Source: Comamonadaceae bacterium (GTDB lineage Bacteria; Pseudomonadota; Gammaproteobacteria; Burkholderiales; Burkholderiaceae_C). From it: 64,000 nucleotides of DNA. The stretch is taken from NCBI GenBank assembly GCA_015999985.1, contig JAECRA010000008.1, positions 1 to 64,000 of the forward strand. The letters run 5' to 3'. Under the pieces are notes generated by a model. It was not told the origin of the DNA, made no database searches, and saw only the letters and a program-made list of their open reading frames with translations. The translations under genes and the position numbers were made by a program. Positions 1 to 64,000 of this stretch are shown piece by piece (the stretch's first letter is position 1; every line of letters begins with the position of its first letter).

Positions 1-43
1 GGCTCTTGATCAGTTCAGAAATTTCTGCGGGATTGAGTTGCAT
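1..43 (-). CDS. atpA: ATP synthase F1 subunit alpha, N-terminal fragment
   Basis: Only the first 14 codons are inside the window; the gene runs off the left edge. The reverse strand reads MQLNPAEISELIKS, the typical start of a betaproteobacterial F1 alpha subunit. It lies 56 bp downstream of atpH on the same strand, the standard place for atpA in the F1Fo operon. The product would be the nucleotide-binding, largely regulatory subunit of the F1 head. The identification rests on this short peptide plus gene order. Confidence 0.85.
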   Translation of the reverse strand, partial: MQLNPAEISELIKS

Positions 44-99
44 GACTCTTTCCTTGTCCTAAAGGGTTGTATCGAGGAGCCTGGCGCCTGATGCTTGCA

Positions 100-630
100 T
101 CAGGCCGTCAGAGCCATCTTCATTTGTTCCAGGCGGGCTTTTACCGAGGTGTCCAGCACCTCGTCACCCACCGTGACGCGTACGCCACCGATCAGCGCCG
201 GATCGATCTGCACCTGGGCTTGCAGCTTGCGGCCAAAACGCTTTTCGAGCGTAGTAACCAAGCTGTTCAGCTCAGAATCATCGATCGGGAATGCGCTTTG
301 AATCAGTGCGTCCGAACTGCCGCTGACCGCATTGGCCAGATCACGGAACTGGCGTGCCACTTCGGGCAGCGCAGCAAGGCGTGCGTTGTCGATGATGGCG
401 TGCAGGAAATTCGCGCCACGCTCGGGCAACGGATTCTTGAGCACGCCAGTGACGACGTCGAACACCTGACGGGCATTGACCCGAGGATCAGCGGCGAACT
501 GCAGCAGCTCATCGCTGGCCGCCGCGCCCGCCAGCCCATCAAGCCAGGACTGTGTCGCGGCCAGATCGGCACGCGAGACCTGGAACAGGGCTTCGGCGTA
601 GGGTCTTGCAATGGTGGCGAGTTCTGCCAT
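100..630 (-). CDS. atpH: ATP synthase F1 subunit delta
   Basis: A 176-residue protein of the OSCP/delta family, the usual length. It begins [16 protein letters not shown], the conserved first helix that contacts the N termini of alpha subunits, and ends with the family's typical [10 protein letters not shown]-x-x-R-L-E segment (about 150-168). Delta forms the stator connection between the F1 head and the b subunits. The gene lies between atpF (30 bp upstream) and atpA (56 bp downstream) in a canonical operon. Nothing unusual was seen. Confidence 0.97.
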
Positions 631-660
631 AGACGTTTTCCTTTGGACGAGCTCTGAGGA

Positions 661-1131
661 TCAGAGCTCGGTCTTCAGGCGTGTCAGCAGATCGGCATGG
701 ATAGTCGGATTGACTTCCTTGCGGAGAATCTGCTCGGCGCCTTTAACGGCCAAAACAGCCACTTGCTCGCGCAAAGCCTCACGGGCCCGCACCACCTGTT
801 GCTCGGCATCGGCCTGGGCAGCAGCAACGATCTTGCTGGCTTCCTCATTGGCTCGAGCCTTGGCTTCTTCGATGATGTGCTGCGCACGGCGTTCGGCGTC
901 AGCCAAACGTGCCGAAGTCTCATTGCGCGAACTGGCCAACTCCTGCTCGACGCGCGAATTGGCGGCGGCGAGTTCGGTTTTGGCTTTGTCGGCGGCAGCG
1001 AGGCCGTCGGCGATTTTCTGAGCCCGCTCGTCCAGTGCCTTCGTGATCGGTGGCCACACGAATTTCATCGTGAACCAAACCAGGATCGCGAAGACAACGG
1101 CCTGCAGGAACAGGGTCGCGTTGATATTCAC
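661..1131 (-). CDS. atpF: ATP synthase Fo subunit b
   Basis: A 156-residue protein with one N-terminal membrane span (about residues 5-25, [19 protein letters not shown]) followed by a long charged helix rich in Ala, Glu, Lys and Arg. That is the peripheral stalk architecture: membrane anchor plus coiled-coil dimerisation region. The length equals that of typical b subunits. It sits between atpE and atpH on the same strand. It holds the F1 head static relative to subunit a in the inner membrane. Confidence 0.97.
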
Positions 1132-1166
1132 GGTTCGACTCCTTTCAGTCTAGAAAGGCTAGCCGC

Positions 1167-1466
<300 letters not shown>

Positions 1467-1491
1467 CTAGATCACAAGACCAGACACGGAC

Positions 1492-2370
1492 TCAGTGAGC
1501 GTCGTGCGACTGACCCACGTAAATCAGCGTCAGCATCATGAAGATGAACGCCTGCAGCGTAATGATCAGGATGTGGAAGATTGCCCACACAGAACCCGCA
1601 ATCACGTGCCCGATACCCAGCCAGAAACCGCCCGTGAGGGGGTTGAATTGCCAGGCCCATACGCCGCCCATCAAGGCGATCAACATGAAGACGAGTTCGC
1701 CGGCAAACATGTTGCCGAACAATCGCATGCCGTGCGAGACGGTTTTGGCGACATATTCGATGATCTGCATCAACAGGTTGATGGGCCACAGCACAGGGTG
1801 CGCACCAAAAGGCGCCGTCACCAGCTCATGAGACCAGCCGCCCAGGCCTTTGATCTTGAGGTTGTAGAAAAGACACACCACCAGCACGCTCAGGGACAAG
1901 CCCAGCGTAGTGGAAAGATCCGCAGTAGGGACCACGCGATGATATGCATGGCTATCGCCGACAGCTGCCTGATAGCCCAAAGGCAACAGATCTACTGGCA
2001 GCAGATCCATGGCGTTCATCATGAAAATCCAGAAGAACACCGTCAATGCCAGAGGAGACACCAGCTTGCGGCTCTTGGCGTTGTGAATCACGCCTTTGGC
2101 CTGGTTTTCCACCAGCTCAGCCAGGATTTCCACCGCCGCCTGGAAGCGCCCAGGCACACCAGAAGTGGCCTTGCGAGCAGCCAGCCACAAGAGCCAACAA
2201 CCCACGACACCCAGAAGAACAGACCAGAACACCGAGTCCGCGTTGAACAGGCTGAAGTCGATGATCGACTTCTGCTTCACGGGCTCGAGATTGAAATTTA
2301 ACTGCAAGTGTTGCAGGTGATGCTGGATATATTCACCAGCAGTCTGCCCTTGCGCGCCTTCAGCAGCCAT
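1492..2370 (-). CDS. atpB: ATP synthase Fo subunit a
   Basis: A 292-residue multi-spanning membrane protein. The family signature around the essential stator arginine is seen as H-G-M-R-L-F-G-N with Arg216. About five to six hydrophobic segments follow a roughly 45-residue N-terminal extension ([18 protein letters not shown]...), which is common in betaproteobacteria. Subunit a supplies the two proton half-channels next to the c-ring. It lies 21 bp after atpI and 76 bp before atpE on the same strand. Confidence 0.97.
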
Positions 2371-2391
2371 ACGTTACCACTTATCCAAAGG

Positions 2392-2907
2392 TCAGTTCAT
2401 CGGCACAGTTGACCGGCGTTTCACCGACATCAACCACATAGCCGCCCAAGCGGCCTTGATAGTCACCACAAATCCGGCCAGCAAAGCCAGCCATTGCACT
2501 TGCGCCAAGATCTTTGGCGCCGCCAGCAACAAAGCCAGCGTCAATACAATTTTGATCCCCTCCCACACCATCAGCGCCGTCAAGGCACTTGCAGCATTGG
2601 ATTCGATTCGCATCCGGCGAGACACCATGCGGGCAAACAGCACCGCGGGCAACCACGCAGCCAAGACGCCATACCCAGCGGACCAAACCACGGACAGGGC
2701 ACCCTTGGACACAAACCAGGCCACCACCACAACCATCAGACCCAACCCCGCCTGAACCCAGACCACTGGCCAGGGAGACAAAGGAGGATGCTCAGCACGC
2801 CATTGGCGAGCTTCTTCGGCACTCAGAGGCTTGAAATCCTCCGGGGTGACTCCATCTGCATTTTCTGCAGGCAGGGGCCGCGCCTTGACGGGTGCTATTG
2901 TGACCAT
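2392..2907 (-). CDS. atpI: ATP synthase subunit I (AtpI-like assembly factor)
   Basis: A membrane protein of 171 residues from the ATG at 2907 (MVTIAPVKARP...). An N-terminal soluble part of about 45 residues ends in L-S-P-W-P-V-V and is followed by four hydrophobic segments. AtpI helps c-ring assembly and is not part of the finished enzyme. Longer starts are possible in the same frame: GTG at 2952 and TTG at 2964; none of the three has an ideal ribosome-binding site. I prefer 2907 because the peptide after it resembles other comamonad AtpI starts, from memory. First gene of the atp operon. Confidence 0.85.
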   Translation of the reverse strand: MVTIAPVKARPLPAENADGVTPEDFKPLSAEEARQWRAEHPPLSPWPVVWVQAGLGLMVVVVAWFVSKGALSVVWSAGYGVLAAWLPAVLFARMVSRRMRIESNAASALTALMVWEGIKIVLTLALLLAAPKILAQVQWLALLAGFVVTIKAAWAAMWLMSVKRRSTVPMN

Positions 2908-2964
2908 TTCCGCTTTCGAGCAAATGACAGCCGATTTCTTGCGGTTACCCACAATTGACTGCAA

Positions 2965-3382
2965 TCTTCCGCTGCGACTGCAAAGCCTCTTATTATAGGG
3001 TTAGTCCGAGGGTTATCCGTCGGTTTCCTGAAAAACGGTTAACTTGCCGCAACACTTGGGCTTGAGCCCAGCGGGTAGAGAGTGCGTTATCGATTCAAAC
3101 TCCCCTCTGCAAGAGCTTTAGCCATGCCCAGTGATCGTCCCTCCCATTCACCAGAACTCTCACGCCATCTCTATATAGGGAGCTCCATTTGGAGAGCACC
3201 ATTTTTGAGCGAGGCGACACCAATTCGAGGCATTGCGCGGGTAAGGACCAGCCTGGGCGCATGGTCAGCATCCGCAATTGGCGGCATGAGGCCATTTGGG
3301 GCGACACACTGTAAGACAATCGTCGTGCAGCTCAGCCTGCCATCCGCAGCTTGAGCCATTCTATCCTTCACGAAAGAAAGAC
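2965..3382. other. Divergent intergenic region between atpI and the DUF493 gene
   Basis: About 420 bp without a convincing gene. Short open frames on both strands lack ribosome-binding sites and recognisable protein features. The region must hold the promoters for the leftward atp operon and the rightward DUF493-lipB-lipA group. Apart from the TATAAT element annotated separately, I see no clear control site. Confidence 0.6.
2992..2997 (-). promoter_or_regulatory. Putative -10 box of the atp operon promoter
   Basis: The reverse strand carries a perfect TATAAT here, 85 bp upstream of the preferred atpI start. At a spacing of 16-18 bp the -35 position shows no good match to TTGACA, so the assignment rests on the -10 element and its position at the head of the operon. 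Confidence 0.4.
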
Positions 3383-3727
3383 ATGACCAATCCTTCGTCC
3401 CCACCTCAAGAGAGCACCGGCCCATCAGCGGAGTTGCCACCGGAAGACATCAAACTGACGCCTGAAGCGCGCGAGTCGCTCATCGAATACCCGAGTGCAT
3501 TCCCCATCAAAGTGGTGGGCGTCAATGAGAATGGCTTCGTGCACGCCGTCACACATATTGCCAAACAATTTGATCCGGCTTTCGACGCCACTACTATAGA
3601 ACTCCGTGAAAGCGGCGGCGGCAAATATTTGGGCGTCACCATCACGGTCACCGCGACAAGCCGGGACCAACTTGATGAGCTATACCGCACATTGTCGACC
3701 CACCCTTCCGCCAAATGGGTGCTGTAA
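3383..3727 (+). CDS. DUF493 (YbeD-like) family protein
   Basis: The product has 114 residues from the ATG at 3383, which follows GAAAGAAAG. A disordered N-terminal part (about 1-35, Pro/Ser/Glu rich) precedes a small alpha/beta domain with F-P-I-K-V-V-G, a second strand G-K-Y-L-G-V-T-I-T-V-T-A, and the C-terminal H-P-S-A-K-W-V-L. This matches DUF493/YbeD proteins, an ACT-like fold of unknown biochemical role that is very often next to lipB. Neighbour lipB starts 77 bp downstream. The function is not known; a link to lipoate metabolism is only suggested by gene order. Confidence 0.88.
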   Translation: MTNPSSPPQESTGPSAELPPEDIKLTPEARESLIEYPSAFPIKVVGVNENGFVHAVTHIAKQFDPAFDATTIELRESGGGKYLGVTITVTATSRDQLDELYRTLSTHPSAKWVL

Positions 3728-3804
3728 GGGGTACTGTGACACCGCATTCGCAATCCCAGAGGCTTGCTCCCTCAGCCGCCAGGCCATAGAACAGGCATTC
3801 ACGC

Positions 3805-4497
3805 ATGAACGTCACCTATCTGGGACGGGTTGAATACACCCCCACATTCGAAGCCATGAAGCAGTTCACGGCTTCGGCTGCCGATGCCCCATCCGACCAA
3901 CTCTGGATTTGCGAGCATCCCGGTGTGTTCACGCTCGGCTTGGCGGGCAAACCCGAACATGTGCTGGCGCCAGGTGACATCCCGGTCGTGCCCACGGACC
4001 GGGGAGGCCAGGTGACCTATCATGGCCCCGGGCAAGTCGTGGCCTACCCACTGATTGACTTGAGATCACGCGCCATCTTTGTCAAGGAATACGTACACCG
4101 TCTGGAAGAAGCAGCGATCCGCACCTTGGCCAGCTTCGGAGTCACAGGGCATCGACTGGCGGGGGCTCCAGGCATTTATGTCCGTCTGGACGACCCTTTC
4201 AGCCACGCCATGCTCACCCAGCGCCCGCAGCATCGCGTTCCGGGCTCTCCCCCGCCGCAACCGGATTTCACCGGCCTGGGGAAAATCGCCGCTCTGGGGA
4301 TCAAGGTGAGCAAACACCGCGCCTACCACGGCCTGTCTCTGAACGTAGGGATGGACCTGGAACCCTTTTCGCGTATCAACCCTTGCGGTTACTCCAGCTT
4401 GACCACCGTAGATCTTTCTACAATTGGCATATCTGTAAGCTGTGACGATGCCGCCCACGAACTGGTCAAGCAGCTCACCCGCCTATTGCAGGGTTAG
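3805..4497 (+). CDS. lipB: Octanoyl-[acyl carrier protein]:protein octanoyltransferase
   Basis: A 230-residue LipB. It moves octanoyl groups from acyl carrier protein to lipoyl domains in the cytosol, the first step of lipoate synthesis. Visible motifs are [12 protein letters not shown] (about 70-81), the lysine-bearing [12 protein letters not shown], and the catalytic cysteine in I-N-P-C-G-Y. Between the two halves there is an insert (about 128-155, D-D-P-F-S-H...P-G-S-P-P-P-Q) that is longer than in enteric LipB. It ends 13 bp before lipA and is probably cotranscribed with it. Confidence 0.96.
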
Positions 4498-4510
4498 AAA
4501 GAAAAGTCTC

Positions 4511-5521
4511 ATGTCCACCACCACCCTCGGCCCCAACGCACCCGTCGTGCGTGAAGCACAGCCCGCTGGCGCCTATGACGCGACAGCCAAGCAAAAGGCG
4601 GGCGCCAAGCTTTCCCGCATTCCGATCAAGGTTCAGAACGACGGTCCAGCGCTGAAAAAACCTGACTGGATCCGCGTCAAGGCGGGTAGCCCGAGCACTC
4701 GCTTCTACGAGATCAAGGATATTTTGCGCAAGAACAATCTCGTGACGGTCTGCGAGGAAGCCAGTTGCCCGAATATCGGCGAGTGCTTCGGGCATGGCAC
4801 GGCCACTTTCATGATCATGGGAGACAAATGCACGCGGCGGTGTCCGTTCTGCGATGTAGGTCACGGCAGGCCTGACCCGCTGGATGCCAATGAGCCGGCT
4901 AATCTGGGCAATACGATTGCGCAACTGCGGCTGAAATATGTCGTGATCACCAGCGTGGACCGTGATGACCTTCGAGACGGCGGCAGCCAGCACTTCGTAG
5001 ACTGCATCCGCTCCACGCGTGAAAAATCACCGGGCACGCAGATCGAAATTCTCACGCCAGACTTCCGTGGCCGTGATGACCGAGCGCTGGAAATCCTGAA
5101 GGCGGCTCCGCCTGATGTGATGAACCATAACCTTGAAACGGTGCCACGCCTGTACAAACAGGCCCGCCCTGGCAGCGACTACGCGTTCTCACTCAATCTT
5201 CTCAAGAAGTTCAAGGCTCTTCACCCATCTGTTCCCACCAAGAGCGGCTTGATGGTGGGCCTTGGAGAAACTGACGAGGAAATTCTGCAGGCGATGCGCG
5301 ACATGCGTGAACATGGCGTGGAAATGCTCACGATTGGGCAGTATCTCGCCCCGTCTTCAGCCCATATTCCGGTGCAGCGCTATGTGCATCCTGACACCTT
5401 CAAGATGTTCGAGGATGAGGCCTACAAAATGGGATTCACTCATGCGGCCGTGGGTGCTATGGTTCGATCGAGCTACCACGCGGACAAACAGGCACAAGCG
5501 GCCGGCCTGCCAACCAACTGA
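4511..5521 (+). CDS. lipA: Lipoyl synthase (radical SAM)
   Basis: A 336-residue radical SAM enzyme that inserts two sulfurs into protein-bound octanoyl groups. Both iron-sulfur sites are visible: the auxiliary cluster motif [12 protein letters not shown] and the radical SAM motif C-T-R-R-C-P-F-C. The C-terminal R-S-S-Y-H-A-D supplies the conserved serine ligand region. The start is the ATG at 4511 ([11 protein letters not shown]), not the frame's earlier ATG inside lipB, because the protein from 4511 aligns in length with the family and clears the lipB stop. Its N-terminal 50 residues are longer than in E. coli. Confidence 0.96.
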
Positions 5522-6061
5522 GCAAGGCTGACGCGGGCCATTAAACAGCCGCGGCAAACCGCCGCCTTGAACCGCCGTCTTAGCTGTGGCATTGCCGGCG
5601 CTGAATTCGCTACTGCTCACCTTCGGTATCGAGGCCAGCACAAGCTGACGAACTGCCGTTTTGAAGTCACGATGGCGCGCTTGAACTTGATCGCACCAGC
5701 GGTTGCAGACCTGCAACATGTGAGCGGCCTGTCACGCCTTCTCGTTAATGGTTTTCCCTAGCGATTGAAGCGCCTGCCTAGGTGAAACATGGGCTTGCAG
5801 ATGTAGGGCTCATTTAGTTCTAGTATTGAGCATGCAAACGTGGCTGGAAGAGCGTACGATATATCTTTCGTCGCCAAAAAAATCTCTGGCAGGCTCCGTC
5901 GGGTCTGCAGATAGATGGCGGTTAAAAGTTTTCAATCTTCGACAGGTTTGTTATGTTTTGTTGCCAGATTGAATCTTTTGTTTCAGATCGCCTATATACT
6001 AAATTTACCGCGTCACCTTTAACCCCCCGTCTCTCCTGAGACCTCGATCTTCTGACATGCC
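5522..6061. other. Gene-free spacer between lipA and the roadblock cluster
   Basis: About 540 bp with no credible coding frame on either strand. The 3' two thirds is AT-rich compared with the surroundings, which fits a regulatory region for the downstream GTPase/roadblock genes. GC-rich short inverted stretches just after lipA (around 5543-5580) could contribute to termination, but no classical hairpin plus T-run was found. Confidence 0.55.
5995..6000 (+). promoter_or_regulatory. Possible -10 box upstream of the roadblock/GTPase cluster
   Basis: TATACT lies in an AT-rich stretch 62 bp before the first gene of the cluster. A TTGAAT at 5969-5974 is a fair -35 match, but the 20-bp spacing is longer than ideal. 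Position and composition support a promoter; the exact elements are uncertain. Confidence 0.3.
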
Positions 6062-6871
6062 ATGTCTTTCTTGAAGCTCGGATCCCATTCACTCAACGCT
6101 ACCGAAGTAGCGCTGATCCGGATGTTGTTGCGACTTTATGCACACGGGGGAAAATCCAGGTGGACCTATGTGGAAGCTCCGCCTTACGACGTTCTGTTAG
6201 TGGATGATTCCTCTAAGGACGTAGCCCTTCCACAAGAGAGTCCGGACCAGATCGCCAAGCGCGTGTTGCGGCTCACCCGCGACCAGATCGAAGAGGACAG
6301 GAAGGACGCACTTCCTCGGCCGCTGTGCTCCCAGAAGCTGCGTGAATGGCTGGATGGCGTGGAAAGCACTTTGGCTGCGCCCCTTGAAGCGGCTTCGGCG
6401 ACAGAATCTAATACAAGTGAGGCATCTCCGGCAGAGATAGTCACGGTAAAGACAATCCTGGCAACGCCTTTACCAGATGCGCCCGCGCAAGCTCGTGAGG
6501 AATCAGGGCCTGAAGACCATTCCAGCTCGCGTCCCTTTCCTGAAGAGGCGCTCCCCTCAGAGAACGATCCACGCTTCCGGCTTCAACGTTGGCCCCGGCA
6601 AGGCATCTTACGGGGGGACCCCGGGCGCATCCGCATGGCTACCCTTTTGACACGCCGTGCACTTAACTCTCGTGACTTGGTCAATTTGACGGGGTTTTCT
6701 CCTCACGAATGCCAGGTCTTCATGCAAGTGCTGCACGCTTCGAGCTTGCTGCTTCCCTTGCAACCCGTGACAGCTCAAGGCAAGGCTGCCACGACGGCTC
6801 AATCTCCACCCGTGAAGCAAAGTTTCACGGCCAGCCTTATTTCCGGGCTTCGCAAGCGACTTGGCCTCTGA
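6062..6871 (+). CDS. Uncharacterised protein of the roadblock/GTPase cluster, possible winged-helix C-terminal domain
   Basis: I do not recognise a named family. The 269 residues show three parts. Residues 1-103 form a folded-looking N-terminal region with Y-D-V-L-L-V-D-D-S. Residues 104-168 are a low-complexity linker rich in Glu, Ala, Ser and Pro. Residues 171-235 begin F-R-L-Q-R-W-P and contain a helix-turn-helix-like stretch, T-L-L-T-R-R-A-L-N-S-R-D-L-V-N-L-T-G-F-S, ending in hydrophobic leucines. The tail is basic (L-R-K-R-L-G-L). In actinobacterial conservons a DUF742 winged-helix protein accompanies the roadblock and GTPase; this could be its functional counterpart, which is inference. 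No strong ribosome-binding site was seen at the ATG. The GTPase gene follows after 96 bp. Confidence 0.75.
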   Translation: MSFLKLGSHSLNATEVALIRMLLRLYAHGGKSRWTYVEAPPYDVLLVDDSSKDVALPQESPDQIAKRVLRLTRDQIEEDRKDALPRPLCSQKLREWLDGVESTLAAPLEAASATESNTSEASPAEIVTVKTILATPLPDAPAQAREESGPEDHSSSRPFPEEALPSENDPRFRLQRWPRQGILRGDPGRIRMATLLTRRALNSRDLVNLTGFSPHECQVFMQVLHASSLLLPLQPVTAQGKAATTAQSPPVKQSFTASLISGLRKRLGL

Positions 6872-6967
6872 TCCAGTGACTCAGAGAATTCAGCTGCGCT
6901 TGGCCCTCAGACCAGTCCACGCGAGTGTCTTGATTGACACTGCGCTTTAGTCACTTTTTCGCAATCA

Positions 6968-7504
6968 ATGAACGAATATAAGATTCTTTTCACGGGAATG
7001 ATGGGAGCGGGCAAGACCACCGCCATTGGGGCCGTGAGCGAAACTCCTCCGGTGGTCACCGACGTGGTGAACACCGACAACTCCCACAACAAAAGCCACA
7101 CCACCGTAGGCCTGGATTTTGGCCAGCTCACCTTGCCAAACGGCGACCGGGTGCGCCTGTTCGGCACGCCTGGTCAGGCTCGATTTGATTTTCTATGGAA
7201 AATCCTCGCCAAAAATGCCCTCGGTCTGATCATCCTGGTCGACAACTCAAGTGCTGACCCGATTGCAGACCTGCGCGTGTATCTGAGCGGCTTCGAGGAA
7301 GAACTAAAGCAACTGCCCTGCGTGATCGGTGTAGGCAGATTGCCGACCCACCCTACGCCGGGTCTTGAAGACTATCTGGATGAGTTGGCCGCGCGCAATC
7401 TCATATTGCCGGTTCTGGAGGTGGACGTACGGCAGCGTGCGGACGTCGTCCTGTTGATCGACACGCTGCTTGCACAGCTCGAAGCCAATCTATACGGAGT
7501 TTGA
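6968..7504 (+). CDS. Small Ras-like GTPase of the MglA / COG2229 type
   Basis: A 178-residue single-domain GTP-binding protein. The P-loop is G-M-M-G-A-G-K-T-T (10-18), a candidate switch I threonine is in S-H-T-T-V-G-L-D (43-50), and switch II is F-G-T-P-G-Q (65-70), lacking the usual DxxG aspartate as in other bacterial small GTPases. The region where an N-K-x-D base-specificity motif is expected reads I-G-V-G-R-L-P-T-H (120-128), so G4 is degenerate. The gene overlaps the TTG frame of the first roadblock gene, implying translational coupling. Such GTPases are usually controlled by roadblock/MglB proteins, and three are encoded directly downstream. Substrate process unknown. Confidence 0.9.
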   Translation: MNEYKILFTGMMGAGKTTAIGAVSETPPVVTDVVNTDNSHNKSHTTVGLDFGQLTLPNGDRVRLFGTPGQARFDFLWKILAKNALGLIILVDNSSADPIADLRVYLSGFEEELKQLPCVIGVGRLPTHPTPGLEDYLDELAARNLILPVLEVDVRQRADVVLLIDTLLAQLEANLYGV

Positions 7505-7506
7505 AA

Positions 7507-7899
7507 TTGGGAAAGACGTTTGAATTGCCATCCAGCGCCAAAGCGTTCATCTTGCAAGAGTCAGAGCGTCTACTCCAGGAGATCTCAGGGGTGAGCGCCG
7601 TCGTCGTTGCTACCGTTGATGGCTTTGATGTGGGCTCAGCCATGAAGCACGGAGACCCTACACGTGTGGCTGCCATGGCCAGCTCCATCTTTGCCATCAG
7701 CGGTGTCGTGTCAAGCGAGGCGCATCTGGGCCGCAGCCGAAGCGTGACGATCGATACAGACCAGGGATTCGTGATTGTCCACAGCATCTATCGTGACGAT
7801 GCAGACCTCGTGATCAGCGTCATCGCTGGGGAAGACGCGATTCTTGGTCAGGTGGCCTACCAAGTCGCGCAGTTTGCCAGAAACCTGGCGGCCGCATGA
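7507..7899 (+). CDS. Roadblock/LC7 domain protein 1
   Basis: A 130-residue roadblock/LC7 protein. The core reads L-L-Q-E-I-S-G-V-S-A-V-V-V-A-T-V-D-G-F-D-V, typical of the fold's first strands, and is followed by a helix with A-A-M-A-S-S-I-F-A-I and the strand F-V-I-V-H-S-I. I chose the TTG at 7507 because GGAG at 7496-7499 is then 7 bp away; the in-frame TTG at 7501 would be too close. The gene starts within 3 bp of the GTPase stop. Roadblock proteins act as GTPase regulators or dimeric scaffolds, so this is a likely partner of the neighbouring GTPase. Confidence 0.88.
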   Translation: MGKTFELPSSAKAFILQESERLLQEISGVSAVVVATVDGFDVGSAMKHGDPTRVAAMASSIFAISGVVSSEAHLGRSRSVTIDTDQGFVIVHSIYRDDADLVISVIAGEDAILGQVAYQVAQFARNLAAA

Positions 7900-8261
7900 A
7901 GGAAGCGCTTTTGCAGCAGGCCTTGGAAACCATGGCAAGCATGCCTGGTGTCGACGGTTGCGCCTTGGTGGAAATCGATGCTGGCATGGTCTGGGGCCAC
8001 GCTGGCGCCATCGACGAAGTGCACACCTTTGCCGAAGCTGCCACAGACTACTGGCGCCTGTACAACCGACTCGCCCCTCAATTCGACACGCTGGGAAGTC
8101 TCAGAGCATCCGTCATGATCCACAAGAAGGGGCGCCTCACCTTGCTGCCTTGTGGCAAGGGCATGATGCTTCTCGCATTGACTGGTCACCACTCAAGCAC
8201 TGACTGGAGTCAATGGCAAAAGCTGACCAGAGAGTTGGCGGTGCTGATGGAAAACCGCTAA
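7896..8261 (+). CDS. Roadblock/LC7-like protein 2 (diverged)
   Basis: A 121-residue protein whose ATG overlaps the stop of roadblock 1 by 4 bp (ATGA). The order helix, G-V-D-G-C-A-L-V-E-I-D-A-G-M-V-W, helix, R-A-S-V-M-I-H-K-K-G-R-L-T-L-L-P-C, strand G-M-M-L-L-A-L is that of a roadblock fold, but sequence identity to the other two copies is low. Tryptophans at 33, 53 and near the C terminus are unusual. The immediate overlap indicates balanced co-production with roadblock 1, perhaps as a heterodimer; this is inference. Confidence 0.75.
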   Translation: MKEALLQQALETMASMPGVDGCALVEIDAGMVWGHAGAIDEVHTFAEAATDYWRLYNRLAPQFDTLGSLRASVMIHKKGRLTLLPCGKGMMLLALTGHHSSTDWSQWQKLTRELAVLMENR

Positions 8262-8298
8262 CTCCCACAAACATAAACCTCAGAGCTTTACCCGTGAA

Positions 8299-8326
8299 CT
8301 GAGCGACGACATGTCGCGCGGCTCAT
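8299..8326 (+). terminator. Stem-loop between roadblock genes 2 and 3
   Basis: An imperfect inverted repeat (GAGC ... GCTC flanking the palindrome CGACATGTCG at 8307-8316) lies in the 94-bp gap before roadblock gene 3. There is only a short T-rich run after it (CATTCTTACC), so it could be a weak attenuator or an mRNA processing or stability site that sets a different level for the last gene. Confidence 0.3.
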
Positions 8327-8355
8327 TCTTACCTAACCAATTGGAGTATTAATAC

Positions 8356-8715
8356 ATGGCAAATATCAAGCAAACCCTTGATAGCTTGATGGAACTTGAT
8401 GGAGCGTTGTGCGCCGCCGTAGTGGACTCAACCAGCGGCATGATGCTTGGTTCCATCGGCACTGGCGTAGATCTTGAGATTGCGGCCGCTGGCAACACCG
8501 AAGTGGTCCGCGCCAAGGTCAAGACGATGCGCGCGCTAGGCCTGAACGATGTGATCGACGACATGCTGATCACTCTCGGCAAGCAGTACCACATCATCCG
8601 CCCATCATCACGCAAGGAAGGCGTCTTCATCTACTACGTACTCGACAAGGGTCGCGCCAACCTGGCCATGGCTCGCCGCAAAGCGCAGGACGTGGATAAG
8701 GAAATGAATTTCTAA
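8356..8715 (+). CDS. Roadblock/LC7 domain protein 3
   Basis: A 119-residue roadblock-type protein, MANIKQTLDSLMELDGALCAAVVDSTSGMMLG..., with central helix V-V-R-A-K-V-K-T-M-R-A-L-G-L and strand Y-H-I-I-R-P-S. The sequence T-T-G-G-A-G ends 9 bp before the ATG and gives a good ribosome-binding site. Separation from the upstream genes by 94 bp and a stem-loop suggests a distinct expression level. Betaproteobacteria carry many stand-alone proteins of this type, mostly uncharacterised. It is probably part of the same GTPase module. Confidence 0.87.
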   Translation: MANIKQTLDSLMELDGALCAAVVDSTSGMMLGSIGTGVDLEIAAAGNTEVVRAKVKTMRALGLNDVIDDMLITLGKQYHIIRPSSRKEGVFIYYVLDKGRANLAMARRKAQDVDKEMNF

Positions 8716-8784
8716 AATCCAAGGTAAAGAGGCTGCGGACTCAGCGGTCCAGGCGACAGAAGCTACGCAGTGCGCATGAGCCCA

Positions 8785-9948
8785 TTACGCATAGATGCCT
8801 TCGCCTGCCGACACGGCCTCCGCTATGCGGCCGAGATGCTCAAATCGATCCCCCAGGCGGCGCTCAATACTCAAGAGGCGCTTAACCTGATGAGATAGGG
8901 CTAACTCTTCGGTCATGCCTATTCCGCCGTGAATTTGTACAGCATGCTCGCCCACCAGGCGGCATGCTGTACTTGTTTGTGCTTTACATGCAGATAACAA
9001 CTGGCGACGGCGACGCGCGTGGGCATCGCGTGCCGGCCCGAATTGATCTGCTGCAAACCTTGCCACCGAGCGTGTCAATTCCACCTGCGTAAACATGTCC
9101 ACGAGGCGGTGCGAAATCACCTGAAAACTCGAGAGCCGTTGACCAAACTGGTGCCTCGTTCGGGCGTAGGCGCAAGTGGAATCCAGCACAGACTTCAGCG
9201 TACCCACAGATTCAACACAAGCCAGTGCCAAAAGCAAGTCGTGCGCAGCTTCAATGGCCGGATAGGCGCGCCCATCTGATCCCAGTCGGGCTGCGGCGGG
9301 GACCACGACCCCGTCCAACACGATATCGACACAAGGCTCGCCGCAAATCCCTTCATGGCGCGCAAAGTGCACACCGGCTGAACCTGCTTCCACAATGAAC
9401 AGCGATAGGCCTTCTGCATCTCCGCTCTCGTGACCAGTGCGCGCAGATACCAGCCAGCCGTCGGCCGAATCGCCAAATGGAACCGCGCACTTGGTGCCGT
9501 CCAGACGGTAGCCGCCGCCCTCGCTCTGCGCTCGTGTTCCGACGCAACGCAGGTCATAACCAGCGCCATGCTCGGCATGGGCGAGCAGCATCAGAGCACT
9601 CCCCTCTATCAAGGAAGGCAACCAATGCCCACGTTGTGTGCGATCGCCCTGCGTCAACAGCAGTTGCATCGCTGCCAAAGCTTCCTGATAGGGCTCTGTG
9701 ACGAACTGCTGACCCATGGCCTCCACGATCGGCAGGGCATCAGCCACCTCATAGCCTAGTCCCCCGTCGGACTCAGGCAACAGCACGCCAAGCCAACCCA
9801 TGTCCGCAAAGCGCGCCCACAGCGCACGGTCCAACGGAGCGATGGAACTCCTTTGGATGCGCAGATGTCGGGCAAAGCCACATTGCTCCGCCAGAAAGCG
9901 GGCCGCACTGTCATACAGCGCTAGATTGTCCTGGGTCTCAGTCTCCAC
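8785..9948 (-). CDS. Acyl-CoA dehydrogenase, PimD-like small subunit
   Basis: A 387-residue flavoprotein dehydrogenase. The middle domain shows A-H-A-E-H-G-A-G-Y-D and the C-terminal helical domain R-T-R-H-Q-F-G-Q-R-L-S-S-F-Q-V-I-S-H and Q-I-H-G-G-I-G-M-T-E-E, the standard FAD and substrate region. I chose the GTG at 9948 because AGGAG lies 7 bp upstream. It is the last gene of the leftward catabolic operon, next to a PimC-like dehydrogenase (10161-11336). Adjacent divergent pairs like this often form heteromeric dehydrogenases acting on dicarboxyl- or ring-derived CoA esters; that role is inferred. A small mobile repeat separates the two genes. Confidence 0.9.
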   Translation of the reverse strand: METETQDNLALYDSAARFLAEQCGFARHLRIQRSSIAPLDRALWARFADMGWLGVLLPESDGGLGYEVADALPIVEAMGQQFVTEPYQEALAAMQLLLTQGDRTQRGHWLPSLIEGSALMLLAHAEHGAGYDLRCVGTRAQSEGGGYRLDGTKCAVPFGDSADGWLVSARTGHESGDAEGLSLFIVEAGSAGVHFARHEGICGEPCVDIVLDGVVVPAAARLGSDGRAYPAIEAAHDLLLALACVESVGTLKSVLDSTCAYARTRHQFGQRLSSFQVISHRLVDMFTQVELTRSVARFAADQFGPARDAHARRRRQLLSACKAQTSTACRLVGEHAVQIHGGIGMTEELALSHQVKRLLSIERRLGDRFEHLGRIAEAVSAGEGIYA

Positions 9949-9986
9949 CTGTTGTCTCCTCACCTATACGATTGAGTCAGCCTGCA

Positions 9987-10164
9987 CTAGGGCGTGTCAT
10001 CAATTAAACCCCCCACGCGCTGATTCGCCCTGAGGATGGATACGCGAAGGCAGGCGCAGGCCGTAGTGATCTACGGCCAAGGCTGCCGACAAAGTAGACG
10101 CCGCAGGGCGAGCCAGCCCGAAGGGTTGCCAAGCCATGGGGGGTTAATTGATGACACGCCCTAG
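9987..10164. mobile_element. MITE-like element with IS5-type ends
   Basis: Two nearly perfect inverted repeats face each other: CTAGGGCGTGTCATCAATTA at 9987-10006, continuing into AACCCCCCA, and its complement ending in CTAG at 10161-10164. The right arm lacks one A compared with the left. Each end carries CTAG, which fits the YTAR target site duplicated by IS5-group elements. The 178-bp unit has no transposase; the inner part is GC-rich and can itself fold (GGCCGTAG ... CTACGGCC near 10060-10080). Its right CTAG contains the TAG stop of the neighbouring dehydrogenase gene, so the insertion left that reading frame intact. Confidence 0.75.
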
Positions 10165-11336
10165 AGTCCTAGCGCGAACTTGGCGATGATGTTGCGCTGC
10201 ACCTCATTGGAGCCTCCATAGATGGAGAGCTTGCGCCAGTTCAAGTACTGCCGCAGCAGTGCCGCCGGCGGAGGCAAGAGGCCTCCAACGTCGCGAGCTT
10301 CTGCGCCGGGTTGATAAGGACCCAGCGCTTCTACCAGCAACGCCGACAGGTTTTGCGCGATCTCCGTACCTCGAATCTTCAAGATCGACGGCTCAACGCC
10401 TATCCCGACGCCTGCTTGAGCGGCTGCAATCAAGCGCAGTGTGGTTCGCTCCAATGCCAGGAGATCCACCTCTGCCGCTGCAATACGTTCAGCGAAGCGC
10501 GGGTCCTGCAGCAAGCACCTCCCCCGCATGTCACGCTGTGCCGCCAACCGTTTGAGCAGGGCGAGCTCCCGCAGCGATCGGCCAATTTTTCCTGCATTGA
10601 AGCGTTCATGGCCAAGCAAGGCCTTGGCATAAGTCCACCCCTGATGAAGCTCACCCACCACATTGGCAAGCGGCACACGCACTTGATCGAAAAAGACTTC
10701 GTTGACCTCGTGCGTGCCATCCAGCAAGATCAGAGGCCGAACCTTGATACCTGGGGTATCCATGTCGAGCAACACAAAGGAAATGCCCTCTTGCGGCTTG
10801 GCCGCAGGGTCCGTACGAACCAGACAGAACATGCGGTTAGCATAGTGGGCATAGGTCGTCCACGTCTTCTGGCCGTCAATGATCAGGTCATTGCCATCGA
10901 TGACCCCCCGCGTTCTGAGGGAGGCCAGATCAGAACCAGAACCGGGCTCCGAATATCCCTGGCACCACCAGTCATCGCTGTTCAGGATGCGCGGCAAGAA
11001 AAACGACTGTTGCTCTGGCGAGCCGTGTTTCATCAATACGGGGGCGAGCATCTTGGGGCCGAAGGCAAAGACCTCCGGTGCGCCCGCCAACCAGCATTCT
11101 TCTTCAAACATATAGACCTGCTGAGGCGTCCAGCCCGTACCGCCATGAGCCACCGGCCAGCCTGGTGCCAGCCACCCCTTGGCGTTCAAGGTCTTCTGCC
11201 ATCCGACCAAGTCCTCCTTGGTCAGCAGCTCATGCTCCAGCACCTTGCTGCGCAATTGCGCCGAGAGCGATTCGCTGAGAAATTTCCGTACTTCGGAGCG
11301 AAATTGCAACTCGCCCGCTTTATCCAAAATAGCCAT
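10161..11336 (-). CDS. Acyl-CoA dehydrogenase, PimC-like large subunit
   Basis: A 391-residue acyl-CoA dehydrogenase. It closely follows the pimeloyl-CoA dehydrogenase large-subunit pattern: G-W-L-A-P-G-W-P-V-A-H-G-G-T-G-W, W-W-C-Q-G-Y-S-E-P-G-S-G-S-D-L-A-S-L, D-G-Q-K-T-W-T-T and L-D-G-T-H-E-V-N-E-V-F-F. The C terminus has S-I-Y-G-G-S-N-E-V-Q-R-N-I-I-A-K. It would oxidise a CoA thioester to its 2-enoyl form, passing electrons to ETF. The Bug protein gene lies 12 bp upstream. Its stop codon coincides with the end of the MITE-like element. Confidence 0.93.
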   Translation of the reverse strand: MAILDKAGELQFRSEVRKFLSESLSAQLRSKVLEHELLTKEDLVGWQKTLNAKGWLAPGWPVAHGGTGWTPQQVYMFEEECWLAGAPEVFAFGPKMLAPVLMKHGSPEQQSFFLPRILNSDDWWCQGYSEPGSGSDLASLRTRGVIDGNDLIIDGQKTWTTYAHYANRMFCLVRTDPAAKPQEGISFVLLDMDTPGIKVRPLILLDGTHEVNEVFFDQVRVPLANVVGELHQGWTYAKALLGHERFNAGKIGRSLRELALLKRLAAQRDMRGRCLLQDPRFAERIAAAEVDLLALERTTLRLIAAAQAGVGIGVEPSILKIRGTEIAQNLSALLVEALGPYQPGAEARDVGGLLPPPAALLRQYLNWRKLSIYGGSNEVQRNIIAKFALGL

Positions 11337-11348
11337 ATCGCGGCGCGA

Positions 11349-12329
11349 TCAATCAATTGAAATATTGTGTTCGCGGATCAGGGCGCCCCAACGGTCGCGA
11401 TCGGCTTTGACGTAGTCATCGACCTGGGCCGCATCCATGGGTGGCATCATGAGAATGCCGGCTTTGGTGAACGTGGCCCTGAATTTCTCGTCGCGCACAA
11501 AGCGCGCACTTGCTTGTTGGATTGCGGTGACCACTTCGGCTGGCGTACCTGCTGGCACGGCCAAGCCAAGCCAGCTGGCGGCGTGGAACTTCGAGTACCC
11601 AGCTTCTTGCAACGTGGGGGTATCCGGCAACCATTGAATGCGTTTATCCATGGGCACAGCCAGAGCCTTCAGCTTGCCGGCCTGAATGAATGGCAAGGCC
11701 CCAGGCAGCACGTCCACATACAACTGCACATCATTGCTCATGAGCGCAGTGAGCGCGGGCACGCTTCCTTTGTAAGGCACTTCGGTCATGCGTATGCCGA
11801 GTTCCGATTCAATTTTCTTACCCGTCAGGTAAGTCACATTGCCCTGGCCCAGGGAGGCGAAGTTGAGTTTTCCTTCGTTGGCTTTTCCAAATGCCGCCAG
11901 GCCACGCAGATCCGTGATGGGCGTCTGAAGATTGGTGACCACCACGGTCGGCACCTCGGCGACGATCGTGATCACGCGCAACTCCCGGATGGGGTCGTAG
12001 TTCAGCTTCTTGGTCACCAGCGGGGTCACGGTCATGTTCCCGTTGGAAGCCATCAACAGGGTATAGCCATCGGCAGGCGAGCGGGCAGCAGCGCCGGTGC
12101 CCACCATGGCTCCGGCGCCAGCGCGGTTATCCACGATGATGGGTTGCTTGAGTTCGCGGCCAATGCCGTCTGCCAGCGCGCGCGCCAGGTTGTCGGTAAT
12201 ACCCCCGGGGGCGTAAGGCACGATCAGCTTGATCGGCTTGTCTGGATAGTTCGCGAGGGCCGCCGTGGCCAGCAGCATCGCGCCGACAGCTGTGGCAGCG
12301 GCGCGCAAGACTTGAGTCAGTGCATGCAT
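11349..12329 (-). CDS. Bug/TctC family periplasmic solute-binding protein
   Basis: A 326-residue extracytoplasmic receptor. A signal peptide (about 1-26, L-L-A-T-A-A-L-A followed by NYPDKPIKLIVPY) leads into the canonical Bug start, with P-Y-A-P-G-G and D-N-R-A-G-A-G-A. Bug proteins bind carboxylates such as di- and tricarboxylates, nicotinate or aromatic acids and are very numerous in Burkholderiales. A good AGGAGA site precedes the ATG. No TctA/TctB membrane partners are nearby, which is common for orphan Bug genes. Its place inside a CoA-ester degradation operon suggests it captures that pathway's acid substrate. Confidence 0.93.
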   Translation of the reverse strand: MHALTQVLRAAATAVGAMLLATAALANYPDKPIKLIVPYAPGGITDNLARALADGIGRELKQPIIVDNRAGAGAMVGTGAAARSPADGYTLLMASNGNMTVTPLVTKKLNYDPIRELRVITIVAEVPTVVVTNLQTPITDLRGLAAFGKANEGKLNFASLGQGNVTYLTGKKIESELGIRMTEVPYKGSVPALTALMSNDVQLYVDVLPGALPFIQAGKLKALAVPMDKRIQWLPDTPTLQEAGYSKFHAASWLGLAVPAGTPAEVVTAIQQASARFVRDEKFRATFTKAGILMMPPMDAAQVDDYVKADRDRWGALIREHNISID

Positions 12330-12391
12330 ATCGTCTCCTTGGTTGTTTTGCAGTGAGAAAATCCAGGGCGTGCAGACCGATGTGTTCGCCC

Positions 12392-13174
12392 CTATCGTCC
12401 AGAAAAACGCGGCTTGCGTTTTTCCTGGAATGCGGTGACACCCTCGGCGAAGTCTTCTGTTCCGAAGACCACCGCCTGGGCCATGCTCTCCTTGAGCAGG
12501 AATTCGCCGAAGCTGTCTTTGTAGGCGCCCGCCATGAGCGCCCGCGCCAGACCGAACGAGACCGTTGGCCCCATGGCAATGCGCTGTGCCAGGGCCAAGG
12601 CCTGTTGCAAAAATCCTTCGCGGGGCAGAACCCTGCTCACCAACCCAAGCGACAGCGCCTCCTGTGCTTCGATGCGCCGATTGGTCAATAGGAGATCATT
12701 GGCCTGGACACGGCCCACCGTGCGCGGCAAGTTGTAGAGCAAACCCATATCGGGCAGCACCCCTACGTTGGCAAACCCGGCCATGAAGTAGGCGTCTTCG
12801 GCCGCCACCACCACGTCGCCGAACAAAGACAGAGACAGCCCCGCACCCACAGCAGGGCCATTGACTGCGGTCACGATGGGCTTCTCGCATTCGGCCAACA
12901 GCCGAATACTGGCGTGCGTCTTGGCCATTCGACGGCGCACACTCACCGTTCGGCGATCGTCCTGCATGGTGCGCAGGTCGCCGCCTGCGCAGAACACGCC
13001 TTCACTGCCGGTCAGCAGCAAGCACTTCAGGCTGTCATCGTCCGCAAAACGCCGCGCCTGATCGAGCAGCGCCTGTTTCATCTCGGCTCCAATGGCGTTG
13101 CGCACTTCTGGCATGCACATCTCCAGCACCAGAACCCCGTCTGCTACTTCGCTGCGGATAGCTTCCTTGTCCAT
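12392..13174 (-). CDS. Enoyl-CoA hydratase/isomerase family protein
   Basis: A 260-residue crotonase-fold protein. The first oxyanion-hole segment is F-C-A-G-G-D-L-R and the second is G-P-A-V-G-A-G-L-S-L. Where classical hydratases carry Glu in a P-E-x-x-L-G motif, this protein has F-M-A-G-F-A-N-V-G-V-L-P-D-M-G, so the first catalytic Glu is missing while an Asp follows later. Isomerase, hydrolase or diverged hydratase chemistry is therefore possible. It ends with the family tail F-Q-E-K-R-K-P-R-F. Only 3 bp separate it from the upstream SDR gene. Confidence 0.9.
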   Translation of the reverse strand: MDKEAIRSEVADGVLVLEMCMPEVRNAIGAEMKQALLDQARRFADDDSLKCLLLTGSEGVFCAGGDLRTMQDDRRTVSVRRRMAKTHASIRLLAECEKPIVTAVNGPAVGAGLSLSLFGDVVVAAEDAYFMAGFANVGVLPDMGLLYNLPRTVGRVQANDLLLTNRRIEAQEALSLGLVSRVLPREGFLQQALALAQRIAMGPTVSFGLARALMAGAYKDSFGEFLLKESMAQAVVFGTEDFAEGVTAFQEKRKPRFSGR

Positions 13175-13177
13175 GGA

Positions 13178-13993
13178 TCACACTCCCGCGTTCGATGGGG
13201 CCGAGACGGTCTCTTCCACTGCATGATTTCGCGCACCGAGCAACGAGATGCCACCGTCTACCGGTATCAACGCCCCCGTGATGTAACTCGCATCGTCAGA
13301 ACCGAGGAACAAGGCCATGGCCGCGATGTCTTGCAATGCGCCCAGCCTGCGCAAGGGCACGCGGCTGGCCATACTGGCCCGCGCACTGTCAGAGACCAAC
13401 TTGGCCATGCCCGTCGTACCTTCTATAGGGCCCGGCACAATGGAATTGACGCGAATGCCCTGCTCACCCCACTCCAGCGCCAGAACACGCATGATCTGGT
13501 CCATGCCGGCCTTGGCAGCGCAGGCGTGGACCTGCATGGGGGCGGGGTTGTAAGACTGCGGTGCCGAGATATTGATAAGGGAAGCGCCAGGTTTTCTCAG
13601 GAACGGGTGCGAGGCATGCAGAACATGAAAGGTGCCGACCAAATCAATGTCCACGACCGCCTTGAAGCCATTGGGTGAAAGCTTCAGCGCGGAGGCCAGG
13701 AAATTTCCCGCCGCGCCGGACACCAGAACGTCAATGTCACCCCATTGAGCGTGCACGGCGCCCAGCACTTCTTGTACGCGAGCGTAGTCGCGGACATCAC
13801 CGGTATGCCCCGAGACTTGCCCGCCATGCCGCGCCAGTTGCTCCTGCGCGGAGGCCACCCGCTCCGCGTTGCGGCTCATGACGGCCACGCGCGCGCCGGC
13901 TGCGGCATAGGCGTCTGCGATGCCCAGGTTGATTCCATTGGTGCCGCCGGACACAAACACCGTTTGGCCACTGAAGTCGTAGCGAGATTTCAT
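13178..13993 (-). CDS. SDR oxidoreductase, 2,4-dienoyl-CoA reductase-like
   Basis: A 271-residue Rossmann-fold SDR. The cofactor loop is S-G-G-T-N-G-I-N-L-G and the next strand ends in S-R-N, compatible with NADPH. It carries G-A-A-G-N-F and V-H-A-C-A-A-K-A-G-M, the pattern of 2,4-dienoyl-CoA reductases, in which the usual Y-x-x-x-K is modified. Such enzymes remove double bonds during breakdown of unsaturated acyl-CoAs. I chose the ATG at 13993, with AGGAGA 7 bp upstream; it overlaps the stop of the preceding synthetase gene as ATGA. Confidence 0.87.
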   Translation of the reverse strand: MKSRYDFSGQTVFVSGGTNGINLGIADAYAAAGARVAVMSRNAERVASAQEQLARHGGQVSGHTGDVRDYARVQEVLGAVHAQWGDIDVLVSGAAGNFLASALKLSPNGFKAVVDIDLVGTFHVLHASHPFLRKPGASLINISAPQSYNPAPMQVHACAAKAGMDQIMRVLALEWGEQGIRVNSIVPGPIEGTTGMAKLVSDSARASMASRVPLRRLGALQDIAAMALFLGSDDASYITGALIPVDGGISLLGARNHAVEETVSAPSNAGV

Positions 13994-16137
13994 TTTCCGG
14001 TCTCCTTGCCATGGTTTGAGCATGTCTGCACCAATGCATCCAGCGCGTAGGCGCCCTGGCCGAGAGGCAAGGCCAGCACCGGATTCAGATCGATACTCTC
14101 CAACTGATCGCCGGCGTGGTGGGCAAACACAGACAGACGTGACAGCATCCGAGCCAGGGCGGGCACATCCACAGGTGGACGATTGCGCAAGCCGTTCAGC
14201 ACGCTCACGGAACGGATGGACCGCACCATGCGTTCAGCTTCCTCTTCATTGAACGGGCATCTTCGCAAAACAACGTCATTCAACAATTCAACAAAGATGC
14301 CGCCAAGTCCGAACACGGCCATGGGGCCAAATACCGGATCGCGTTGAATCCCCATCAGGCATTCGACGCCCCCTTGCATCTGCTTGGCCACCAGTACGCC
14401 TTCAATGAACGCATTCGGCACCTGAGCCTTGGCGCGCGACAAAAGCAGATCAAAACCTGAACGGACAGCCTCTTCATCGCCCACGCCTATCAGCACGCCG
14501 CCGATCTCCGTCTTGTGTGCGATATCGGGCGAGACGATCTTGAGCACCACAGGCCAACCGAATGACCGCGCAGCATGAACCGCCGATTCAGCATCTGCAC
14601 AGAGCTGTTCAGGCGCAATGTCCACGCCGTGCCCTGCCAGCAGTTGCTTGGCCTGAGCCTCCGACATCGGCCCACTGGGCAGCGTGAGCACTTCTGGTTC
14701 GGGAAGCCAGGACGAGTTCGGTCGCGCAAACGCCTCCCCCAAGCGTCCCATGGCGGCAATCGCACGGGCGGCTCGCACCGGGTCCTCGAGCACCGCGAGA
14801 CCCGCATCATCGTAGGCGCGCTGGCGTTCTTGCGACATGGTCCCGGAGACCACAAACAGCCGGTCAGGGTGCTCCTTCCTTAGCTCCGCCAGATCTTCCA
14901 TCAGGCGATCGGCTACTGGTGGAACACCTGCCAGTTGCGCATAAAAACTAAGCAGTGACGTGTAGCCACCCTCTTCCACCATCGCGCGGGTGAAGCTGCG
15001 CACCAAGGTCGGATCATTCAGCGCCTGCGCCGTGCAATCGACAGGATTGACTGGCGACGCGTAGGGCAGCAGCTCAAGCAGCCGCTTCTGAGTGGCTTGC
15101 GGCATGGGCGGCATAGCCATGCCTTCATCTTCTGCGATGTCACTGATCAACACGCCGACGCCGCCACTGATGCTGGCCACGCCCAGGGTATTGCGAACCG
15201 GGTAGGTCTTGAGGGCGCCCATGTAGGCCACGTCCAGCAATTCATCGACCGAACGGACACGGACCACCCCAAACTCGCGAAGCACCGCGTCCGTGACGAC
15301 ATCGTTACCGGCGATCGAAGCGGTATGCGACTGCGCAGCACGATGCCCGATGGCGCTTCGTCCGACCTTGAGCATGACCACCGGCTTGCGTGCGCGTTTC
15401 GCAGCTGCCAAGGCATCTATAAAGACGTCGGCCCGGGTCACGCCCTCCACGTACGCCGCAATGACGTCGACTTCCGGGTCTTGTGCATACCAGCGGATGA
15501 TCTCGCCCACGGTGATGTCGGCCTGGTTTCCAGTGGTCACACACATCGGGGTCCCCATGCCCCTGTCGCGTGCCAGGCACACCAGATGAGAACCGAAGGC
15601 CCCTGACTGGCTGACCACGCCAATGCGTCCGGCCCGAGGCCAACCGCTTTCGAATGCCGTGGTAAAGGTTGCATACCAGCCGACATTGGCATTGAAAAGC
15701 CCCAGGCAGTTAGGGCCCAGCATGCGCATGCCATGGCGGCGTGCGGTGTCGACCAGTTGTTGCTGCAGCGCAGCCCCCTCGCCTGGGACTTCCGCGAAGC
15801 CGGAACTCAACACCACCGCTGCCCGCACCCCTTTTGCGCCAAGAGCTTCCATCGTCTCGAGCACCTGGGGTGCCGGAACCGCCACGATGGCCGCATCTGG
15901 CACGTGGGGCAGCGCTGCCACTGAATCGTAGGAGCGCAATCCCTGGACCTCTGCGCGTGCCGGGTTGATAGGATAGATCTCTCCCTGATAGCCCGCGCGA
16001 AGCATCCAGTTGATGGGCCTGCCTCCGATGCGTCCTGGGTCTGAAGAAGCCCCCACCACGGCGACACTGGCAGGCGCCATCAAGGCGAGCAGGCCTGGAT
16101 CACGAAGCGCTGCCCCGTCCATTGCGCGTGCGTTCAT
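13990..16137 (-). CDS. NDP-forming acyl-CoA synthetase, fused alpha-beta
   Basis: A 715-residue fusion. The N-terminal CoA-binding Rossmann domain (about 20-145; I-N-P-A-R-A-E-V-Q-G, M-L-G-P-N-C-L-G) is followed by the ligase domain with the phosphohistidine region Q-S-H-T-A-S-I-A-G (about 270). From about residue 485 there is an ATP-grasp domain with V-V-L-K-I-V-S-P-D-I-A-H-K-T-E-I-G-G-V. Such enzymes reversibly couple acyl-CoA cleavage to ATP or GTP formation. In this operon it may activate the substrate or recover energy from the last CoA ester. Its start overlaps the stop of the upstream SDR gene by 4 bp. Confidence 0.92.
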   Translation of the reverse strand: MNARAMDGAALRDPGLLALMAPASVAVVGASSDPGRIGGRPINWMLRAGYQGEIYPINPARAEVQGLRSYDSVAALPHVPDAAIVAVPAPQVLETMEALGAKGVRAAVVLSSGFAEVPGEGAALQQQLVDTARRHGMRMLGPNCLGLFNANVGWYATFTTAFESGWPRAGRIGVVSQSGAFGSHLVCLARDRGMGTPMCVTTGNQADITVGEIIRWYAQDPEVDVIAAYVEGVTRADVFIDALAAAKRARKPVVMLKVGRSAIGHRAAQSHTASIAGNDVVTDAVLREFGVVRVRSVDELLDVAYMGALKTYPVRNTLGVASISGGVGVLISDIAEDEGMAMPPMPQATQKRLLELLPYASPVNPVDCTAQALNDPTLVRSFTRAMVEEGGYTSLLSFYAQLAGVPPVADRLMEDLAELRKEHPDRLFVVSGTMSQERQRAYDDAGLAVLEDPVRAARAIAAMGRLGEAFARPNSSWLPEPEVLTLPSGPMSEAQAKQLLAGHGVDIAPEQLCADAESAVHAARSFGWPVVLKIVSPDIAHKTEIGGVLIGVGDEEAVRSGFDLLLSRAKAQVPNAFIEGVLVAKQMQGGVECLMGIQRDPVFGPMAVFGLGGIFVELLNDVVLRRCPFNEEEAERMVRSIRSVSVLNGLRNRPPVDVPALARMLSRLSVFAHHAGDQLESIDLNPVLALPLGQGAYALDALVQTCSNHGKETGK

Positions 16138-17054
16138 ACCGGATCCCAGGTGAACACGTCACTGGAGCGTTGAACGCCAACAAAGCTCGAGCGCAAGGCA
16201 GGCATGGCGTGCTCGGCCACCGACTCGGGCGTCCAACCCTCACCTCGGTGCACAGAGCGCAACGGCCTCGGCTGGCTCATCAGAAATATCTCGTTGTTGC
16301 GCACTGCAAATACTTGCGCGTTGACGTCTTTGGCGGCGTCACTGGCCAGGTATACCGCCACCGGTGCAATCTTCTCTGGCGTCATCTGCTTGAGCTTTTC
16401 AACGCGTGCGGCTTTCTCTGGCGTGTCGGTCGGAACCGACCCTGTCATGCGGCTCCATGCAAAAGGAGAGATGCAGTTGGAGCGCACGTTGAAGCGCTCC
16501 ATGTCCAAGGCGATTGACTTGGAGAGCGCCACAATGCCGAGCTTGGCCGCAGAATAGTTCGCTTGCCCCATGTTGCCGATCAAGCCGGACGTTGAGGTCA
16601 TGTGAACGAGGGCGCCCGACTGCTGCTCTTTGAAATGCCTGGCAGCCGCACGGCTCATGTAGAAAGCGCCATGCAGATGCACCTGTATGACGGCCTCCCA
16701 GTCCGCCACGCTCATGTTGTGGAATATCCGGTCGCGCAGGATGCCGGCGTTATTGACCACGCAATCGATACGGCCAAAATGCTCTACCGCAGTTTGCACA
16801 ATGCGTTCGGCCGAACTGGCTTCCGCCACACTGTCTTTGCTGGCCACCGCGCGCCCTCCGGCGGCCTGGATTTCCTGCACTACCAATTGACCGGGTGCGT
16901 CGTCAAGGCCGTCTCCCGTCAAACCGGTGCCTATGTCATTGACCACCACTGCAGCGCCCTGCGCCGCCATGGCCAACGCGATCGCTCGCCCAATGCCATT
17001 GCCCGCGCCGGTCACCACCGCCACTTTGTCCTGCAGCATTCCAGTTGTCGTCAA
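16134..17054 (-). CDS. SDR family 3-hydroxyacyl-CoA dehydrogenase-like
   Basis: A 306-residue short-chain dehydrogenase. The NAD-binding G-A-G-N-G-I-G, the insert N-D-I-G-T-G-L-T-G-D-G, the N-N-A-G-I-L-R-D-R, and catalytic Y-S-A-A-K are those of the MFE-2/HSD17B4-type 3-hydroxyacyl-CoA dehydrogenase group. The C-terminal 60 residues (R-N-N-E-I-F-L-M-S-Q-P-R-P) are also typical. The start is a TTG at 17054 with AGGAGA 6 bp upstream; the internal ATG at 17039 is too far from that site. It probably oxidises the 3-hydroxyacyl-CoA intermediate of the pathway. Confidence 0.9.
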   Translation of the reverse strand: MTTTGMLQDKVAVVTGAGNGIGRAIALAMAAQGAAVVVNDIGTGLTGDGLDDAPGQLVVQEIQAAGGRAVASKDSVAEASSAERIVQTAVEHFGRIDCVVNNAGILRDRIFHNMSVADWEAVIQVHLHGAFYMSRAAARHFKEQQSGALVHMTSTSGLIGNMGQANYSAAKLGIVALSKSIALDMERFNVRSNCISPFAWSRMTGSVPTDTPEKAARVEKLKQMTPEKIAPVAVYLASDAAKDVNAQVFAVRNNEIFLMSQPRPLRSVHRGEGWTPESVAEHAMPALRSSFVGVQRSSDVFTWDPV

Positions 17055-17182
17055 AATGTGTCTCCTGAATAGATTTCTTTGGAATCAAGTTTGAAAGTCC
17101 GTGGACCACTGAAGCGCCGTGCCGTGGTCACAACAGGTGCAACAGGTTCGGACTGTGGGAGCGGCCTGCGTTGTCATAGAGG

Positions 17183-18349
17183 TCAATAGGATTTGGGCAG
17201 GCCCAGCACGCGCTCGGCGATGTAGGAGAGGATCATTTCCCGGCTGACCGGCGCGATGCGCGCGATCATGACTTCGCGCAGGTAGCGCTCCACGTGATAT
17301 TCCTTGGCGTAGCCAAATCCACCATGCGTCAGGATGGCGCGTTCGCAAGCATGAAAGCCGGCTTCTGCGCCCAGGTACTTGGCGGCGTTGGCCTCTGCTC
17401 CGCATTCACGGCCATGGTCATACAGCCAGGCAGCCTTGCGCATCATGAGGTCGGCAGCTTCAAGCTCCATCCAGTTCGCCGCCAGGGGGTGTTGAATACC
17501 CTGGTTCTTTCCAATGGGACGATCGAACACGATGCGTTCATTCGCATAAGCCGCCGCCTTGCGCAGCGCCGCACGGCCTATGCCGATGGCCTCAGCGCCC
17601 AGCAGCACCCGCTCGGGGTTCATGCCGTGCAGGATGTACTTGAAGCCCTGACCCTCCTCGCCAATCCGGTCTTCCACCGGAATTTCGAGGCCATCGATGA
17701 ACAGCTCATTGGAGTCCACGGCCTTGCGCCCCATCTTGTCGATCAGGCGCACGTCAATCTTGCTTCGATCGAGGTCGGTGTAGAAAAGCGATAGGCCGTG
17801 GCTGTGGCTTTTGCACTCTTCTATCGGCGTGGTGCGCGCGAGCAGCAAAATCTTGTCGGCGACCTGAGCCGTAGAGATCCACACCTTCTGGCCGTGCACC
17901 ACATAGCGGTCACCTTGGCGCACTGCCCGTGTCTTAAGCTGTGTGGTGTTCAAGCCGGTGTTGGGTTCGGTCACGCCGAAGCACGACTTGAGCTCGCCCT
18001 GCACAACCGGAGGCAGATGACGGCGCTTTTGTTCTTCGCTGCCAAACACCACGAGTGGCATCAAGCCAAAGATGTTGATGTGAAACGCGCCGCAGCCACT
18101 CATGCAGGCGCCGGTCTCGGCAACGCTCTGCATCATCAACGCAGCTTCCGTGACGCCCAGGCCCGATCCGCCATAAGCCTCAGGAATGGCAATGCCCAAC
18201 CAACCGGCCTTGGCCATGGCGGCGTAGAAATCGTGGGGAAACTCGCCACTGCGGTCACGTTCCAACCAGTAATCTTCGCCAAAGGGCGCACACGATTGAG
18301 TGACGGCTTCGCGAATAGCCTGTTGCTCGGAGGTCAGTTCAAAAGACAT
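17183..18349 (-). CDS. Acyl-CoA dehydrogenase
   Basis: The product has 388 residues from the ATG at 18349 (MSFELTSEQQAIREAV). Motifs are G-W-L-G-I-A-I-P-E-A-Y-G-G-S-G-L-G, F-G-V-T-E-P-N-T-G-L-N-T-T, D-R-P-I-G-K-N-Q-G-I-Q-H-P and T-H-G-G-F-G-Y-A-K-E-Y. The N-T-G-L-N-T-T segment replaces the more common A-G-S-D, a variant seen in a subgroup of bacterial dehydrogenases. It lies 49 bp after the CoA transferase gene. A longer in-frame start exists upstream, but its added residues do not look like this family. Confidence 0.93.
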   Translation of the reverse strand: MSFELTSEQQAIREAVTQSCAPFGEDYWLERDRSGEFPHDFYAAMAKAGWLGIAIPEAYGGSGLGVTEAALMMQSVAETGACMSGCGAFHINIFGLMPLVVFGSEEQKRRHLPPVVQGELKSCFGVTEPNTGLNTTQLKTRAVRQGDRYVVHGQKVWISTAQVADKILLLARTTPIEECKSHSHGLSLFYTDLDRSKIDVRLIDKMGRKAVDSNELFIDGLEIPVEDRIGEEGQGFKYILHGMNPERVLLGAEAIGIGRAALRKAAAYANERIVFDRPIGKNQGIQHPLAANWMELEAADLMMRKAAWLYDHGRECGAEANAAKYLGAEAGFHACERAILTHGGFGYAKEYHVERYLREVMIARIAPVSREMILSYIAERVLGLPKSY

Positions 18350-18398
18350 GTACTTTGAGTTCCTCTGGTGTTTCTCTTGTCTTGATGGTGTTTGGGAG

Positions 18399-19604
18399 CT
18401 AGCCGAGCACACGCTGCGTTTGCAAGGCTTTGATCTCGTCGACACCGAACCCCGCCTCGCTCAAGACTTCTTCGCTGTGCTGTCCACATCGAGGAGCAGG
18501 CCGGGTTGAGGCCGGCTGGGTGCGCGACCAGGTCGCTGCATGCCGCATGGTGCGCAACCGCCCTTCGGTAGGGTGTTCCTCGTGGCCGAAGAATCCGGTG
18601 GCGACCAGGTGCGGGTCCTCGAATATCGAGTCGAGGGTGTTGACGGGAGTGGACGGAATGTCGGCTGTGTTCAAGCTTTCCAGCCAATCCGCCGTGCCGC
18701 GTGTACTCATGATGCGTCCGACTTCGGCGTACAGGGCATCGACGTGTTCAGTGCGCGTGGTGAGACTGGCCAGCCGTAGGTCGGTATCCATCTCCGACTC
18801 GCGCCCGAGCAGGCGCAGAAAATTGCGCCACTGCTTGTCGGTGTAGATCAGCGCACAGACGAAGCCATCCAGCGTGCGGTAGGGTTTGCGGCTACGCGAG
18901 AGCAGGCGCGCATAGCCTCCGCCATCCAGCGGCGGCTCGAAGCTAAGCCCGCCCAGGTGGTCTGACAGCACGAACCCGACCATGGTTTCGAACATCGGAA
19001 TGTCGATGCGCTGCCCGCATCCGCTCCCGTGCCGCTCATACACAGCCGCCAGAATGGCGGCGACGGCCGACAGACCCGTGATGCGGTCAACAATGGCGGC
19101 CGGTACGTACTGCGGATCACCTCCATTCGCTCGCGCAAACATGGAAGACAGCGTGCAGGCGCCCTGGATCAGATCGTCATAAGCCGGTTTAGCGGCATAG
19201 GGACCATCTTGCCCGTAGCCAAACATGCCCGCGTAGATGATGCGCGGATTGACCTCCTGCAACGCGTCATAAGACAGGCCCAAACGCGCCATGGCCTGGG
19301 GCCGCACGTTGTAGACGAAGATATCTGCCGCCTCTACCAGGCGCAGCAGCGCGGCCCGGCCTGCTGGCTGCTTGACGTCCAGCACAAGGCTGCGTTTACT
19401 GCGGTTCGTATTCAGGAAGATCGGCCCCATGCCAGGGGAGCGCACCGGACCGATGCCGCGCACGACATCGCCATCGGGCGACTCGATCTTGATCACGTCA
19501 GCGCCCATGTCGCCCAACCACTGGGTGCCATAGGGACCCATCAACACCGCCGTCATGTCGATGACGCGAAGGCCTTTCAAAGGCCCGGTCAACCCGTCAC
19601 TCAT
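18399..19604 (-). CDS. CaiB/BaiF family CoA transferase
   Basis: A 401-residue family III CoA transferase. It begins P-L-K-G-L-R-V-I-D-M-T-A-V-L-M-G-P-Y, continues with L-G-D-M-G-A-D-V-I-K-I-E, N-R-S-K-R-S-L-V-L-D, and carries F-G-Y-G-Q-D-G-P-Y. Such enzymes move CoA from one acyl-CoA to another acid and activate the substrate without ATP. It is the first gene of the leftward catabolic operon and faces the divergent IclR regulator across 206 bp, so its promoter is the likely target of that regulator. Confidence 0.93.
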   Translation of the reverse strand: MSDGLTGPLKGLRVIDMTAVLMGPYGTQWLGDMGADVIKIESPDGDVVRGIGPVRSPGMGPIFLNTNRSKRSLVLDVKQPAGRAALLRLVEAADIFVYNVRPQAMARLGLSYDALQEVNPRIIYAGMFGYGQDGPYAAKPAYDDLIQGACTLSSMFARANGGDPQYVPAAIVDRITGLSAVAAILAAVYERHGSGCGQRIDIPMFETMVGFVLSDHLGGLSFEPPLDGGGYARLLSRSRKPYRTLDGFVCALIYTDKQWRNFLRLLGRESEMDTDLRLASLTTRTEHVDALYAEVGRIMSTRGTADWLESLNTADIPSTPVNTLDSIFEDPHLVATGFFGHEEHPTEGRLRTMRHAATWSRTQPASTRPAPRCGQHSEEVLSEAGFGVDEIKALQTQRVLG

Positions 19605-19700
19605 GCCACCCCGCCCTCAACTCGGCTGCCGCTAACGATTGGATTCACCCAGGCCCGTGCCTGAGCTGAGCTTTGAGGGGATCGGGTTTGTTCTGATACC

Positions 19701-19715
19701 GGAATACGTATTTCC
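19701..19715. promoter_or_regulatory. Palindromic site resembling an IclR-family operator
   Basis: GGAATACGTATTTCC sits in the divergent gap between the CoA transferase and iclR-like genes, about 100 bp from each start. It is an inverted repeat with GGAA and TTCC arms around TACGTA, similar to the TGGAAATNATTTCCA box known for E. coli IclR. It is the most symmetric sequence in the gap, so it is the best operator candidate. Confidence 0.45.
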
Positions 19716-19810
19716 ATATAAGAATTATTTAAACCAAACCTCAACGCTGTCAACAGGATTGCGGGTAATCACCAAGTTCTCAGCAACGTCATCAGATAAT
19801 TCGCAAAGCC

Positions 19811-20614
19811 ATGCTCAACCATCCTCCCGAAGACGACGACCGTGCAGCCCCGCCCCGCGCCCCAGTGCGGGTCATGCAGGTCATAGCCACCCTGGCCAAG
19901 CACCGAAACGGCCTCTCACTGGCTCAGCTCAGCGAGGCGCTTCAACTGCCGAAAACCAGCCTGTTCAGCCTGCTGCGTTCACTGGAATCTGGCGGCTACG
20001 TGATCTCGGAAAGCGGCCACCATCGCTTGGGCCAGGAAACCCACAGCCTGGCGGCGCTCATTCAGCACACGGATGGCTTTCCAGGCAACGTGCGGCCCTG
20101 GTTGAATCAATTGCACAAGGCATGCGAGGAAACGGTCATGGTGGGCGTACCGGCCGACAACTGGCGCCACCTGGTGTACGTGGACGTGATCGAGGCCAGC
20201 AGCTGGCTGCGCTACTCAGCCAACATCGGCGCGCACCGCCCCCTCTACTCCACTTCCCTGGGCCTGACCTTGTTGGCCTTCGCTTTGCCGGAGCAGCAGC
20301 AACGCTATCTGGAAGCTTCTCAATTCGAACCGGTGACGGCGCACACCATCACAACCCGAGAAGGGTTGATGAAGGCTTTTCGCCAGATCCAGGAGGAAGG
20401 CTGCGTGTGCAGCGCTGGCTCCATCGAAGGCGCCACGGGTGTTTCGGCACCGATCTTTGACGCCGAAGGCGGGCTGTATGCGGCAGTAGGTATGGCTGGG
20501 CCCACTACGCGCTACGCGCGCAATGTGGAGCGCTTCGTTGATCTGGTGAGGCAATGTGGGGCGCAGATGTCACGGGCGCTGGGGTATGAGGGGAGGTATC
20601 CGGGGAAGGGCTGA
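19811..20614 (+). CDS. IclR family transcriptional regulator
   Basis: A 267-residue IclR-type protein. The N-terminal winged helix (about 18-80) reads R-V-M-Q-V-I-A-T-L-A-K-H-R-N-G-L-S-L-A-Q-L and then L-P-K-T-S-L-F-S-L-L-R-S-L. The C-terminal effector domain has G-A-T-G-V-S-A-P-I-F and G-L-Y-A-A-V-G-M-A-G-P. Members usually bind small acids and regulate an adjacent catabolic operon. It is divergent from the CoA transferase-led operon at 8785-19604, which it probably controls together with its own gene. Confidence 0.93.
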   Translation: MLNHPPEDDDRAAPPRAPVRVMQVIATLAKHRNGLSLAQLSEALQLPKTSLFSLLRSLESGGYVISESGHHRLGQETHSLAALIQHTDGFPGNVRPWLNQLHKACEETVMVGVPADNWRHLVYVDVIEASSWLRYSANIGAHRPLYSTSLGLTLLAFALPEQQQRYLEASQFEPVTAHTITTREGLMKAFRQIQEEGCVCSAGSIEGATGVSAPIFDAEGGLYAAVGMAGPTTRYARNVERFVDLVRQCGAQMSRALGYEGRYPGKG

Positions 20615-20662
20615 TGAATTGATAGGGATGGACTCGGTGCGGTGGATGGATGGTGTTTTTCT

Positions 20663-20839
20663 TCCTACTATTTTTTGGGAGTGCCATCCGGGGCGGAGCA
20701 AAAGGAGTAGGTGCGCCGCCGGGCGCATATCTCGGCATCCGACTTTCAAATCAAGAGCAGAAGGCAACTAACAAATGCCGCGAACAACTCAGCCGCCGCT
20801 TGCCCTCACCCCCGCCCTCTCCCGCGAGCGGGAGAGGGT
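20663..20839 (+). repeat. Diverged direct repeat, copy 1
   Basis: This copy starts with TCCTACTATTTTTTGG, continues through GGCGGAGCAAAAGGAGTAGG, GTGCGCCGCCGGGCGCA and CATCCGAC, and ends with a hairpin whose 11-bp arms are CCCTCTCCCGC (20815-20825) and GCGGGAGAGGG (20828-20838). The same order of blocks recurs in copy 2. The TACT...AGTA arms near its left end can also pair. Confidence 0.65.
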
Positions 20840-21115
20840 GTAAAACACTCGCTTGCGACTGACACGTGTAGGGCCGAGCGCAGCAATGGCCCGAGTGGGT
20901 ATCCCACCCCTTTGGCCGCGCTGAGAAGCGCAGGGCCAGGGGCGGGCAAGAGCACTGCAAGATGCTCTTGCTTCGTGATCTAGCTTGCCGCCGTTGTTTG
21001 AACGTAGAGAGCGAAGTGAACGAAGTGAGTTCGGCGGCACCGCCCCTGGACTGAGCATCGCAGGCTGCCCGGAGCGAAGCGCAGGGACGCGGACGGTGGG
21101 GCCGCCTTTCTTTTG

Positions 21116-21289
21116 CCTACTTTTCTTTGGCGGAGCAAAGAAGAAGTAGGTGCGCTGCCGGGCGCACTCCCCGGCCTCCGACCTCAAGAGACCAGCTGAA
21201 GGTAATTAGCAAGCGCAGCGCTAAATCGACCGCCGTATGCCCTCACCGGTTGGCCGGCCCCGCCCCACCCTCTCCCAGAGGGAGAGGGA
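21116..21289 (+). repeat. Diverged direct repeat, copy 2
   Basis: CCTACTTTTCTTTG (21116-21129) pairs with CAAAGAAGAAGTAGG (21136-21150), then GTGCGCTGCCGGGCGCA and CTCCGACC follow as in copy 1, and the unit ends with a 9-bp hairpin CCCTCTCCC/GGGAGAGGG (21268-21288). The shared order and spacing of blocks show common descent of the two copies despite many substitutions. Confidence 0.65.
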
Positions 21290-21386
21290 GCATGAAGCAA
21301 GCCCGCCGTTGCGAAGGGAAGGGAGTCAGAATCCCCGCCCTCGCGCGACCTACTAAAGCCTTGAATCGGCAGCTCATCATCCAACC

Positions 21387-22127
21387 TCAATTCGCCTGAA
21401 CCCCAACCCCCAACGCATCCTGATGATCAGCCAACCGCGGCATCGCCAACGGCACCAGATCATTCACCCCACGCAAATACAACCGCCATTCAGCCAATAT
21501 TTGAGCCCGCCCCTCATCACCAACATAAGGAACCTGATACCCCACAAAAGGCGGCAACACCTGCATCCCCGTAAAGCCAAGAACACCTCTCTGAAGAGGC
21601 ATCAAAATGTCGTTCATCTCACCATTCAGAGACTCTGGCCCATACGCCTGCGAAGGCGCCCCCGTGGTCACCGCGACAAGCGCCTTCTTCCCAGCGAGCC
21701 GCCCCAACTCAAACACTGCAGAGCGGCTATATACAACTCCAGACAGAAACACCCGATCAATCCACCCCTTCATGATGGCGGGCATACCGAACCACCACAG
21801 GGGAAACATCAGAACCAGCAGGTCCGCTTCGAGCAAGTGGTTCAGTTCGGCTTGAATATCCGCAGCCAGGCTCCCGTCTTTCCAGCTGCGGCGCTGCGCC
21901 AAAGAAACGTTCAAGGGTTCATCGGTCTCAAGCGTGGAAAAGTCGCTGTGATCCACCGTCGCCTTGAACTGCATGGCATAAAGGTCTGACACCTTCACCA
22001 CGCAACCCTGACTTTCAAGCTCCTCGACGGCGGTCGCACGTAGCGTGGAATGAAAGGAGCGCGGCTCCGGGTGAGCACTCACGAGGAGCACGCGGCGCGG
22101 CAAAGGGTCACCCACGCAACAACTCAT
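21387..22127 (-). CDS. NAD(P)H dehydrogenase (quinone), flavodoxin-like fold
   Basis: The product has 246 residues from the ATG at 22127. It carries V-L-L-V-S-A-H-P-E-P-R-S-F, the FMN/FAD phosphate-binding start of the NQO1/MdaB/KefF group, and F-P-L-W-W-F-G-M-P-A-I-M-K-G-W-I-D-R-V-F, the family's central signature. Such proteins reduce quinones or act as oxidoreductase partners. The start overlaps the stop of the upstream acyl-CoA dehydrogenase gene by 20 bp, so the two are cotranscribed. The longer in-frame upstream extension is translated from dehydrogenase coding DNA and was discarded. Confidence 0.88.
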   Translation of the reverse strand: MSCCVGDPLPRRVLLVSAHPEPRSFHSTLRATAVEELESQGCVVKVSDLYAMQFKATVDHSDFSTLETDEPLNVSLAQRRSWKDGSLAADIQAELNHLLEADLLVLMFPLWWFGMPAIMKGWIDRVFLSGVVYSRSAVFELGRLAGKKALVAVTTGAPSQAYGPESLNGEMNDILMPLQRGVLGFTGMQVLPPFVGYQVPYVGDEGRAQILAEWRLYLRGVNDLVPLAMPRLADHQDALGVGVQAN

Positions 22128-23310
22128 CGCTGATGATGATCTTGCGCACCTCTGTCGTTCCAGCCCCAATCTCCAGCAGCTTGATGGACCTGTACAAGCG
22201 ATTGATCTCGGACTCCCACATATAGCCCATACCGCCGTGAATCTGAACCGCCTCATTCAGGACTTTGTTCATCGTCTCGGCGGCGTACATCACCGATGCC
22301 GCGGTGATCTTGTGCACGCTGCCCCGGCCACCGCCGCCAATCTCCAGATCGTTGGCCGCGCGAAGCGCCTGATAGGTGAACAGGCGCATGGATTCGATCC
22401 AGACGTACATGTCCGCAAGCTTGGCGCGGATCATCTGGAAATCTGCAATGGGCTTGCCAAACTGTATGCGGGTGCGAGCATAGTCCAGCGAAAGCTCGAG
22501 CGCACGCTCGCAAATGCCCAGGCAGATCGGTGAAATCATGGAGCGTTCCAGATCCAGACCGCTCATCACGACCTTGACTCCTTCATCCAGCCCGCCCACC
22601 AGATTGCGCACCGGAACGCGGCAATTTTCAAACACCAACTCGCCTGTCTGGCTGCCCCGAAAGCCCATCTTGATGAGCTTCTGTGCCACGCTGAAGCCAG
22701 GCATGTCCTTCTCGACAATGAACGCTGAAATGCCTTTGGCACCGCGCGCCTTGTCAGTCTTGGCGTAGATCAACAGCACATCCGCTACAGGACCGTTGGT
22801 GATGTAGATTTTCCTGCCATTGAGGACGTAAGCATCTCCGTCCAAGGTCGCCGTGGTAGCCATGGAGCCAAGCGCATCTGAGCCCGCTCCGGGTTCTGTC
22901 AGACCCAAGGCACCTGTGAGCTTGCCGCTGCACAAGCCAGGCACGTAGCGCTGGCGGATGTCTTCATTGGCGTTGCGAAAGATGTTGTAGAGACACAGGT
23001 TCTCGTGTGCCACCCAACTCAAGGCCAGCGCATGATTCCAACGCGAGAAAGCTTGCAGGACCAAACCACTGGTGAACAGATCCATGCCGGCGCCACCCAG
23101 CTCCTCGGGAACGGGAATACCGAAATAACCATTGGCACCGATCTTCGCAAAAGCTTCCGGTGGCCACCACTCCTCATCGTCCATGCGCTGAGACAAAGGA
23201 TAGAGCTCGGCGCGAGCGAAGCGATCAGCTTGATCGAGAATCTCTTGCTCATCGTCAGAAAGGCCGGAAAAGCGCTGCGATGCGCTCATGGTGGAAGCAG
23301 TCGTGTTCAT
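22108..23310 (-). CDS. Isovaleryl-CoA dehydrogenase-like acyl-CoA dehydrogenase
   Basis: A 400-residue acyl-CoA dehydrogenase. It contains G-L-T-E-P-G-A-G-S-D-A-L-G-S-M, N-G-R-K-I-Y-I-T-N-G, M-G-F-R-G-S-Q-T-G-E-L-V-F, R-I-Q-F-G-K-P-I and the C-terminal L-L-E-I-G-A-G-T-T-E-V-R. The M-G-F-R-G-S and T-N-G segments recall isovaleryl-CoA and citronellyl-CoA dehydrogenases. The overall similarity and its location opposite a carboxylase operon suggest a branched acyl-CoA substrate; this is inference. The hydratase gene lies upstream after 121 bp. Confidence 0.92.
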   Translation of the reverse strand: MNTTASTMSASQRFSGLSDDEQEILDQADRFARAELYPLSQRMDDEEWWPPEAFAKIGANGYFGIPVPEELGGAGMDLFTSGLVLQAFSRWNHALALSWVAHENLCLYNIFRNANEDIRQRYVPGLCSGKLTGALGLTEPGAGSDALGSMATTATLDGDAYVLNGRKIYITNGPVADVLLIYAKTDKARGAKGISAFIVEKDMPGFSVAQKLIKMGFRGSQTGELVFENCRVPVRNLVGGLDEGVKVVMSGLDLERSMISPICLGICERALELSLDYARTRIQFGKPIADFQMIRAKLADMYVWIESMRLFTYQALRAANDLEIGGGGRGSVHKITAASVMYAAETMNKVLNEAVQIHGGMGYMWESEINRLYRSIKLLEIGAGTTEVRKIIISDELLRG

Positions 23311-23355
23311 TGGAGTACTTGGAATAGTGAAAGGAAAAAATCAGTAGGGCACAAA

Positions 23356-23369
23356 GGACTCGCGAGTCC
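23356..23369. repeat. Perfect 14-bp palindrome
   Basis: GGACTCGCGAGTCC lies in the 121-bp gap between the hydratase and dehydrogenase genes. It is a perfect dyad and could be a regulator-binding site or a small hairpin in the intercistronic mRNA. There is no T-run, so it is not a classical terminator. Confidence 0.35.
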
Positions 23370-23431
23370 GCGGTTCTGGCTCTTGCCAAGCGAGGTGCTT
23401 TGCCAGGGATGAACGCTTGGCCACCTGACGC

Positions 23432-24220
23432 TCATGCCTTGCTCCTGGCAGCACTGCGTGATGCAAAAGCGGCGACTCTCCGCGCGAAATCCTCAGTTCC
23501 GGCGCAGCGCTGGAACGCCGCCTTCTCACGATCGAGTTGCGCCTGCAAGGCCTCACGGCTCTGCACTGCGATCAGTTGCTTGAACTCCGCTACAGCCTGC
23601 GGAGCCAGAGCTACCAGCTTGTGCGCCCAGAGCAGAGCCCCGGCATCAGCGCTTTCGGCATCGACCACGCCATTGATGAGCCCAAGCTCATGGGCTTGCT
23701 CTGCCGTGAGCGTGTCGTGCAATGTGAGCAACTCCAATGCGCGCGCGCTTCCCACGCGCTGCATCAAACGGAAACTCAGGCCCCCATCGGATGAAGCACC
23801 GAGCTGCGCATACGCGGTCACGAAACGCGTGCTACGCGCTGCCAGCACCAGGTCACACGCCAATGCCAAAGAAATACCTCCGCCTGCGATGGCGCCCTGC
23901 ACGCTGGCGATCACCGGCACTTGCGCCCGGGAAATCACCATCACCGTGGTGTGAAAGCTCTCGATCATGCGACCGATAAAGCCTGGCAAGTCATCTGCAT
24001 GGGCGTGCATGGCCATCACGTCGCCGCCGCCGGAAAAGGAGCGGCCTTCGCCACGCAACACGATGGCACGAACGCCCGGTGCAGCCACCGTCTGCTCGAA
24101 CGCTTCGCGCAAGGCTTCGAGTGTGGCGTAGTCAAGCGAATTGAAAGCCTGCGGCCGCCTGAGCGTGATGGTGGCGATTCTTTGATCAAGGTCTACACGC
24201 ACGGATGAATCGTTGCTCAT
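23432..24220 (-). CDS. Enoyl-CoA hydratase/isomerase family protein
   Basis: The product has 262 residues from the ATG at 24220 (MSNDSSVRVDLDQR). Oxyanion-hole segments are F-S-G-G-G-D-V-M and G-A-I-A-G-G-G-I-S-L. The P-E-x-x-L-G glutamate region reads T-A-Y-A-Q-L-G-A-S-S-D-G-G, so the classical first Glu is absent and an Asp is retained. It is the first gene of the leftward group ending with the quinone reductase, and it is divergent from the large ABC/carboxylase operon. Hydratase or isomerase action in the same pathway is likely. Confidence 0.9.
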   Translation of the reverse strand: MSNDSSVRVDLDQRIATITLRRPQAFNSLDYATLEALREAFEQTVAAPGVRAIVLRGEGRSFSGGGDVMAMHAHADDLPGFIGRMIESFHTTVMVISRAQVPVIASVQGAIAGGGISLALACDLVLAARSTRFVTAYAQLGASSDGGLSFRLMQRVGSARALELLTLHDTLTAEQAHELGLINGVVDAESADAGALLWAHKLVALAPQAVAEFKQLIAVQSREALQAQLDREKAAFQRCAGTEDFARRVAAFASRSAARSKA

Positions 24221-24433
24221 AAGTCCCGCAAAAGGTTGTCGTGTGAGGAACGCCCAAACACGATATTGACCATGACTCAAAAACTGCGATCAAGGCCTTG
24301 AATTAGATATTTGATCAGGCTCATTTGGAAGAGTCTCATCCTTAGTGTTTACCCCTAAATTCCATATAAATCATGTGAATAAGCGCTCCCCCTTCTCTAG
24401 GAAGGAAGCCAAAAACACCATGAATTGGAAAAT

Positions 24434-24446
24434 TGAGTCTTACTCA
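24434..24446. promoter_or_regulatory. Inverted repeat next to the -35 box, candidate operator
   Basis: TGAGTCTTACTCA is a perfect 5-3-5 inverted repeat ending 8 bp before the TTGACA element. A regulator bound here would touch RNA polymerase. The TetR protein encoded inside the same operon (34993-35859) is a possible binder; that link is inference. Confidence 0.4.
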
Positions 24447-24454
24447 TAAACTTA

Positions 24455-24483
24455 TTGACACTGCCTTTTTGAGACCGTACTAT
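24455..24483 (+). promoter_or_regulatory. Sigma70-type promoter of the importer/carboxylase operon
   Basis: A perfect -35 TTGACA (24455-24460) and a -10 TACTAT (24478-24483, four of six consensus positions) are separated by exactly 17 bp. Transcription would begin near 24490, giving a leader of about 95 bases before the small ORF at 24584. It is the best-matching promoter in the window. Confidence 0.7.
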
Positions 24484-24583
24484 CCATCTCGCAGTCCAAG
24501 TCACTGCCACGGAGACAACGGTTCACAAAGCCTCTCGAGGCCCGTGAGCCGGCCGACAAAAAGAGTACGCACAGGAGATACCG

Positions 24584-24736
24584 ATGTCCGACAACGAGCA
24601 CCCTGGAGCACAAGCAGACCCTGCTGCGCTCCATGCGCGCCTGACTCATAGGCTCAACGGGAGCAGCAGCCTCATCACTATGGCTGCCCGAGCCTTGAAT
24701 GCGCATGCCGTGGTGCATCACCACGGCATGCCGTAA
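24584..24736 (+). CDS. Small His-rich ORF (50 aa) preceding livF
   Basis: A 50-codon frame, MSDNEHPGAQ at its start and HAVVHHHGMP at its end, opens 6 bp after a perfect AGGAG ribosome-binding site and closes 10 bp before the livF ATG. It is the first open frame behind the strong promoter at 24455. There is no signal peptide or membrane helix; six of 50 residues are His. I recognise no family. It could be a translated leader peptide, a small metal-binding or regulatory protein, or a device for coupling translation into livF. The strong start signals argue that it is translated. Confidence 0.55.
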   Translation: MSDNEHPGAQADPAALHARLTHRLNGSSSLITMAARALNAHAVVHHHGMP

Positions 24737-24746
24737 GCGCGCCGCC

Positions 24747-25541
24747 ATGTTGACCATCACCAACTTGCAGGTCTACTACGACCGCGCCGTGGAGGCCTTG
24801 CGAGATGCGTCTTTCGAGGTGCAAGCTGGCCAGATCGTGGCGCTGCTCGGGAGCAATGGAGCAGGAAAGTCCACTGTGCTCAAGTCCATCTCTGGAGTGC
24901 TCTACCCCGAAGACGGGGAAATCCTGGGCGGAAGCATTGCCTACGAGGGCACTTCTCTGGCCGGCCTGGCACCGCACGAAATTGTGCGGCGCGGCATCGT
25001 ACAGGTCCCGGAAGGGCGCCGCCTGTTCGACAAGCTGACCGTGGAAGAAAACCTGCTCATGGGCGGTTACTCGCGCCCACTCGGCGAGATCAATGCGGCA
25101 CTGGACCAGGTGTTCACGCTGTTTCCTGATGTCAAGCAGCATCGCTCACGTGTCTCGGGATATCTATCGGGCGGCCAGCAGCAGATGGTGGCGATAGGCC
25201 GCGCGCTGATGTCGCGCCCCCGCTTGCTCCTGCTGGACGAACCCTCTCTCGGCCTGGCACCTCAGATCATTGCGGAAATATTCAGTGCCATCCGGCGCCT
25301 GCGTGACGAGCAAAAAATGACCGTGCTGCTGGTCGAACAGAACGCACAACTGGCCCTGTCGGTCGCTGACTACGGCTACATCATGGAAAGAGGCCGGGTG
25401 GTCCTCGATGGCGAGCCGTCCAAACTGCTCTCCAACGAAGACGTCAAGGAGTTCTATCTGGGCATGGGCGCAGGCATTGACCAGCGCCGCAGCATGCGCG
25501 ATGTCAAGCACTACAAGCGCCGCAAGAGGTGGCTGTCATGA
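24747..25541 (+). CDS. livF: Liv-type ABC transporter ATP-binding protein LivF
   Basis: A 264-residue ATPase of the branched-chain amino acid importer family. Walker A is G-S-N-G-A-G-K-S-T (35-43), the signature is L-S-G-G-Q-Q-Q-M-V-A-I-G-R-A-L and Walker B L-L-L-L-D-E-P-S-L-G-L-A-P. The basic C-terminal tail (V-K-H-Y-K-R-R-K-R-W-L-S) extends beyond E. coli LivF and is typical of importers linked to acyl-CoA gene sets. The ATG at 24747 is preferred; the frame's earlier start lies in the small ORF. The stop overlaps livG by 4 bp. The substrate is probably a carboxylic acid, not an amino acid, judged from the neighbours. Confidence 0.93.
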   Translation: MLTITNLQVYYDRAVEALRDASFEVQAGQIVALLGSNGAGKSTVLKSISGVLYPEDGEILGGSIAYEGTSLAGLAPHEIVRRGIVQVPEGRRLFDKLTVEENLLMGGYSRPLGEINAALDQVFTLFPDVKQHRSRVSGYLSGGQQQMVAIGRALMSRPRLLLLDEPSLGLAPQIIAEIFSAIRRLRDEQKMTVLLVEQNAQLALSVADYGYIMERGRVVLDGEPSKLLSNEDVKEFYLGMGAGIDQRRSMRDVKHYKRRKRWLS

Positions 25542-26326
25542 ACCCCCTACTCGAACTCACCGGCGTATCCAAGCGCTTCGGCGGGCTGGACGCCCTCTCC
25601 GGCATCGACCTGAAAGTGATGCCGGGGCAGATCTACAGCGTCATCGGCCCCAACGGTGCAGGCAAGACCACGCTGTTCAACATGGCCTCCTGCCTATTGC
25701 ATCCAAGTGCTGGGCAGATCCGCTTCGGCGGCGAGGACATCACTGGCAAGCCGGCGCACGCCATGCCTCGGATGGGCATGGCACGCACCTTTCAGAACCT
25801 GGCCGTGTTCAAGCATGAAACGGTCATAGACAACATCCTCACCGGCATGCACACCCACCTGAAGACCGGGATCTTGGGGGCTGCGCTTTTCTGGGGTCCC
25901 ACCAGAAAAGCGGAGATCGCAGCGCGCGAGGCGGCAGAGGAGATTGTCGAGTTCCTGGAGATTGAAACCATTCGAGATGTGCCCGTGGGCACCCTCTCCT
26001 ACGGATTGCAAAAGCGGGTGGAACTAGGTCGCGCGCTCGCCATGCGCCCTCGCCTGTTGCTGCTCGACGAAATGGTCTCCGGCATGAACCAGGAGGAAAC
26101 CGAAGACATAGCGCGCTTCATCCTCGATATTCGCGAGGAACGCGGCATTACGGTGATGATGATCGAACACGACATGGGCATTGTCATGGACATCTCGGAT
26201 CACGTGGCTGTGCTGAACTTCGGCCGCAAGATTGCCGATGGAACACCTGAAGAGGTATCTGCCCATCCTGCTGTGGTGGCAGCTTATCTGGGTGTGGCTG
26301 AGAACGCAGCAGGGGGTCAGCCATGA
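25538..26326 (+). CDS. livG: Liv-type ABC transporter ATP-binding protein LivG
   Basis: A 262-residue ABC ATPase with Walker A G-P-N-G-A-G-K-T-T (37-45). The signature is L-S-Y-G-L-Q-K-R-V-E-L, a variant of the LivG LSYGQQR motif. Walker B is L-L-L-L-D-E-M-V-S-G-M-N, with Met in place of the usual Pro after D-E. The C-terminal segment A-D-G-T-P-E-E-V is characteristic of LivG. Its ATG overlaps the livF stop, and its own stop overlaps the acyl-CoA synthetase start. It forms the ATPase pair with LivF. Confidence 0.93.
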   Translation: MNPLLELTGVSKRFGGLDALSGIDLKVMPGQIYSVIGPNGAGKTTLFNMASCLLHPSAGQIRFGGEDITGKPAHAMPRMGMARTFQNLAVFKHETVIDNILTGMHTHLKTGILGAALFWGPTRKAEIAAREAAEEIVEFLEIETIRDVPVGTLSYGLQKRVELGRALAMRPRLLLLDEMVSGMNQEETEDIARFILDIREERGITVMMIEHDMGIVMDISDHVAVLNFGRKIADGTPEEVSAHPAVVAAYLGVAENAAGGQP

Positions 26327-28221
26327 GCCGCCATGTGACTGACTCCGCCGATCGCGAGCTCCCGCCCGGCGTGCTCGAAGGGCACGCCACCTTGCCAGGG
26401 CTGTTGCGCTATCGCGCTCGCCTGACGCCAGAGCGCATCGCCTTGCGCGAGAAGGTTCGTGGCGTCTGGGTGGGCATCACCTGGGGCGAATACTTCGAGA
26501 AGGTGCAGGCCTTCGCGCTGTATCTTCGCTCACAGGGTTTTGGCGAAGGCGACAAGCTGGTCATCGCTTCTGATGGTACGCCTGACTGGTTCTATGCCGA
26601 TCTGGCTGCCCAGGCCCTGGGAGGAGTGACAGTAGGCATCTATCCCACCAACCCCTGGCCTGAGCTTCAATACATTGTGCGCCACTGCCGCGCCAAGTTC
26701 GCCGTTTGCGGCGATCAGGAACAGACCGACAAAGTTCTGGAAGCCATGCGCCAAGGAGAGGGCTTGCCCGATCTTCAACGCGTGTTGACCGTAGACATGA
26801 AGGGGATGCGCCATTACCAAAACGACGTACTCACCTCGTTCGAGCAAGCCTTGGCCGAAGGGCGGGAACTGGCACGAGACGCCAAGCAGTTGGCCTTGCT
26901 CGATGCAACGCTTGATGCGCTGAAGCCGGAGCAAGATGCCCTCATCGTCTATACCTCCGGCACGACAGGCATGCCCAAAGGTGCGCGCATTGCCCACCGC
27001 GGCATCATTCATAACGCGACTCAGGTAGGCTTGGTACAGGGCTACGCTGGCCGCTCCATGTCGGTGGTGTGCTATCTGCCCTTGTGCCACGTGGCAGAGC
27101 GTTTGATGTCCCCCGTGGCTCAACTCGTGCATGGCAGCGTGGTCTATTTCGCCGAGTCCATAGACACCGTCACCCAGAACCTGCGTGAGATCGGCCCTGG
27201 CTTCTTCTTCGGCGTACCGCGCATTTGGGAAAAGCTGCAACAGCAGATCATGATCACCTCGCAAGAGGCCAGACCATGGGTGCGGCGGTGCTTCCGAAAA
27301 GCACTGGCCATCGCAGAACCCATCGCCGAGCGCACCATTGCCAACGGGGACAAACCAGTCAACTGGCGCGACGCGACCATCGCCAAGTTACTGCGCTGGC
27401 TGGTGTTCAGTAACTTGCTGGCCTCGGTGGGTTTAGACAGAACCTGGATGGCCATGACGGGAGGCGCCGCCATCTCGCCCAACGTGATCCTGTTTTTCCG
27501 GGCCATGGGATTGCCGATCTATCAGGTCTACGGCATGACCGAGAGCAGCGGTGTCACACATGCCCAATGCCACGGCCATGCGCGCCTGGGCTGGTGCGGC
27601 CCGCCGCTTCCCAAGGTGGTCGAGCAGCGTTTGGGTGATGACGGCGAACTGCTGGTACGCGGGCCTATCGTGTTCAACGGCTATCTGTACGACGAGGCTG
27701 CCAGCGAGAAAACCCTGGAGGGCGGATGGCTGCACACGGGGGACATCGTGGAGATTGACCCGACCACCAGCGAAGTGCAAATCCTCGACCGCAAGAAGGC
27801 TATTCTCATCACCAGCGGCGGCAAGAACATCACGCCCACCCTGATCGAGAACGCGCTGAAGGACAGCCTCTACATCAGTGAGGCGATCTTGCTGGGAGAC
27901 GGGCGCCACTTCCTTGCTGCATTGATTCAGATCGATCTTGACTCTGTCGGCAAATGGGCCCAGGAGCGAGGAATCGCCTACACCACCTACGAATCCCTGG
28001 CGTCGCTCGATCAAGTGCGGGAACTCATTGACAAGGATGTACAGCACGTCAATGCCCAATTCTCCCGTGTCGAAAACATTCGCAAGTTCGTCATTTTGCG
28101 CAAGCAACTGGACCATGACGATGGCGAATTGACGGCCACCATGAAGGTACGGCGTAACGTCATCGAGAAGAAATTCTCTTCCGAAATCGCGCACATCTAT
28201 GGCAAGGAGGCCACCGCATGA
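26323..28221 (+). CDS. Long-chain-type acyl-CoA synthetase (AMP-forming)
   Basis: A 632-residue adenylate-forming ligase. Motifs are the P-loop Y-T-S-G-T-T-G-M-P-K-G (210-220), Y-Q-V-Y-G-M-T-E-S-S-G, G-W-L-H-T-G-D-I-V and D-R-K-K-A-I-L-I-T-S-G-G-K-N-I-T-P. The two-segment C-terminal part, with E-K-K-F near the end, fits the long-chain/FadD15-like class. The gene is inserted between the ATPase and permease genes of an ABC importer, overlapping both neighbours by 4 bp. That coupling suggests uptake followed immediately by thioesterification of the imported acid. The exact acid is unknown. Confidence 0.93.
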   Translation: MSRHVTDSADRELPPGVLEGHATLPGLLRYRARLTPERIALREKVRGVWVGITWGEYFEKVQAFALYLRSQGFGEGDKLVIASDGTPDWFYADLAAQALGGVTVGIYPTNPWPELQYIVRHCRAKFAVCGDQEQTDKVLEAMRQGEGLPDLQRVLTVDMKGMRHYQNDVLTSFEQALAEGRELARDAKQLALLDATLDALKPEQDALIVYTSGTTGMPKGARIAHRGIIHNATQVGLVQGYAGRSMSVVCYLPLCHVAERLMSPVAQLVHGSVVYFAESIDTVTQNLREIGPGFFFGVPRIWEKLQQQIMITSQEARPWVRRCFRKALAIAEPIAERTIANGDKPVNWRDATIAKLLRWLVFSNLLASVGLDRTWMAMTGGAAISPNVILFFRAMGLPIYQVYGMTESSGVTHAQCHGHARLGWCGPPLPKVVEQRLGDDGELLVRGPIVFNGYLYDEAASEKTLEGGWLHTGDIVEIDPTTSEVQILDRKKAILITSGGKNITPTLIENALKDSLYISEAILLGDGRHFLAALIQIDLDSVGKWAQERGIAYTTYESLASLDQVRELIDKDVQHVNAQFSRVENIRKFVILRKQLDHDDGELTATMKVRRNVIEKKFSSEIAHIYGKEATA

Positions 28222-29090
28222 GCTACTTTCTGAACCTCCTGATGTCCGGTCTTGTGATCGGATCGCTCTATGGCCTCATCGCCATGGGGTTTGCCATGGT
28301 TTACCGCGCTACGGGCATGGTGAATTTTGCGGTAGGAGAGGTCATGATGATGACCGCCTACATCAGCTACAACCTGGCGCAGGTTCCGGGGCTGGGCTTT
28401 ACGGGCGTGTTCTTGGCCATGCTGCCGATCTCCATGCTGCTGGGCTGGGTCATTGAGCGGGTGTTTATTCGGCCCATGCTGGGAGAGCCCATGTTCTCGC
28501 GCGTCATGGTCACCATAGGCCTGGCGGTGGTCATTCGCTCGACCGTCATCCTGATCTGGGGTGTAGAGCCGCAACCCTACCCTCGCCTGCTCGGCGACGA
28601 GGTGATCCGTCTGGGCGAGATGGCGCTCTACCCCAGCCAGATTTTTTCGGTCTGCATCATGGCACTGCTGTGCCTGGTGATGTGGGCATTCTTTCGCCAC
28701 TCGCGGGTGGGCATCGCGATGCGAGCCACTTCCAACAATGAGACGACTGCTTTGCTCATGGGCATCAACGTCAATCGCATCAGCGGCATCGCCTGGGCAC
28801 TTTCCTCATTCTTTTCAGCGATGGCGGGCCTGGCGTTTTGCCTCATGTTTGCACTGGAACCCGAGGTTTCCCAGATGGGCCTTCGCGGCTTTCCAGCCAC
28901 CATCCTGGGCGGACTCGACTCCGTCGTAGGCGGCGCCTTCGGCGGGCTGGTCATCGGCGTGGCGGAGAACATGGCGGGCGGCTATCTGGGCCGCGGCCTC
29001 AAGGAAATTGCCGGCTTCGTTTTGATCATTGTGGTGCTGATGGTCAAGCCCTACGGCTTGTTCGGCCAGCGTGAAATTGAAAGAGTCTAG
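28218..29090 (+). CDS. livH: Liv-type ABC transporter permease LivH
   Basis: A 290-residue inner membrane protein with about eight hydrophobic segments. It begins L-N-L-L-M-S-G-L-V-I-G-S-L-Y-G-L-I-A-M-G-F and carries N-F-A-V-G-E-V-M-M and G-I-A-M-R-A-T-S-N-N, the latter part of the coupling helix that contacts the ATPase. G-G-L-D-S-V-V-G-G-A-F-G-G is conserved among LivH proteins. The ATG overlaps the acyl-CoA synthetase stop. It forms the translocation pore with LivM. Confidence 0.94.
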   Translation: MSYFLNLLMSGLVIGSLYGLIAMGFAMVYRATGMVNFAVGEVMMMTAYISYNLAQVPGLGFTGVFLAMLPISMLLGWVIERVFIRPMLGEPMFSRVMVTIGLAVVIRSTVILIWGVEPQPYPRLLGDEVIRLGEMALYPSQIFSVCIMALLCLVMWAFFRHSRVGIAMRATSNNETTALLMGINVNRISGIAWALSSFFSAMAGLAFCLMFALEPEVSQMGLRGFPATILGGLDSVVGGAFGGLVIGVAENMAGGYLGRGLKEIAGFVLIIVVLMVKPYGLFGQREIERV

Positions 29091-29099
29091 GAGCCAGGC

Positions 29100-30146
29100 A
29101 TGCGTACACGTAGCTACAAGACGTCTTATTCCGACCTGGTGGCGCTCAGCCAATACCAGTCCACCTGGATCTGGGCCATTGCGGGACTGGTTGTGCTGGC
29201 ACTCGCCCCCGTGGTGCTTGGCTCACACGGCCTGAGCATCCTGTCCGTCATTTTCGTGATGGGTATCGGCATACTCGGTCTGAATCTTCTGACCGGGGTG
29301 ACCGGACTGATCTCGCTCGCCCACGCAGGCTTTCTACTGATTGGCGCCTACGCCCAGGCCATTCTCACGACGGACTATCACCTTCCAGTCTGGCTCGCGG
29401 TCTTTGCTTCAGGTCTGGTCGCAGCCATTGCCAGCCTGGTGGTGGGAGTGCCATCGCTGCGCCTGAAGGGCCTGTATCTGGCCATCACCACGCTGGCCTT
29501 CACCTTCATCGTGCGGCATGTGGTTCTGTTCGCCGAAGGCCTGACGCGTGGCTCCGAAGGCATGGCTGTCGAGCCTCTTGTCCTCATGGGCTATGCGGTC
29601 AAGAGCGACTTGTCATTTTTCTACGTGGCCCTGGCCATGGTGATTCTGTTTGTGGTGCTGACTTTGAACATCATGCGTTCACGCATCGGGCGCGCCTGGC
29701 TGGCGGTGCGCGACCACGACATCGCCGCGCGCGCCATGGGTATCAGCCTGATGCGATACAAGCTGCTCGCGTTCATGGTCTGCGCCTTCTACACCGGAGT
29801 GGCGGGCGCGCTCGTAGCACTTCAAACTCGCTACATCAATGTGGACACCTTCAGCATTCTGGTCAGCATCGAAGCCTTGGCCATGGTCATCGTGGGCGGA
29901 CTGGGCCGAGTACACGGCGCACTGCTGGGCACCGCCTTGATTCTGGTGCTGCCAGAACTTCTGAGCTTCGGGTTCTCGCTGGCTGGCGACCGCTTCACGA
30001 CACTGCTGTCCGATCGCATCTACGAGATCAAAGGGCTTCTCTACGGGGTCGTGATCCTGGCATTTCTCCGCCTCGAGCCCGAGGGTCTGGCGGGTATCTG
30101 GCGCAAGGTCAAACGCTTCTGGGTGCATTGGCCCCTGTCGCAATGA
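29100..30146 (+). CDS. livM: Liv-type ABC transporter permease LivM
   Basis: A 348-residue membrane protein with a roughly 30-residue cytoplasmic N-terminus and about nine hydrophobic segments. Recognisable LivM features are G-L-N-L-L-T-G-V-T-G-L-I-S-L-A-H-A-G-F, L-R-L-K-G-L-Y-L-A-I-T-T-L-A-F, A-V-R-D-H-D-I-A-A-R-A-M-G and G-G-L-G-R-V-H-G-A-L-L-G-T. A good AGGAG site lies 6 bp before the ATG. It is encoded directly after livH and before the binding-protein gene. Confidence 0.94.
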   Translation: MRTRSYKTSYSDLVALSQYQSTWIWAIAGLVVLALAPVVLGSHGLSILSVIFVMGIGILGLNLLTGVTGLISLAHAGFLLIGAYAQAILTTDYHLPVWLAVFASGLVAAIASLVVGVPSLRLKGLYLAITTLAFTFIVRHVVLFAEGLTRGSEGMAVEPLVLMGYAVKSDLSFFYVALAMVILFVVLTLNIMRSRIGRAWLAVRDHDIAARAMGISLMRYKLLAFMVCAFYTGVAGALVALQTRYINVDTFSILVSIEALAMVIVGGLGRVHGALLGTALILVLPELLSFGFSLAGDRFTTLLSDRIYEIKGLLYGVVILAFLRLEPEGLAGIWRKVKRFWVHWPLSQ

Positions 30147-30229
30147 GCCAAGGCTCAGACAAGACAGGGATTGTGGTGGCAAGGTACGGAGCCGGAAACA
30201 ACCCGGCCAGTACAAATTAGGAGACAAGC

Positions 30230-31414
30230 ATGTTGAAGAATCGAAGACTATCTCAGCTCGCAGCCATTGCCCTGGCGGCAAGCATGGGCACCGCCTTGGC
30301 TCAGGATGTGGGCGTGACCGCTACCGAAATTCTCCTGGGTGAAGTCCAACCCATGTCCGGTCCCGCTTCATTGATTGGCAAGGCCGGCGCCGCCGGATCC
30401 AAGCTGGCGATTGCCGAGATCAATGCCAAGGGTGGCATCAATGGCCGAAAGCTGCGAGCCATCTATGAGGACGACGGTTATGTTCCAGCGCGTGCAGTGA
30501 CTGCAGTCAAAAAGCTCATCGACTCCGAAAAAGTATTTGCGCTCACGGGCACCACCGGCAGCTCCCACATGGTGGCCATGCTGCCCACCATTGAAGAAGC
30601 CAAGATTCCCACCATCGTGCATATGGCACCCAACCCGGCAGTGGTCAGCCCCCGGCGCCCTACGGTCTTCATGATAGGCCCGGACTACGATCTGGCCGGC
30701 TTCGTGCCCATCAATTACATGGTGGAAAAGCTGGGGCAGAAAAGCGGAAAGTTCGGCATCCTCTACCAGGACGACGACTTCGGCAAGGCCTTGCTGGCCG
30801 GCTACCAGAAAGCCGTGAAGCAGCATGGCGTCACCAGCGTGGCAGAGATCCCGTTCAAACGTGGTGCGAAGGACTTTTCTGCCGAGGTGCTGTCTCTCAA
30901 GGAAAAGGGCATCACCGCCGTATACCTGGGCACCTTGACTACCGAGTCCGCCGCGGTCATGGCGGAATTTCGCCGCTTGGGAATGAAGCCGATTATCGGA
31001 ACGCTCTGGGCTGGTCAATTGCCTGCCGCGGTCAAACTGGCTGCGCCTTCTGGTTTCGAATACCTGATCCCGGATTACTACGCGTCCAACTATGACCCGG
31101 CGGGCACCAAGCTCATGACTTTGGCCAAGCAGTACCTCAGCGCAGACGACTACGCCAACTTCAACCGTTATACGGTCAGTGGGTACGTTGGCACCCAGGT
31201 CCTGGCCGAAGGCATACGCCGTTGCGGCTCCAAAGTCACCCGCGTCTGCGTGGTGGAGCAACTGAACAAGCTCAAGGACTTCAACACCGGCGGCCTCACG
31301 GGCCCGGTCTCCTTCGACAACCCCAAAGCACAGGCGGTGTTGCCCATTAAGCTATTCCAGACCGATCCCAAAAATGCCACTGTCAGGTCTGTGACGGACT
31401 TCATCGCTTACTAA
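30230..31414 (+). CDS. Liv-type periplasmic substrate-binding protein
   Basis: A 394-residue type I periplasmic binding protein. The signal peptide covers about residues 1-25, with likely cleavage after A-L-A in T-A-L-A-Q-D-V. The mature part shows I-L-L-G-E-V-Q-P-M-S-G-P, G-G-I-N-G-R-K-L-R and Y-E-D-D-G-Y, which line the ligand cleft in this family. The strong site TTAGGAGACAAGC precedes the ATG. The 83-bp gap after livM may hold a secondary promoter for high receptor production. Ligand unknown; in such operons it is often an aromatic or aliphatic acid rather than an amino acid. Confidence 0.93.
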   Translation: MLKNRRLSQLAAIALAASMGTALAQDVGVTATEILLGEVQPMSGPASLIGKAGAAGSKLAIAEINAKGGINGRKLRAIYEDDGYVPARAVTAVKKLIDSEKVFALTGTTGSSHMVAMLPTIEEAKIPTIVHMAPNPAVVSPRRPTVFMIGPDYDLAGFVPINYMVEKLGQKSGKFGILYQDDDFGKALLAGYQKAVKQHGVTSVAEIPFKRGAKDFSAEVLSLKEKGITAVYLGTLTTESAAVMAEFRRLGMKPIIGTLWAGQLPAAVKLAAPSGFEYLIPDYYASNYDPAGTKLMTLAKQYLSADDYANFNRYTVSGYVGTQVLAEGIRRCGSKVTRVCVVEQLNKLKDFNTGGLTGPVSFDNPKAQAVLPIKLFQTDPKNATVRSVTDFIAY

Positions 31415-31426
31415 ACCGCCAACAAT

Positions 31427-32362
31427 ATGTCGAAAGTTTCTCCATCTTCTTCCTCTGCCGGATCCGAGCGTTATCGCTCAGTGTTCCGGGCTGACCTGTT
31501 TGCAGGCCAGACCGTCGTGGTCACGGGCGGCGGAAGCGGCCTGGGCCGCTGCACCGCCCATGAGCTCGCCAGTCTGGGCGCGGGATTGGCCTTGGTAGGG
31601 CGAAAAATGGAGAAGCTGGAGGCCGTCCGCGCTGAATTGACGCAGGCCTACCCAGAAGCCGCAGCACGCGTGACATGTCATAGCTGCGACATCCGGGATG
31701 AAGAGGCTGTGCGCCAGACCGTGGCAGATATCGTGGCCGCCCATGGCGCCATTCACGGCCTGTTCAACTGCGCGGGCGGACAGTACCCGGCTTCATTGCG
31801 CGACATCAGCCTAAAGGGCTGGGATGCCGTCGTTCGGAACAACCTGCACGGCACCTTCCTCTTCTCGCGCGAATGCTATGTGCAATGGATGGAGCAGCAC
31901 GGTGGCAGCATCGTCAACATCCTGGCCGACATATGGGGTGGACTTCCCGGCATGGGGCATTCAGGCGCAGCGCGTGGGGGAGTGCTGACGCTGACAGAGA
32001 CGGCCGCCTGCGAGTGGGGACATGCAGGCGTGCGCGTCAATGCGGTCGCCCCTGGCTGGATTGCATCAGCGGGCATCGACACTTATGACGACAGCTACCA
32101 GGAGCTTCTGCGCGGCCTGCGCTCCAAGGTTCCACTGCAAAGATTCGGCACGGAGTCCGAGCTGTCTTCTGCCGTGGTGTACCTGCTTTCACCTGCGGCC
32201 GGATTCATCAGCGGCGCCGTGATGCGGGTCGATGGCGGGGTACCCACCGCACGCCATACCTGGAACCTGGAGCCCGCTCGGCAGGACTTTACCTACAACG
32301 GGTTCCCCCTGTATGAGCCTCCCCAGGCTCTCGCGAAGACCAAACCCGGAGCATCATCTTGA
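31427..32362 (+). CDS. SDR oxidoreductase, enoyl-/dienoyl-CoA reductase-like
   Basis: A 311-residue SDR with cofactor loop G-G-G-S-G-L-G and N-C-A-G-G-Q-Y. The catalytic Y-x-x-x-K is not present in standard form; the place reads G-H-S-G-A-A-R-G-G-V, as in the peroxisomal trans-2-enoyl-CoA and 2,4-dienoyl-CoA reductase branch. The C-terminal 45 residues extend beyond the usual D-G-G-V end. Atu clusters for citronellol/geraniol breakdown also carry SDRs (AtuB, AtuG). No clear ribosome-binding site was seen. Its stop overlaps the TTG start of the next hydratase. Confidence 0.87.
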   Translation: MSKVSPSSSSAGSERYRSVFRADLFAGQTVVVTGGGSGLGRCTAHELASLGAGLALVGRKMEKLEAVRAELTQAYPEAAARVTCHSCDIRDEEAVRQTVADIVAAHGAIHGLFNCAGGQYPASLRDISLKGWDAVVRNNLHGTFLFSRECYVQWMEQHGGSIVNILADIWGGLPGMGHSGAARGGVLTLTETAACEWGHAGVRVNAVAPGWIASAGIDTYDDSYQELLRGLRSKVPLQRFGTESELSSAVVYLLSPAAGFISGAVMRVDGGVPTARHTWNLEPARQDFTYNGFPLYEPPQALAKTKPGASS

Positions 32363-33150
32363 GCACTGATCTTCCGAATGTTCTGGTGGAACGTAAAGGC
32401 CTGGCCTGCTACGTAACCATTGACCGTGCCTCAGAGCACAACACCATGACGGACAGCGTCATGAACGAATTGCGCCAAGCCCTGCTCGACGCAGAAGCGA
32501 TGGAAGGCGTTCGTGCCATCGTATTGACAGGCGCTGGTACTCAGACCTTCTGCGCTGGCGGCAAGCTGAAGCCGGGCGCCGACGGCTCCCCTTTCGCACT
32601 GGATCCTGGCCGGTTCGATAACCCCATTGCCGAGCTGTTCCGGGCCATGGACCGTTGCAATCTTCCCATCATCGCGCGCGTCAACGGCAGTGCCTTTGGC
32701 GGCGGCGTAGGCCTGATCTGCGCGTGCGACTTCGCCATTGGCGTGGACAGCGCCAAGTTCGGAACCACAGAAGCCCGTGTGGGCGTGTTTCCCATGATGA
32801 TTCTGCCGCTGCTCATGCGCGTCATACCACGCCGGCGTCTGCAAGAAATGTGCTTCCTGGCCGAGCGCTTCCCTGCCAGCCAGGCAGTGGACTTCGGCAT
32901 TCTGGGCCAGGCTGTCCCTGCTGCCGAACTGGACGCCGCGATAGACGCCCTTTTGACCAAACTCTCCGCCAACTCCCCTGTGGCGCTACGCATGGGCCGG
33001 CGCGCCTTTTCGGCCATGAACGACATGAGTCTGAACGAAGCGCTCAATCTCGCGCAGATGGTACTGCCAGTGATGTCGCAAAGTGAAGACGCAAGAGAAG
33101 GCATGCGCGCCTTCAGCGAGAAGCGTGCTCCCAACTGGATCAACCGGTGA
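32359..33150 (+). CDS. Enoyl-CoA hydratase/isomerase family protein (AtuE/LiuC-like position)
   Basis: A 263-residue crotonase-fold enzyme starting at a TTG that overlaps the SDR stop (TTGA). Oxyanion-hole segments are F-C-A-G-G-K-L-K and G-S-A-F-G-G-G-V-G-L. The Glu of the catalytic pair is in T-T-E-A-R-V-G, followed by M-M rather than a second acidic residue. It ends F-S-E-K-R-A-P-N-W. In Atu/Liu-type pathways a hydratase acts after the biotin-dependent carboxylase; the same order of chemistry is plausible here. Confidence 0.9.
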   Translation: MSTDLPNVLVERKGLACYVTIDRASEHNTMTDSVMNELRQALLDAEAMEGVRAIVLTGAGTQTFCAGGKLKPGADGSPFALDPGRFDNPIAELFRAMDRCNLPIIARVNGSAFGGGVGLICACDFAIGVDSAKFGTTEARVGVFPMMILPLLMRVIPRRRLQEMCFLAERFPASQAVDFGILGQAVPAAELDAAIDALLTKLSANSPVALRMGRRAFSAMNDMSLNEALNLAQMVLPVMSQSEDAREGMRAFSEKRAPNWINR

Positions 33151-33163
33151 ACCTGGAAACGAC

Positions 33164-34996
33164 ATGGCTGCCACCTCCTCATCTTCTCCTCGCCGGACGC
33201 GAGCTCTGCGCATCGGCTGTGCCAGCGGCTTCTGGGGCGACTCCGAAGCAGGCGCTTCGCAATTGGTGCACAGTGGCCAGATCGACTACCTGGTGTTCGA
33301 CTATCTGGCGGAGATCACCATGTCCCTGCTGGCACGGGCACGCGCCAAGTCACCGGATGCCGGATACGCCCCTGACTTCGTGAAGGTGATCTCCAGGCTC
33401 GCGCCCGAAATCAAGGCCCAGGGTATCCGCGTCGTAGCCAATGCAGGAGGGGTCAATCCCCGCGCTTGTGCCGATGCACTGGCCACAGCTCTCAAAGCCC
33501 AAGGCCTCGCCATGCACATCGCCGTGGTAGAGGGGGACGATCTGAGCGATCAGGTGCCTTCACTGCGCAGTGAAGGCACACGGGAAATGTTCACCCAGGA
33601 ATCCATGCCCTCGGCTTTCCTCAGTGTGAATGCCTATCTTGGCGCACAGCCTATCGCCGCTGCGCTCGACGCCGGCGCGCAAGTGGTCATCACAGGCCGC
33701 GTGGTCGATAGTGCGGTCACGTTGGGGCCCCTGGTGCATGAGTTCGGTTGGGCCTGGAACGATTGGGACAAACTTTCCACCGGAAGCTTGGCGGGGCATG
33801 TCATTGAATGCGGCACCCAGTGCACCGGAGGACTGTTCACCGATTGGCGTCGCGTGCCCGGCTGGGATGACATGGGTTTTCCGATTGCCGAATGTGACGC
33901 AGACGGCGCCAGCTTCGTTCTCACCAAACCAGCCCATACGGGCGGCCTGGTGGAGCCCGCCACCATCGCAGAGCAGATCGTCTATGAAATTGCCGATCCA
34001 TGCCACTACCTTCTTCCTGATGTGACGTGCGACTTCAGTCAGGTTCGTTTGGCGCAAGAGGGCCCGGACCGTGTGCGCGTCAGGGGGGCTCGGGGCAAGC
34101 CGGCGCCGTCGACGTACAAAGTCAGCGCTACCTGGAACGACGGCTGGCGAGTGCTGGGCACCTTGATGATCGGTGGCCGTGATGCAGCCGACAAGGCCCG
34201 CCGCGTGGGAGAGTCCATCTTGATGCGGTGCTCTCGTTTGCTGGCCGAGCGAGGTATCTCCGGCTTCACCGAAACCAGCCTGGAGGCGCTTGGATCGGAA
34301 GCCACCTACGGCCCGCATGCGCGCACAGGCGATGTCCGAGAAGTCGTGCTCAAGATTGCTGCCAAGCACCCCCAACGCGAGGCAGTGGAGTTGCTGGCGC
34401 GCGAATTCGCACCTTCTGCCACCGCCATGGCGCAAGGCATTACCGGTTTCGCAGCGGGCAGGCCCAGCCCTTCGCCTGTGGTGCGTCTGTTCTCGTTCCT
34501 GATTGCACAAGACCGGGTCACACCCTGCATTCAGCTTGATGCAACGACTCTGCCTTTCGAATCGTCGCGCCTTGGCCAGTCCTCCGATGCAAAGTCACCC
34601 GAAGGCACCGAAGCCTGCAGCGGAGCCGTTGACTCGGCAGCGGTCAGCCAGTCCACCGCCCGCGTGCCTCTGCTCAAGTTGGCCCATGGCCGCAGTGGAG
34701 ACAAGGGCGACACTTCCAACATCGGTATCGTGGCGCGATCTGATGCGGCGTTCGCAGAACTCAAGCGCGTGTTGACAGAAGACGTTGTGCGGAGCTACTT
34801 CGACCATGTCACCCAGGAGCCGGTCCGCAGATACGAGCTACCCGGTTTCAATGCTCTTAATTTTGTACTCCAAAAAGCCCTGGGTGGAGGTGGGGTCGCA
34901 TCCCTTCGCTACGACCCGCAAGGTAAGGCATTTGCGCAAATGCTGTTGGACCTGGAAGTCGAAGTTGACGCTTCTGTGCTGGACACTTTGCCATGA
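33164..34996 (+). CDS. AtuA-like protein (DUF1446) with fused C-terminal AtuA-like domain
   Basis: The product has 610 residues from the ATG at 33164, preceded by GGAAAC. The N-terminal part (about 15-460) is a DUF1446/AtuA domain: I-G-C-A-S-G-F-W-G-D, L-V-F-D-Y-L-A-E-I-T-M, N-A-G-G-V-N-P and I-T-G-R-V-V-D-S-A-V-T-L-G-P. After a Ser-rich linker (about 475-505) comes a small domain starting L-L-K-L-A-H-G-R-S-G-D-K-G-D-T-S-N-I-G, which is also found as a separate partner protein. AtuA is needed for citronellol/geraniol growth in Pseudomonas, but its reaction is unknown. It overlaps the TetR gene by 4 bp. Confidence 0.9.
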   Translation: MAATSSSSPRRTRALRIGCASGFWGDSEAGASQLVHSGQIDYLVFDYLAEITMSLLARARAKSPDAGYAPDFVKVISRLAPEIKAQGIRVVANAGGVNPRACADALATALKAQGLAMHIAVVEGDDLSDQVPSLRSEGTREMFTQESMPSAFLSVNAYLGAQPIAAALDAGAQVVITGRVVDSAVTLGPLVHEFGWAWNDWDKLSTGSLAGHVIECGTQCTGGLFTDWRRVPGWDDMGFPIAECDADGASFVLTKPAHTGGLVEPATIAEQIVYEIADPCHYLLPDVTCDFSQVRLAQEGPDRVRVRGARGKPAPSTYKVSATWNDGWRVLGTLMIGGRDAADKARRVGESILMRCSRLLAERGISGFTETSLEALGSEATYGPHARTGDVREVVLKIAAKHPQREAVELLAREFAPSATAMAQGITGFAAGRPSPSPVVRLFSFLIAQDRVTPCIQLDATTLPFESSRLGQSSDAKSPEGTEACSGAVDSAAVSQSTARVPLLKLAHGRSGDKGDTSNIGIVARSDAAFAELKRVLTEDVVRSYFDHVTQEPVRRYELPGFNALNFVLQKALGGGGVASLRYDPQGKAFAQMLLDLEVEVDASVLDTLP

Positions 34997-35859
34997 CCCT
35001 ATCAAAACAAACGTCTCCAACTACAGCTGCAAACGCCAAAGCGCCTGCTGACTTTGCCCAACCCGCTGGCGCATTGACACCGCGCCGTATGCGACGCGCC
35101 GCAGAAATCCTGGTGGCGGCAAGAGACGTATTTCTGGAGAAAGGCTTTGATCGCTCATCCGTGGGTGAGATAGCAGCCAAAGTAGGCGTGGTGGAAGGCT
35201 TGGTCTACTCCTACTATCCATCCAAGCGCGATCTTCTGAACGCCGTGCTGCGCGGCATGTACGAGCCCCTGATCGCGGACCTGGAAGACAAGTTTTCCCG
35301 CCTGCAAGGCGTGCGCAGCCGTATGCGCTTTCTCATATGGCGCCACCTGCGTGTGTATGTGGAAGAGCCCAACCTCTCTCGGCTGGTGCTGCATGAGGTG
35401 AGAACAGGCCCCGAATACTTCCAGTCTGTGCTGCACGACTTGCACGTGCGCTACACCGCATTTTTGCTGCGCACCGTGGAGGAAGGTATTGCTCACGGCG
35501 AGTTGCCGCCAGACACCGATGTTGAGCTGCTTCGCTCCATGGTCTACGGAGGTATTGAACACCGCATGTGGGGCACCCTGTTCGGGCGCGGCACCGTTGA
35601 TGTGGAAGCCATGGCCGACCGCTACACCGCCATGGTGCTGGGCTCTGTACTGACTGGCAGCAGTGCGCAGGCCCCGGCGCCGGTGTTAGCCCCGGCAGCG
35701 ACTTCCACTGAAAGAACCCACCTTGGCCAGGTACTGAATGAGGTGCGCGCGCGCCTGGACCAGATAGAGCAGGCTGTCATGGCCTCACCTGAAACTTCAT
35801 CTGTACCCCTCAAGGCAGACAAGCCCAAAGCTCGCCTCGGCAAGAAAGCAAGCCAATGA
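34993..35859 (+). CDS. TetR family transcriptional regulator with C-terminal extension
   Basis: A 288-residue TetR protein, longer than the usual 190-220. The DNA-binding helix-turn-helix lies at about 32-80 (R-S-S-V-G-E-I-A-A-K-V-G-V-V-E-G-L-V-Y-S-Y-Y-P-S-K). The ligand domain runs to about 220, and a further Ala/Pro-rich and charged tail ends K-P-K-A-R-L-G-K-K-A-S-Q. The gene is coupled at both ends by ATGA overlaps, to the AtuA-like and biotin carboxylase genes. It is therefore made in step with the enzymes and probably controls the operon through an acyl-CoA effector; this is inference. Confidence 0.92.
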   Translation: MTLSKQTSPTTAANAKAPADFAQPAGALTPRRMRRAAEILVAARDVFLEKGFDRSSVGEIAAKVGVVEGLVYSYYPSKRDLLNAVLRGMYEPLIADLEDKFSRLQGVRSRMRFLIWRHLRVYVEEPNLSRLVLHEVRTGPEYFQSVLHDLHVRYTAFLLRTVEEGIAHGELPPDTDVELLRSMVYGGIEHRMWGTLFGRGTVDVEAMADRYTAMVLGSVLTGSSAQAPAPVLAPAATSTERTHLGQVLNEVRARLDQIEQAVMASPETSSVPLKADKPKARLGKKASQ

Positions 35860-37325
35860 CCATCCGAAAACTGTTCATCGCGAACCGCGCAGAAATTGCG
35901 CTGCGGATCACCCGAACTGCTCAGCGCATGGGCATAGAAACGGTGGTGCCATGGCACGAAAAGGACCGACACGGCCCTGCGCTCAAAGTCGCTGACGAGA
36001 CGATAGAGCTGCATGGCGAGCCTCCAGTGTCTGCATGGCTGAATGGCCCTGCACTCATTCGCGCTGCCCTGGAAAGCGGCTGTGACGCCATTCATCCTGG
36101 CTACGGCTTTCTTTCCGAGAATGGTGGCTTCGCTCAAGCCGTGGCCGATGCAGGCCTGACGTTTGTCGGACCGTCAGCGGAGGCCATCAGACTGATGGGC
36201 GACAAGATCACAGCACGCAGGTTTGCCCAACTCCATGACGTACCGGTCACTCCGTCCGCCGACGAAGCGGATGAACCTGAGAGCTTTGCCCAGCGGGCTG
36301 CGGCCGTGGGTTTCCCCCTGTTGGTGAAGGGCGCTGCTGGCGGCGGCGGCAAAGGCATGCAGATCGTGCGCAACGCTGAAGCGCTTGCCCAGGCCATCGC
36401 GGTAGCGCGTGCCGAGAGTGAAAGGTATTTTGGCGACGGACGCTTGCTGGCGGAGCGCTTTGTCGAACAGCCGCGTCATATTGAAGTTCAGGTCTTCGGC
36501 GATTCCCACGGGCAGGTCATCCATCTGGGTGAGCGCGAATGCTCCATCCAGCGGCGCTTTCAGAAGCTCATAGAGGAAAGCCCGGCACCCACACTCGCGC
36601 CGGAGCTCCGGCAACGCATCTGCGACGCTGCGGTACGTCTTGCCAGCGCCGCGGGCTATGTCAATGCCGGCACGGTGGAATGCATCGTCTCCCCCGGCGG
36701 CGAGTTCTTCTTCCTCGAAATGAACACGCGCCTTCAGGTCGAGCACCCTGTCACCGAGATGGTGACAGGCCTTGATCTCGTCGAATGGCAGTTGCGCGTC
36801 GCGCAAGGCGAACCACTGCCGCTCAAGCAGGAGCAAGTGCGCTGGCACGGCAGCGCCATCGAATGCCGAGTGCTCGCTGAAGATGCAGACGCAGGTTTTG
36901 TCCCTGACACCGGTCAGGTACTCATGCTGGGAGAGCCGCAGGGGCCTGGCATCCGCTTTGACAACGGTGTCACACAGGGCGCCAAAGTGACCGCTGATTT
37001 TGATTCCATGCTTGCCAAGCTGATTGCACACGCGGCCACCCGTGATCTGGCCATCGCTCGCCTGCGCCAGGCGCTGCGGGACACCTTGATGCTGGGCGTT
37101 ACGGTCAACACGGATTTCCTGGGACGGGTACTGGCGCACCCTGCATTCCAGTCCGGCGCCACCGACACAGGCTTTCTGGAGCGGCACAAGACAGAGCTTC
37201 GTCCTCGCGAGTGGACGGACGACGAACGTCGCACACTGCTGGCGGTAGCCGCCTCGGCCAGCCGGGAAAGTCACCAGACCGATCTGCCGCAGGTATTCGC
37301 GGCCATGGGTGCCTGGCGCAATTGA
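35856..37325 (+). CDS. Acyl-CoA carboxylase, biotin carboxylase subunit
   Basis: A 489-residue ATP-grasp biotin carboxylase. It shows the N-terminal F-I-A-N-R-A-E-I-A, H-P-G-Y-G-F-L-S-E-N, the glycine loop A-A-G-G-G-G-K-G-M, E-R-E-C-S-I-Q-R-R-F-Q-K and M-N-T-R-L-Q-V-E-H-P-V-T-E. Most homologues have N-R-G-E-I-A at the start; Ala replaces Gly here, and V-V-P-W-H-E-K-D-R-H-G replaces the common V-Y-S-x-A-D. The gene encodes only the carboxylase domain; the carrier follows as its own gene after 24 bp. It charges biotin with bicarbonate and ATP. Confidence 0.93.
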   Translation: MTIRKLFIANRAEIALRITRTAQRMGIETVVPWHEKDRHGPALKVADETIELHGEPPVSAWLNGPALIRAALESGCDAIHPGYGFLSENGGFAQAVADAGLTFVGPSAEAIRLMGDKITARRFAQLHDVPVTPSADEADEPESFAQRAAAVGFPLLVKGAAGGGGKGMQIVRNAEALAQAIAVARAESERYFGDGRLLAERFVEQPRHIEVQVFGDSHGQVIHLGERECSIQRRFQKLIEESPAPTLAPELRQRICDAAVRLASAAGYVNAGTVECIVSPGGEFFFLEMNTRLQVEHPVTEMVTGLDLVEWQLRVAQGEPLPLKQEQVRWHGSAIECRVLAEDADAGFVPDTGQVLMLGEPQGPGIRFDNGVTQGAKVTADFDSMLAKLIAHAATRDLAIARLRQALRDTLMLGVTVNTDFLGRVLAHPAFQSGATDTGFLERHKTELRPREWTDDERRTLLAVAASASRESHQTDLPQVFAAMGAWRN

Positions 37326-37349
37326 ATCCAAACTTTCGCAGAGAACCTC

Positions 37350-37841
37350 ATGACGACCTTCGTCTTTCAATCCGACACCGCCACGCGCCACCAGGTGCAC
37401 AAGCGAGGCAAGCACATCCAGGTGGACGGCACAGAGGTGCCGGTGCGCGAGCTGGACAGTACGCACTACGTCACCAAGAGCGATTCCGGTCCCCTGCATG
37501 CGCGGGTGGTCACTCACGGCGACACCATCTACCTTCAGTTGAACGGGCGCAGTTGCACCATAGAACGCATTGATCCTGCCCGCGGCAGTAGCGCCGGTGG
37601 CGGTGCAAGCCAGGGGGGCGCCACAGCCCCTATGCCCGGGGTCGTCATCAATTGGATTGCCCAACCCGGCACCCCTGTCAAGTCAGGCGATGCCTTGCTC
37701 GTGATCGAAAGCATGAAGCTACAGATGACCATTGAAGCTCCGCACGACGGCACGCTCGCCGAACTGCCTTTCCAACCGGGACAAACCTTTCAAAGAGGCG
37801 CCGTTCTGGCTCGAGTTCACGCCGAGGAGGCCGCCGTATGA
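37350..37841 (+). CDS. Acyl-CoA carboxylase, biotin carboxyl carrier subunit
   Basis: A 163-residue protein. The C-terminal 70 residues are a biotinyl domain with the acceptor lysine in I-E-S-M-K-L-Q-M and a preceding A-P-M-P-G-V-V. The first 75 residues are beta-rich and resemble the small domain that links carboxylase and carrier in fused alpha subunits of methylcrotonyl- and geranyl-CoA carboxylases. Together with the 489-residue partner upstream the sum equals a fused alpha subunit. The stop overlaps the carboxyltransferase ATG by 4 bp. Confidence 0.92.
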   Translation: MTTFVFQSDTATRHQVHKRGKHIQVDGTEVPVRELDSTHYVTKSDSGPLHARVVTHGDTIYLQLNGRSCTIERIDPARGSSAGGGASQGGATAPMPGVVINWIAQPGTPVKSGDALLVIESMKLQMTIEAPHDGTLAELPFQPGQTFQRGAVLARVHAEEAAV

Positions 37842-39445
37842 GCCGCATCAACAGCCGCCTGGACACAGGCTCGGACACCTATCGACAAAATTTCACCGCG
37901 ATGAAGCAACGCGTGGAGCAGTTGCACGAGCGTCTCCATACGGCGCGCCACGTCCGGCCACAGCGCGACATAGACCGCCTGCACCAACACAAGAAACTGA
38001 CTGTGCGCGAACGGCTGGATCTTCTGCTGGATCCGGGTACGCCGTTCCTGGAACTCAGCGCCCTGGCCGCCAATCAATCGTACGGCGGAGATGTGCATGG
38101 TGCTGGACAGGTCTCGGGCATAGGCATCATCCATGGGCGCGAAGTCATCATCCACGCCGATGATCCCAGCATCAAGGGCGGTGCCTGGTATCCGCTGTCG
38201 GTCAAGAAAATCGTCCGGACACTGGATATAGCGATTGAAAACCGGCTCCCCGTGATCCATCTCTGCGACAGCGCGGGCGGCTTCCTTCCTTTGCAGGCGG
38301 ATTTGTTTCCGGATCGCTATACGGCAGGCCGCATCTTCCGCAACCAATGCACCCTCTCCAAGATGGGGGTCCCGCAGATTGCCGTAGTTCTCGGCCATTG
38401 CACGGCGGGGGGAGCCTACATTCCGGCCTTGTGCGATTACAGCGTCATCGTGCGCGGCAACGGCGGTGTGTTTCTGGGCGGGCCACCTCTGGTGAAAGCA
38501 GCGACGGGGGAGATCGTCAGCGCGGAAGATCTGGGGGGCGCAGAGATGCACACCACCGTGTCGGGTACCTGCGACTACGCCGCCGATGACGAGCCTCATG
38601 CCTTCGCGATTGCGCGCGACATCTTTGCGCAGACGACGCCCGTGCAAAAGCAGCGCATTGACCGCATCGACCCCGAGCCGCCTCACTACGATGCCAAGGA
38701 ACTCTACGGCATCATCCCGACCGACTGGAAAGCCGGATTCGATATGCGCGAGGTGATCGCCAGGATTGTGGACGGCAGCCACTTCCACGAATACCAGCCC
38801 GGCTACGGCACCACCCTGGTCTGCGGCTACGCGCGCATCTGGGGATGCAAGGTGGGGATACTGGCCAACAACGGCGTGCTTTTCAACGAAAGCTCACTCA
38901 AGGCCGCGCACTTCATGCGCCTGTGCGACCGCGACCGCACACCGCTGGTCTTCCTGCAAAACATCACAGGCTACATGGTAGGGCGCGAGTATGAGGAACG
39001 CGGCATCACCAAAGACGGTGCGAAGATGATCATGACGCAGGTGGGTTGTACTGTGCCCAAGTTCACCGTCATCGTGGGAGGCTCCTTTGGCGCAGGCAAT
39101 TACGGCATGTGCGGGCGCGCATTCGACGGACGGTTCCTGTGGATGTGGCCTCAGTCTCAGATTGCCGTGATGGGTGCCGAGCAAGCAGCCAACACATTGG
39201 CAGACGTGAAGATCCGGCAGCTGCAACGCAAGGGCGAGCACCTCACGGAGGAACAGATCGCCGAGATCCGCCAGCCGGTGCTGGAGCGGTACCAGGCAGA
39301 GAGCGAGTCTTACTACTCCACCTCAGAGATGTGGGACGACGGCATTCTTGATCCTGTGGATACGCGAAACGCACTGGGAATGGCGATCATTGCGTCTCTT
39401 AATGCGCCGTTTGGGACAGAAGGCTACGGGGTGCTCAGGCTTTAG
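37838..39445 (+). CDS. Acyl-CoA carboxylase, carboxyltransferase (beta) subunit
   Basis: A 535-residue carboxyltransferase of the methylcrotonyl-/geranyl-/propionyl-CoA carboxylase beta family. It has L-T-V-R-E-R-L-D-L-L-L-D, C-D-S-A-G-G-F-L-P, the G-G-A-Y-I-P-A oxyanion loop, G-G-P-P-L-V-K-A-A-T-G-E, F-L-Q-N-I-T-G-Y-M-V-G-R and G-G-S-F-G-A-G-N-Y-G-M-C-G-R. The R-E-Y-E-x-x-G-I-x-K-D-G-A-K and N-Y-G-M-C-G-R patterns favour a methylcrotonyl- or geranyl-CoA-like substrate over propionyl-CoA. It is the last gene of the long operon; a palindromic repeat follows. Confidence 0.93.
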   Translation: MSRINSRLDTGSDTYRQNFTAMKQRVEQLHERLHTARHVRPQRDIDRLHQHKKLTVRERLDLLLDPGTPFLELSALAANQSYGGDVHGAGQVSGIGIIHGREVIIHADDPSIKGGAWYPLSVKKIVRTLDIAIENRLPVIHLCDSAGGFLPLQADLFPDRYTAGRIFRNQCTLSKMGVPQIAVVLGHCTAGGAYIPALCDYSVIVRGNGGVFLGGPPLVKAATGEIVSAEDLGGAEMHTTVSGTCDYAADDEPHAFAIARDIFAQTTPVQKQRIDRIDPEPPHYDAKELYGIIPTDWKAGFDMREVIARIVDGSHFHEYQPGYGTTLVCGYARIWGCKVGILANNGVLFNESSLKAAHFMRLCDRDRTPLVFLQNITGYMVGREYEERGITKDGAKMIMTQVGCTVPKFTVIVGGSFGAGNYGMCGRAFDGRFLWMWPQSQIAVMGAEQAANTLADVKIRQLQRKGEHLTEEQIAEIRQPVLERYQAESESYYSTSEMWDDGILDPVDTRNALGMAIIASLNAPFGTEGYGVLRL

Positions 39446-39504
39446 GAATACCCTCCTGAGCCGCCTCGGGCGCCTTCCCACCAGTACGAGTTGCGTTCAT
39501 GGAT

Positions 39505-39600
39505 ATAAATCCGTTCACGCTGAGCCTGTCGAAGCGCTACACGAGGCCCTTCGACAGGCTCAGGACAGGCTTCGACAAGCTCTGCCCGAACGGTATTTAT
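39505..39600. repeat. Extragenic palindromic element
   Basis: A large imperfect palindrome. Outer arms ATAAATCCGTTC (39505-39516) and GAACGGTATTTAT (39588-39600) flank inner arms GAGCCTGTCGAAG (39522-39534) and CTTCGACAGGCTC (39549-39561). A third related block, CAGGCTTCGACAAGCTC, follows at 39566-39582. This matches the GACAGGCTCAG-type dispersed elements common between genes in comamonads. It separates the carboxylase operon from the next CoA ligase gene and may stabilise the upstream mRNA end. Confidence 0.65.
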
Positions 39601-39712
39601 CAATCAAACGCAATATGAAATGAGAGAGACAACGCCAGTGGCCTGCTCCGCGGCCTTTTGTTCTATGGTTTGCGGTGTACCTGGCGCGCTGAACTAACTT
39701 GGAGCTTTCAGC

Positions 39713-41365
39713 ATGTTGAATCCACAAGAGTCCGCAACGATTGGGCAAGTCCTGGCTGACGCAGCACAGCGTTGGGGTGACCGGCCGCTGCTGGCGGTGC
39801 CCGCCAATCCGGCTCGCTCATACGCTCCTCAAGGCTTGGAATGGTCTTATGCGGAAGTGGCTCGCAGGGTAGATGAGCTCAGCGCGGTGTACGCCCAGGC
39901 TGGTTATGGGGTGGGACACCGTGTAGGCCTCCTGCTTGAAAACCAGCCGGAGCACTTCATTCACAAGCTGGCCATGAACGCGCTCGGGGTGTGCTGCGTC
40001 CCACTCAACCCGGATCATCGGCCGATGGAAATGGCGTACGTGATTGAGCATGCACGGCTGGATCTGATCATTTCTCTGGATGCTCTGCTTCCCCTGGTTC
40101 AACAGTCTCTCGCCCATACGCCTTACCGCACTGGTGTTCTTTCTGTGCAGGCCGCTCAGGATCGCCTGCCAACGCCACACACAGCCCGCGAAGATCGCGA
40201 GGTGCGTGCGACTGACATCGCCAGCGTTCTCTACACATCGGGCACGACCGGGCGCCCCAAGGGTTGCCTGCTGTCGCACCGGTACGAACTCGCGACCGGA
40301 CAGTGGTATGCAAGTACCGGCGGCCTAGTCAACTTTAGAGAAGGCCAGGAGCGCATCTACAACCCACTGCCCGTCTTTCACGTGAATGCCTTGGTGTTTT
40401 CGTTCTTCTGCGCCATGCTCACGGGCAATTGCCAGATTCAGACTGATCGCTTTCAGCCCACGAGGTGGTTCGAGGAAGTGCATTCGAGCCGCGCCACGGT
40501 AGTCCACTATCTTGGCGTGGTCGTGCCTATGCTGCTGAATCAACCAGTCCACCCGCTGGAGCGCGATCATCAGGTGCGATTCGCCATAGGCGCAGGCGTG
40601 GACCCACAGCGCCATGCAGAATTTGAAGCCCGCTTTGGCTACCCGTTGGTCGAAATCTGGGGCATGACCGAGATGGTGCGTGCAATATTTGACTCGCAGA
40701 CACCCCGGCAGGTGGGTACGCGCGCCTTCGGCCGAACCCGGCACGGCCTGGAAGTACGCGTCGTAGACGATGCCGATCAGGATGTAGCAGATCAAACGCC
40801 TGGTGAAATGCTGTTGCGCTACTCGGCAGACACCCCGCGCAAAGACTGCTTCAGCGGCTATCTGGATGACGAAGCGGCGACCGAGCACGCCTGGAGAGGT
40901 GGATGGTTTCATACCGGTGACGTCGTGTCGCGCGACCCCGACGGCCTGCTTCACTTCCTGGAGCGGCGCAAGAACATCATCCGGCGCTCAGGTGAGAACA
41001 TTGCCGCTGCAGAAGTCGAGGCTGTATTGCAGGCGCATCCAGCCGTCGCGCAGGCCGCCGTCCTTGGCGTGCGTGACGAAGTGCGTGAAGAAGAAGTGCT
41101 GGCGTGCGTGGTCCTGAAGCCCGGCCAGCAAGCCCATCCCAGCATCGATGATCCGCTGGTCCAGAGTCTGCTCACCTACTGCCGCGAGGCATTGGCCTAT
41201 TACAAAGTTCCAGGGTGGCTGTGGTTCACGGAAGAAATCCCCACTACCGGAACGCAAAAGGTTCAAAAACACCAGTTGTTCCCCGTCGGGACCGATCCTC
41301 GTGAGACGCCAGGGATGTTGGACCTTCGTCTCCTCAAGAAACGAAAGCAGTTGCCCTCACCGTAA
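39713..41365 (+). CDS. AMP-dependent acyl-CoA synthetase (CaiC-like)
   Basis: A 550-residue adenylate-forming ligase. Motifs are Y-T-S-G-T-T-G-R-P-K-G (174-184), E-I-W-G-M-T-E-M, G-W-F-H-T-G-D-V-V and R-R-K-N-I-I-R-R-S-G-E-N-I-A-A-A-E-V-E, the last typical of carnitine/crotonobetaine-CoA ligase-like enzymes. The last invariant lysine region is T-G-T-Q-K-V-Q-K. GGAG lies 8 bp before the ATG. It is followed after 83 bp by a hydratase gene. It offers a second, shorter-chain activation route beside the synthetase at 26323; substrate unknown. Confidence 0.92.
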   Translation: MLNPQESATIGQVLADAAQRWGDRPLLAVPANPARSYAPQGLEWSYAEVARRVDELSAVYAQAGYGVGHRVGLLLENQPEHFIHKLAMNALGVCCVPLNPDHRPMEMAYVIEHARLDLIISLDALLPLVQQSLAHTPYRTGVLSVQAAQDRLPTPHTAREDREVRATDIASVLYTSGTTGRPKGCLLSHRYELATGQWYASTGGLVNFREGQERIYNPLPVFHVNALVFSFFCAMLTGNCQIQTDRFQPTRWFEEVHSSRATVVHYLGVVVPMLLNQPVHPLERDHQVRFAIGAGVDPQRHAEFEARFGYPLVEIWGMTEMVRAIFDSQTPRQVGTRAFGRTRHGLEVRVVDDADQDVADQTPGEMLLRYSADTPRKDCFSGYLDDEAATEHAWRGGWFHTGDVVSRDPDGLLHFLERRKNIIRRSGENIAAAEVEAVLQAHPAVAQAAVLGVRDEVREEEVLACVVLKPGQQAHPSIDDPLVQSLLTYCREALAYYKVPGWLWFTEEIPTTGTQKVQKHQLFPVGTDPRETPGMLDLRLLKKRKQLPSP

Positions 41366-41448
41366 TACACACCTTGCAACGCCGCCTGTAGTCGCACGAT
41401 TTCATGGACAGGCATCAACCAGAAAACTCAAGACACCAGGAGAACTCT

Positions 41449-42237
41449 GTGGAGCTACAACCTTACGTCCTTGTTCGCCGCGAAGGTTCGGTGGGGGTAA
41501 TGACCTTCAACCGCACAGAGCAAATGAATACCTTGGAGCCGGCCATGCTGGAAGCCATGGAGCGCGCTCTGCACGATCTGGAAACCGACGATCAGGTCCG
41601 CGTGCTGCTGATCACCGGCGGTGACAGCAAAGTCTTCATTGCCGGCGGCAACATCGCGGACTTGAATTCACGTGACGCTCTCACGCACTACCGGGATTTC
41701 TCGGTCCTGGTGCATCGCGTCTTTCGCCGCTTCGAGGAATGCACCAAGCCCACCGTTGCCGCGGTGAACGGCTGGGCTTTGGGCGGGGGAACCGAGTTCC
41801 TGCTCACCACAGATGTGCGCTTGATGTCCGAAGACGCCCAGCTAGGCCTGCCAGAAATCAAGCTGGGCCTGTTTCCAGGTGGCGGCGGCTCCCAACGCTT
41901 GATCAGACAGATATCGCCTTGTCAGGCCAAGCTGCTGATGTACACCGGTGACTTCATCTCTGCCCAGGAGGCGGTGCAGATGGGCTTGGTGAACCGGGCT
42001 GTGCCGAGCGACACGCTACAGCAAGATGCCATGGCCCTAGCTCAGCGAATTGCAGAAAAATCCCCCTGGGCCTTGCGCATGCTCAAGTCGTCTATGACAC
42101 AGGGTGCTGAGATGCCCTTGAGCGCTGCCTTGCACCACGAAGCGGTTACCATCAGCTTGTTGCTGGACACCAAGGACGCCCACGAAGGGTGCAGCGCCTT
42201 CCTGGAAAAGCGCCAACCGAATTTCGTGGGCGAGTGA
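41449..42237 (+). CDS. Enoyl-CoA hydratase/isomerase family protein
   Basis: A 262-residue crotonase-fold protein. I chose the GTG at 41449, with AGGAGA 5 bp upstream; the longer ATG start adds 15 residues unlike the family. Oxyanion segments are F-I-A-G-G-N-I-A and G-W-A-L-G-G-G-T-E-F. The catalytic-loop Glu is present in G-L-P-E-I-K-L-G-L-F-P-G-G-G-G-S, but the second Glu is replaced by Gly. This pattern fits hydratases with isomerase tendencies. It is probably in one transcript with the CoA ligase upstream. Confidence 0.9.
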   Translation: MELQPYVLVRREGSVGVMTFNRTEQMNTLEPAMLEAMERALHDLETDDQVRVLLITGGDSKVFIAGGNIADLNSRDALTHYRDFSVLVHRVFRRFEECTKPTVAAVNGWALGGGTEFLLTTDVRLMSEDAQLGLPEIKLGLFPGGGGSQRLIRQISPCQAKLLMYTGDFISAQEAVQMGLVNRAVPSDTLQQDAMALAQRIAEKSPWALRMLKSSMTQGAEMPLSAALHHEAVTISLLLDTKDAHEGCSAFLEKRQPNFVGE

Positions 42238-42302
42238 CTTACTCGCGCATTTGAAAGTCGCGAGCAGCGTTCACGCCTGTGGTGCGCTCGAGCACATACC
42301 AC

Positions 42303-43340
42303 TCAGGGAAACGAAACTCCTGCGAGCGCGTGCACCAAGGTCCCGCCGTTCTTGACGGAGATGGTGCTGATCTGTCCGTTGCTGGTGACTTGCTGGAACA
42401 ACCAGAAAAAGCCCTTGGACGCCTGGGTGTTCATGTCTCTAACCATGTCATTGAGGCTAGCATTAGCTGAAAGGGCGTCCACCGCGTATTGAACGGCGCC
42501 GCTCTGAACTGAGCTTTTCTCGTAAATACTCATGAAAGACATGCTCACAGGCGAGCCCTTGCCGACCGAGCCGCGGACGAGCCAACCGTCAGCACCCTTG
42601 GCATCCAGCAAAGTCTGAAGTCCGGGCCGATCGGCCGCGGAATAAGCGCTGCCTTGAGCATCCACCGCGTACTGATAGGTGACACCGTCGCTGCGTTTGA
42701 CATACAGGCTGAACATGGCACCGCCCACGATCATCGGTCCGATGAATCGGAACCCACGCGCGCCCTGGCGGTTGAGCTCTTCGGCGACGGCTTGCGGGGT
42801 CTGCGGATCGGTGGTGAGCGCCTCATAGCTGAACTGGTCGCTACGGCTGGTGTTCTTCACGTACAGGTGGCGAATATCCGTCGGGCTGGAAGGGAACACC
42901 ATGCTGGATTTAAGCGCGTAGCCACCGGCACCTTGCCGGTTGAGCTGAGCCAGAAATCCCGCCAAGCTCGCCTCGTCAGGCTGCAGCAGATACTCCAGCT
43001 TGTGGCCGGCATGAGCGGTATCGCTCAGATAGAAGTCGCCGGCCACCACGGACAGACCAGAGGTGATCGCCAGCGGCGTCACCAGCGCGTACCCCTGGGC
43101 TCCCATGCGATTGGCATCAGCCAATGCCCCCCCATTCGTAGCCGCGCCGGGTTGCAGGCTGTAGGTTCCTGTGATGGTTGTACCGCCACCCGGGTTGCCA
43201 GTACCTGGATCGCCTCCGCCGGTATCACCTCCGCCTGGATTGGGCGTCTCGGAATCATCACCCCCGCCTCCGCCGCAGGCGGACAGGCCGGCCAGCATCC
43301 ACAGGGCTGCACTCCTGCGGGTGATAGAAGTTGATGTCAT
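42303..43340 (-). CDS. Lipoprotein with five internal DUF4177-like repeats
   Basis: The product has 345 residues from the ATG at 43340, preceded by GAGGGAG. A lipoprotein signal peptide ends in L-S-A-C with Cys22, followed by a Gly/Pro/Asp-rich tether (23-56). The remainder is five repeats of about 50-56 residues (near 66-115, 118-167, 170-218, 222-277 and 282-334). Each has a helix with L-N-x-x-G-A-x-G-Y and most end in Y-V-K or a similar strand. The core resembles the L-N-x-L-G-x-x-G-W-E-L pattern of DUF4177. Function unknown; an envelope-anchored repeat protein is the safest description. Confidence 0.82.
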   Translation of the reverse strand: MTSTSITRRSAALWMLAGLSACGGGGGDDSETPNPGGGDTGGGDPGTGNPGGGTTITGTYSLQPGAATNGGALADANRMGAQGYALVTPLAITSGLSVVAGDFYLSDTAHAGHKLEYLLQPDEASLAGFLAQLNRQGAGGYALKSSMVFPSSPTDIRHLYVKNTSRSDQFSYEALTTDPQTPQAVAEELNRQGARGFRFIGPMIVGGAMFSLYVKRSDGVTYQYAVDAQGSAYSAADRPGLQTLLDAKGADGWLVRGSVGKGSPVSMSFMSIYEKSSVQSGAVQYAVDALSANASLNDMVRDMNTQASKGFFWLFQQVTSNGQISTISVKNGGTLVHALAGVSFP

Positions 43341-43370
43341 TGTTGGCTCCCTCTTTCTTGGATGTTCAAA

Positions 43371-43395
43371 CAAAACCGGAGCCAGACTCCGGTTT
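43371..43395 (-). terminator. Hairpin with T-rich tail downstream of ptsI
   Basis: On the reverse strand AAACCGGAG and CTCCGGTTT form a 9-bp stem with a 5-base loop, followed by TTTTGTTTG. It lies 150 bp after ptsI and only 30 bp before the lipoprotein start. It is probably the terminator of the PTS genes, but it may also serve as an attenuator in the lipoprotein leader if transcription continues. Confidence 0.6.
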
Positions 43396-43545
43396 CACCG
43401 CCTCTCGCCAGAGCGCCCTGCCTTTCAGGGGCGGTAAGAGGCCAAAGGGGTTGCATCCTAGCGGGGAGCGCGTATTACATGTGTTGCCAATAGTATGAGC
43501 ACTTACCATCTTCCCGCCATCTGTATCTCCAGCGGCGGTAAGGCT

Positions 43546-45294
43546 CTATTCGAGCAGCAATGTCGCTGGTTCTTCGCTGTCAAGCACCGCTTGCGCCCAA
43601 ACCTCCAGCTTGCCCGCATCGGCCCGCAAGATCTCCTGCTTGACAGAGAGAATTTGCGAGGGATGCATGGAAAAGCTGCGCAAACCCAGGCCCAGCAACA
43701 GCCGGGTCATGGTCGGATCACCGGCCATTTCGCCGCACACGCTCACAGGTCGACCATGTGCCTGACCGGCGGCGATGGTATTGGCTATGAGGCGCAACAC
43801 CGCTGGATGCAGTTGGTCGTAAAGGTGCGCAACGGACTCGTCCGCGCGATCAATCGCCAGTGTGTACTGGATCAGATCATTGGTACCGATGGAAAGAAAA
43901 TCGAAGTACCTCAAAAAGAGCGGCAAACTCATGGCCGCTGCGGGCACTTCAATCATGGCGCCGATTTTCACCCGTCCATACGCCTGCGCGCGCTTGTCGA
44001 GTTGCTCGCGCGCCTTGTCGATCAGCTCCAGAGTCTGACGGATCTCATTGGCATGCGCCAGCATGGGAATCAGCAGATGCACCTGGCCGTACGCTGAGGC
44101 TCGCAGGATAGCTCGCAGTTGCGACAGGAACATGGCGGGCTCAGACAGACTCCATCGAATGGCCCGCAAACCCAGCGCGGGGTTCAGATGTGCGGCATCG
44201 TGGCGGTGGTCCAGGGGCTTGTCGGCACCCACATCCACTGTGCGGATGGTGACAGGCATGCCTTTCATACCTTCCACTGCCTGGCGGTAAGCGCGATACT
44301 GCTCCTCTTCGTCTGGCAAGCGTCCCTCGCGGCCCATGAACAGGAACTCGCTGCGAAACAGGCCCACCCCTACCGCACCAACCGCCAGTGCGCCCACCGT
44401 GTCTTCTGGCTGTTCAATGTTGACCAGGAGCTCGACCTTCTGGCCATCCAGCGTGACCGAGGGGGTGTTTTTCAGACGCGCGAGGCGGCCACGCTCGAGT
44501 TCACCCTGGCGCTGCTTGAATCCGTATTCAGCCAGGATGATGGGCGAGGGATCGACAATCATCACCCCTGCGTCGCCATCGATGATCACCCAATCGTCCT
44601 GGCGCACCAAAAAGCTGGCCGAACGGGCGCCCACCACAGCCGGGATGTCCATGCTGCGCGCAACAATGGCGGTATGACTGGTCTTGCCGCCCACATCCGT
44701 CACAAAGCCGGCAAACAAGCTTTTCTTGAACTGCAGCATGTCGGCAGGCGACAAATCGTGTGCCACGAGCACCAGGGGCACATCCAGCGTGTCGTCCAGC
44801 AGCAGATCCTGCTGACGTGGTGCGCGTGGTGGCGGCGCCGCCACCGGCTGCGCCGCCCCCTTCAGGTACCGCAGCACGCGCTCGACCACCTGCTCAAGAT
44901 CGGCTTTGCGCTCGCGCAGGTAGGAATCTTCCATCTCGTCAAACTGACGCGAGATGATGTCCAGCTGCGTGGTCAGTGCCCACTCGGCGTTGTAGAGGCG
45001 CTCCGTTACCCACTGACGTACGCCCGCGCTGAGCGTCTCGTCCTGCAACAGCATCAGATGAACGTCGAGCAGCGCCGCCAGCTCAAGCGGTGCGTCCTTG
45101 GGCATGTCGGTTTGCAAACGCTGCAGTTCGTCGATCACGGCATCGCGCGCCACCCCGAGTCGCTTCAACTCACTTTGGATCTGATCTGCCTGGATGAAGT
45201 AGTGCGTGACATCCACCCGACTGGAGGCCACCAGCACCGCCCGCCCAATGGCAATGCCACGGGCAACGGCCAGACCATGGACGGCAAAGGTCAT
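43546..45294 (-). CDS. ptsI: Phosphoenolpyruvate-protein phosphotransferase (Enzyme I)
   Basis: A 582-residue Enzyme I. The phosphorylated His207 is in G-G-K-T-S-H-T-A-I-V-A-R-S, and the PEP-binding barrel shows L-F-R-S-E-F-L-F-M-G-R and S-I-G-T-N-D-L-I-Q-Y-T. A Pro/Ala-rich insert (about 146-165) before the swivelling domain is longer than in E. coli. Enzyme I transfers phosphate from PEP to HPr. With HPr and EIIA but no sugar-transporting EIIBC in the window, the likely role is regulatory. It follows ptsH after 13 bp. Confidence 0.96.
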   Translation of the reverse strand: MTFAVHGLAVARGIAIGRAVLVASSRVDVTHYFIQADQIQSELKRLGVARDAVIDELQRLQTDMPKDAPLELAALLDVHLMLLQDETLSAGVRQWVTERLYNAEWALTTQLDIISRQFDEMEDSYLRERKADLEQVVERVLRYLKGAAQPVAAPPPRAPRQQDLLLDDTLDVPLVLVAHDLSPADMLQFKKSLFAGFVTDVGGKTSHTAIVARSMDIPAVVGARSASFLVRQDDWVIIDGDAGVMIVDPSPIILAEYGFKQRQGELERGRLARLKNTPSVTLDGQKVELLVNIEQPEDTVGALAVGAVGVGLFRSEFLFMGREGRLPDEEEQYRAYRQAVEGMKGMPVTIRTVDVGADKPLDHRHDAAHLNPALGLRAIRWSLSEPAMFLSQLRAILRASAYGQVHLLIPMLAHANEIRQTLELIDKAREQLDKRAQAYGRVKIGAMIEVPAAAMSLPLFLRYFDFLSIGTNDLIQYTLAIDRADESVAHLYDQLHPAVLRLIANTIAAGQAHGRPVSVCGEMAGDPTMTRLLLGLGLRSFSMHPSQILSVKQEILRADAGKLEVWAQAVLDSEEPATLLLE

Positions 45295-45307
45295 CTGGTG
45301 CTCTCCG

Positions 45308-45577
45308 TCATTGTCCTTCGCCGAATTTATCGGCTATCAGCGCCAGCAAGGCGTCCATCGCTTCCTGCTCCTGCGCACCGTCGGTTTCCACGGTGATGAC
45401 ACTGCCCACTCCGGCTGCCAGCATCATCACACCCATGATGCTTTTGGCATTGACACGGCGTTCGCCCTTGGAAAGCCATACTTCACACGGAAAGCTGCCT
45501 GCGAGCTTGGTCAGTTTGGCTGAGGCCCGGGCATGCAGGCCGAGCTTATTGCTGATGGTCGTAACGTTCTTGATCAT
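45308..45577 (-). CDS. ptsH: Phosphocarrier protein HPr
   Basis: An 89-residue HPr. The active His15 is in G-L-H-A-R-A-S and the regulatory Ser46 in N-A-K-S-I-M-G-V-M, so it could be controlled by HPr kinase; no hprK gene is in this window. The start at 45577 lies inside the end of the EIIA gene (32-bp overlap), preceded by GAAGAGCAACC. A longer in-frame extension upstream is an out-of-frame reading of EIIA and was rejected. It carries phosphate between Enzyme I and EIIA. Confidence 0.96.
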   Translation of the reverse strand: MIKNVTTISNKLGLHARASAKLTKLAGSFPCEVWLSKGERRVNAKSIMGVMMLAAGVGSVITVETDGAQEQEAMDALLALIADKFGEGQ

Positions 45578-45995
45578 TGGTTGCTCTTCGGGGCTGGTTC
45601 TGCGGTGCTGTGGTCGCCACAGACATGATGCCCTGCGTACCGCCGGCCTGTGCGCGTACCACCAGCGCATCGAGCGGCTCCTGGCGATAACACACGGCGC
45701 GCAGCAACATCGGTAGATTGACACCGACCATCAGCCGTACACCGATGCTGCCTTCAACCAATCGTTGCGCCACATTGCAGGGCGTGGCTCCGAACACGTC
45801 GGACAGAACCAGCGTACTGGGGGTTTGAAGCTGCTGCAGCATAAGGCGTGCAGCGGCCAGGGTTTCATCAGGGGGTGTATTGGGATGCACATCCAGCGCG
45901 GCAATGCTGGACTCCGCGTCAGGGAACACGTGGAGAGCACATTGCCGCAGGGCACTGGCCAACGGCGCGTGCGCAATCAACAGAATGCCGTTCAT
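45546..45995 (-). CDS. PTS mannose-family EIIA component
   Basis: A 149-residue EIIA-Man-type protein. His9 in L-L-I-A-H-A-P-L is the predicted phosphorylation site, and V-L-S-D-V-F-G-A-T-P-C-N-V-A resembles the family's second conserved segment. The last 20 residues are polar and charged and overlap the HPr gene. In many betaproteobacteria this single-domain EIIA works with HPr and EI in regulation rather than sugar uptake. The operon order EIIA-ptsH-ptsI is standard for the group. Confidence 0.92.
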   Translation of the reverse strand: MNGILLIAHAPLASALRQCALHVFPDAESSIAALDVHPNTPPDETLAAARLMLQQLQTPSTLVLSDVFGATPCNVAQRLVEGSIGVRLMVGVNLPMLLRAVCYRQEPLDALVVRAQAGGTQGIMSVATTAPQNQPRRATNDQERYDHQQ

Positions 45996-46146
45996 GCCGG
46001 GGCCGGGCGCCTACCGTGGCGGCTGAAAGGCAAAGTGAGGGAAAGCACGTGACTCATACAGCCGGATTATCCGCCGTGTCCGCCCATATCCGGCAAGACT
46101 TCGTACGCCAGTGGGAAAAAGCAACTTCCGCCGGCAAGCAAGCACG

Positions 46147-46704
46147 TCATTGAAGCTTGAGCCCGCTGAAGAAAGTAGCGGCAGCTTCGGGCATGGGCCG
46201 CTCCGAATACATCACCAGGTGAACCAGTTGCGCACTTTGGCCGCCAGGGCCAATCCGCGACAGCCAGACAGCTTGCGCCTGCACTGTCTCGCCGCCTGCA
46301 CGATGCCCGCGCGCCGAGATACGCACCGATTCGGGCAAAGCCAACGCTCCGCGCGGCACGAACGCCTGTGTTTGAACGCCCTCGGCTTTCATATTGGCCA
46401 GCGTGGCACTGCGCCAGCCTGCCAGGAGTTCGTTGGCCTGCGATGCTGGAGCCTCGGCCAGCATGACGGCAAAAGTGGCACCCCCGGCTTCGCAGCCTGC
46501 CATGGTCAAATTCCTTGGCACCCCGCCAAGCGGTACGCTGCGCTGTGCGTGGTCCGGCTCGCAGGGCAGCAGCGCCACCACGGAAGATTCGCCCAGGCGG
46601 GTATCGCGCCAATTCAGAGCCGGGCTGCAAGCCACAGTCAACAGCGTCAACCAAAGTATTCCCGTCCGTCGATTCCGGAATGTACGCATAAACAGCAAAG
46701 ACAT
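46147..46704 (-). CDS. Uncharacterised lipoprotein
   Basis: A 185-residue protein. An N-terminal stretch of basic residues and a hydrophobic core ends in the lipobox L-T-V-A-C with Cys26, so lipid attachment is likely. The mature part has two further cysteines (C-E-P and G-C-E) that could pair, and a beta-rich C-terminal half ending F-F-S-G-L-K-L-Q. I do not recognise the family. The ATG at 46689 (MRTFRNRR) is an equally possible start. It lies 151 bp upstream of the EIIA gene and is divergent from the CoA transferase gene. Confidence 0.75.
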   Translation of the reverse strand: MSLLFMRTFRNRRTGILWLTLLTVACSPALNWRDTRLGESSVVALLPCEPDHAQRSVPLGGVPRNLTMAGCEAGGATFAVMLAEAPASQANELLAGWRSATLANMKAEGVQTQAFVPRGALALPESVRISARGHRAGGETVQAQAVWLSRIGPGGQSAQLVHLVMYSERPMPEAAATFFSGLKLQ

Positions 46705-46766
46705 GGTGGGGATTATCGATGCCCCGGCATTTCACTCAGTACAGAATGTGCGTGCACAATGGCGGA

Positions 46767-48002
46767 ATGAACTCACTCGACGGCATTCGCGTTCTTGACC
46801 TTTCACGTGTTCTGGCTGGCCCCTGGTGCACGCAAACTTTGGCGGATTTAGGGGCTGACGTCATCAAGATTGAAAGGCCCGGCACCGGTGACGATACGCG
46901 GACCTGGGGACCCCCCTTCCTGACGGGAGACGATGGCAAGGAATCTCAGGAGGCTGCCTACTATCTTGGCGCCAACCGCAATAAGCGCTCCGTCACGTGC
47001 GATATCGCCAAACCTGAAGGCCAGGCGCTGATCCGGGAGTTGATCCAGCACTGCGACGTCTTCATAGAAAACTTCAAGGTCGGCGACATGGCTCGCTATG
47101 GCCTCGACTACGAGACTCTGAAGGAGATTAATCCCCGCCTGGTGTACTGTAGTCTTACTGGTTTCGGCCAGACAGGGCCGTATTCCGACCGCGCTGGTTA
47201 CGACTATGCCATCCAGGGCATGGGTGGCCTCATGAGCGTGACTGGCGAGCGAGACGACTTGGGCGGAGGCCCGCAGAAAGTGGGCGTCGCAGTGTCGGAC
47301 CTCTTCACCGGCATGTACGCCACAGTCGGCATTCTGGCGGCGCTACGGCATGCCGAGCGCCACGGTGAAGGCCAGTTTATCGATATGGCCCTGCTGGACA
47401 CCCAAACAGCCATGTTGGCCAACCTGGGGGCCACCTACCTCGTGAGCGGCAAGCCGCCCGGAAGAATGGGCAACGCCCACCAGAACATCGTGCCTTACCA
47501 GGTCTTCGAAGTCGCCTCCAAGCCCGACGGCAGTGCGGACCACATCATCCTGGCGGTGGGCAACGACGGCCAGTACGCCAAGTTCTGCCAGGTGGCCGGC
47601 CGGCCGGACCTTGCTACCGATCCACGCTATGGCCGAAACCAGGACCGCGTGCGCCATCGGGCAGAGCTAGTGCCTATCCTCACAGAGATCATGAAGACAC
47701 GTGCCAAGGCCGACTGGCTCACTGCGCTGGAAGCCGCCAAGGTTCCATGCGGTGCCATCAACAACTTGGCCGAAGTATTTGACGACCCCCACATTCAGGC
47801 GCGCGGCATGGTCACGCACTGGAAGCACCCGCTGCGCGGTGACTTACCCCTGGTCAGCAGCCCGCTGAAGCTGGAGAAAACTCCGGTTCGGACCGATCTG
47901 CCGCCTCCCCTGCTGGGTCAGCATACAGACCCCGTGCTGCGCGAGCTCCTGGCGTATGACGACGCAAGGATGCAACAGCTGCGTGAGGGCAAAGTAATCT
48001 GA
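46767..48002 (+). CDS. CaiB/BaiF family CoA transferase
   Basis: The product has 411 residues from the ATG at 46767 (MNSLDGIRVLDLSRVLAGPW). Conserved parts are L-G-A-D-V-I-K-I-E, the nucleophile region E-N-F-K-V-G-D-M-A-R-Y-G-L-D, L-T-G-F-G-Q-T-G-P-Y and G-R-M-G-N-A-H. The G-D-D-T-R-T-W-G-P-P motif is typical of succinyl-CoA:carboxylate and formyl-CoA transferase-like members. It stands alone as a single gene, convergent with the acetyltransferase gene. Substrate not predictable. Confidence 0.92.
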   Translation: MNSLDGIRVLDLSRVLAGPWCTQTLADLGADVIKIERPGTGDDTRTWGPPFLTGDDGKESQEAAYYLGANRNKRSVTCDIAKPEGQALIRELIQHCDVFIENFKVGDMARYGLDYETLKEINPRLVYCSLTGFGQTGPYSDRAGYDYAIQGMGGLMSVTGERDDLGGGPQKVGVAVSDLFTGMYATVGILAALRHAERHGEGQFIDMALLDTQTAMLANLGATYLVSGKPPGRMGNAHQNIVPYQVFEVASKPDGSADHIILAVGNDGQYAKFCQVAGRPDLATDPRYGRNQDRVRHRAELVPILTEIMKTRAKADWLTALEAAKVPCGAINNLAEVFDDPHIQARGMVTHWKHPLRGDLPLVSSPLKLEKTPVRTDLPPPLLGQHTDPVLRELLAYDDARMQQLREGKVI

Positions 48003-48019
48003 CGACCTGGTGACTGGGA

Positions 48020-48047
48020 CCTGAGGCCTGAGGCCTGAGGCCTGAGG
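48020..48047. repeat. Four tandem copies of a 7-bp unit
   Basis: CCTGAGG is repeated four times head to tail and is followed by GAGGCCGGGGCCTC, which can fold on itself. It sits just after the CoA transferase stop and may act in termination between the convergent genes. Such short tandem arrays can vary in length between strains. Confidence 0.7.
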
Positions 48048-48116
48048 CCGGGGCCTCATCTTTCCACCCGCTGCCGACTGCGCTTGGCGGGGTCCAGGCG
48101 TCAAGCGCTGAAAAAA

Positions 48117-48617
48117 TCAGCAGCCGGGCAAATCTGCCTTGAGGTAGTGTGCCCCGGCAATGGGGTTGTGATAGTACGGCGGGATTTCCATGAAGCCAAG
48201 CTCTTCGTAGAGCGCGCGCGCGGCTTCCATATCACTTAATGTGTCCAGCAGGACGCATGCATAGCCCAGGCGTTCAGCCATTTCCAGAATGGACTCCGCG
48301 AGTTGGCGCCCAAGTCCGAAACCGCGAAAAGCCTTGCGGACATACAGACGTTTCATTTCCGCGGCGTTGCTGTAATCCACATCGTCCAGGGGAGACAGAG
48401 CACAACAGCCTGCCGCTTCTCCATCGACCAGCGCCAGCAGCAGGACACCCCTGGGCTCGGCATATACGCCGGGCAGCTGCGCCAGCTCTTCTTTGAAGCC
48501 CTGAAAGTCCAGATCGACCTGAAGGTTCGATGCGTACTCTTGAAACAGCTCGCCAATGACCTTGATTTGATCCGGCGTGTGGGCGACGACGATTTCTATG
48601 GGAGGTGGAGTATCCAA
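48117..48617 (-). CDS. GNAT family N-acetyltransferase
   Basis: A 166-residue GNAT fold. The acetyl-CoA loop is seen as V-R-K-A-F-R-G-F-G-L-G-R-Q-L, with E-M-K-R-L-Y-V before it and A-R-A-L-Y-E-E-L-G-F after it. The start is a TTG at 48617, since no ATG or GTG is available upstream in frame before a stop, and the ribosome-binding site is weak. Acceptor unknown. Convergent with the CoA transferase gene. Confidence 0.87.
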   Translation of the reverse strand: MDTPPPIEIVVAHTPDQIKVIGELFQEYASNLQVDLDFQGFKEELAQLPGVYAEPRGVLLLALVDGEAAGCCALSPLDDVDYSNAAEMKRLYVRKAFRGFGLGRQLAESILEMAERLGYACVLLDTLSDMEAARALYEELGFMEIPPYYHNPIAGAHYLKADLPGC

Positions 48618-48656
48618 TGCAGTGTGCCGCGCGTGGCGCGAAATATGGTCACAGAT

Positions 48657-49331
48657 TCAGTTTATCGCAGGACTGGCCAAGCCGATCACCGTATAAACGA
48701 TGGCTACAGCCACTAGAAGGACCGCCAATGCTACCAAACGTGTCTTGGCGGAATCTCGTGTTGCAACCACTTCGGATGCAAGTGTCTTGTCACCGCCTAA
48801 CATGGGCTTGATGAGATTGTTCTTCTTGGCGATCCAGTAAATCAGGACAGCCACGATGTGCAGGACGATCAAGGCAATGACCAGGAGTTGCCCCCAGTCC
48901 TTGTGGTAGCCGGAGGCCAGATTGACTGTGTCGCCCGACACCAAGGCGGTCAGAGGTCCGGAAAAGGCAATTTCGTCATCAGCGACCAGACCGCTTCCAA
49001 CTTGTGCGCCCAGTACCGCCAGCATGGCAAAAACTGAGAGCGCGCCCAGCGGACTGTGGCCTGCTGTGTCTTGGGGCAGAGCTTTTCCACGTAGGTAGCG
49101 GCCCAGGCGAGCCGGCGTGGGGAAAAACGAGGCAAACCTGGACCAATGACCGCCCACCAGGCCCCACATCAATCGAAACACCAGCAACGCAAACACCACG
49201 TAGCCCAGGCGAATGTGCCAGTTCATCGCATTGCCTCCGACCTTGCCGGAAATCACAAGCCCAATGACCGCTGCCGCGAGCAACCAATGAAATATTCGGG
49301 TGGGAAGATCCCAGATGCGGGTGGTTTTCAT
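48657..49331 (-). CDS. Cytochrome b561-type diheme membrane protein
   Basis: A 224-residue inner membrane protein with four main hydrophobic helices and a fifth near the C terminus. It begins R-I-W-D-L-P-T-R-I-F-H-W-L-L, the usual start of Ni,Fe-hydrogenase-type cytochrome b / b561 proteins. Candidate heme-ligand histidines are in F-H-W, N-W-H-I-R and V-L-H-I-V. It probably passes electrons from quinol to a periplasmic acceptor. It is divergent from the cytochrome c' gene across 194 bp, and the pair is frequent in this family. Confidence 0.9.
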   Translation of the reverse strand: MKTTRIWDLPTRIFHWLLAAAVIGLVISGKVGGNAMNWHIRLGYVVFALLVFRLMWGLVGGHWSRFASFFPTPARLGRYLRGKALPQDTAGHSPLGALSVFAMLAVLGAQVGSGLVADDEIAFSGPLTALVSGDTVNLASGYHKDWGQLLVIALIVLHIVAVLIYWIAKKNNLIKPMLGGDKTLASEVVATRDSAKTRLVALAVLLVAVAIVYTVIGLASPAIN

Positions 49332-49525
49332 AATGAACGATATCGTGGGGTTCAGTCACCGAACGTGCATTCGGCACACGCCGTACGGACATATTATTGG
49401 AGTTCAGGCAAGATACGCTCCGGAAGGGCGCATCGCCATGAACTGCAGTGTAGTAGCTTCACGGTCGGCGGCATCACGCGCCAAATTCCTTTTTTCAGTT
49501 TATCCCCACCAAAGAAAGAACCACG

Positions 49526-49981
49526 ATGAAAAAGCTGATATCGATTGTTTTGGCATTCGGCGCCGTCAGCCTGGCCATGCCCGCCAGCGCCCAGTTCGCA
49601 AAACCCGAAGACGCGATCAAATACCGTCAAGCCGCGTTGACATTGCTCGGCAATCACTTTGGCCATTTGGGTGGTATGGCTCAAGGCCGCATTCCATTTG
49701 ACGCCGCCGCTGCGTCCATGGATGCGGATGTCGTGGCACTGGCATCCAAACTGCCTTGGCATGCCTTCGGCCCAGGGACGGACAGTGGCCGCCCCAACGC
49801 TGCCAAACCGGAAATCTGGAAAGAGCAGGCCAAGTTCAAGGAATTGAGCGAAAAGATGCAAGCCGAGGTGACCAAGGTCGCCGCTGCGGCCAAAACCGGT
49901 AACCTGGACAACCTCAAAGGCGCCTTCGGCCCAGCAGCGCAAAGCTGCAAAGCCTGCCACGACGACTTCCGCAAGCGTTGA
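49526..49981 (+). CDS. Cytochrome c'
   Basis: A 151-residue periplasmic c-type cytochrome. The signal peptide covers about 1-22 (cleavage after P-A-S-A), and the single heme site is near the C terminus, C-K-A-C-H (142-146), as in class II four-helix cytochromes c'. The spacing and the run F-A-K-P-E-D-A-I-K-Y-R at the start of the mature protein match the family. These proteins bind NO and CO and are linked to NO tolerance or electron transfer. The ATG is preceded by AAAGAAAGAACC. Confidence 0.94.
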   Translation: MKKLISIVLAFGAVSLAMPASAQFAKPEDAIKYRQAALTLLGNHFGHLGGMAQGRIPFDAAAASMDADVVALASKLPWHAFGPGTDSGRPNAAKPEIWKEQAKFKELSEKMQAEVTKVAAAAKTGNLDNLKGAFGPAAQSCKACHDDFRKR

Positions 49982-49995
49982 TTCCGTTGACGTCG

Positions 49996-50010
49996 GGCGC
50001 CTTAGGCGCC
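49996..50010. terminator. GC-rich hairpin between convergent cytochrome c' and TlpA genes
   Basis: GGCGCC TTA GGCGCC, extended by partly pairing ACG/CGT flanks, forms a compact hairpin 15 bp after the cytochrome c' stop. It has no long T-run, so its strength as a terminator is uncertain, but it lies between two convergent genes. Confidence 0.4.
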
Positions 50011-50073
50011 TGGCGTCGTGCCTGCGATGAACTCTAGCTAATGAGCCTGGAACGCCATGCGCTCCAGGATGTC

Positions 50074-50568
50074 TCAGGCCTCAGCCAGCAACTTCTCGAT
50101 CAGTTGGTGAAGCTCTGCAAAATCTGGCGCACCCACGTAGCGCTTCACAATCTCGCCCTTTTTGTTGACGATGTATGTCGTCGGGGTCAATTTGACTTCC
50201 CCCCATGCTTGGGCCACTGCACCCGTGTTGTCGATAGCTACCTTGAAAGGCAGTTTGCGAGTCTCGGCGAAGTTGACCACATAGTTCGGCGGGTCGTAGC
50301 TCATGGCCACGGCCAGGGTTTCATAGCCGCGTGATTTGAACTTGTCGTAGGTAGAGACGATTTGCGGCATCTCCGCCACGCAGGTGGTGCAGCTGGTGGC
50401 CCAGAAATTGACCAGGGTAACCTTGCCCTTCAGATCTTGTGTGGTGGTGCTGCTACCGTCCAATAAAACAAACGTGGACGCTGGAGCAACATCCTTGGCA
50501 CAGCCGGCCAGCGCCAAAACGGCAGCGGTCAAGCCAGCAACAAGAAGTGTTCTAAAAGCGAATTTCAT
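50074..50568 (-). CDS. TlpA-like thiol-disulfide lipoprotein
   Basis: The product has 164 residues from the ATG at 50568. The signal peptide ends in the lipobox L-A-G-C (Cys about 22). The thioredoxin domain has the redox motif N-F-W-A-T-S-C-T-T-C-V-A-E-M-P and cis-proline region L-T-P-T-T-Y-I-V. Such lipoproteins reduce or oxidise envelope proteins, often cytochrome apoproteins. It is convergent with cytochrome c', which makes a link to heme attachment plausible but unproven. Confidence 0.92.
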   Translation of the reverse strand: MKFAFRTLLVAGLTAAVLALAGCAKDVAPASTFVLLDGSSTTTQDLKGKVTLVNFWATSCTTCVAEMPQIVSTYDKFKSRGYETLAVAMSYDPPNYVVNFAETRKLPFKVAIDNTGAVAQAWGEVKLTPTTYIVNKKGEIVKRYVGAPDFAELHQLIEKLLAEA

Positions 50569-50820
50569 GGCAGTCTTGGATTGTAGGACCAATGAGCATT
50601 TGGCGCGGGACAGGTGCCTGCAGCCGGATAACAGCGACGGACCCAAGATAGACCGGATTCAAGCCTGCAAGTTCACGATGGTCGTGCGTTCTGCCTTCTT
50701 CTTTCTGACCTGCACAGGAATGGCCCCAAAATGGGCAAAGTGCCACTTAATCTGGCCATTCCCGGATGCGATTACCTGACTGCCGGGCATTCACATGGCG
50801 GTCAGGGACGCATCGTTGAT

Positions 50821-51324
50821 TTATTTCGCTTGAGCCAGCATGGTCGCGCCGTCGCTGACCTCAAATTTGCCTGGGCCTTCCACATTGAGTGTGGCCACCT
50901 TGCCGTCTTTGACCAGCATGGAATAGCGATTACTGCGCACGCCCATGCCGCGACCGGTCAGATCCAGGGTCAGTCCCGCGGCCTTAGCGAATTCTGCGCT
51001 GCCATCGGCCAGGAAGCGGATCTTTCCAACGGCTTTCTGGTCACGCGCCCAAGCGCCCATAACGAAGGCGTCGTTCACGGACAAGCACCAGATCTCGTCA
51101 ACGCCAGCCGCTTTAAGCGCGTCGGCGTTTTCAAGATAGCCAGGAACATGCTTGGCGGAGCAGGTAGGGGTAAAAGCGCCAGGAACAGCGAATACTGCGA
51201 CGGTCTTGCCAGCAGTTGCCGACGCGACTTCTACCGGATTAGGGCCGATGCTGCAGCCATTGCCTTCGACTTCAGAATACTCAGTCAAGGTGACGGCAGG
51301 CAGGGTATCTCCAACTTTGATCAT
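50821..51324 (-). CDS. Peroxiredoxin, Prx5 type
   Basis: A 167-residue peroxiredoxin. The peroxidatic cysteine is in V-P-G-A-F-T-P-T-C-S, and the family segments G-V-D-E-I-W-C-L-S-V-N-D and G-M-G-V-R-S-N-R-Y are present. It would reduce hydrogen and organic peroxides in the cytosol with glutathione/glutaredoxin or thioredoxin. AAGGAGATT lies just before the ATG. It is on the same strand as the ribosomal operon but separated from it by a strong terminator. Confidence 0.95.
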   Translation of the reverse strand: MIKVGDTLPAVTLTEYSEVEGNGCSIGPNPVEVASATAGKTVAVFAVPGAFTPTCSAKHVPGYLENADALKAAGVDEIWCLSVNDAFVMGAWARDQKAVGKIRFLADGSAEFAKAAGLTLDLTGRGMGVRSNRYSMLVKDGKVATLNVEGPGKFEVSDGATMLAQAK

Positions 51325-51348
51325 GGAACGAATCTCCTTTTAAAAGAC

Positions 51349-51381
51349 AAAAAAAAGCGACTCACATTGTGAGTCGCTTTT
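51349..51381 (-). terminator. Rho-independent terminator of the ribosomal protein operon
   Basis: On the reverse strand AAAAGCGACTCAC, a 3-base loop and GTGAGTCGCTTTT form a 13-bp stem followed by a continued T-run (eight T). It lies about 65 bp after rpsQ. It is the clearest terminator in the window and marks the end of the S10-type operon after rpsQ rather than at rplN. It leaves the peroxiredoxin gene downstream to its own promoter. Confidence 0.9.
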
Positions 51382-51445
51382 CACTTTCACGCGCAGAACG
51401 CGGAAAAGTAGGCTTGGTGCCCGAGCGGGTTCTTAGAACAAGTTC

Positions 51446-51715
51446 TTAGACCACAGAGGCTTTTTGCACCAGTCGTGTCGCTACCCAGTTTTTAGTCTTG
51501 GACAGCGGACGGCTTTCGGTGATTTCGATCACGTCGCCCAGTTTGTACTCGCCATTTTCGTCATGAGCGTGGTACTTGCTGGTGCGCATCAAGATCTTGT
51601 CGTAGATCGGGTGCTTCACACGGCGCTCGATCAGCACCGTCACGGTCTTGGCGCGCTTGTCGCTGACGACCTTGCCGACCAGCGTGCGCTTGAGGGATGT
51701 TTTGGCTTCCGTCAT
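51446..51715 (-). CDS. rpsQ: 30S ribosomal protein S17 (uS17)
   Basis: The product has 89 residues from the ATG at 51715 ([20 protein letters not shown]). The OB-fold core K-T-V-T-V-L-I-E-R and H-P-I-Y-D-K-I and the E-S-R-P-L-S-K-T-K family signature are clear. It binds 16S rRNA in the 30S body. Last gene of the cluster, 10 bp after rpmC. The upstream in-frame ATG adds 13 residues from rpmC DNA and was not used. Confidence 0.97.
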
Positions 51716-51725
51716 GGTCACGTCC

Positions 51726-51923
51726 TTATTTGGCGGCTGATTGCTTTTCGGCAATCAGGGTCTTGGCGCGAGCGATCGCGCGGCGGGTCGAACGCAGCTG
51801 GCTGGTGTTATTCAGTTGCTGCGTGGCCTTTTGCATACGCAGGTTGAAGTGGGCCTTTTGCAGGTCCTTGACTTCAGCTTGCAGGCCGGCGACGTCTTTT
51901 TGGCGCAGTTCAGCGGTTTTCAT
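51726..51923 (-). CDS. rpmC: 50S ribosomal protein L29 (uL29)
   Basis: A 65-residue two-helix protein ([21 protein letters not shown]...[12 protein letters not shown]). It lies at the peptide exit tunnel of the 50S subunit and helps form the docking site for trigger factor and SRP. Length and sequence match the family. It is placed between rplP (16 bp upstream) and rpsQ. Confidence 0.97.
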
Positions 51924-51939
51924 TTTCTATGTTCCTCGC

Positions 51940-52356
51940 TTACTGGCCAATCATGCGTGTCACGAAGGTCGTGCGCAGTGGCAGCTTGGCCGCAGCCAGC
52001 TGGAACGCTTCACGAGCCAACGCTTCAGGCACGCCGACGATTTCGTACAGCACTTTACCCGGCTGAATTTCAGCCACGTAATACTCAGGGTTACCCTTAC
52101 CGTTACCCATCCGGACTTCAGCCGGCTTGGTTGAAATCGGCTTGTCTGGGAACACACGGATCCAGATACGGCCACCACGCTTGACGTGACGCGAAATCGC
52201 GCGGCGTGCGGACTCGATCTGGCGCGCCGTGAGGCGGCCGCGGTCGGTAGATTTCAGACCGAAGTCGCCGAAGGCCACGGTATTGCCACGTGTGGCGATA
52301 CCGGTGTTGCGGCCTTTCTGCTCCTTGCGGTATTTTCTGCGTGCAGGTTGCAGCAT
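51940..52356 (-). CDS. rplP: 50S ribosomal protein L16 (uL16)
   Basis: A 138-residue protein starting [21 protein letters not shown], the highly conserved N terminus of uL16, with [12 protein letters not shown] and the M-G-x-G-K-G segment. It helps position tRNA in the A site of the 50S subunit. It starts 2 bp after the rpsC stop and is translationally close to it. Confidence 0.98.
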
Positions 52357-52358
52357 GT

Positions 52359-53264
52359 TTACTCTCCTTTAGCGCCGTCAGCTGCTGCAGCTGGCGCGGC
52401 TTTGCGAACGCGCTTAACGGCGGATTTAGCGTCGGCCCCTGCGGCCTCAGCGGGTTTGTCGCTTCCATCGGCTGGAGCTGCGTTGCTACCGCCAGCACCA
52501 CGGCGCGGGGCACCACGGCCTGCGCCTGCACGGTCACCACCAGGGCCACCGCGACCGTCACGACGTGGACCACGTGGACCGCGACGCTCTTCGCCTTCTG
52601 GGCGTGGAGTGCTGTCCAGTGAAGGCGCGTCGTTGCGGCCAAGTGTGTCGCCTTTGTAGACCCAGACCTTGACACCGATGATGCCGTAGGTGGTCTTGGC
52701 TTCGCTGGTACCGTAGTCGATGTCAGCGCGCAATGTGTGCAGTGGCACACGGCCTTCACGGTACCACTCAGTACGAGCGATCTCGATGCCGTTCAGACGG
52801 CCTGCAGACATGATCTTGATGCCTTGAGCACCCAGACGCATGGCGTTCTGCATGGCGCGCTTCATGGCGCGGCGGAACATGATCCGCTTTTCGAGCTGCT
52901 GTGTGATCGAGTCAGCAATCAGTTGGGCATCGACTTCAGGCTTGCGCACTTCTTCGATGTTGACGGCCACTGGCACGCCCAACTTGTCTGCCAAGTCTTT
53001 CTTGAGCTTCTCGATGTCCTCGCCTTTTTTACCGATCACCACACCCGGACGAGCCGAGAAAATGGTGATGCGGGCGTTCTTGGCAGGACGCTCGATCAGA
53101 ACGCGCGACACAGCGGCGTTCTTCAGCTTGGCCTTCAGGTACTCGCGCACCTTGATGTCTTCAGCCAGCATGCCGGCGAAGTCACGGTTACTGGCGTACC
53201 AGCGGCTGGACCAGTTACGGCTAACGGAAAGCCGAAAACCGGTAGGATGGATTTTCTGTCCCAT
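52359..53264 (-). CDS. rpsC: 30S ribosomal protein S3 (uS3) with long C-terminal tail
   Basis: A 301-residue protein, against 233 in E. coli. Residues 1-210 contain the KH domain ([13 protein letters not shown]) and the C-terminal S3 domain ([10 protein letters not shown]). Residues after about 215 form an Arg/Gly/Pro/Ala-rich tail with R-R-G-P-R-G-P-R-R and later A-A-G-A-D-A-K-S. Long basic tails occur in S3 of several Burkholderiales. S3 lines the mRNA entry channel of the 30S head. The start follows GAAATACT; rplV precedes by 22 bp. Confidence 0.97.
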
Positions 53265-53286
53265 AGTATTTCTCGGGCTTTCCGTA

Positions 53287-53616
53287 TCAGTAGCCGACCG
53301 TCACGTACACATGGCACGTGGGCTTCGACAGGCGGGCACCACGGCCTTTGGCGCGGGCGGCTGAACGCTTGAGCGTCGTGCCTTGCTCGACGTAGATCGT
53401 CTTGACGCGGAGTTCGTCAATGTCTGCACCATCGTTGTGCTCAGCGTTGGCAACTGCCGACTCGAGCACCTTGCGCACGATTGGCGCGGCCTTCTTCTGT
53501 GTGAAGTTGAGGATGTTCAGGGCCTGGTCCACTTTTTTACCGCGGATCAGGTCGGCTACCAGACGGCCTTTGTCGACCGACAGGCGTACGCCACGAAGGA
53601 CTGCACGTGTTTCCAT
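53287..53616 (-). CDS. rplV: 50S ribosomal protein L22 (uL22)
   Basis: A 109-residue protein of standard length, with [16 protein letters not shown] and the family's [13 protein letters not shown] and R-A-K-G-R-G-A-R-L signatures. The extended loop lines the peptide exit tunnel. It lies between rpsS and rpsC. Confidence 0.98.
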
Positions 53617-53627
53617 GAGTCTTATCC

Positions 53628-53903
53628 TTATTTCTTGGCTTTTTTGTCCGCCGCGTGACCTTTGAAGGTACGCGTCAGGGCAAATTCACCCAACTTGTGG
53701 CCGACCATCTGGTCGGTCACGTACACAGGCACGTGTTGCTTGCCGTTGTGCACAGCAATGGTCAGGCCGATGAAATCGGGCAAGATCATCGAGCGACGCG
53801 ACCAGGTCTTGACGGGCTTCTTGTCTTTAGTGGCCACGGCCTTGTCGACCTTGGCCAGCAGATGATGGTCAACAAACGGACCCTTTTTGAGAGAGCGAGT
53901 CAT
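53628..53903 (-). CDS. rpsS: 30S ribosomal protein S19 (uS19)
   Basis: A 91-residue protein with [26 protein letters not shown] and [16 protein letters not shown], the family signature. It sits in the 30S head with S13 near the A and P sites. It is 11 bp upstream of rplV and 10 bp after rplB. Confidence 0.98.
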
Positions 53904-53913
53904 TTGTTAGTCC

Positions 53914-54738
53914 TTATTTCTTGCGACGCGACACAACCATTACCTGGGTGCGCTTGTTGTTGCGAGTGCGATAGCCCTTGGTCAGGTTGCCCCATGGATC
54001 GACAGGCGCGCGGCCTTCACCAGTGCGACCTTCACCACCACCGTGCGGGTGATCGACCGGGTTCATGGCAACGCCGCGAACCGTTGGGCGAATACCCATC
54101 CAGCGCTTGACACCAGCCTTGCCCAAACGGCGCAGGCTGTGCTCTTCGTTGGCAACTTCACCAATCGTGGCGCGGCACTCGATATGAATCTTGCGGACTT
54201 CACCAGAGCGCATACGCACTTGAGCGTAAGTACCTTCGCGCGCCAAAAGCGTAGCGGATGTACCAGCCGAGCGAACGATCTGAGCACCAGCACCTGCCTT
54301 GAGCTCGATGCAGTGAATTGTGGAACCCACTGGGATGTTGCGGATTGGCAGCGTGTTGCCAGCGCGGATAGGCGCTTCGGAACCGCTCATCAGTTGGCTA
54401 CCAACTTCAACACCGCGAGGAGCGATGATGTAGCGGCGCTCGCCGTCAGCGTAGCAAACCAGAGCGATGTGTGCCGAACGGTTTGGATCGTATTCAATAC
54501 GCTCGACCTTGGCAGGAATGCCGTCCTTGTTGCGACGGAAATCGACGACGCGGTAATGATGGCGATGACCGCCGCCACGATGGCGCGTAGTGATGTGACC
54601 GTTGTTGTTACGGCCGGCTTTCTGGAATTGTGGCTCCAGCAGCGGGGCGTAGCCTTCACCTTTGTGCAGGTGATCACGCGTGACTTTGACCTGACCGCGA
54701 CGGCCGGGGGAAGTCGGTTTAATCTTGATGACAGCCAT
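53914..54738 (-). CDS. rplB: 50S ribosomal protein L2 (uL2)
   Basis: A 274-residue protein with the highly conserved [12 protein letters not shown] loop containing the histidine near the peptidyl transferase centre, and the N-terminal K-P-T-S-P-G-R-R start. It is essential for 50S function and subunit association. It lies 3 bp after the rplW stop. Confidence 0.98.
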
Positions 54739-54741
54739 GAC

Positions 54742-55062
54742 TTACGCGGCCTCCCCAGACAGGTTCAACTCCTGGCCTTCCTTGAGCATGACGTACGCTT
54801 TACGCACGTTGTCGCGACGACCGATTGCTCGGCCGAAACGCTTTGTCTTGCCCTTGGTATTGACCACGGAAACGCCTTTGACCTCGACCTTGAACAGCAG
54901 CTCAACCGCAGCTTTGATCTCTGGCTTGGTAGCGTTTTGCAGCACCTTGAAGGTGACAGCATTGGACTTTTCAGCCACCATGGTGGCCTTTTCCGAGATG
55001 ATGGGTGCCAAGAGCACTTGCATCAACCGGCCTTCGTCGAATTTATTGGCGGCGGTGCTCAT
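54742..55062 (-). CDS. rplW: 50S ribosomal protein L23 (uL23)
   Basis: A 106-residue protein. [26 protein letters not shown] and [12 protein letters not shown] are the typical core segments. It is a main docking protein at the exit tunnel. A short N-terminal extension ([13 protein letters not shown]) is usual in this order. The ATG overlaps the rplD stop by 4 bp. Confidence 0.98.
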
Positions 55063-55679
55063 GCGAACATCTCCTTGAGCTTGTCGATGGCGCCCTTGGT
55101 TACGAGCACTTTCTTGTAGTGCACCAGAGACACCGGATCGGCGTAGCGCGGTTCGATGACCAGCACGTTGCCGAGGTTGCGCGAAGCCAGGTACAGGTTC
55201 TCATCGACTTCGTCGGAGATCACGAGCACGGAATTGAGCTTCATGGCTTTGAGCTTGTCAGCCAATTGCTTGGTCTTGGGAGAATCGACTTTGATCGATT
55301 CCACCACGGCCAGGCGGCCTTCGCGAGCCAGTTGCGAGAAGATGGACGCCATGCCGGCGCGATACATCTTCTTGTTGATTTTTTGGCTGAAGTTTTCGTC
55401 AGGGCTGTTCGGGAAAATCCGACCGCCCCCACGCCACAGAGGCGACGACGTCATACCAGCACGAGCGTTACCCGTACCCTTTTGACGGAAAGGCTTCTTG
55501 GTGGAGTGCTTGACCTGTTCGCGGTCTTTTTGTGCACGTGTTCCCTGGCGCGCATTGGCCTGATAGGCCACCATGAGCTGGTGAATCAGCGATTCGTTGT
55601 AGTCGCGACCGAAGACAGTCTCAGGTGCGTCCACTTTGGAAGCCGCCAGACCTTGGTCGTTTAGGAATTCAAGCTGCAT
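55059..55679 (-). CDS. rplD: 50S ribosomal protein L4 (uL4)
   Basis: A 206-residue protein with the long loop [14 protein letters not shown] that reaches the exit tunnel and [16 protein letters not shown]. In E. coli L4 also represses its own operon by binding the leader; the spacer upstream of rplC here is a possible counterpart. The ATG shares one base with the rplC stop. Confidence 0.98.
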
Positions 55680-56365
55680 TACTTAGCCCCTTCCTTCGCG
55701 GCCGTCTTTGGCTGGCCTTTGACTGCTGGATGCACGGTGACGAAGCCGCCACGCGAACCAGGCACAGCGCCTTTGATCAGCAACAACTGACGCGCTTCGT
55801 CTACACGAATGACGTCGAGGTTTTGCGTGGTCACGGTTTCGTCGCCCATGTGGCCGGTCATCTTCTTACCGGGGAACACACGGCCTGGATCTTGCGCCAT
55901 CGAGATCGAGCCTGGCACGTTGTGCGAACGGCTGTTACCGTGCGACGCGCGCTGCGACTTGAAGTTGTGGCGTTTGATGGTACCGGCGAAGCCTTTACCA
56001 ATGGAAGTGCCTTGCACGTCGACCTTTTGGCCGGCGGAGAACACGTCAGTCACGGGAACAGTGCTGCCTGCGGCGTATTTGCCAGCAACATCACTGTCCA
56101 CACGGAACTCACGGAGGATTTCACCGGCTTCCACGCCCGCTTTAGCGAGGTGACCGGCTTCAGGCTTGGTAACACGCGAAGCTTTGCGTGTACCAAACGT
56201 GACCTGCAGGGCCACGTAGCCATCGTTTTCCTGGGTTTTGACCTGGGTGACGCGGTTGTTTGACACATCTACCACTGTGACAGGCACTGCATCGCCGTCA
56301 TCAGTGAACAGACGCATCATGCCCACCTTGCGCCCCAGCAACCCCAATCGATTGCCTTGACTCAT
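55679..56365 (-). CDS. rplC: 50S ribosomal protein L3 (uL3)
   Basis: A 228-residue protein. It has [31 protein letters not shown] and [14 protein letters not shown], including the glutamine region near the peptidyl transferase centre. CTGGAGC lies 5 bp before the ATG. It is the first gene of the second transcription unit, 315 bp after rpsJ, with its own promoter candidate at 56494-56522. Confidence 0.98.
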
Positions 56366-56493
56366 TTATTGCTCCAGTACTTTCACCGCGCCTGCTGCAA
56401 TTGGCTTGCGCGTTTGGTGTATGAAAGAAGGGTTGATATAGAACTCACCTTTTTCGCTGGCTCTTCCGAGCCGCAAAAATAGGCAAGCCTGCG

Positions 56494-56522
56494 ATTATAG
56501 ATGCGACTTGGAATTTCGGCAA
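56494..56522 (-). promoter_or_regulatory. Sigma70-type promoter for rplC and the downstream ribosomal genes
   Basis: The reverse strand shows TTGCCG (56522-56517), 17 bp, then a perfect TATAAT (56499-56494). Transcription would start near 56487, giving a leader of about 120 bases before rplC. The leader can form a stem GGCTC/GAGCC with a GGAA tetraloop, suitable for feedback by a ribosomal protein, which is inferred. Confidence 0.6.
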
Positions 56523-56537
56523 GCCACAAGTGAATGA

Positions 56538-56573
56538 GGGCTGATAGCGTTGCTTCTCAGCAGCTATCAGCCC
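56538..56573 (-). repeat. Perfect 11-bp stem hairpin downstream of rpsJ
   Basis: GGGCTGATAGC (56538-56548) and GCTATCAGCCC (56563-56573) pair across a 14-base loop. It lies between rpsJ and the rplC promoter. It lacks a T-run on either strand, so it may be a factor-dependent terminator, a 3' stability hairpin for the tuf-rpsJ mRNA, or a processing site. Confidence 0.55.
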
Positions 56574-56680
56574 CCTCCTCCCTGTTTTTCCTTAACCGAG
56601 CGCCCTTTGTCAGAGCGCTTTCCAAGGGACAGGGAATTGCTTCTTCGATCTACAAGGAAGCTCAGCTTCCTTGACTGCGT

Positions 56681-56995
56681 TTACTGCAGTTTGATTTCGA
56701 CGTCCACGCCAGCTGGCAGATCGAGCTTCATCAGTGCATCAACAGTTTTGTCTGTTGGGTCAACGATGTCCATCAGGCGCTGGTGCGTACGGATTTCGAA
56801 CTGGTCGCGGCTGGTCTTGTTGACGTGCGGCGAACGCAGGATGTCGAAACGCTTCATGCGTGTGGGCAGTGGCACTGGGCCTTTGACCACAGCGCCGGTG
56901 CGCTTGGCGGTGTCAACGATTTCAGCAGCAGACTGGTCGATCAGCTTGTAATCGAACGCTTTCAGGCGAATGCGGATTTTCTGTTTGTTAGCCAT
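56681..56995 (-). CDS. rpsJ: 30S ribosomal protein S10 (uS10)
   Basis: A 104-residue protein, [20 protein letters not shown], with the family signature [21 protein letters not shown]. Besides its 30S role it is the NusE transcription antitermination factor. It is only 12 bp after tuf and thus probably in the tuf transcript, while the rest of the classical S10 operon starts 315 bp later. Confidence 0.98.
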
Positions 56996-57007
56996 GATTC
57001 GCCTGCC

Positions 57008-58198
57008 TTACGCAATGATTTTTGCAACCACGCCAGCGCCGACGGTACGGCCACCTTCACGGATAGCGAAACGCAGACCTTCTTCCATGGCGATGGGAGC
57101 GATCAGCTTGACGGTGATGCTCACGTTGTCGCCAGGCATGACCATCTCTTTGCCTTCTGGCAGCTCGATGGAACCGGTCACGTCCGTGGTACGGAAGTAG
57201 AACTGAGGACGGTAGTTGTTGAAGAAAGGCGTGTGACGGCCACCTTCATCTTTGCTCAGAACATACACTTCGCCTGTGAAGTGTGTGTGTGGCTTGATGG
57301 AGCCTGGCTTGCACAGCACTTGGCCGCGCTCGACGTCTTCACGCTTGGTGCCGCGCAGCAAGATACCCACGTTGTCGCCTGCTTGACCTTGGTCGAGCAG
57401 CTTGCGGAACATTTCAACGCCCGTGCAAGTGGTCTTCTGGGTGTTCTTGATACCGACGATTTCGATTTCTTCGCCGACTTTGACAATACCGCGCTCGATA
57501 CGGCCAGTCACCACAGTGCCGCGGCCAGAGATGGAGAACACGTCTTCCACAGGCATCAGGAACGCACCGTCAATCGCACGCTCAGGCGTAGGAATGTAGT
57601 TGTCCAGCGCGTCAGCCAGCTTCATGATGGCCTCTTCACCCAGCTCGCCAGTGTCGCCTTCGAGGGCCAACTTGGCAGAGCCTTTGATGATGGGAGTGTC
57701 ATCGCCAGGGAATTCGTACTTGGACAGAAGCTCGCGAACTTCCATCTCAACCAGCTCGAGCAGCTCAGCATCATCCACCATGTCTGCCTTGTTCAGGAAA
57801 ACGATGATGTAAGGCACGCCCACCTGACGCGACAGCAAGATGTGCTCACGCGTTTGGGGCATAGGGCCGTCAGCGGCCGAGCACACCAAGATAGCGCCGT
57901 CCATTTGGGCAGCACCGGTAATCATGTTTTTAACGTAGTCAGCGTGACCTGGGCAGTCCACGTGAGCGTAGTGGCGGTTAGCCGTTTCGTACTCAACGTG
58001 CGCAGTGTTGATCGTAATGCCGCGCGCTTTTTCTTCTGGCGCTGCATCAATCTGGTCATACGCTTTGGCTTCGCCGCCAAATTTCTTCGACAGCACCGTC
58101 GCAATAGCAGCTGTCAGCGTTGTCTTACCATGGTCAACGTGACCAATCGTGCCCACGTTCACGTGCGGTTTCGTCCGCTCGAATTTCTCTTTTCCCAT
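57008..58198 (-). CDS. tuf: Elongation factor Tu
   Basis: A 396-residue EF-Tu. G1 is G-H-V-D-H-G-K-T, G2 is in [12 protein letters not shown]3 is [12 protein letters not shown] and G4 is N-K-A-D. Domains 2 and 3 follow with the C-terminal [10 protein letters not shown]. It delivers aminoacyl-tRNAs to the ribosome. Upstream on the same strand lie tRNA-Thr, tRNA-Gly and tRNA-Tyr, as in the enterobacterial thrU-tyrU-glyT-thrT-tufB arrangement. This species usually has a second tuf copy near fusA, which is outside the window. Confidence 0.98.
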
Positions 58199-58267
58199 TT
58201 CTTCGACTCCGAAAAAATAAACCGAACATCAAAAACGATAGCCGGATGCACATGCTTCGGCAAATCT

Positions 58268-58342
<75 letters not shown>

Positions 58343-58371
58343 AATAATCGCTTCACCAACCTGAGACCAAC

Positions 58372-58445
58372 TGGAGCGGGAGACGGGAATCGAACCCGCG
58401 TCATTAGCTTGGAAGGCTAAGGTTCTACCATTGAACTACTCCCGC
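58372..58445 (-). tRNA. tRNA-Gly (TCC anticodon)
   Basis: Acceptor GCGGGAG/CTCCCGC, anticodon stem TTAGC/GCTAA around CTTCCAA (anticodon TCC), T-arm CGGG/CCCG with loop TTCGATT, discriminator T, and an encoded CCA. It is the middle tRNA of the cluster upstream of tuf, 29 bp before tRNA-Thr. Confidence 0.96.
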
Positions 58446-58615
58446 AAAAGGCTCCACAAGGCAAACCTGGACCCGCACAACAACTGATACGGAATTCCCA
58501 TACACCCTGCGCAAGATTCTTTTGCTCGGAAAAAGCTTCCCAAACACTCTTGCTGCCAACCTGCGAACAGGCTTTCAACTTCAGTCGGCCGGCAAGCCGG
58601 CTTTCTCAATTTCGC

Positions 58616-58701
58616 TGGTGGAGAGGGCTGGATTCGAACCAGCGTACTCGTAAGAGGGCAGATTTACAGTCTGCTGCCATTAACCACTCGGCCACCTCTC
58701 C
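58616..58701 (-). tRNA. tRNA-Tyr (GTA anticodon)
   Basis: An 86-base class II tRNA. Acceptor GGAGAGG/CCTCTCC, anticodon stem GCAGA/TCTGC around CTGTAAA (anticodon GTA), a long variable arm (CCTCTTACGAGTACG region), T-arm GCTGG/CCAGC with TTCGAAT, and an encoded CCA. First gene of the tRNA-tuf transcript. Confidence 0.96.
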
Positions 58702-58716
58702 GGCGAAGAACTCACG

Positions 58717-58746
58717 ATTATGCCACCACTTTTTGACAGTTGCCAA
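58717..58746 (-). promoter_or_regulatory. Promoter of the tRNA-tuf transcript
   Basis: On the reverse strand TTGGCA (58746-58741) and CATAAT (58722-58717) are separated by 18 bp and placed 15 bp before the 5' end of tRNA-Tyr. This gives a short leader, as expected for a tRNA-first operon. It lies just beyond the ung stop codon. Confidence 0.6.
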
Positions 58747-58750
58747 AAAT

Positions 58751-59602
58751 TTATTTCTCGCCCAGCCAATCAATGGGGATCTGGCCGTTTTCGGCGAGAA
58801 ATTGGTTGGCGCGTTTGAAGTGATCGCAACCCATGAATGGTACAGGAGGTCGTAAGGCCGAGAGCGGTGAAGGGTGGTTAGCCATCAACCACAGATGACC
58901 GCTCTGTTTGCTCAAAGACACGCCACTTCCACCCTCACGTTGCGGCAATCCAGGGAGATCTTCCGCTGCCGCTCTTATATCTTTTAGATTTTCAGGGGCC
59001 TTGGCTTGCGCATGCGCGCCCCACAGCATAAACACAAGTGGGCGCTCACTTTCAGCCAACTGATTGAAAATAGCGGTGGTTAGAGTTTGCCAACCCAGCT
59101 TGGCGTGGCTGGCGGGCTGGCCATCTTCCACCGTGAGGCACGTGTTGAGCAAGAGAACACCCTGGCGTGCCCAATGCTCAAGCAGGCCCTCTGCTTGGGG
59201 CGCCCTGCCGTATTCAAGCGCCAATTCCTTGTGAATGTTGCGCAAGCTGGGAGGAAATTTGATGCCCGGGCCGACATCGAACGCCAGGCCATTGGCCTGC
59301 CCGGGCCCGTGATAGGGGTCCTGACCAAGAATGACCACCCGTACAGATTCGGGCGGGGTCAGTGTCAACGCGCGCAGCGGTGTGGGAGGGTAGATACAGG
59401 CACCAGTCGCCACACGCGCCTTCAAGAACTCATCAAGACGCTGACCGGCTTCACTTTGCAGGAATTGATTCAATACGGGCTGCCAGCCAGACGCCACTTG
59501 CTCCATGCCCACAGGCCAGTGGCGCAGGCATTCCGGGCCGGCTGGAATTTCACCGAAAAGTGAAGGCGTCTGTGCTGTGCGTTGTCGTTCTGAGCCCGGC
59601 AT
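58751..59602 (-). CDS. ung: Uracil-DNA glycosylase, family 1
   Basis: A 283-residue enzyme. The water-activating motif G-Q-D-P-Y-H-G (about 93-99), L-L-L-N-T-C-L-T-V (about 150-158) and the H-P-S-P-L-S-A minor-groove loop (about 243-249) define family 1 UDG. It removes uracil from DNA to start base excision repair. The first 50 residues ([18 protein letters not shown]...) are longer than in E. coli. Its ATG overlaps the trpC stop (TGATG), so it is the last gene of the trpGDC transcript, an unrelated but common passenger in this group. Confidence 0.96.
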   Translation of the reverse strand: MPGSERQRTAQTPSLFGEIPAGPECLRHWPVGMEQVASGWQPVLNQFLQSEAGQRLDEFLKARVATGACIYPPTPLRALTLTPPESVRVVILGQDPYHGPGQANGLAFDVGPGIKFPPSLRNIHKELALEYGRAPQAEGLLEHWARQGVLLLNTCLTVEDGQPASHAKLGWQTLTTAIFNQLAESERPLVFMLWGAHAQAKAPENLKDIRAAAEDLPGLPQREGGSGVSLSKQSGHLWLMANHPSPLSALRPPVPFMGCDHFKRANQFLAENGQIPIDWLGEK

Positions 59603-60402
59603 CAGCGAAACAACTCGGCCAACGCTTCACCTGGCTCCGGTGCACGCATAAAGGTTTCACCCACCAGGAATGCATGCACGCCAGCCGCACGAAGACGCTG
59701 AACGTCTGCTGCAGTAGCAATGCCGCTTTCGGTGACCAGGAGACGATCAGAGGGGACTTCCGCGAGCAAGCTCAAGGTGGTGTCAAGCGACACCTCAAAG
59801 GTTCGCAGGTTACGGTTGTTGATGCCTACCAGCGGCGTCTTGAGCTTCAACGCCCGCTGCAGTTCAGCCTGGTCATGAACTTCTACCAGGACCGCCATAT
59901 CCAGGCTATGGGCGATGGCCTCTAGCTCAGCCATCTGCTCATCGCCAAGGCACGCAGCGATCAAAAGAATGCAGTCTGCCCCCATGACGCGTGATTCATA
60001 GATCTGGTAGGGGTCGACCATGAAATCTTTGCGCAACACAGGAAGTGCACAACTGGCGCGCGCCTGCTTGAGAAAGTCGATGCTGCCCTGGAAGAACTGC
60101 CGGTCCGTCAGCACCGAAAGGCAGGCTGCACTGGTGTTGCCGTCGCCGAAGGCGTAGCTCTGAGCGATGTCAGCGGGGATGAAGTCCTCGCGAATCACGC
60201 CTTTGCTTGGGCTGGCTTTCTTGATCTCCGCAATGACGGCGGCTTGGCCCGTCGCTTGTTTGGCACGCAGGGCCCCAATGAAGTCACGCGTGAGCACGCG
60301 GCTTTCAGCGTCTTCGCGCATGACTGCCAGCGGTTTCACTTTCAGGCCTGCAGCGACTTCTTCGCGCTTGACGGCGACGATCTTGTTCAGGATGTCACTC
60401 AT
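59602..60402 (-). CDS. trpC: Indole-3-glycerol phosphate synthase
   Basis: A 266-residue TIM-barrel enzyme converting carboxyphenylamino-deoxyribulose phosphate to indoleglycerol phosphate. Conserved parts are [10 protein letters not shown] (catalytic Lys), [17 protein letters not shown] and [10 protein letters not shown], with V-T-E-S-G-I near the end. It stands alone, not fused to TrpF. It is 68 bp after trpD and shares one base with ung. Confidence 0.97.
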
Positions 60403-60470
60403 TTTTAAGTAGCTTTCCGCGCCGCTCAGCGATGGCGCTCTTGATGTTCAAAAAAGTAGGCGGGCTGAAA

Positions 60471-61499
60471 TCAGGCTGCCAGCTTGGCGCTGAAGGCTGC
60501 CAGGCTATCCAGCTTGGCGCGGGCAGCACCTGAGTCGATGGCTTCACGTGCACGCGACACGCCGTCTTTCATGCTGGGCACCACGCCCGCCGCATACAGC
60601 GCCACGCCGGAGTTCAACAGGACGATATCGCGGGCAGCACCGGGCTGACCGTCCAGTACGCCTTTGAGCATGGCCATGGACTGCTCAGGTGTTTCCACCT
60701 TCAATGCCCGGTTGCTCACCATCTGCAGGCCAAAATCTTCGGGGTGGATTTCATATTCGCTGATTTCCCCGCCTTTTAGCTCGCCCACGACCGTGGCCGC
60801 GCCGAGGCTGACTTCGTCCATGCCGTCTCGGCCATACACGACCACAGCATGCTCGGCCCCCAGACGCTGCAAGGCACGCACCTGAATGCCGACCAGATCG
60901 GGGTGAAATACGCCCATCAGGATATTGGGTGCTCCAGCCGGATTGGTAAGTGGACCGAGAATGTTGAAGAAAGTCTTGACGCCCATCTCTTTGCGAACAG
61001 GTGCTACGTTCTTCATAGCAGGATGATGGTTGGGCGCGAACATGAAGCCCATGCCGATTTCTGCAATGCTCTGGGCAATCTGTTCCGGCTTGAGATTGAT
61101 GTTGACCCCCAGTGCTTCCAGAACGTCGGCACTGCCTGATTTGCTGGAGACGCTACGTCCGCCATGCTTGGCACAGCGTGCGCCACCCGCGGCCGCCACG
61201 AACATGGAGCAGGTGCTGATGTTGAAGGTGTGTGAGCCATCACCCCCAGTGCCGACGATGTCAATCAGGTGCTTGGGATCTTGCACATGTACCTTCAAAG
61301 ACAGCTCTCGCATCACCTGCGCGGCTGCAGTGATCTCACCAATCGTCTCTTTCTTGACGCGCAGGCCAGTGGTGATGGCTGCGACCATGAGAGGGGAGAT
61401 TTCGCCCTTCATGATCAGCCGCATCAGATGCAGCATTTCGTCGTGGAATATTTCGCGGTGTTCGATGGTGCGCTGGAGCGCTTCCTGAGCGGTGATCAT
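60471..61499 (-). CDS. trpD: Anthranilate phosphoribosyltransferase
   Basis: A 342-residue enzyme that adds phosphoribosyl to anthranilate. The PRPP-binding [14 protein letters not shown], the [15 protein letters not shown] loop and G-R-D-G-M-D-E motif are intact. It is a separate protein, not fused with the TrpG amidotransferase, which precedes it by 111 bp. Confidence 0.97.
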
Positions 61500-61610
61500 G
61501 CTTGTTCTCGATTCAACTTGGATGAAGAGTGCGCGCTGGCCCCGACTGCAACGAACCTGGGCGCTTTAAGAAGAAATGGGTGCGGTAGGGGCCGGCCGGA
61601 AGGAGCCCGG

Positions 61611-62183
61611 TCAGGTTGCCCGTACCAGAAAGTTCTTCAACATGGCATGGCCATGCTCTGTGAGGATGCTTTCGGGGTGGAATTGCACCCCTTCCACATC
61701 CAGCGACTGGTGCCGCACACCCATGATTTCACCGTCTTCCGTCCAAGCGGTGATTTCCAATTCTTTGGGAATCGTAGCGCGTTCGATGGAAAGCGAGTGG
61801 TAGCGGTTGACGGTGAATTGCTCAGGAAGCCCCGCGAAAACGCCCTTTTGCCGGGTGGTGATGACGCTGGTCTTGCCGTGCATCAACTCCTGGGCACGGA
61901 TGATCTTGCCACCGAAAGCAGCGCCAATCGACTGGTGTCCGAGGCACACGCCCAGGATAGGCAGCTTGCCGGCGAAGTGTTGAATGGCTGCGACCGAGAT
62001 GCCCGCCTCTGCTGGTGAGCACGGGCCGGGCGAGATGACCAGGCGGTCAGGCTTGCGTTCAGCGATGCCTTCAAGCGTGATTTCGTCGTTGCGAAAGACC
62101 TCGACATCGGCACCCAGTTCTCCAAAGTACTGGACGATGTTGTAGGTAAAGCTGTCGTAGTTGTCGACCATGAGGAGCTTCAT
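61611..62183 (-). CDS. trpG: Anthranilate synthase component II (glutamine amidotransferase)
   Basis: A 190-residue class I amidotransferase. The triad is visible: Cys in L-G-V-C-L-G-H-Q-S, and His/Glu in F-H-P-E-S-I. The start [15 protein letters not shown] and [10 protein letters not shown] are diagnostic of TrpG/PabA. It supplies ammonia to TrpE, or to PabB if shared. No trpE is next to it; upstream is a 350-bp spacer and then a hydratase gene. GAGGTGG lies before the ATG. Confidence 0.96.
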
Positions 62184-62320
62184 AGATCCACCTCTGTGAT
62201 TTCAAGAATTTTGAACGGGATCACGGCGTTGGCGTGATTCAACTGGCAAAAGACGCGCGTACGCCAACGCCCACTCGGAGAGGAAAGGCAAGCTACCAGA
62301 TGTGATGGGATCAAGGGCAT
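62180..62320 (-). CDS. Possible 46-residue leader ORF overlapping the trpG start
   Basis: On the reverse strand an ATG at 62320 lies 7 bp after GGAGG and opens a 46-codon frame ([14 protein letters not shown]...) whose TGA overlaps the trpG ATG as ATGA. It contains only one Trp codon, so it is not a classical attenuator peptide. The DNA also holds an 11-bp inverted repeat. It may be a real coupled leader or a chance frame; the peptide has no recognisable domain. Confidence 0.3.
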
Positions 62321-62533
62321 TGGACATCCTCCGTGAGGTTGGAGCCGCCGTGCCGGAAAGTCTCAGACCTTGCCCACCGGTACGGCGACAAGGTTGCGGT
62401 CTGCACCGCAGCGACATGCCGCTTCCTATTGGAAGCGCCACCACTGAAGTGGGTTGATCGAAGAAATGGGGGTCATAAAAACAGCCACGAGGCATTCTAC
62501 ATGGCTAGGCCCCCCACAGTCTTCGCCTGCGCT
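62184..62533. other. Spacer upstream of trpG
   Basis: About 350 bp between the trpGDC-ung group and the upstream hydratase gene on the same strand. It contains the possible leader ORF, the inverted repeat GGCGTTGGCGT/ACGCCAACGCC, and no other credible frame. It must contain the trpG promoter, but I could not pick clear -35/-10 boxes. Confidence 0.5.
62225..62271. repeat. 11-bp inverted repeat in the trpG leader
   Basis: GGCGTTGGCGT (62225-62235) and ACGCCAACGCC (62261-62271) are perfect complements across a 25-base loop. In the trpG leader RNA they would form a stable stem about 40 bases before the start codon. There is no following T-run, so it is not a simple terminator; a control or stability hairpin is possible. 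Confidence 0.5.
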
Positions 62534-63322
62534 TTAGCTGAACCGAGGCGGACGCTTTTCGATAAAGGCCGTGACGGCTTCGCGGTGATCCGCTGTTTTA
62601 TGGGCGATGGCCTGGTAGCCCGCAGACATCTCCAGAAGCGACTCCAGAGACGCGTGCTCGCCCTCACGCAGCAGCCGCTTGGTCATGCGCATGACGGCAC
62701 CCGGGTTGGATGCGATCTTGCCCGCCAGTGCGCGAGCGGCGGGCAGCAGCTCACTGGCAGGCACCACGCGACTGACCAAGCCGAAGCTCATGGCTTCCTG
62801 GGCATTGATGGCCTCGCCGGTGAATGCCATTTCGCTCGCCTTGGCCATGCCCACGGCTCTTGGAAGCAGCCATGCACCGCCATCGCCGGGGACGATGCCT
62901 ACCCTCACGAAGCTTTCTGCGAAGCTGGCCTCTTCGCTCGCAATGCGTATGTCGCACATGCAAACCAAATCCAGCCCTGCACCAATGGCCGGCCCGTTGA
63001 CGGCGCAGATGGTGGGGACATCCAGGTTGTACAGGGCCCGCGGGATACGCTGGATGCCCTGCCGGTACTCTTCCCGGATCGCGTCGGGTGTCAAGGTTTC
63101 ATCAAAGAAGCGTCGCATGTCCTTTACATTGCCGCCCGAACTGAAGACCGGTCCCTCGGCCGTGAGGATGAGGGCTTTGACAGAAGGGTCGCGGCGCACC
63201 TCGTCGCAGACCTGAACAAACTCGTCGGCGGCAGTGTTACCCGTCAAAGCGTTGCGCGTCTCTGGCTGGCTCATGGTGAGCGTCAGAATGGCGCCGTCGC
63301 GTTGGATGTTCAAAAAGGCCAT
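62534..63322 (-). CDS. Enoyl-CoA hydratase/isomerase family protein
   Basis: The product has 262 residues from the ATG at 63322 (MAFLNIQRDGAIL), with TTGGAGAAA 9 bp upstream; a TTG at 63337 is a less likely start. Oxyanion-hole segments are F-S-S-G-G-N-V-K and G-P-A-I-G-A-G-L-D-L. The catalytic loop reads A-E-S-F-V-R-V-G-I-V-P-G-D-G-G-A, so the first classical Glu is replaced and an Asp remains at the second site. It is 30 bp downstream of the truncated acyl-CoA dehydrogenase and probably works with it. Confidence 0.9.
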   Translation of the reverse strand: MAFLNIQRDGAILTLTMSQPETRNALTGNTAADEFVQVCDEVRRDPSVKALILTAEGPVFSSGGNVKDMRRFFDETLTPDAIREEYRQGIQRIPRALYNLDVPTICAVNGPAIGAGLDLVCMCDIRIASEEASFAESFVRVGIVPGDGGAWLLPRAVGMAKASEMAFTGEAINAQEAMSFGLVSRVVPASELLPAARALAGKIASNPGAVMRMTKRLLREGEHASLESLLEMSAGYQAIAHKTADHREAVTAFIEKRPPRFS

Positions 63323-63352
63323 GTAATTTTTCTCCAATCAATCAGTGACATC

Positions 63353-64000
63353 TCAATCATTGACATCTGTGGTTGCACGCAGAAGATCAAGCGTACAAGC
63401 TTGGTGCCCATCTACAAGCGCCGTGCCCGCCACAGCATGCCAATAAGACTCAGAGCCTGCGGTCTGTCGCCACGCGTGCAAGCGCCGCGTCATCAGTTGC
63501 AGGTCGTATTCTTCTGTGAAACCGATGGCGCCATGGATGGCGTGGCCTGATTCCGCCACCAGCAGTGCGGCCTGGCTGCAACGCGCCTTGGCCACGGCCA
63601 CGCGCAACCAGTCAGGGAACATACCATTGCCCGCACATCCCAGTTGCGCAGCCATACGGGCCGCAAAGACATGTTCGCTCATGACGGCCAGTTGGTGCTG
63701 GATTGCCTGGAACTTGCCGATGGGCCGACCAAACTGGGTTCGCTCATTGGCAAAGTTCAATGTACGCTCAAAAGTATGCATGAGCGCTCCGGCGAGCTGT
63801 GCCGCTGTCAAGCAAGCTTGCATGGTTCGCAGATCAAGCCCATCCGGCAGGGCGATTTCCAGAGAAGGGGCGGCAGAGACCTGCGCAGCTATCCAACGCG
63901 AGCGGGTGTCCAGACAAAAGGCGGCGGGCTCAGAGGCCGCTTCGGCCATGTGCAGGAGTTGCCATCCGGCTTGATGCTGAACCAGCACGGCCTGGGCCAC
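63353..64000 (-). CDS. Acyl-CoA dehydrogenase, C-terminal part (cut by window end)
   Basis: At least 215 residues of the C-terminal region of an acyl-CoA dehydrogenase; the N-terminal FAD-binding half lies beyond position 64000. Recognisable parts are R-T-Q-F-G-R-P-I-G-K-F-Q-A-I-Q-H-Q-L and A-I-H-G-A-I-G-F-T-E-E-Y, which are the FAD-contact and substrate helices of the C-terminal domain. The weakly conserved first 60 residues fit the middle beta domain of a small-subunit type dehydrogenase. Confidence 0.87.
   Translation of the reverse strand: MAQAVLVQHQAGWQLLHMAEAASEPAAFCLDTRSRWIAAQVSAAPSLEIALPDGLDLRTMQACLTAAQLAGALMHTFERTLNFANERTQFGRPIGKFQAIQHQLAVMSEHVFAARMAAQLGCAGNGMFPDWLRVAVAKARCSQAALLVAESGHAIHGAIGFTEEYDLQLMTRRLHAWRQTAGSESYWHAVAGTALVDGHQACTLDLLRATTDVND

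Follow-up and report, generated by a model that had tools for sequence, protein, structure and literature searches.

A kinase-free, putative Group 3 MglA module with three linked roadblock-family genes in an Ottowia-like Comamonadaceae bacterium

We identified in an Ottowia-like member of the Comamonadaceae a kinase-free five-gene module which, judged by its layout and motifs, is a Group 3 MglA system, and which probably works as an MglA-type G-protein switch, with A as the anchor and gate of the GTPase B, C as a GTPase-activating protein (GAP), and D and E as modulators. The module occupies positions 6062..8715 of the window, i.e., the whole stretch of 64,000 nucleotides analysed, and its five ORFs, A to E, are intact on the plus strand in the order first described. 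B (6968..7504, 178 aa), C (7501..7899, 132 aa, TTG start) and D (7896..8261, 121 aa) are tightly packed, with overlaps of 4 bp for both B/C and C/D, and gaps of 96 bp and 94 bp separate A (6062..6871, 269 aa) from B and D from E (8356..8715, 119 aa), respectively. A sequence-only reading of this DNA had described five adjacent genes with near-zero spacing among the central three, which make up a self-contained betaproteobacterial roadblock/GTPase module that lacks a kinase and begins with a two-domain protein, and this picture holds. No sigma-70-like promoter was found in positions 5500-8900 of the window, and a terminator scan of the same region returned one match (minus strand, within gene A), under the chance mean of 2.8. 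A hairpin lies between D and E (8294..8326, plus strand, -14.6 kcal/mol, z -1.81); 9 of 200 shuffled sequences fold equally well, and the terminator scanner did not pick it up. This hairpin is a degenerate form of a terminator-like repeat found after D in O. thiooxydans, and its counterpart in locus L033 was read by eye.

Group 3 MglA systems were described in beta- and gamma-proteobacterial genomes by Wuichet and Sogaard-Andersen in 2014 (PMC4316618). They comprise an unknown protein conserved in its N- and C-terminal regions, an MglA homologue and typically one or two MglB proteins, and the N-terminus of the unknown protein is reported to be receiver-like. Our module resembles them in combining, without a kinase, an unknown two-region protein with a variable linker, MglA and MglB homologues, and also in its GTPase motifs, namely, GTPGQ in G3, Thr in place of the Arg finger in G2, a G4 without NKxD, and an Asp-x-Arg G5. 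B, an MglA-family small GTPase, matches GTPase-type Pfam models, and its gene lies within four genes of a roadblock homologue, since it overlaps C. Among 23 aligned relatives including that of the window, GxxGxGKT, TTVG and VDVR are each present in 23/23, GTPGQ in 22/23 (L022 has GSPGQ) and [NT]KxD in 0/23; the G5 position reads Asp-Val-Arg in B, compared with Asp-Ala-Arg (DAR) in the Group 3 description (PMC4316618). Membership of B in Group 1, that of Myxococcus MglA, was rejected, as B carries TTVG and GTPGQ and not the Arg finger and TVPGQ. However, the module departs from the published description (PMC4316618), as far as the two were compared, in the amphipathic tail of A, which is unmentioned there, and in having three linked roadblock-family genes, the third of which (E) is missed by Pfam. 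The general type of the arrangement, for which the sequence-only reading could name no described function in this group, was predicted in 2014 (PMC4316618).

C is a canonical roadblock/LC7 (MglB-like) protein: it scores 33.6 bits against Robl_LC7 (Pfam cut-off 23), its PDB roadblock matches include cvnB5, and its Asp-Gly pair, which is reported for MglBs of Groups 2-5, is present in 28/28 relatives. C is presumed to be a GAP. D, a second roadblock-like protein and an optional one, scores 21.8 bits, just under the same cut-off; 15 of the 20 members of its family match Robl_LC7 at E ≤ 0.1, and it has a GM motif where C has DG. The E of the window goes unmatched by Pfam (E ≤ 1), and had been guessed to be a roadblock protein. 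The guess is supported by reciprocal profile searches, in which the D model matches 22/23 E-family members and 0/460 shuffled sequences, and the E model matches 19/20 D members and 1/400 shuffled ones. An hhalign comparison likewise gives weak similarity between D and E (45%, E=2.2e-4). Searched directly, 4/23 E members match Robl_LC7 weakly (best E=0.0026), and the family matches 7yh1 in the PDB (E=0.0039). Neither C-D nor C-E shows similarity by hhalign (probability 0.1), and the E model matches 7/28 C members versus 2/560 shuffled sequences, a weak similarity. Since C and D thus share no profile similarity and C and E only a weak one, the kinship of the three rests on Robl_LC7. By these matches, we assign E as a divergent, very conserved roadblock-family protein related to D, which is newly recognized here. 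A regulatory D/E roadblock heterodimer is possible.

The companion protein A consists of a variable N-terminal half, a proline/alanine-rich linker, a C-terminal domain and a basic amphipathic last stretch, and neither Pfam (E ≤ 1) nor NCBIfam yields a match for it. An alignment of 34 rows likewise shows conserved N- and C-terminal regions joined by a variable linker. The C-terminal domain (about residues 174-225) is winged-helix-like, its profile matching the SmtB winged helix in the PDB (E=3.9e-5). Using a model that excluded the tail to collect relatives, we found that 50 of the 51 distinct ones end in a short stretch that is basic and amphipathic, versus 88/733 control ORFs, and in 17/297 called flank genes as a second control; the relatives that had not been used for spotting the pattern carry it in 39 of 40 cases. 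Both the tail and the winged-helix-like domain are new here, and together they suggest that A is a membrane-bound adaptor, although the tail could instead be a protein-binding motif. MinD and FtsA are anchored by such a C-terminal amphipathic helix. When the N-terminus of A was compared with two response regulators, the pairwise profile probability was 0.1, no higher than for unrelated control proteins; the comparison thus lends no support to a receiver at this position, but does not count against one either.

A, B and C are each recognisable in 31/31 related loci, D in 20/31 and a linked E in 26/31, and all five genes occur together in 15/31. The gene order, whose lack of conservation would have spoken against the sequence-only reading, recurs across Comamonadaceae and Massilia, and the dN/dS values against O. 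thiooxydans (A 0.21, B 0.07, C 0.015, D 0.03) indicate purifying selection. Because the order recurs and A, B, C and D are under purifying selection, the module is more than a chance assembly. Within the genus, E is present in exactly those 15 of 29 genomes that have a close GTPase, a raw count that includes shared descent; in five of the 15 (G010, G014, G015, G019 and G021) the sole detected copy of E is unlinked. In family f45, E is found in 33/62 GTPase-positive genomes versus 0/9 GTPase-negative ones, again as raw counts with shared descent included. Group 3 systems occur in 62 of the 71 genomes of one sampled family. However, 2 of the 12 E-positive genomes in the order sample (G179 and G281) have no detected GTPase, which counts against coupling between E and the GTPase. 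As for the neighbourhood, our survey of the 16 other script-called genes of at least 120 aa in positions 1-20000 of the window revealed no kinase or chemoreceptor, as had been claimed; metabolic, ATP-synthase or DUF493 families account for 15 of the 16, and the remaining one is without a family match at E ≤ 1e-5. No recurrent signalling gene was found in the flanks of the 31 loci, where a divergent gene, taken by eye to be dnaE, is the sole neighbour that recurs widely (11/31).

The sequence-only reading took actinobacterial conservons (CvnA-D, or AGPS) as the nearest relative, a place that belongs rather to the Group 3 MglA layout already in print in 2014 (PMC4316618). The module does resemble conservons (PMC13343842, PMC8510531) in combining a GTPase, a roadblock protein and a winged-helix-like protein in one operon, and the match of C to cvnB5 of Streptomyces agrees with this. 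It differs from them (PMC13343842, PMC8510531) in gene order, in the amphipathic tail of A, and in having neither a histidine kinase nor a DUF742 protein. Membership in conservons was rejected, as no CvnA kinase is among the 16 other genes called in positions 1-20000 and A shows no match to CvnC (DUF742). That the module is a conservon which has lost its sensor kinase is also very improbable, since Pfam (E ≤ 1) assigns A neither to DUF742 nor to another family, the order is different, the kinase is missing from all flanks examined, and the layout fits Group 3 (PMC4316618) instead. Another reading is that the module controls gene expression, with A binding DNA as a regulator and the GTPase gating its winged helix. 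Gene regulation was the role proposed in 2014 on the basis of Phyre2 folds (PMC4316618), the C-terminal domain of A is like ArsR/SmtB winged helices, and one Streptomyces conservon system is reported to regulate specialized metabolism. However, winged helices serve protein-protein contacts too, and a basic amphipathic C-terminus in nearly all A relatives is unexpected for a soluble repressor, so we regard a transcriptional switch as unlikely.

Regulation of polarity or type IV pili in the style of Myxococcus MglA-MglB, in which the GTPase would place or activate pili, is by analogy conceivable as well, but we consider it rather unlikely. A membrane-binding tail on A would suit a polar role, and in Myxococcus several roadblock proteins act on one MglA, with RomY stimulating the GAP activity of MglB (PMC9481161). 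A set of several roadblock-domain regulators for a single GTPase is therefore an established arrangement, and our module shares it; the Myxococcus system differs in its GTPase, which is of Group 1 and has an intrinsic Arg finger, its RomR/RomX GEF and, as far as described there, the lack of an A-type companion (PMC9481161). Snodgrassella carries a Group 3 mgl locus and has three mglB genes in each genome, of which mglB-3 is unlinked; a G78R substitution in mglB-3 changed soft-agar colony spreading and gut competition (PMC11112851). The two systems share a Group 3 MglA and three roadblock/mglB genes, but here all three are linked, and the same genome contains, outside the window, another unlinked copy of E as well as a second complete module. 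E may plausibly be the counterpart of mglB-3, both occurring unlinked and being of about the same length. On the other hand, no pilus gene is among the 16 flank genes in positions 1-20000, and the PilQ secretin scores above cut-off in 25/29 genus genomes, including the module-free G001, G002, G016, G023 and G024; pili therefore do not track the module, and the profile evidence is neutral on a pilus output.

In the Group 3 G-protein switch that we favour, B would be the GTPase and C its activating roadblock protein, and D and E, as related non-canonical roadblocks, would adjust GAP activity or link a signal to the switch, with E as an exchangeable partner that is sometimes unlinked or sensor-fused. 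The N-terminal half of A would receive or relay input, its winged-helix-like domain would contact switch partners, and the basic amphipathic stretch at its C-terminus would bring the complex to the membrane, where the GTP state of B would be read locally, at the pole or envelope. A may be the effector or, equally, the input or anchor. Also new here is a link of E to BLUF light sensors: in G073 the two are fused, and in Agarilytica one operon encodes E next to a roadblock protein, a GTPase and a BLUF protein. The ending of this BLUF protein resembles the C-terminal domain of A and carries the tail motif; the presence of an A-type domain there is suggestive only, as none of the profile scores reaches significance (E 0.11 to 0.32 in a set of 329 proteins; 0.0031 in a set of 12). 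We tentatively entertain, with less than even confidence, a membrane-tethered and sensor-swappable G-protein switch, in which A-type proteins would anchor the GTPase via a C-terminal amphipathic helix and the E family would be a plug-in signal coupler, joined to BLUF in some bacteria so that blue light sets the state of the GTPase.

Group 3 systems sit in many beta- and gamma-proteobacteria, and we found no paper in the open-access literature that assigns them a biochemical function. Several questions can now be tested directly, namely, whether A is at the membrane, whether C is a GAP, whether E is an obligate partner, and whether light acts on the BLUF-linked form. Furthermore, since the E family reaches beyond proteobacteria, to Streptomyces, Deinococcus and Hymenobacter plasmids, an E profile would re-annotate proteins currently called hypothetical.

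The five genes at 6062-8715 of the window, encoding a companion protein (A), an MglA-like GTPase (B) and three roadblock-family proteins (C, D and E), are all intact and lie on the + strand, with 4-bp overlaps at B/C and at C/D. Pfam searches identified B as a small GTPase and placed C above the cut-off for roadblock/LC7 proteins; D falls just short of this cut-off, and neither A nor E has a Pfam match at E <= 1. We call the genome Ottowia-like since B is 98% identical to a GTPase of O. thiooxydans DSM 14619 and positions 3501-8336 of the window align with O. thiooxydans DNA at 90.5%. The same genome (G000) harbors a second complete A-E module on contig C77 (locus L062:8256-10819, - strand), whose GTPase is 72% identical to that of the window, as well as a third, unlinked copy of E (C18:23021-23377, corresponding to locus L114:9022-9381, + strand). 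The C77 module adjoins a divergent gene resembling dnaE.

The sequence-only reading had recognized this five-gene module and likened it to an actinobacterial conservon. The module itself stands, its genes being intact and conserved across loci, but the conservon label is not upheld, since the layout and motifs are those of the Group 3 MglA systems, as characterized in PMC4316618. Among 23 aligned GTPases, TTVG and VDVR are present in 23/23 and GTPGQ in 22/23, while an NKxD-type motif is present in 0/23; the Asp-Gly pair of MglB is kept in 28/28 C proteins. According to PMC4316618, the unknown protein of Group 3 is conserved at both ends, with a variable linker between them; Phyre2 indicated that its N-terminus is receiver-like and its C-terminus a winged helix. 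The profile of A matches SmtB-type winged helices (E-value 3.9e-5), and its C-terminal domain recurs in divergent relatives whose N-terminal parts vary in length; no confirmation of a receiver-like N-terminus of A was obtained. The module is a real, conserved member of a known but uncharacterised kind.

We compared 31 loci, namely, the window, 29 loci retrieved by searching named genomes with B, and the C77 copy. All 31 loci have a recognizable A, B and C, 20 have D and 26 have a linked E (L042, one of the five loci without it, is truncated by its contig end); 15 loci contain all five genes. D is absent from all eight Variovorax loci, both Massilia loci, L038 and L058. C of L038 and B of L060 are frameshifted; the latter, the O. 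beijingensis GTPase gene (L060:8001-8530, the same gene as in L017), is split between two frames as deposited, which may reflect sequence error or decay. Compared with O. thiooxydans, A-D are under purifying selection (dN/dS 0.21, 0.07, 0.015 and 0.03, respectively). The tree of B pairs the window copy with the O. thiooxydans copy (support 100/99) and, with moderate support (86/86 and 90/92), places it outside the other Ottowia-type copies; it is therefore an extra copy of old origin and not a recent duplicate. Of 250 sampled genomes of the order, 36 have a match to the GTPase profile, eight of these being weak (E-values 3.6e-5 to 6.2e-4), and 12 have E. A second type of GTPase module, with a ~40% identical GTPase, an A-like protein ending in a GFFKSLLDKLF-type tail and a C-type roadblock, was seen in Ottowia relatives around the B matches of L149, L150, L151 and L156; one genome, G027, has two GTPase genes near each other.

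Besides the module, 16 genes were called in positions 1-20000 of the window; they concern ATP synthase, lipoate, DUF493 and fatty-acid/CoA functions, with one unmatched. A divergent dnaE-like gene (read by eye) adjoins the module in 11/31 loci. The alignment of the window with O. thiooxydans stops between D and E; in O. thiooxydans, D is followed by a terminator-like repeat and a pair of ORFs resembling an IS630-type transposase by eye (L033:9300-10520), a possible reason for the loss of E from this place.

Judged by profile comparisons, E is a roadblock relative, linked through D. Direct matches to Robl_LC7 are weak (4/23 E members, best 0.0026), as is the match to PDB entry 7yh1 (0.0039). 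The D model matches 22/23 E members versus 0/460 shuffled sequences, and the E model matches 19/20 D members versus 1/400 shuffled and 7/28 C members versus 2/560 shuffled; the C model matched 0/20 D and 0/23 E members. E travels with the GTPase. Among 29 genomes of the genus, E occurs in precisely the 15 that hold a close GTPase, a match expected by chance at ~1e-8 if genomes were independent, the true figure being larger given shared descent; in five of these (G010, G014, G015, G019 and G021) the sole detected E is unlinked, and E was not found in G018 and G027, which carry only a 40%-identical GTPase. In a sampled family of 71 genomes (f45), all 33 with E are within the 62 GTPase-positive ones. 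Two of the 12 E-positive genomes of the order sample (G179 and G281) have no detected GTPase, and in both E sits at the C-terminus of a longer ORF. Unlinked E was also seen in 10 further loci of the Ottowia genus, where most unlinked copies neighbor a small protein resembling a ribbon-helix-helix regulator, with proA/holA-like genes (read by eye) alongside.

E may be a plug-in part, found fused to or grouped with differing partners. In G073, a genome of the same order, a 534-residue ORF (L120:7503-9107, + strand) fuses BLUF, a light-sensor domain (E-value 8.6e-19), to a C-terminal E domain. E-type domains likewise end longer ORFs at L127:8504-9880 (- strand), L128:8106-9386 (+ strand), L125:8350-9357 (- strand) and L118:8225-9073 (+ strand); the N-terminal parts of the first three matched no Pfam family, and chemoreceptor-type genes lie close by at L118. 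E relatives occur on 28 of 72,556 plasmid records, including those of Streptomyces, Hymenobacter and Deinococcus, where they are annotated as hypothetical protein or carry no feature at all, and on 0 of 50,697 phage records. A plasmid operon of Agarilytica rhodophyticola (L232:6001-8072, + strand) encodes, in this order, E, a BLUF protein (8.1e-23), a GTPase (B model, 3.7e-33) and a roadblock protein (C model, 3e-14), and an Acinetobacter wuhouensis plasmid has the order GTPase, C, A-like, E, crossing the record start. A Streptomyces plasmid cluster (L234:4233-6375, + strand) consists of an E-like protein, a regulator, a roadblock protein and E; its E-like protein has an altered middle, and its regulator has DUF4388/HTH-type matches.

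In A, a linker is followed by a short terminal stretch that is basic and amphipathic. Using an A model rebuilt without this tail to avoid circularity, we found 51 distinct relatives, of which 50 have a basic amphipathic ending and 44 a narrower tail motif, versus 88 and 1, respectively, of 733 control ORFs, mostly spurious frames. Excluding the 11 tails that had served to define the motif gives 39/40 and 34/40; among the genes called in the flanks, 17/297 are positive in the amphipathicity test and none carries the motif. Endings of this type are similar to the helices that target MinD and FtsA to the membrane, and suggest that A may be a peripheral membrane protein.

Most likely, the module is a locally acting G-protein switch, in which C would speed up GTP hydrolysis by B, D and E would tune C or couple a signal, and A would keep the complex at the membrane and relay input or output. 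Its output may be pilus or polarity control, by analogy with Myxococcus and with Snodgrassella, for which PMC11112851 describes a Group 3 locus with three mglB genes, one unlinked, and a G78R change in the unlinked gene that affected colony spreading and gut competition; however, PilQ scores above cut-off in 25/29 genomes of the genus whether or not the module is present, and so does not discriminate. The output may instead be transcription, as the 2014 authors proposed (PMC4316618). New here are E as a previously unrecognised family, the finding that it co-occurs with the GTPase, the amphipathic stretch at the end of A and the links to BLUF.
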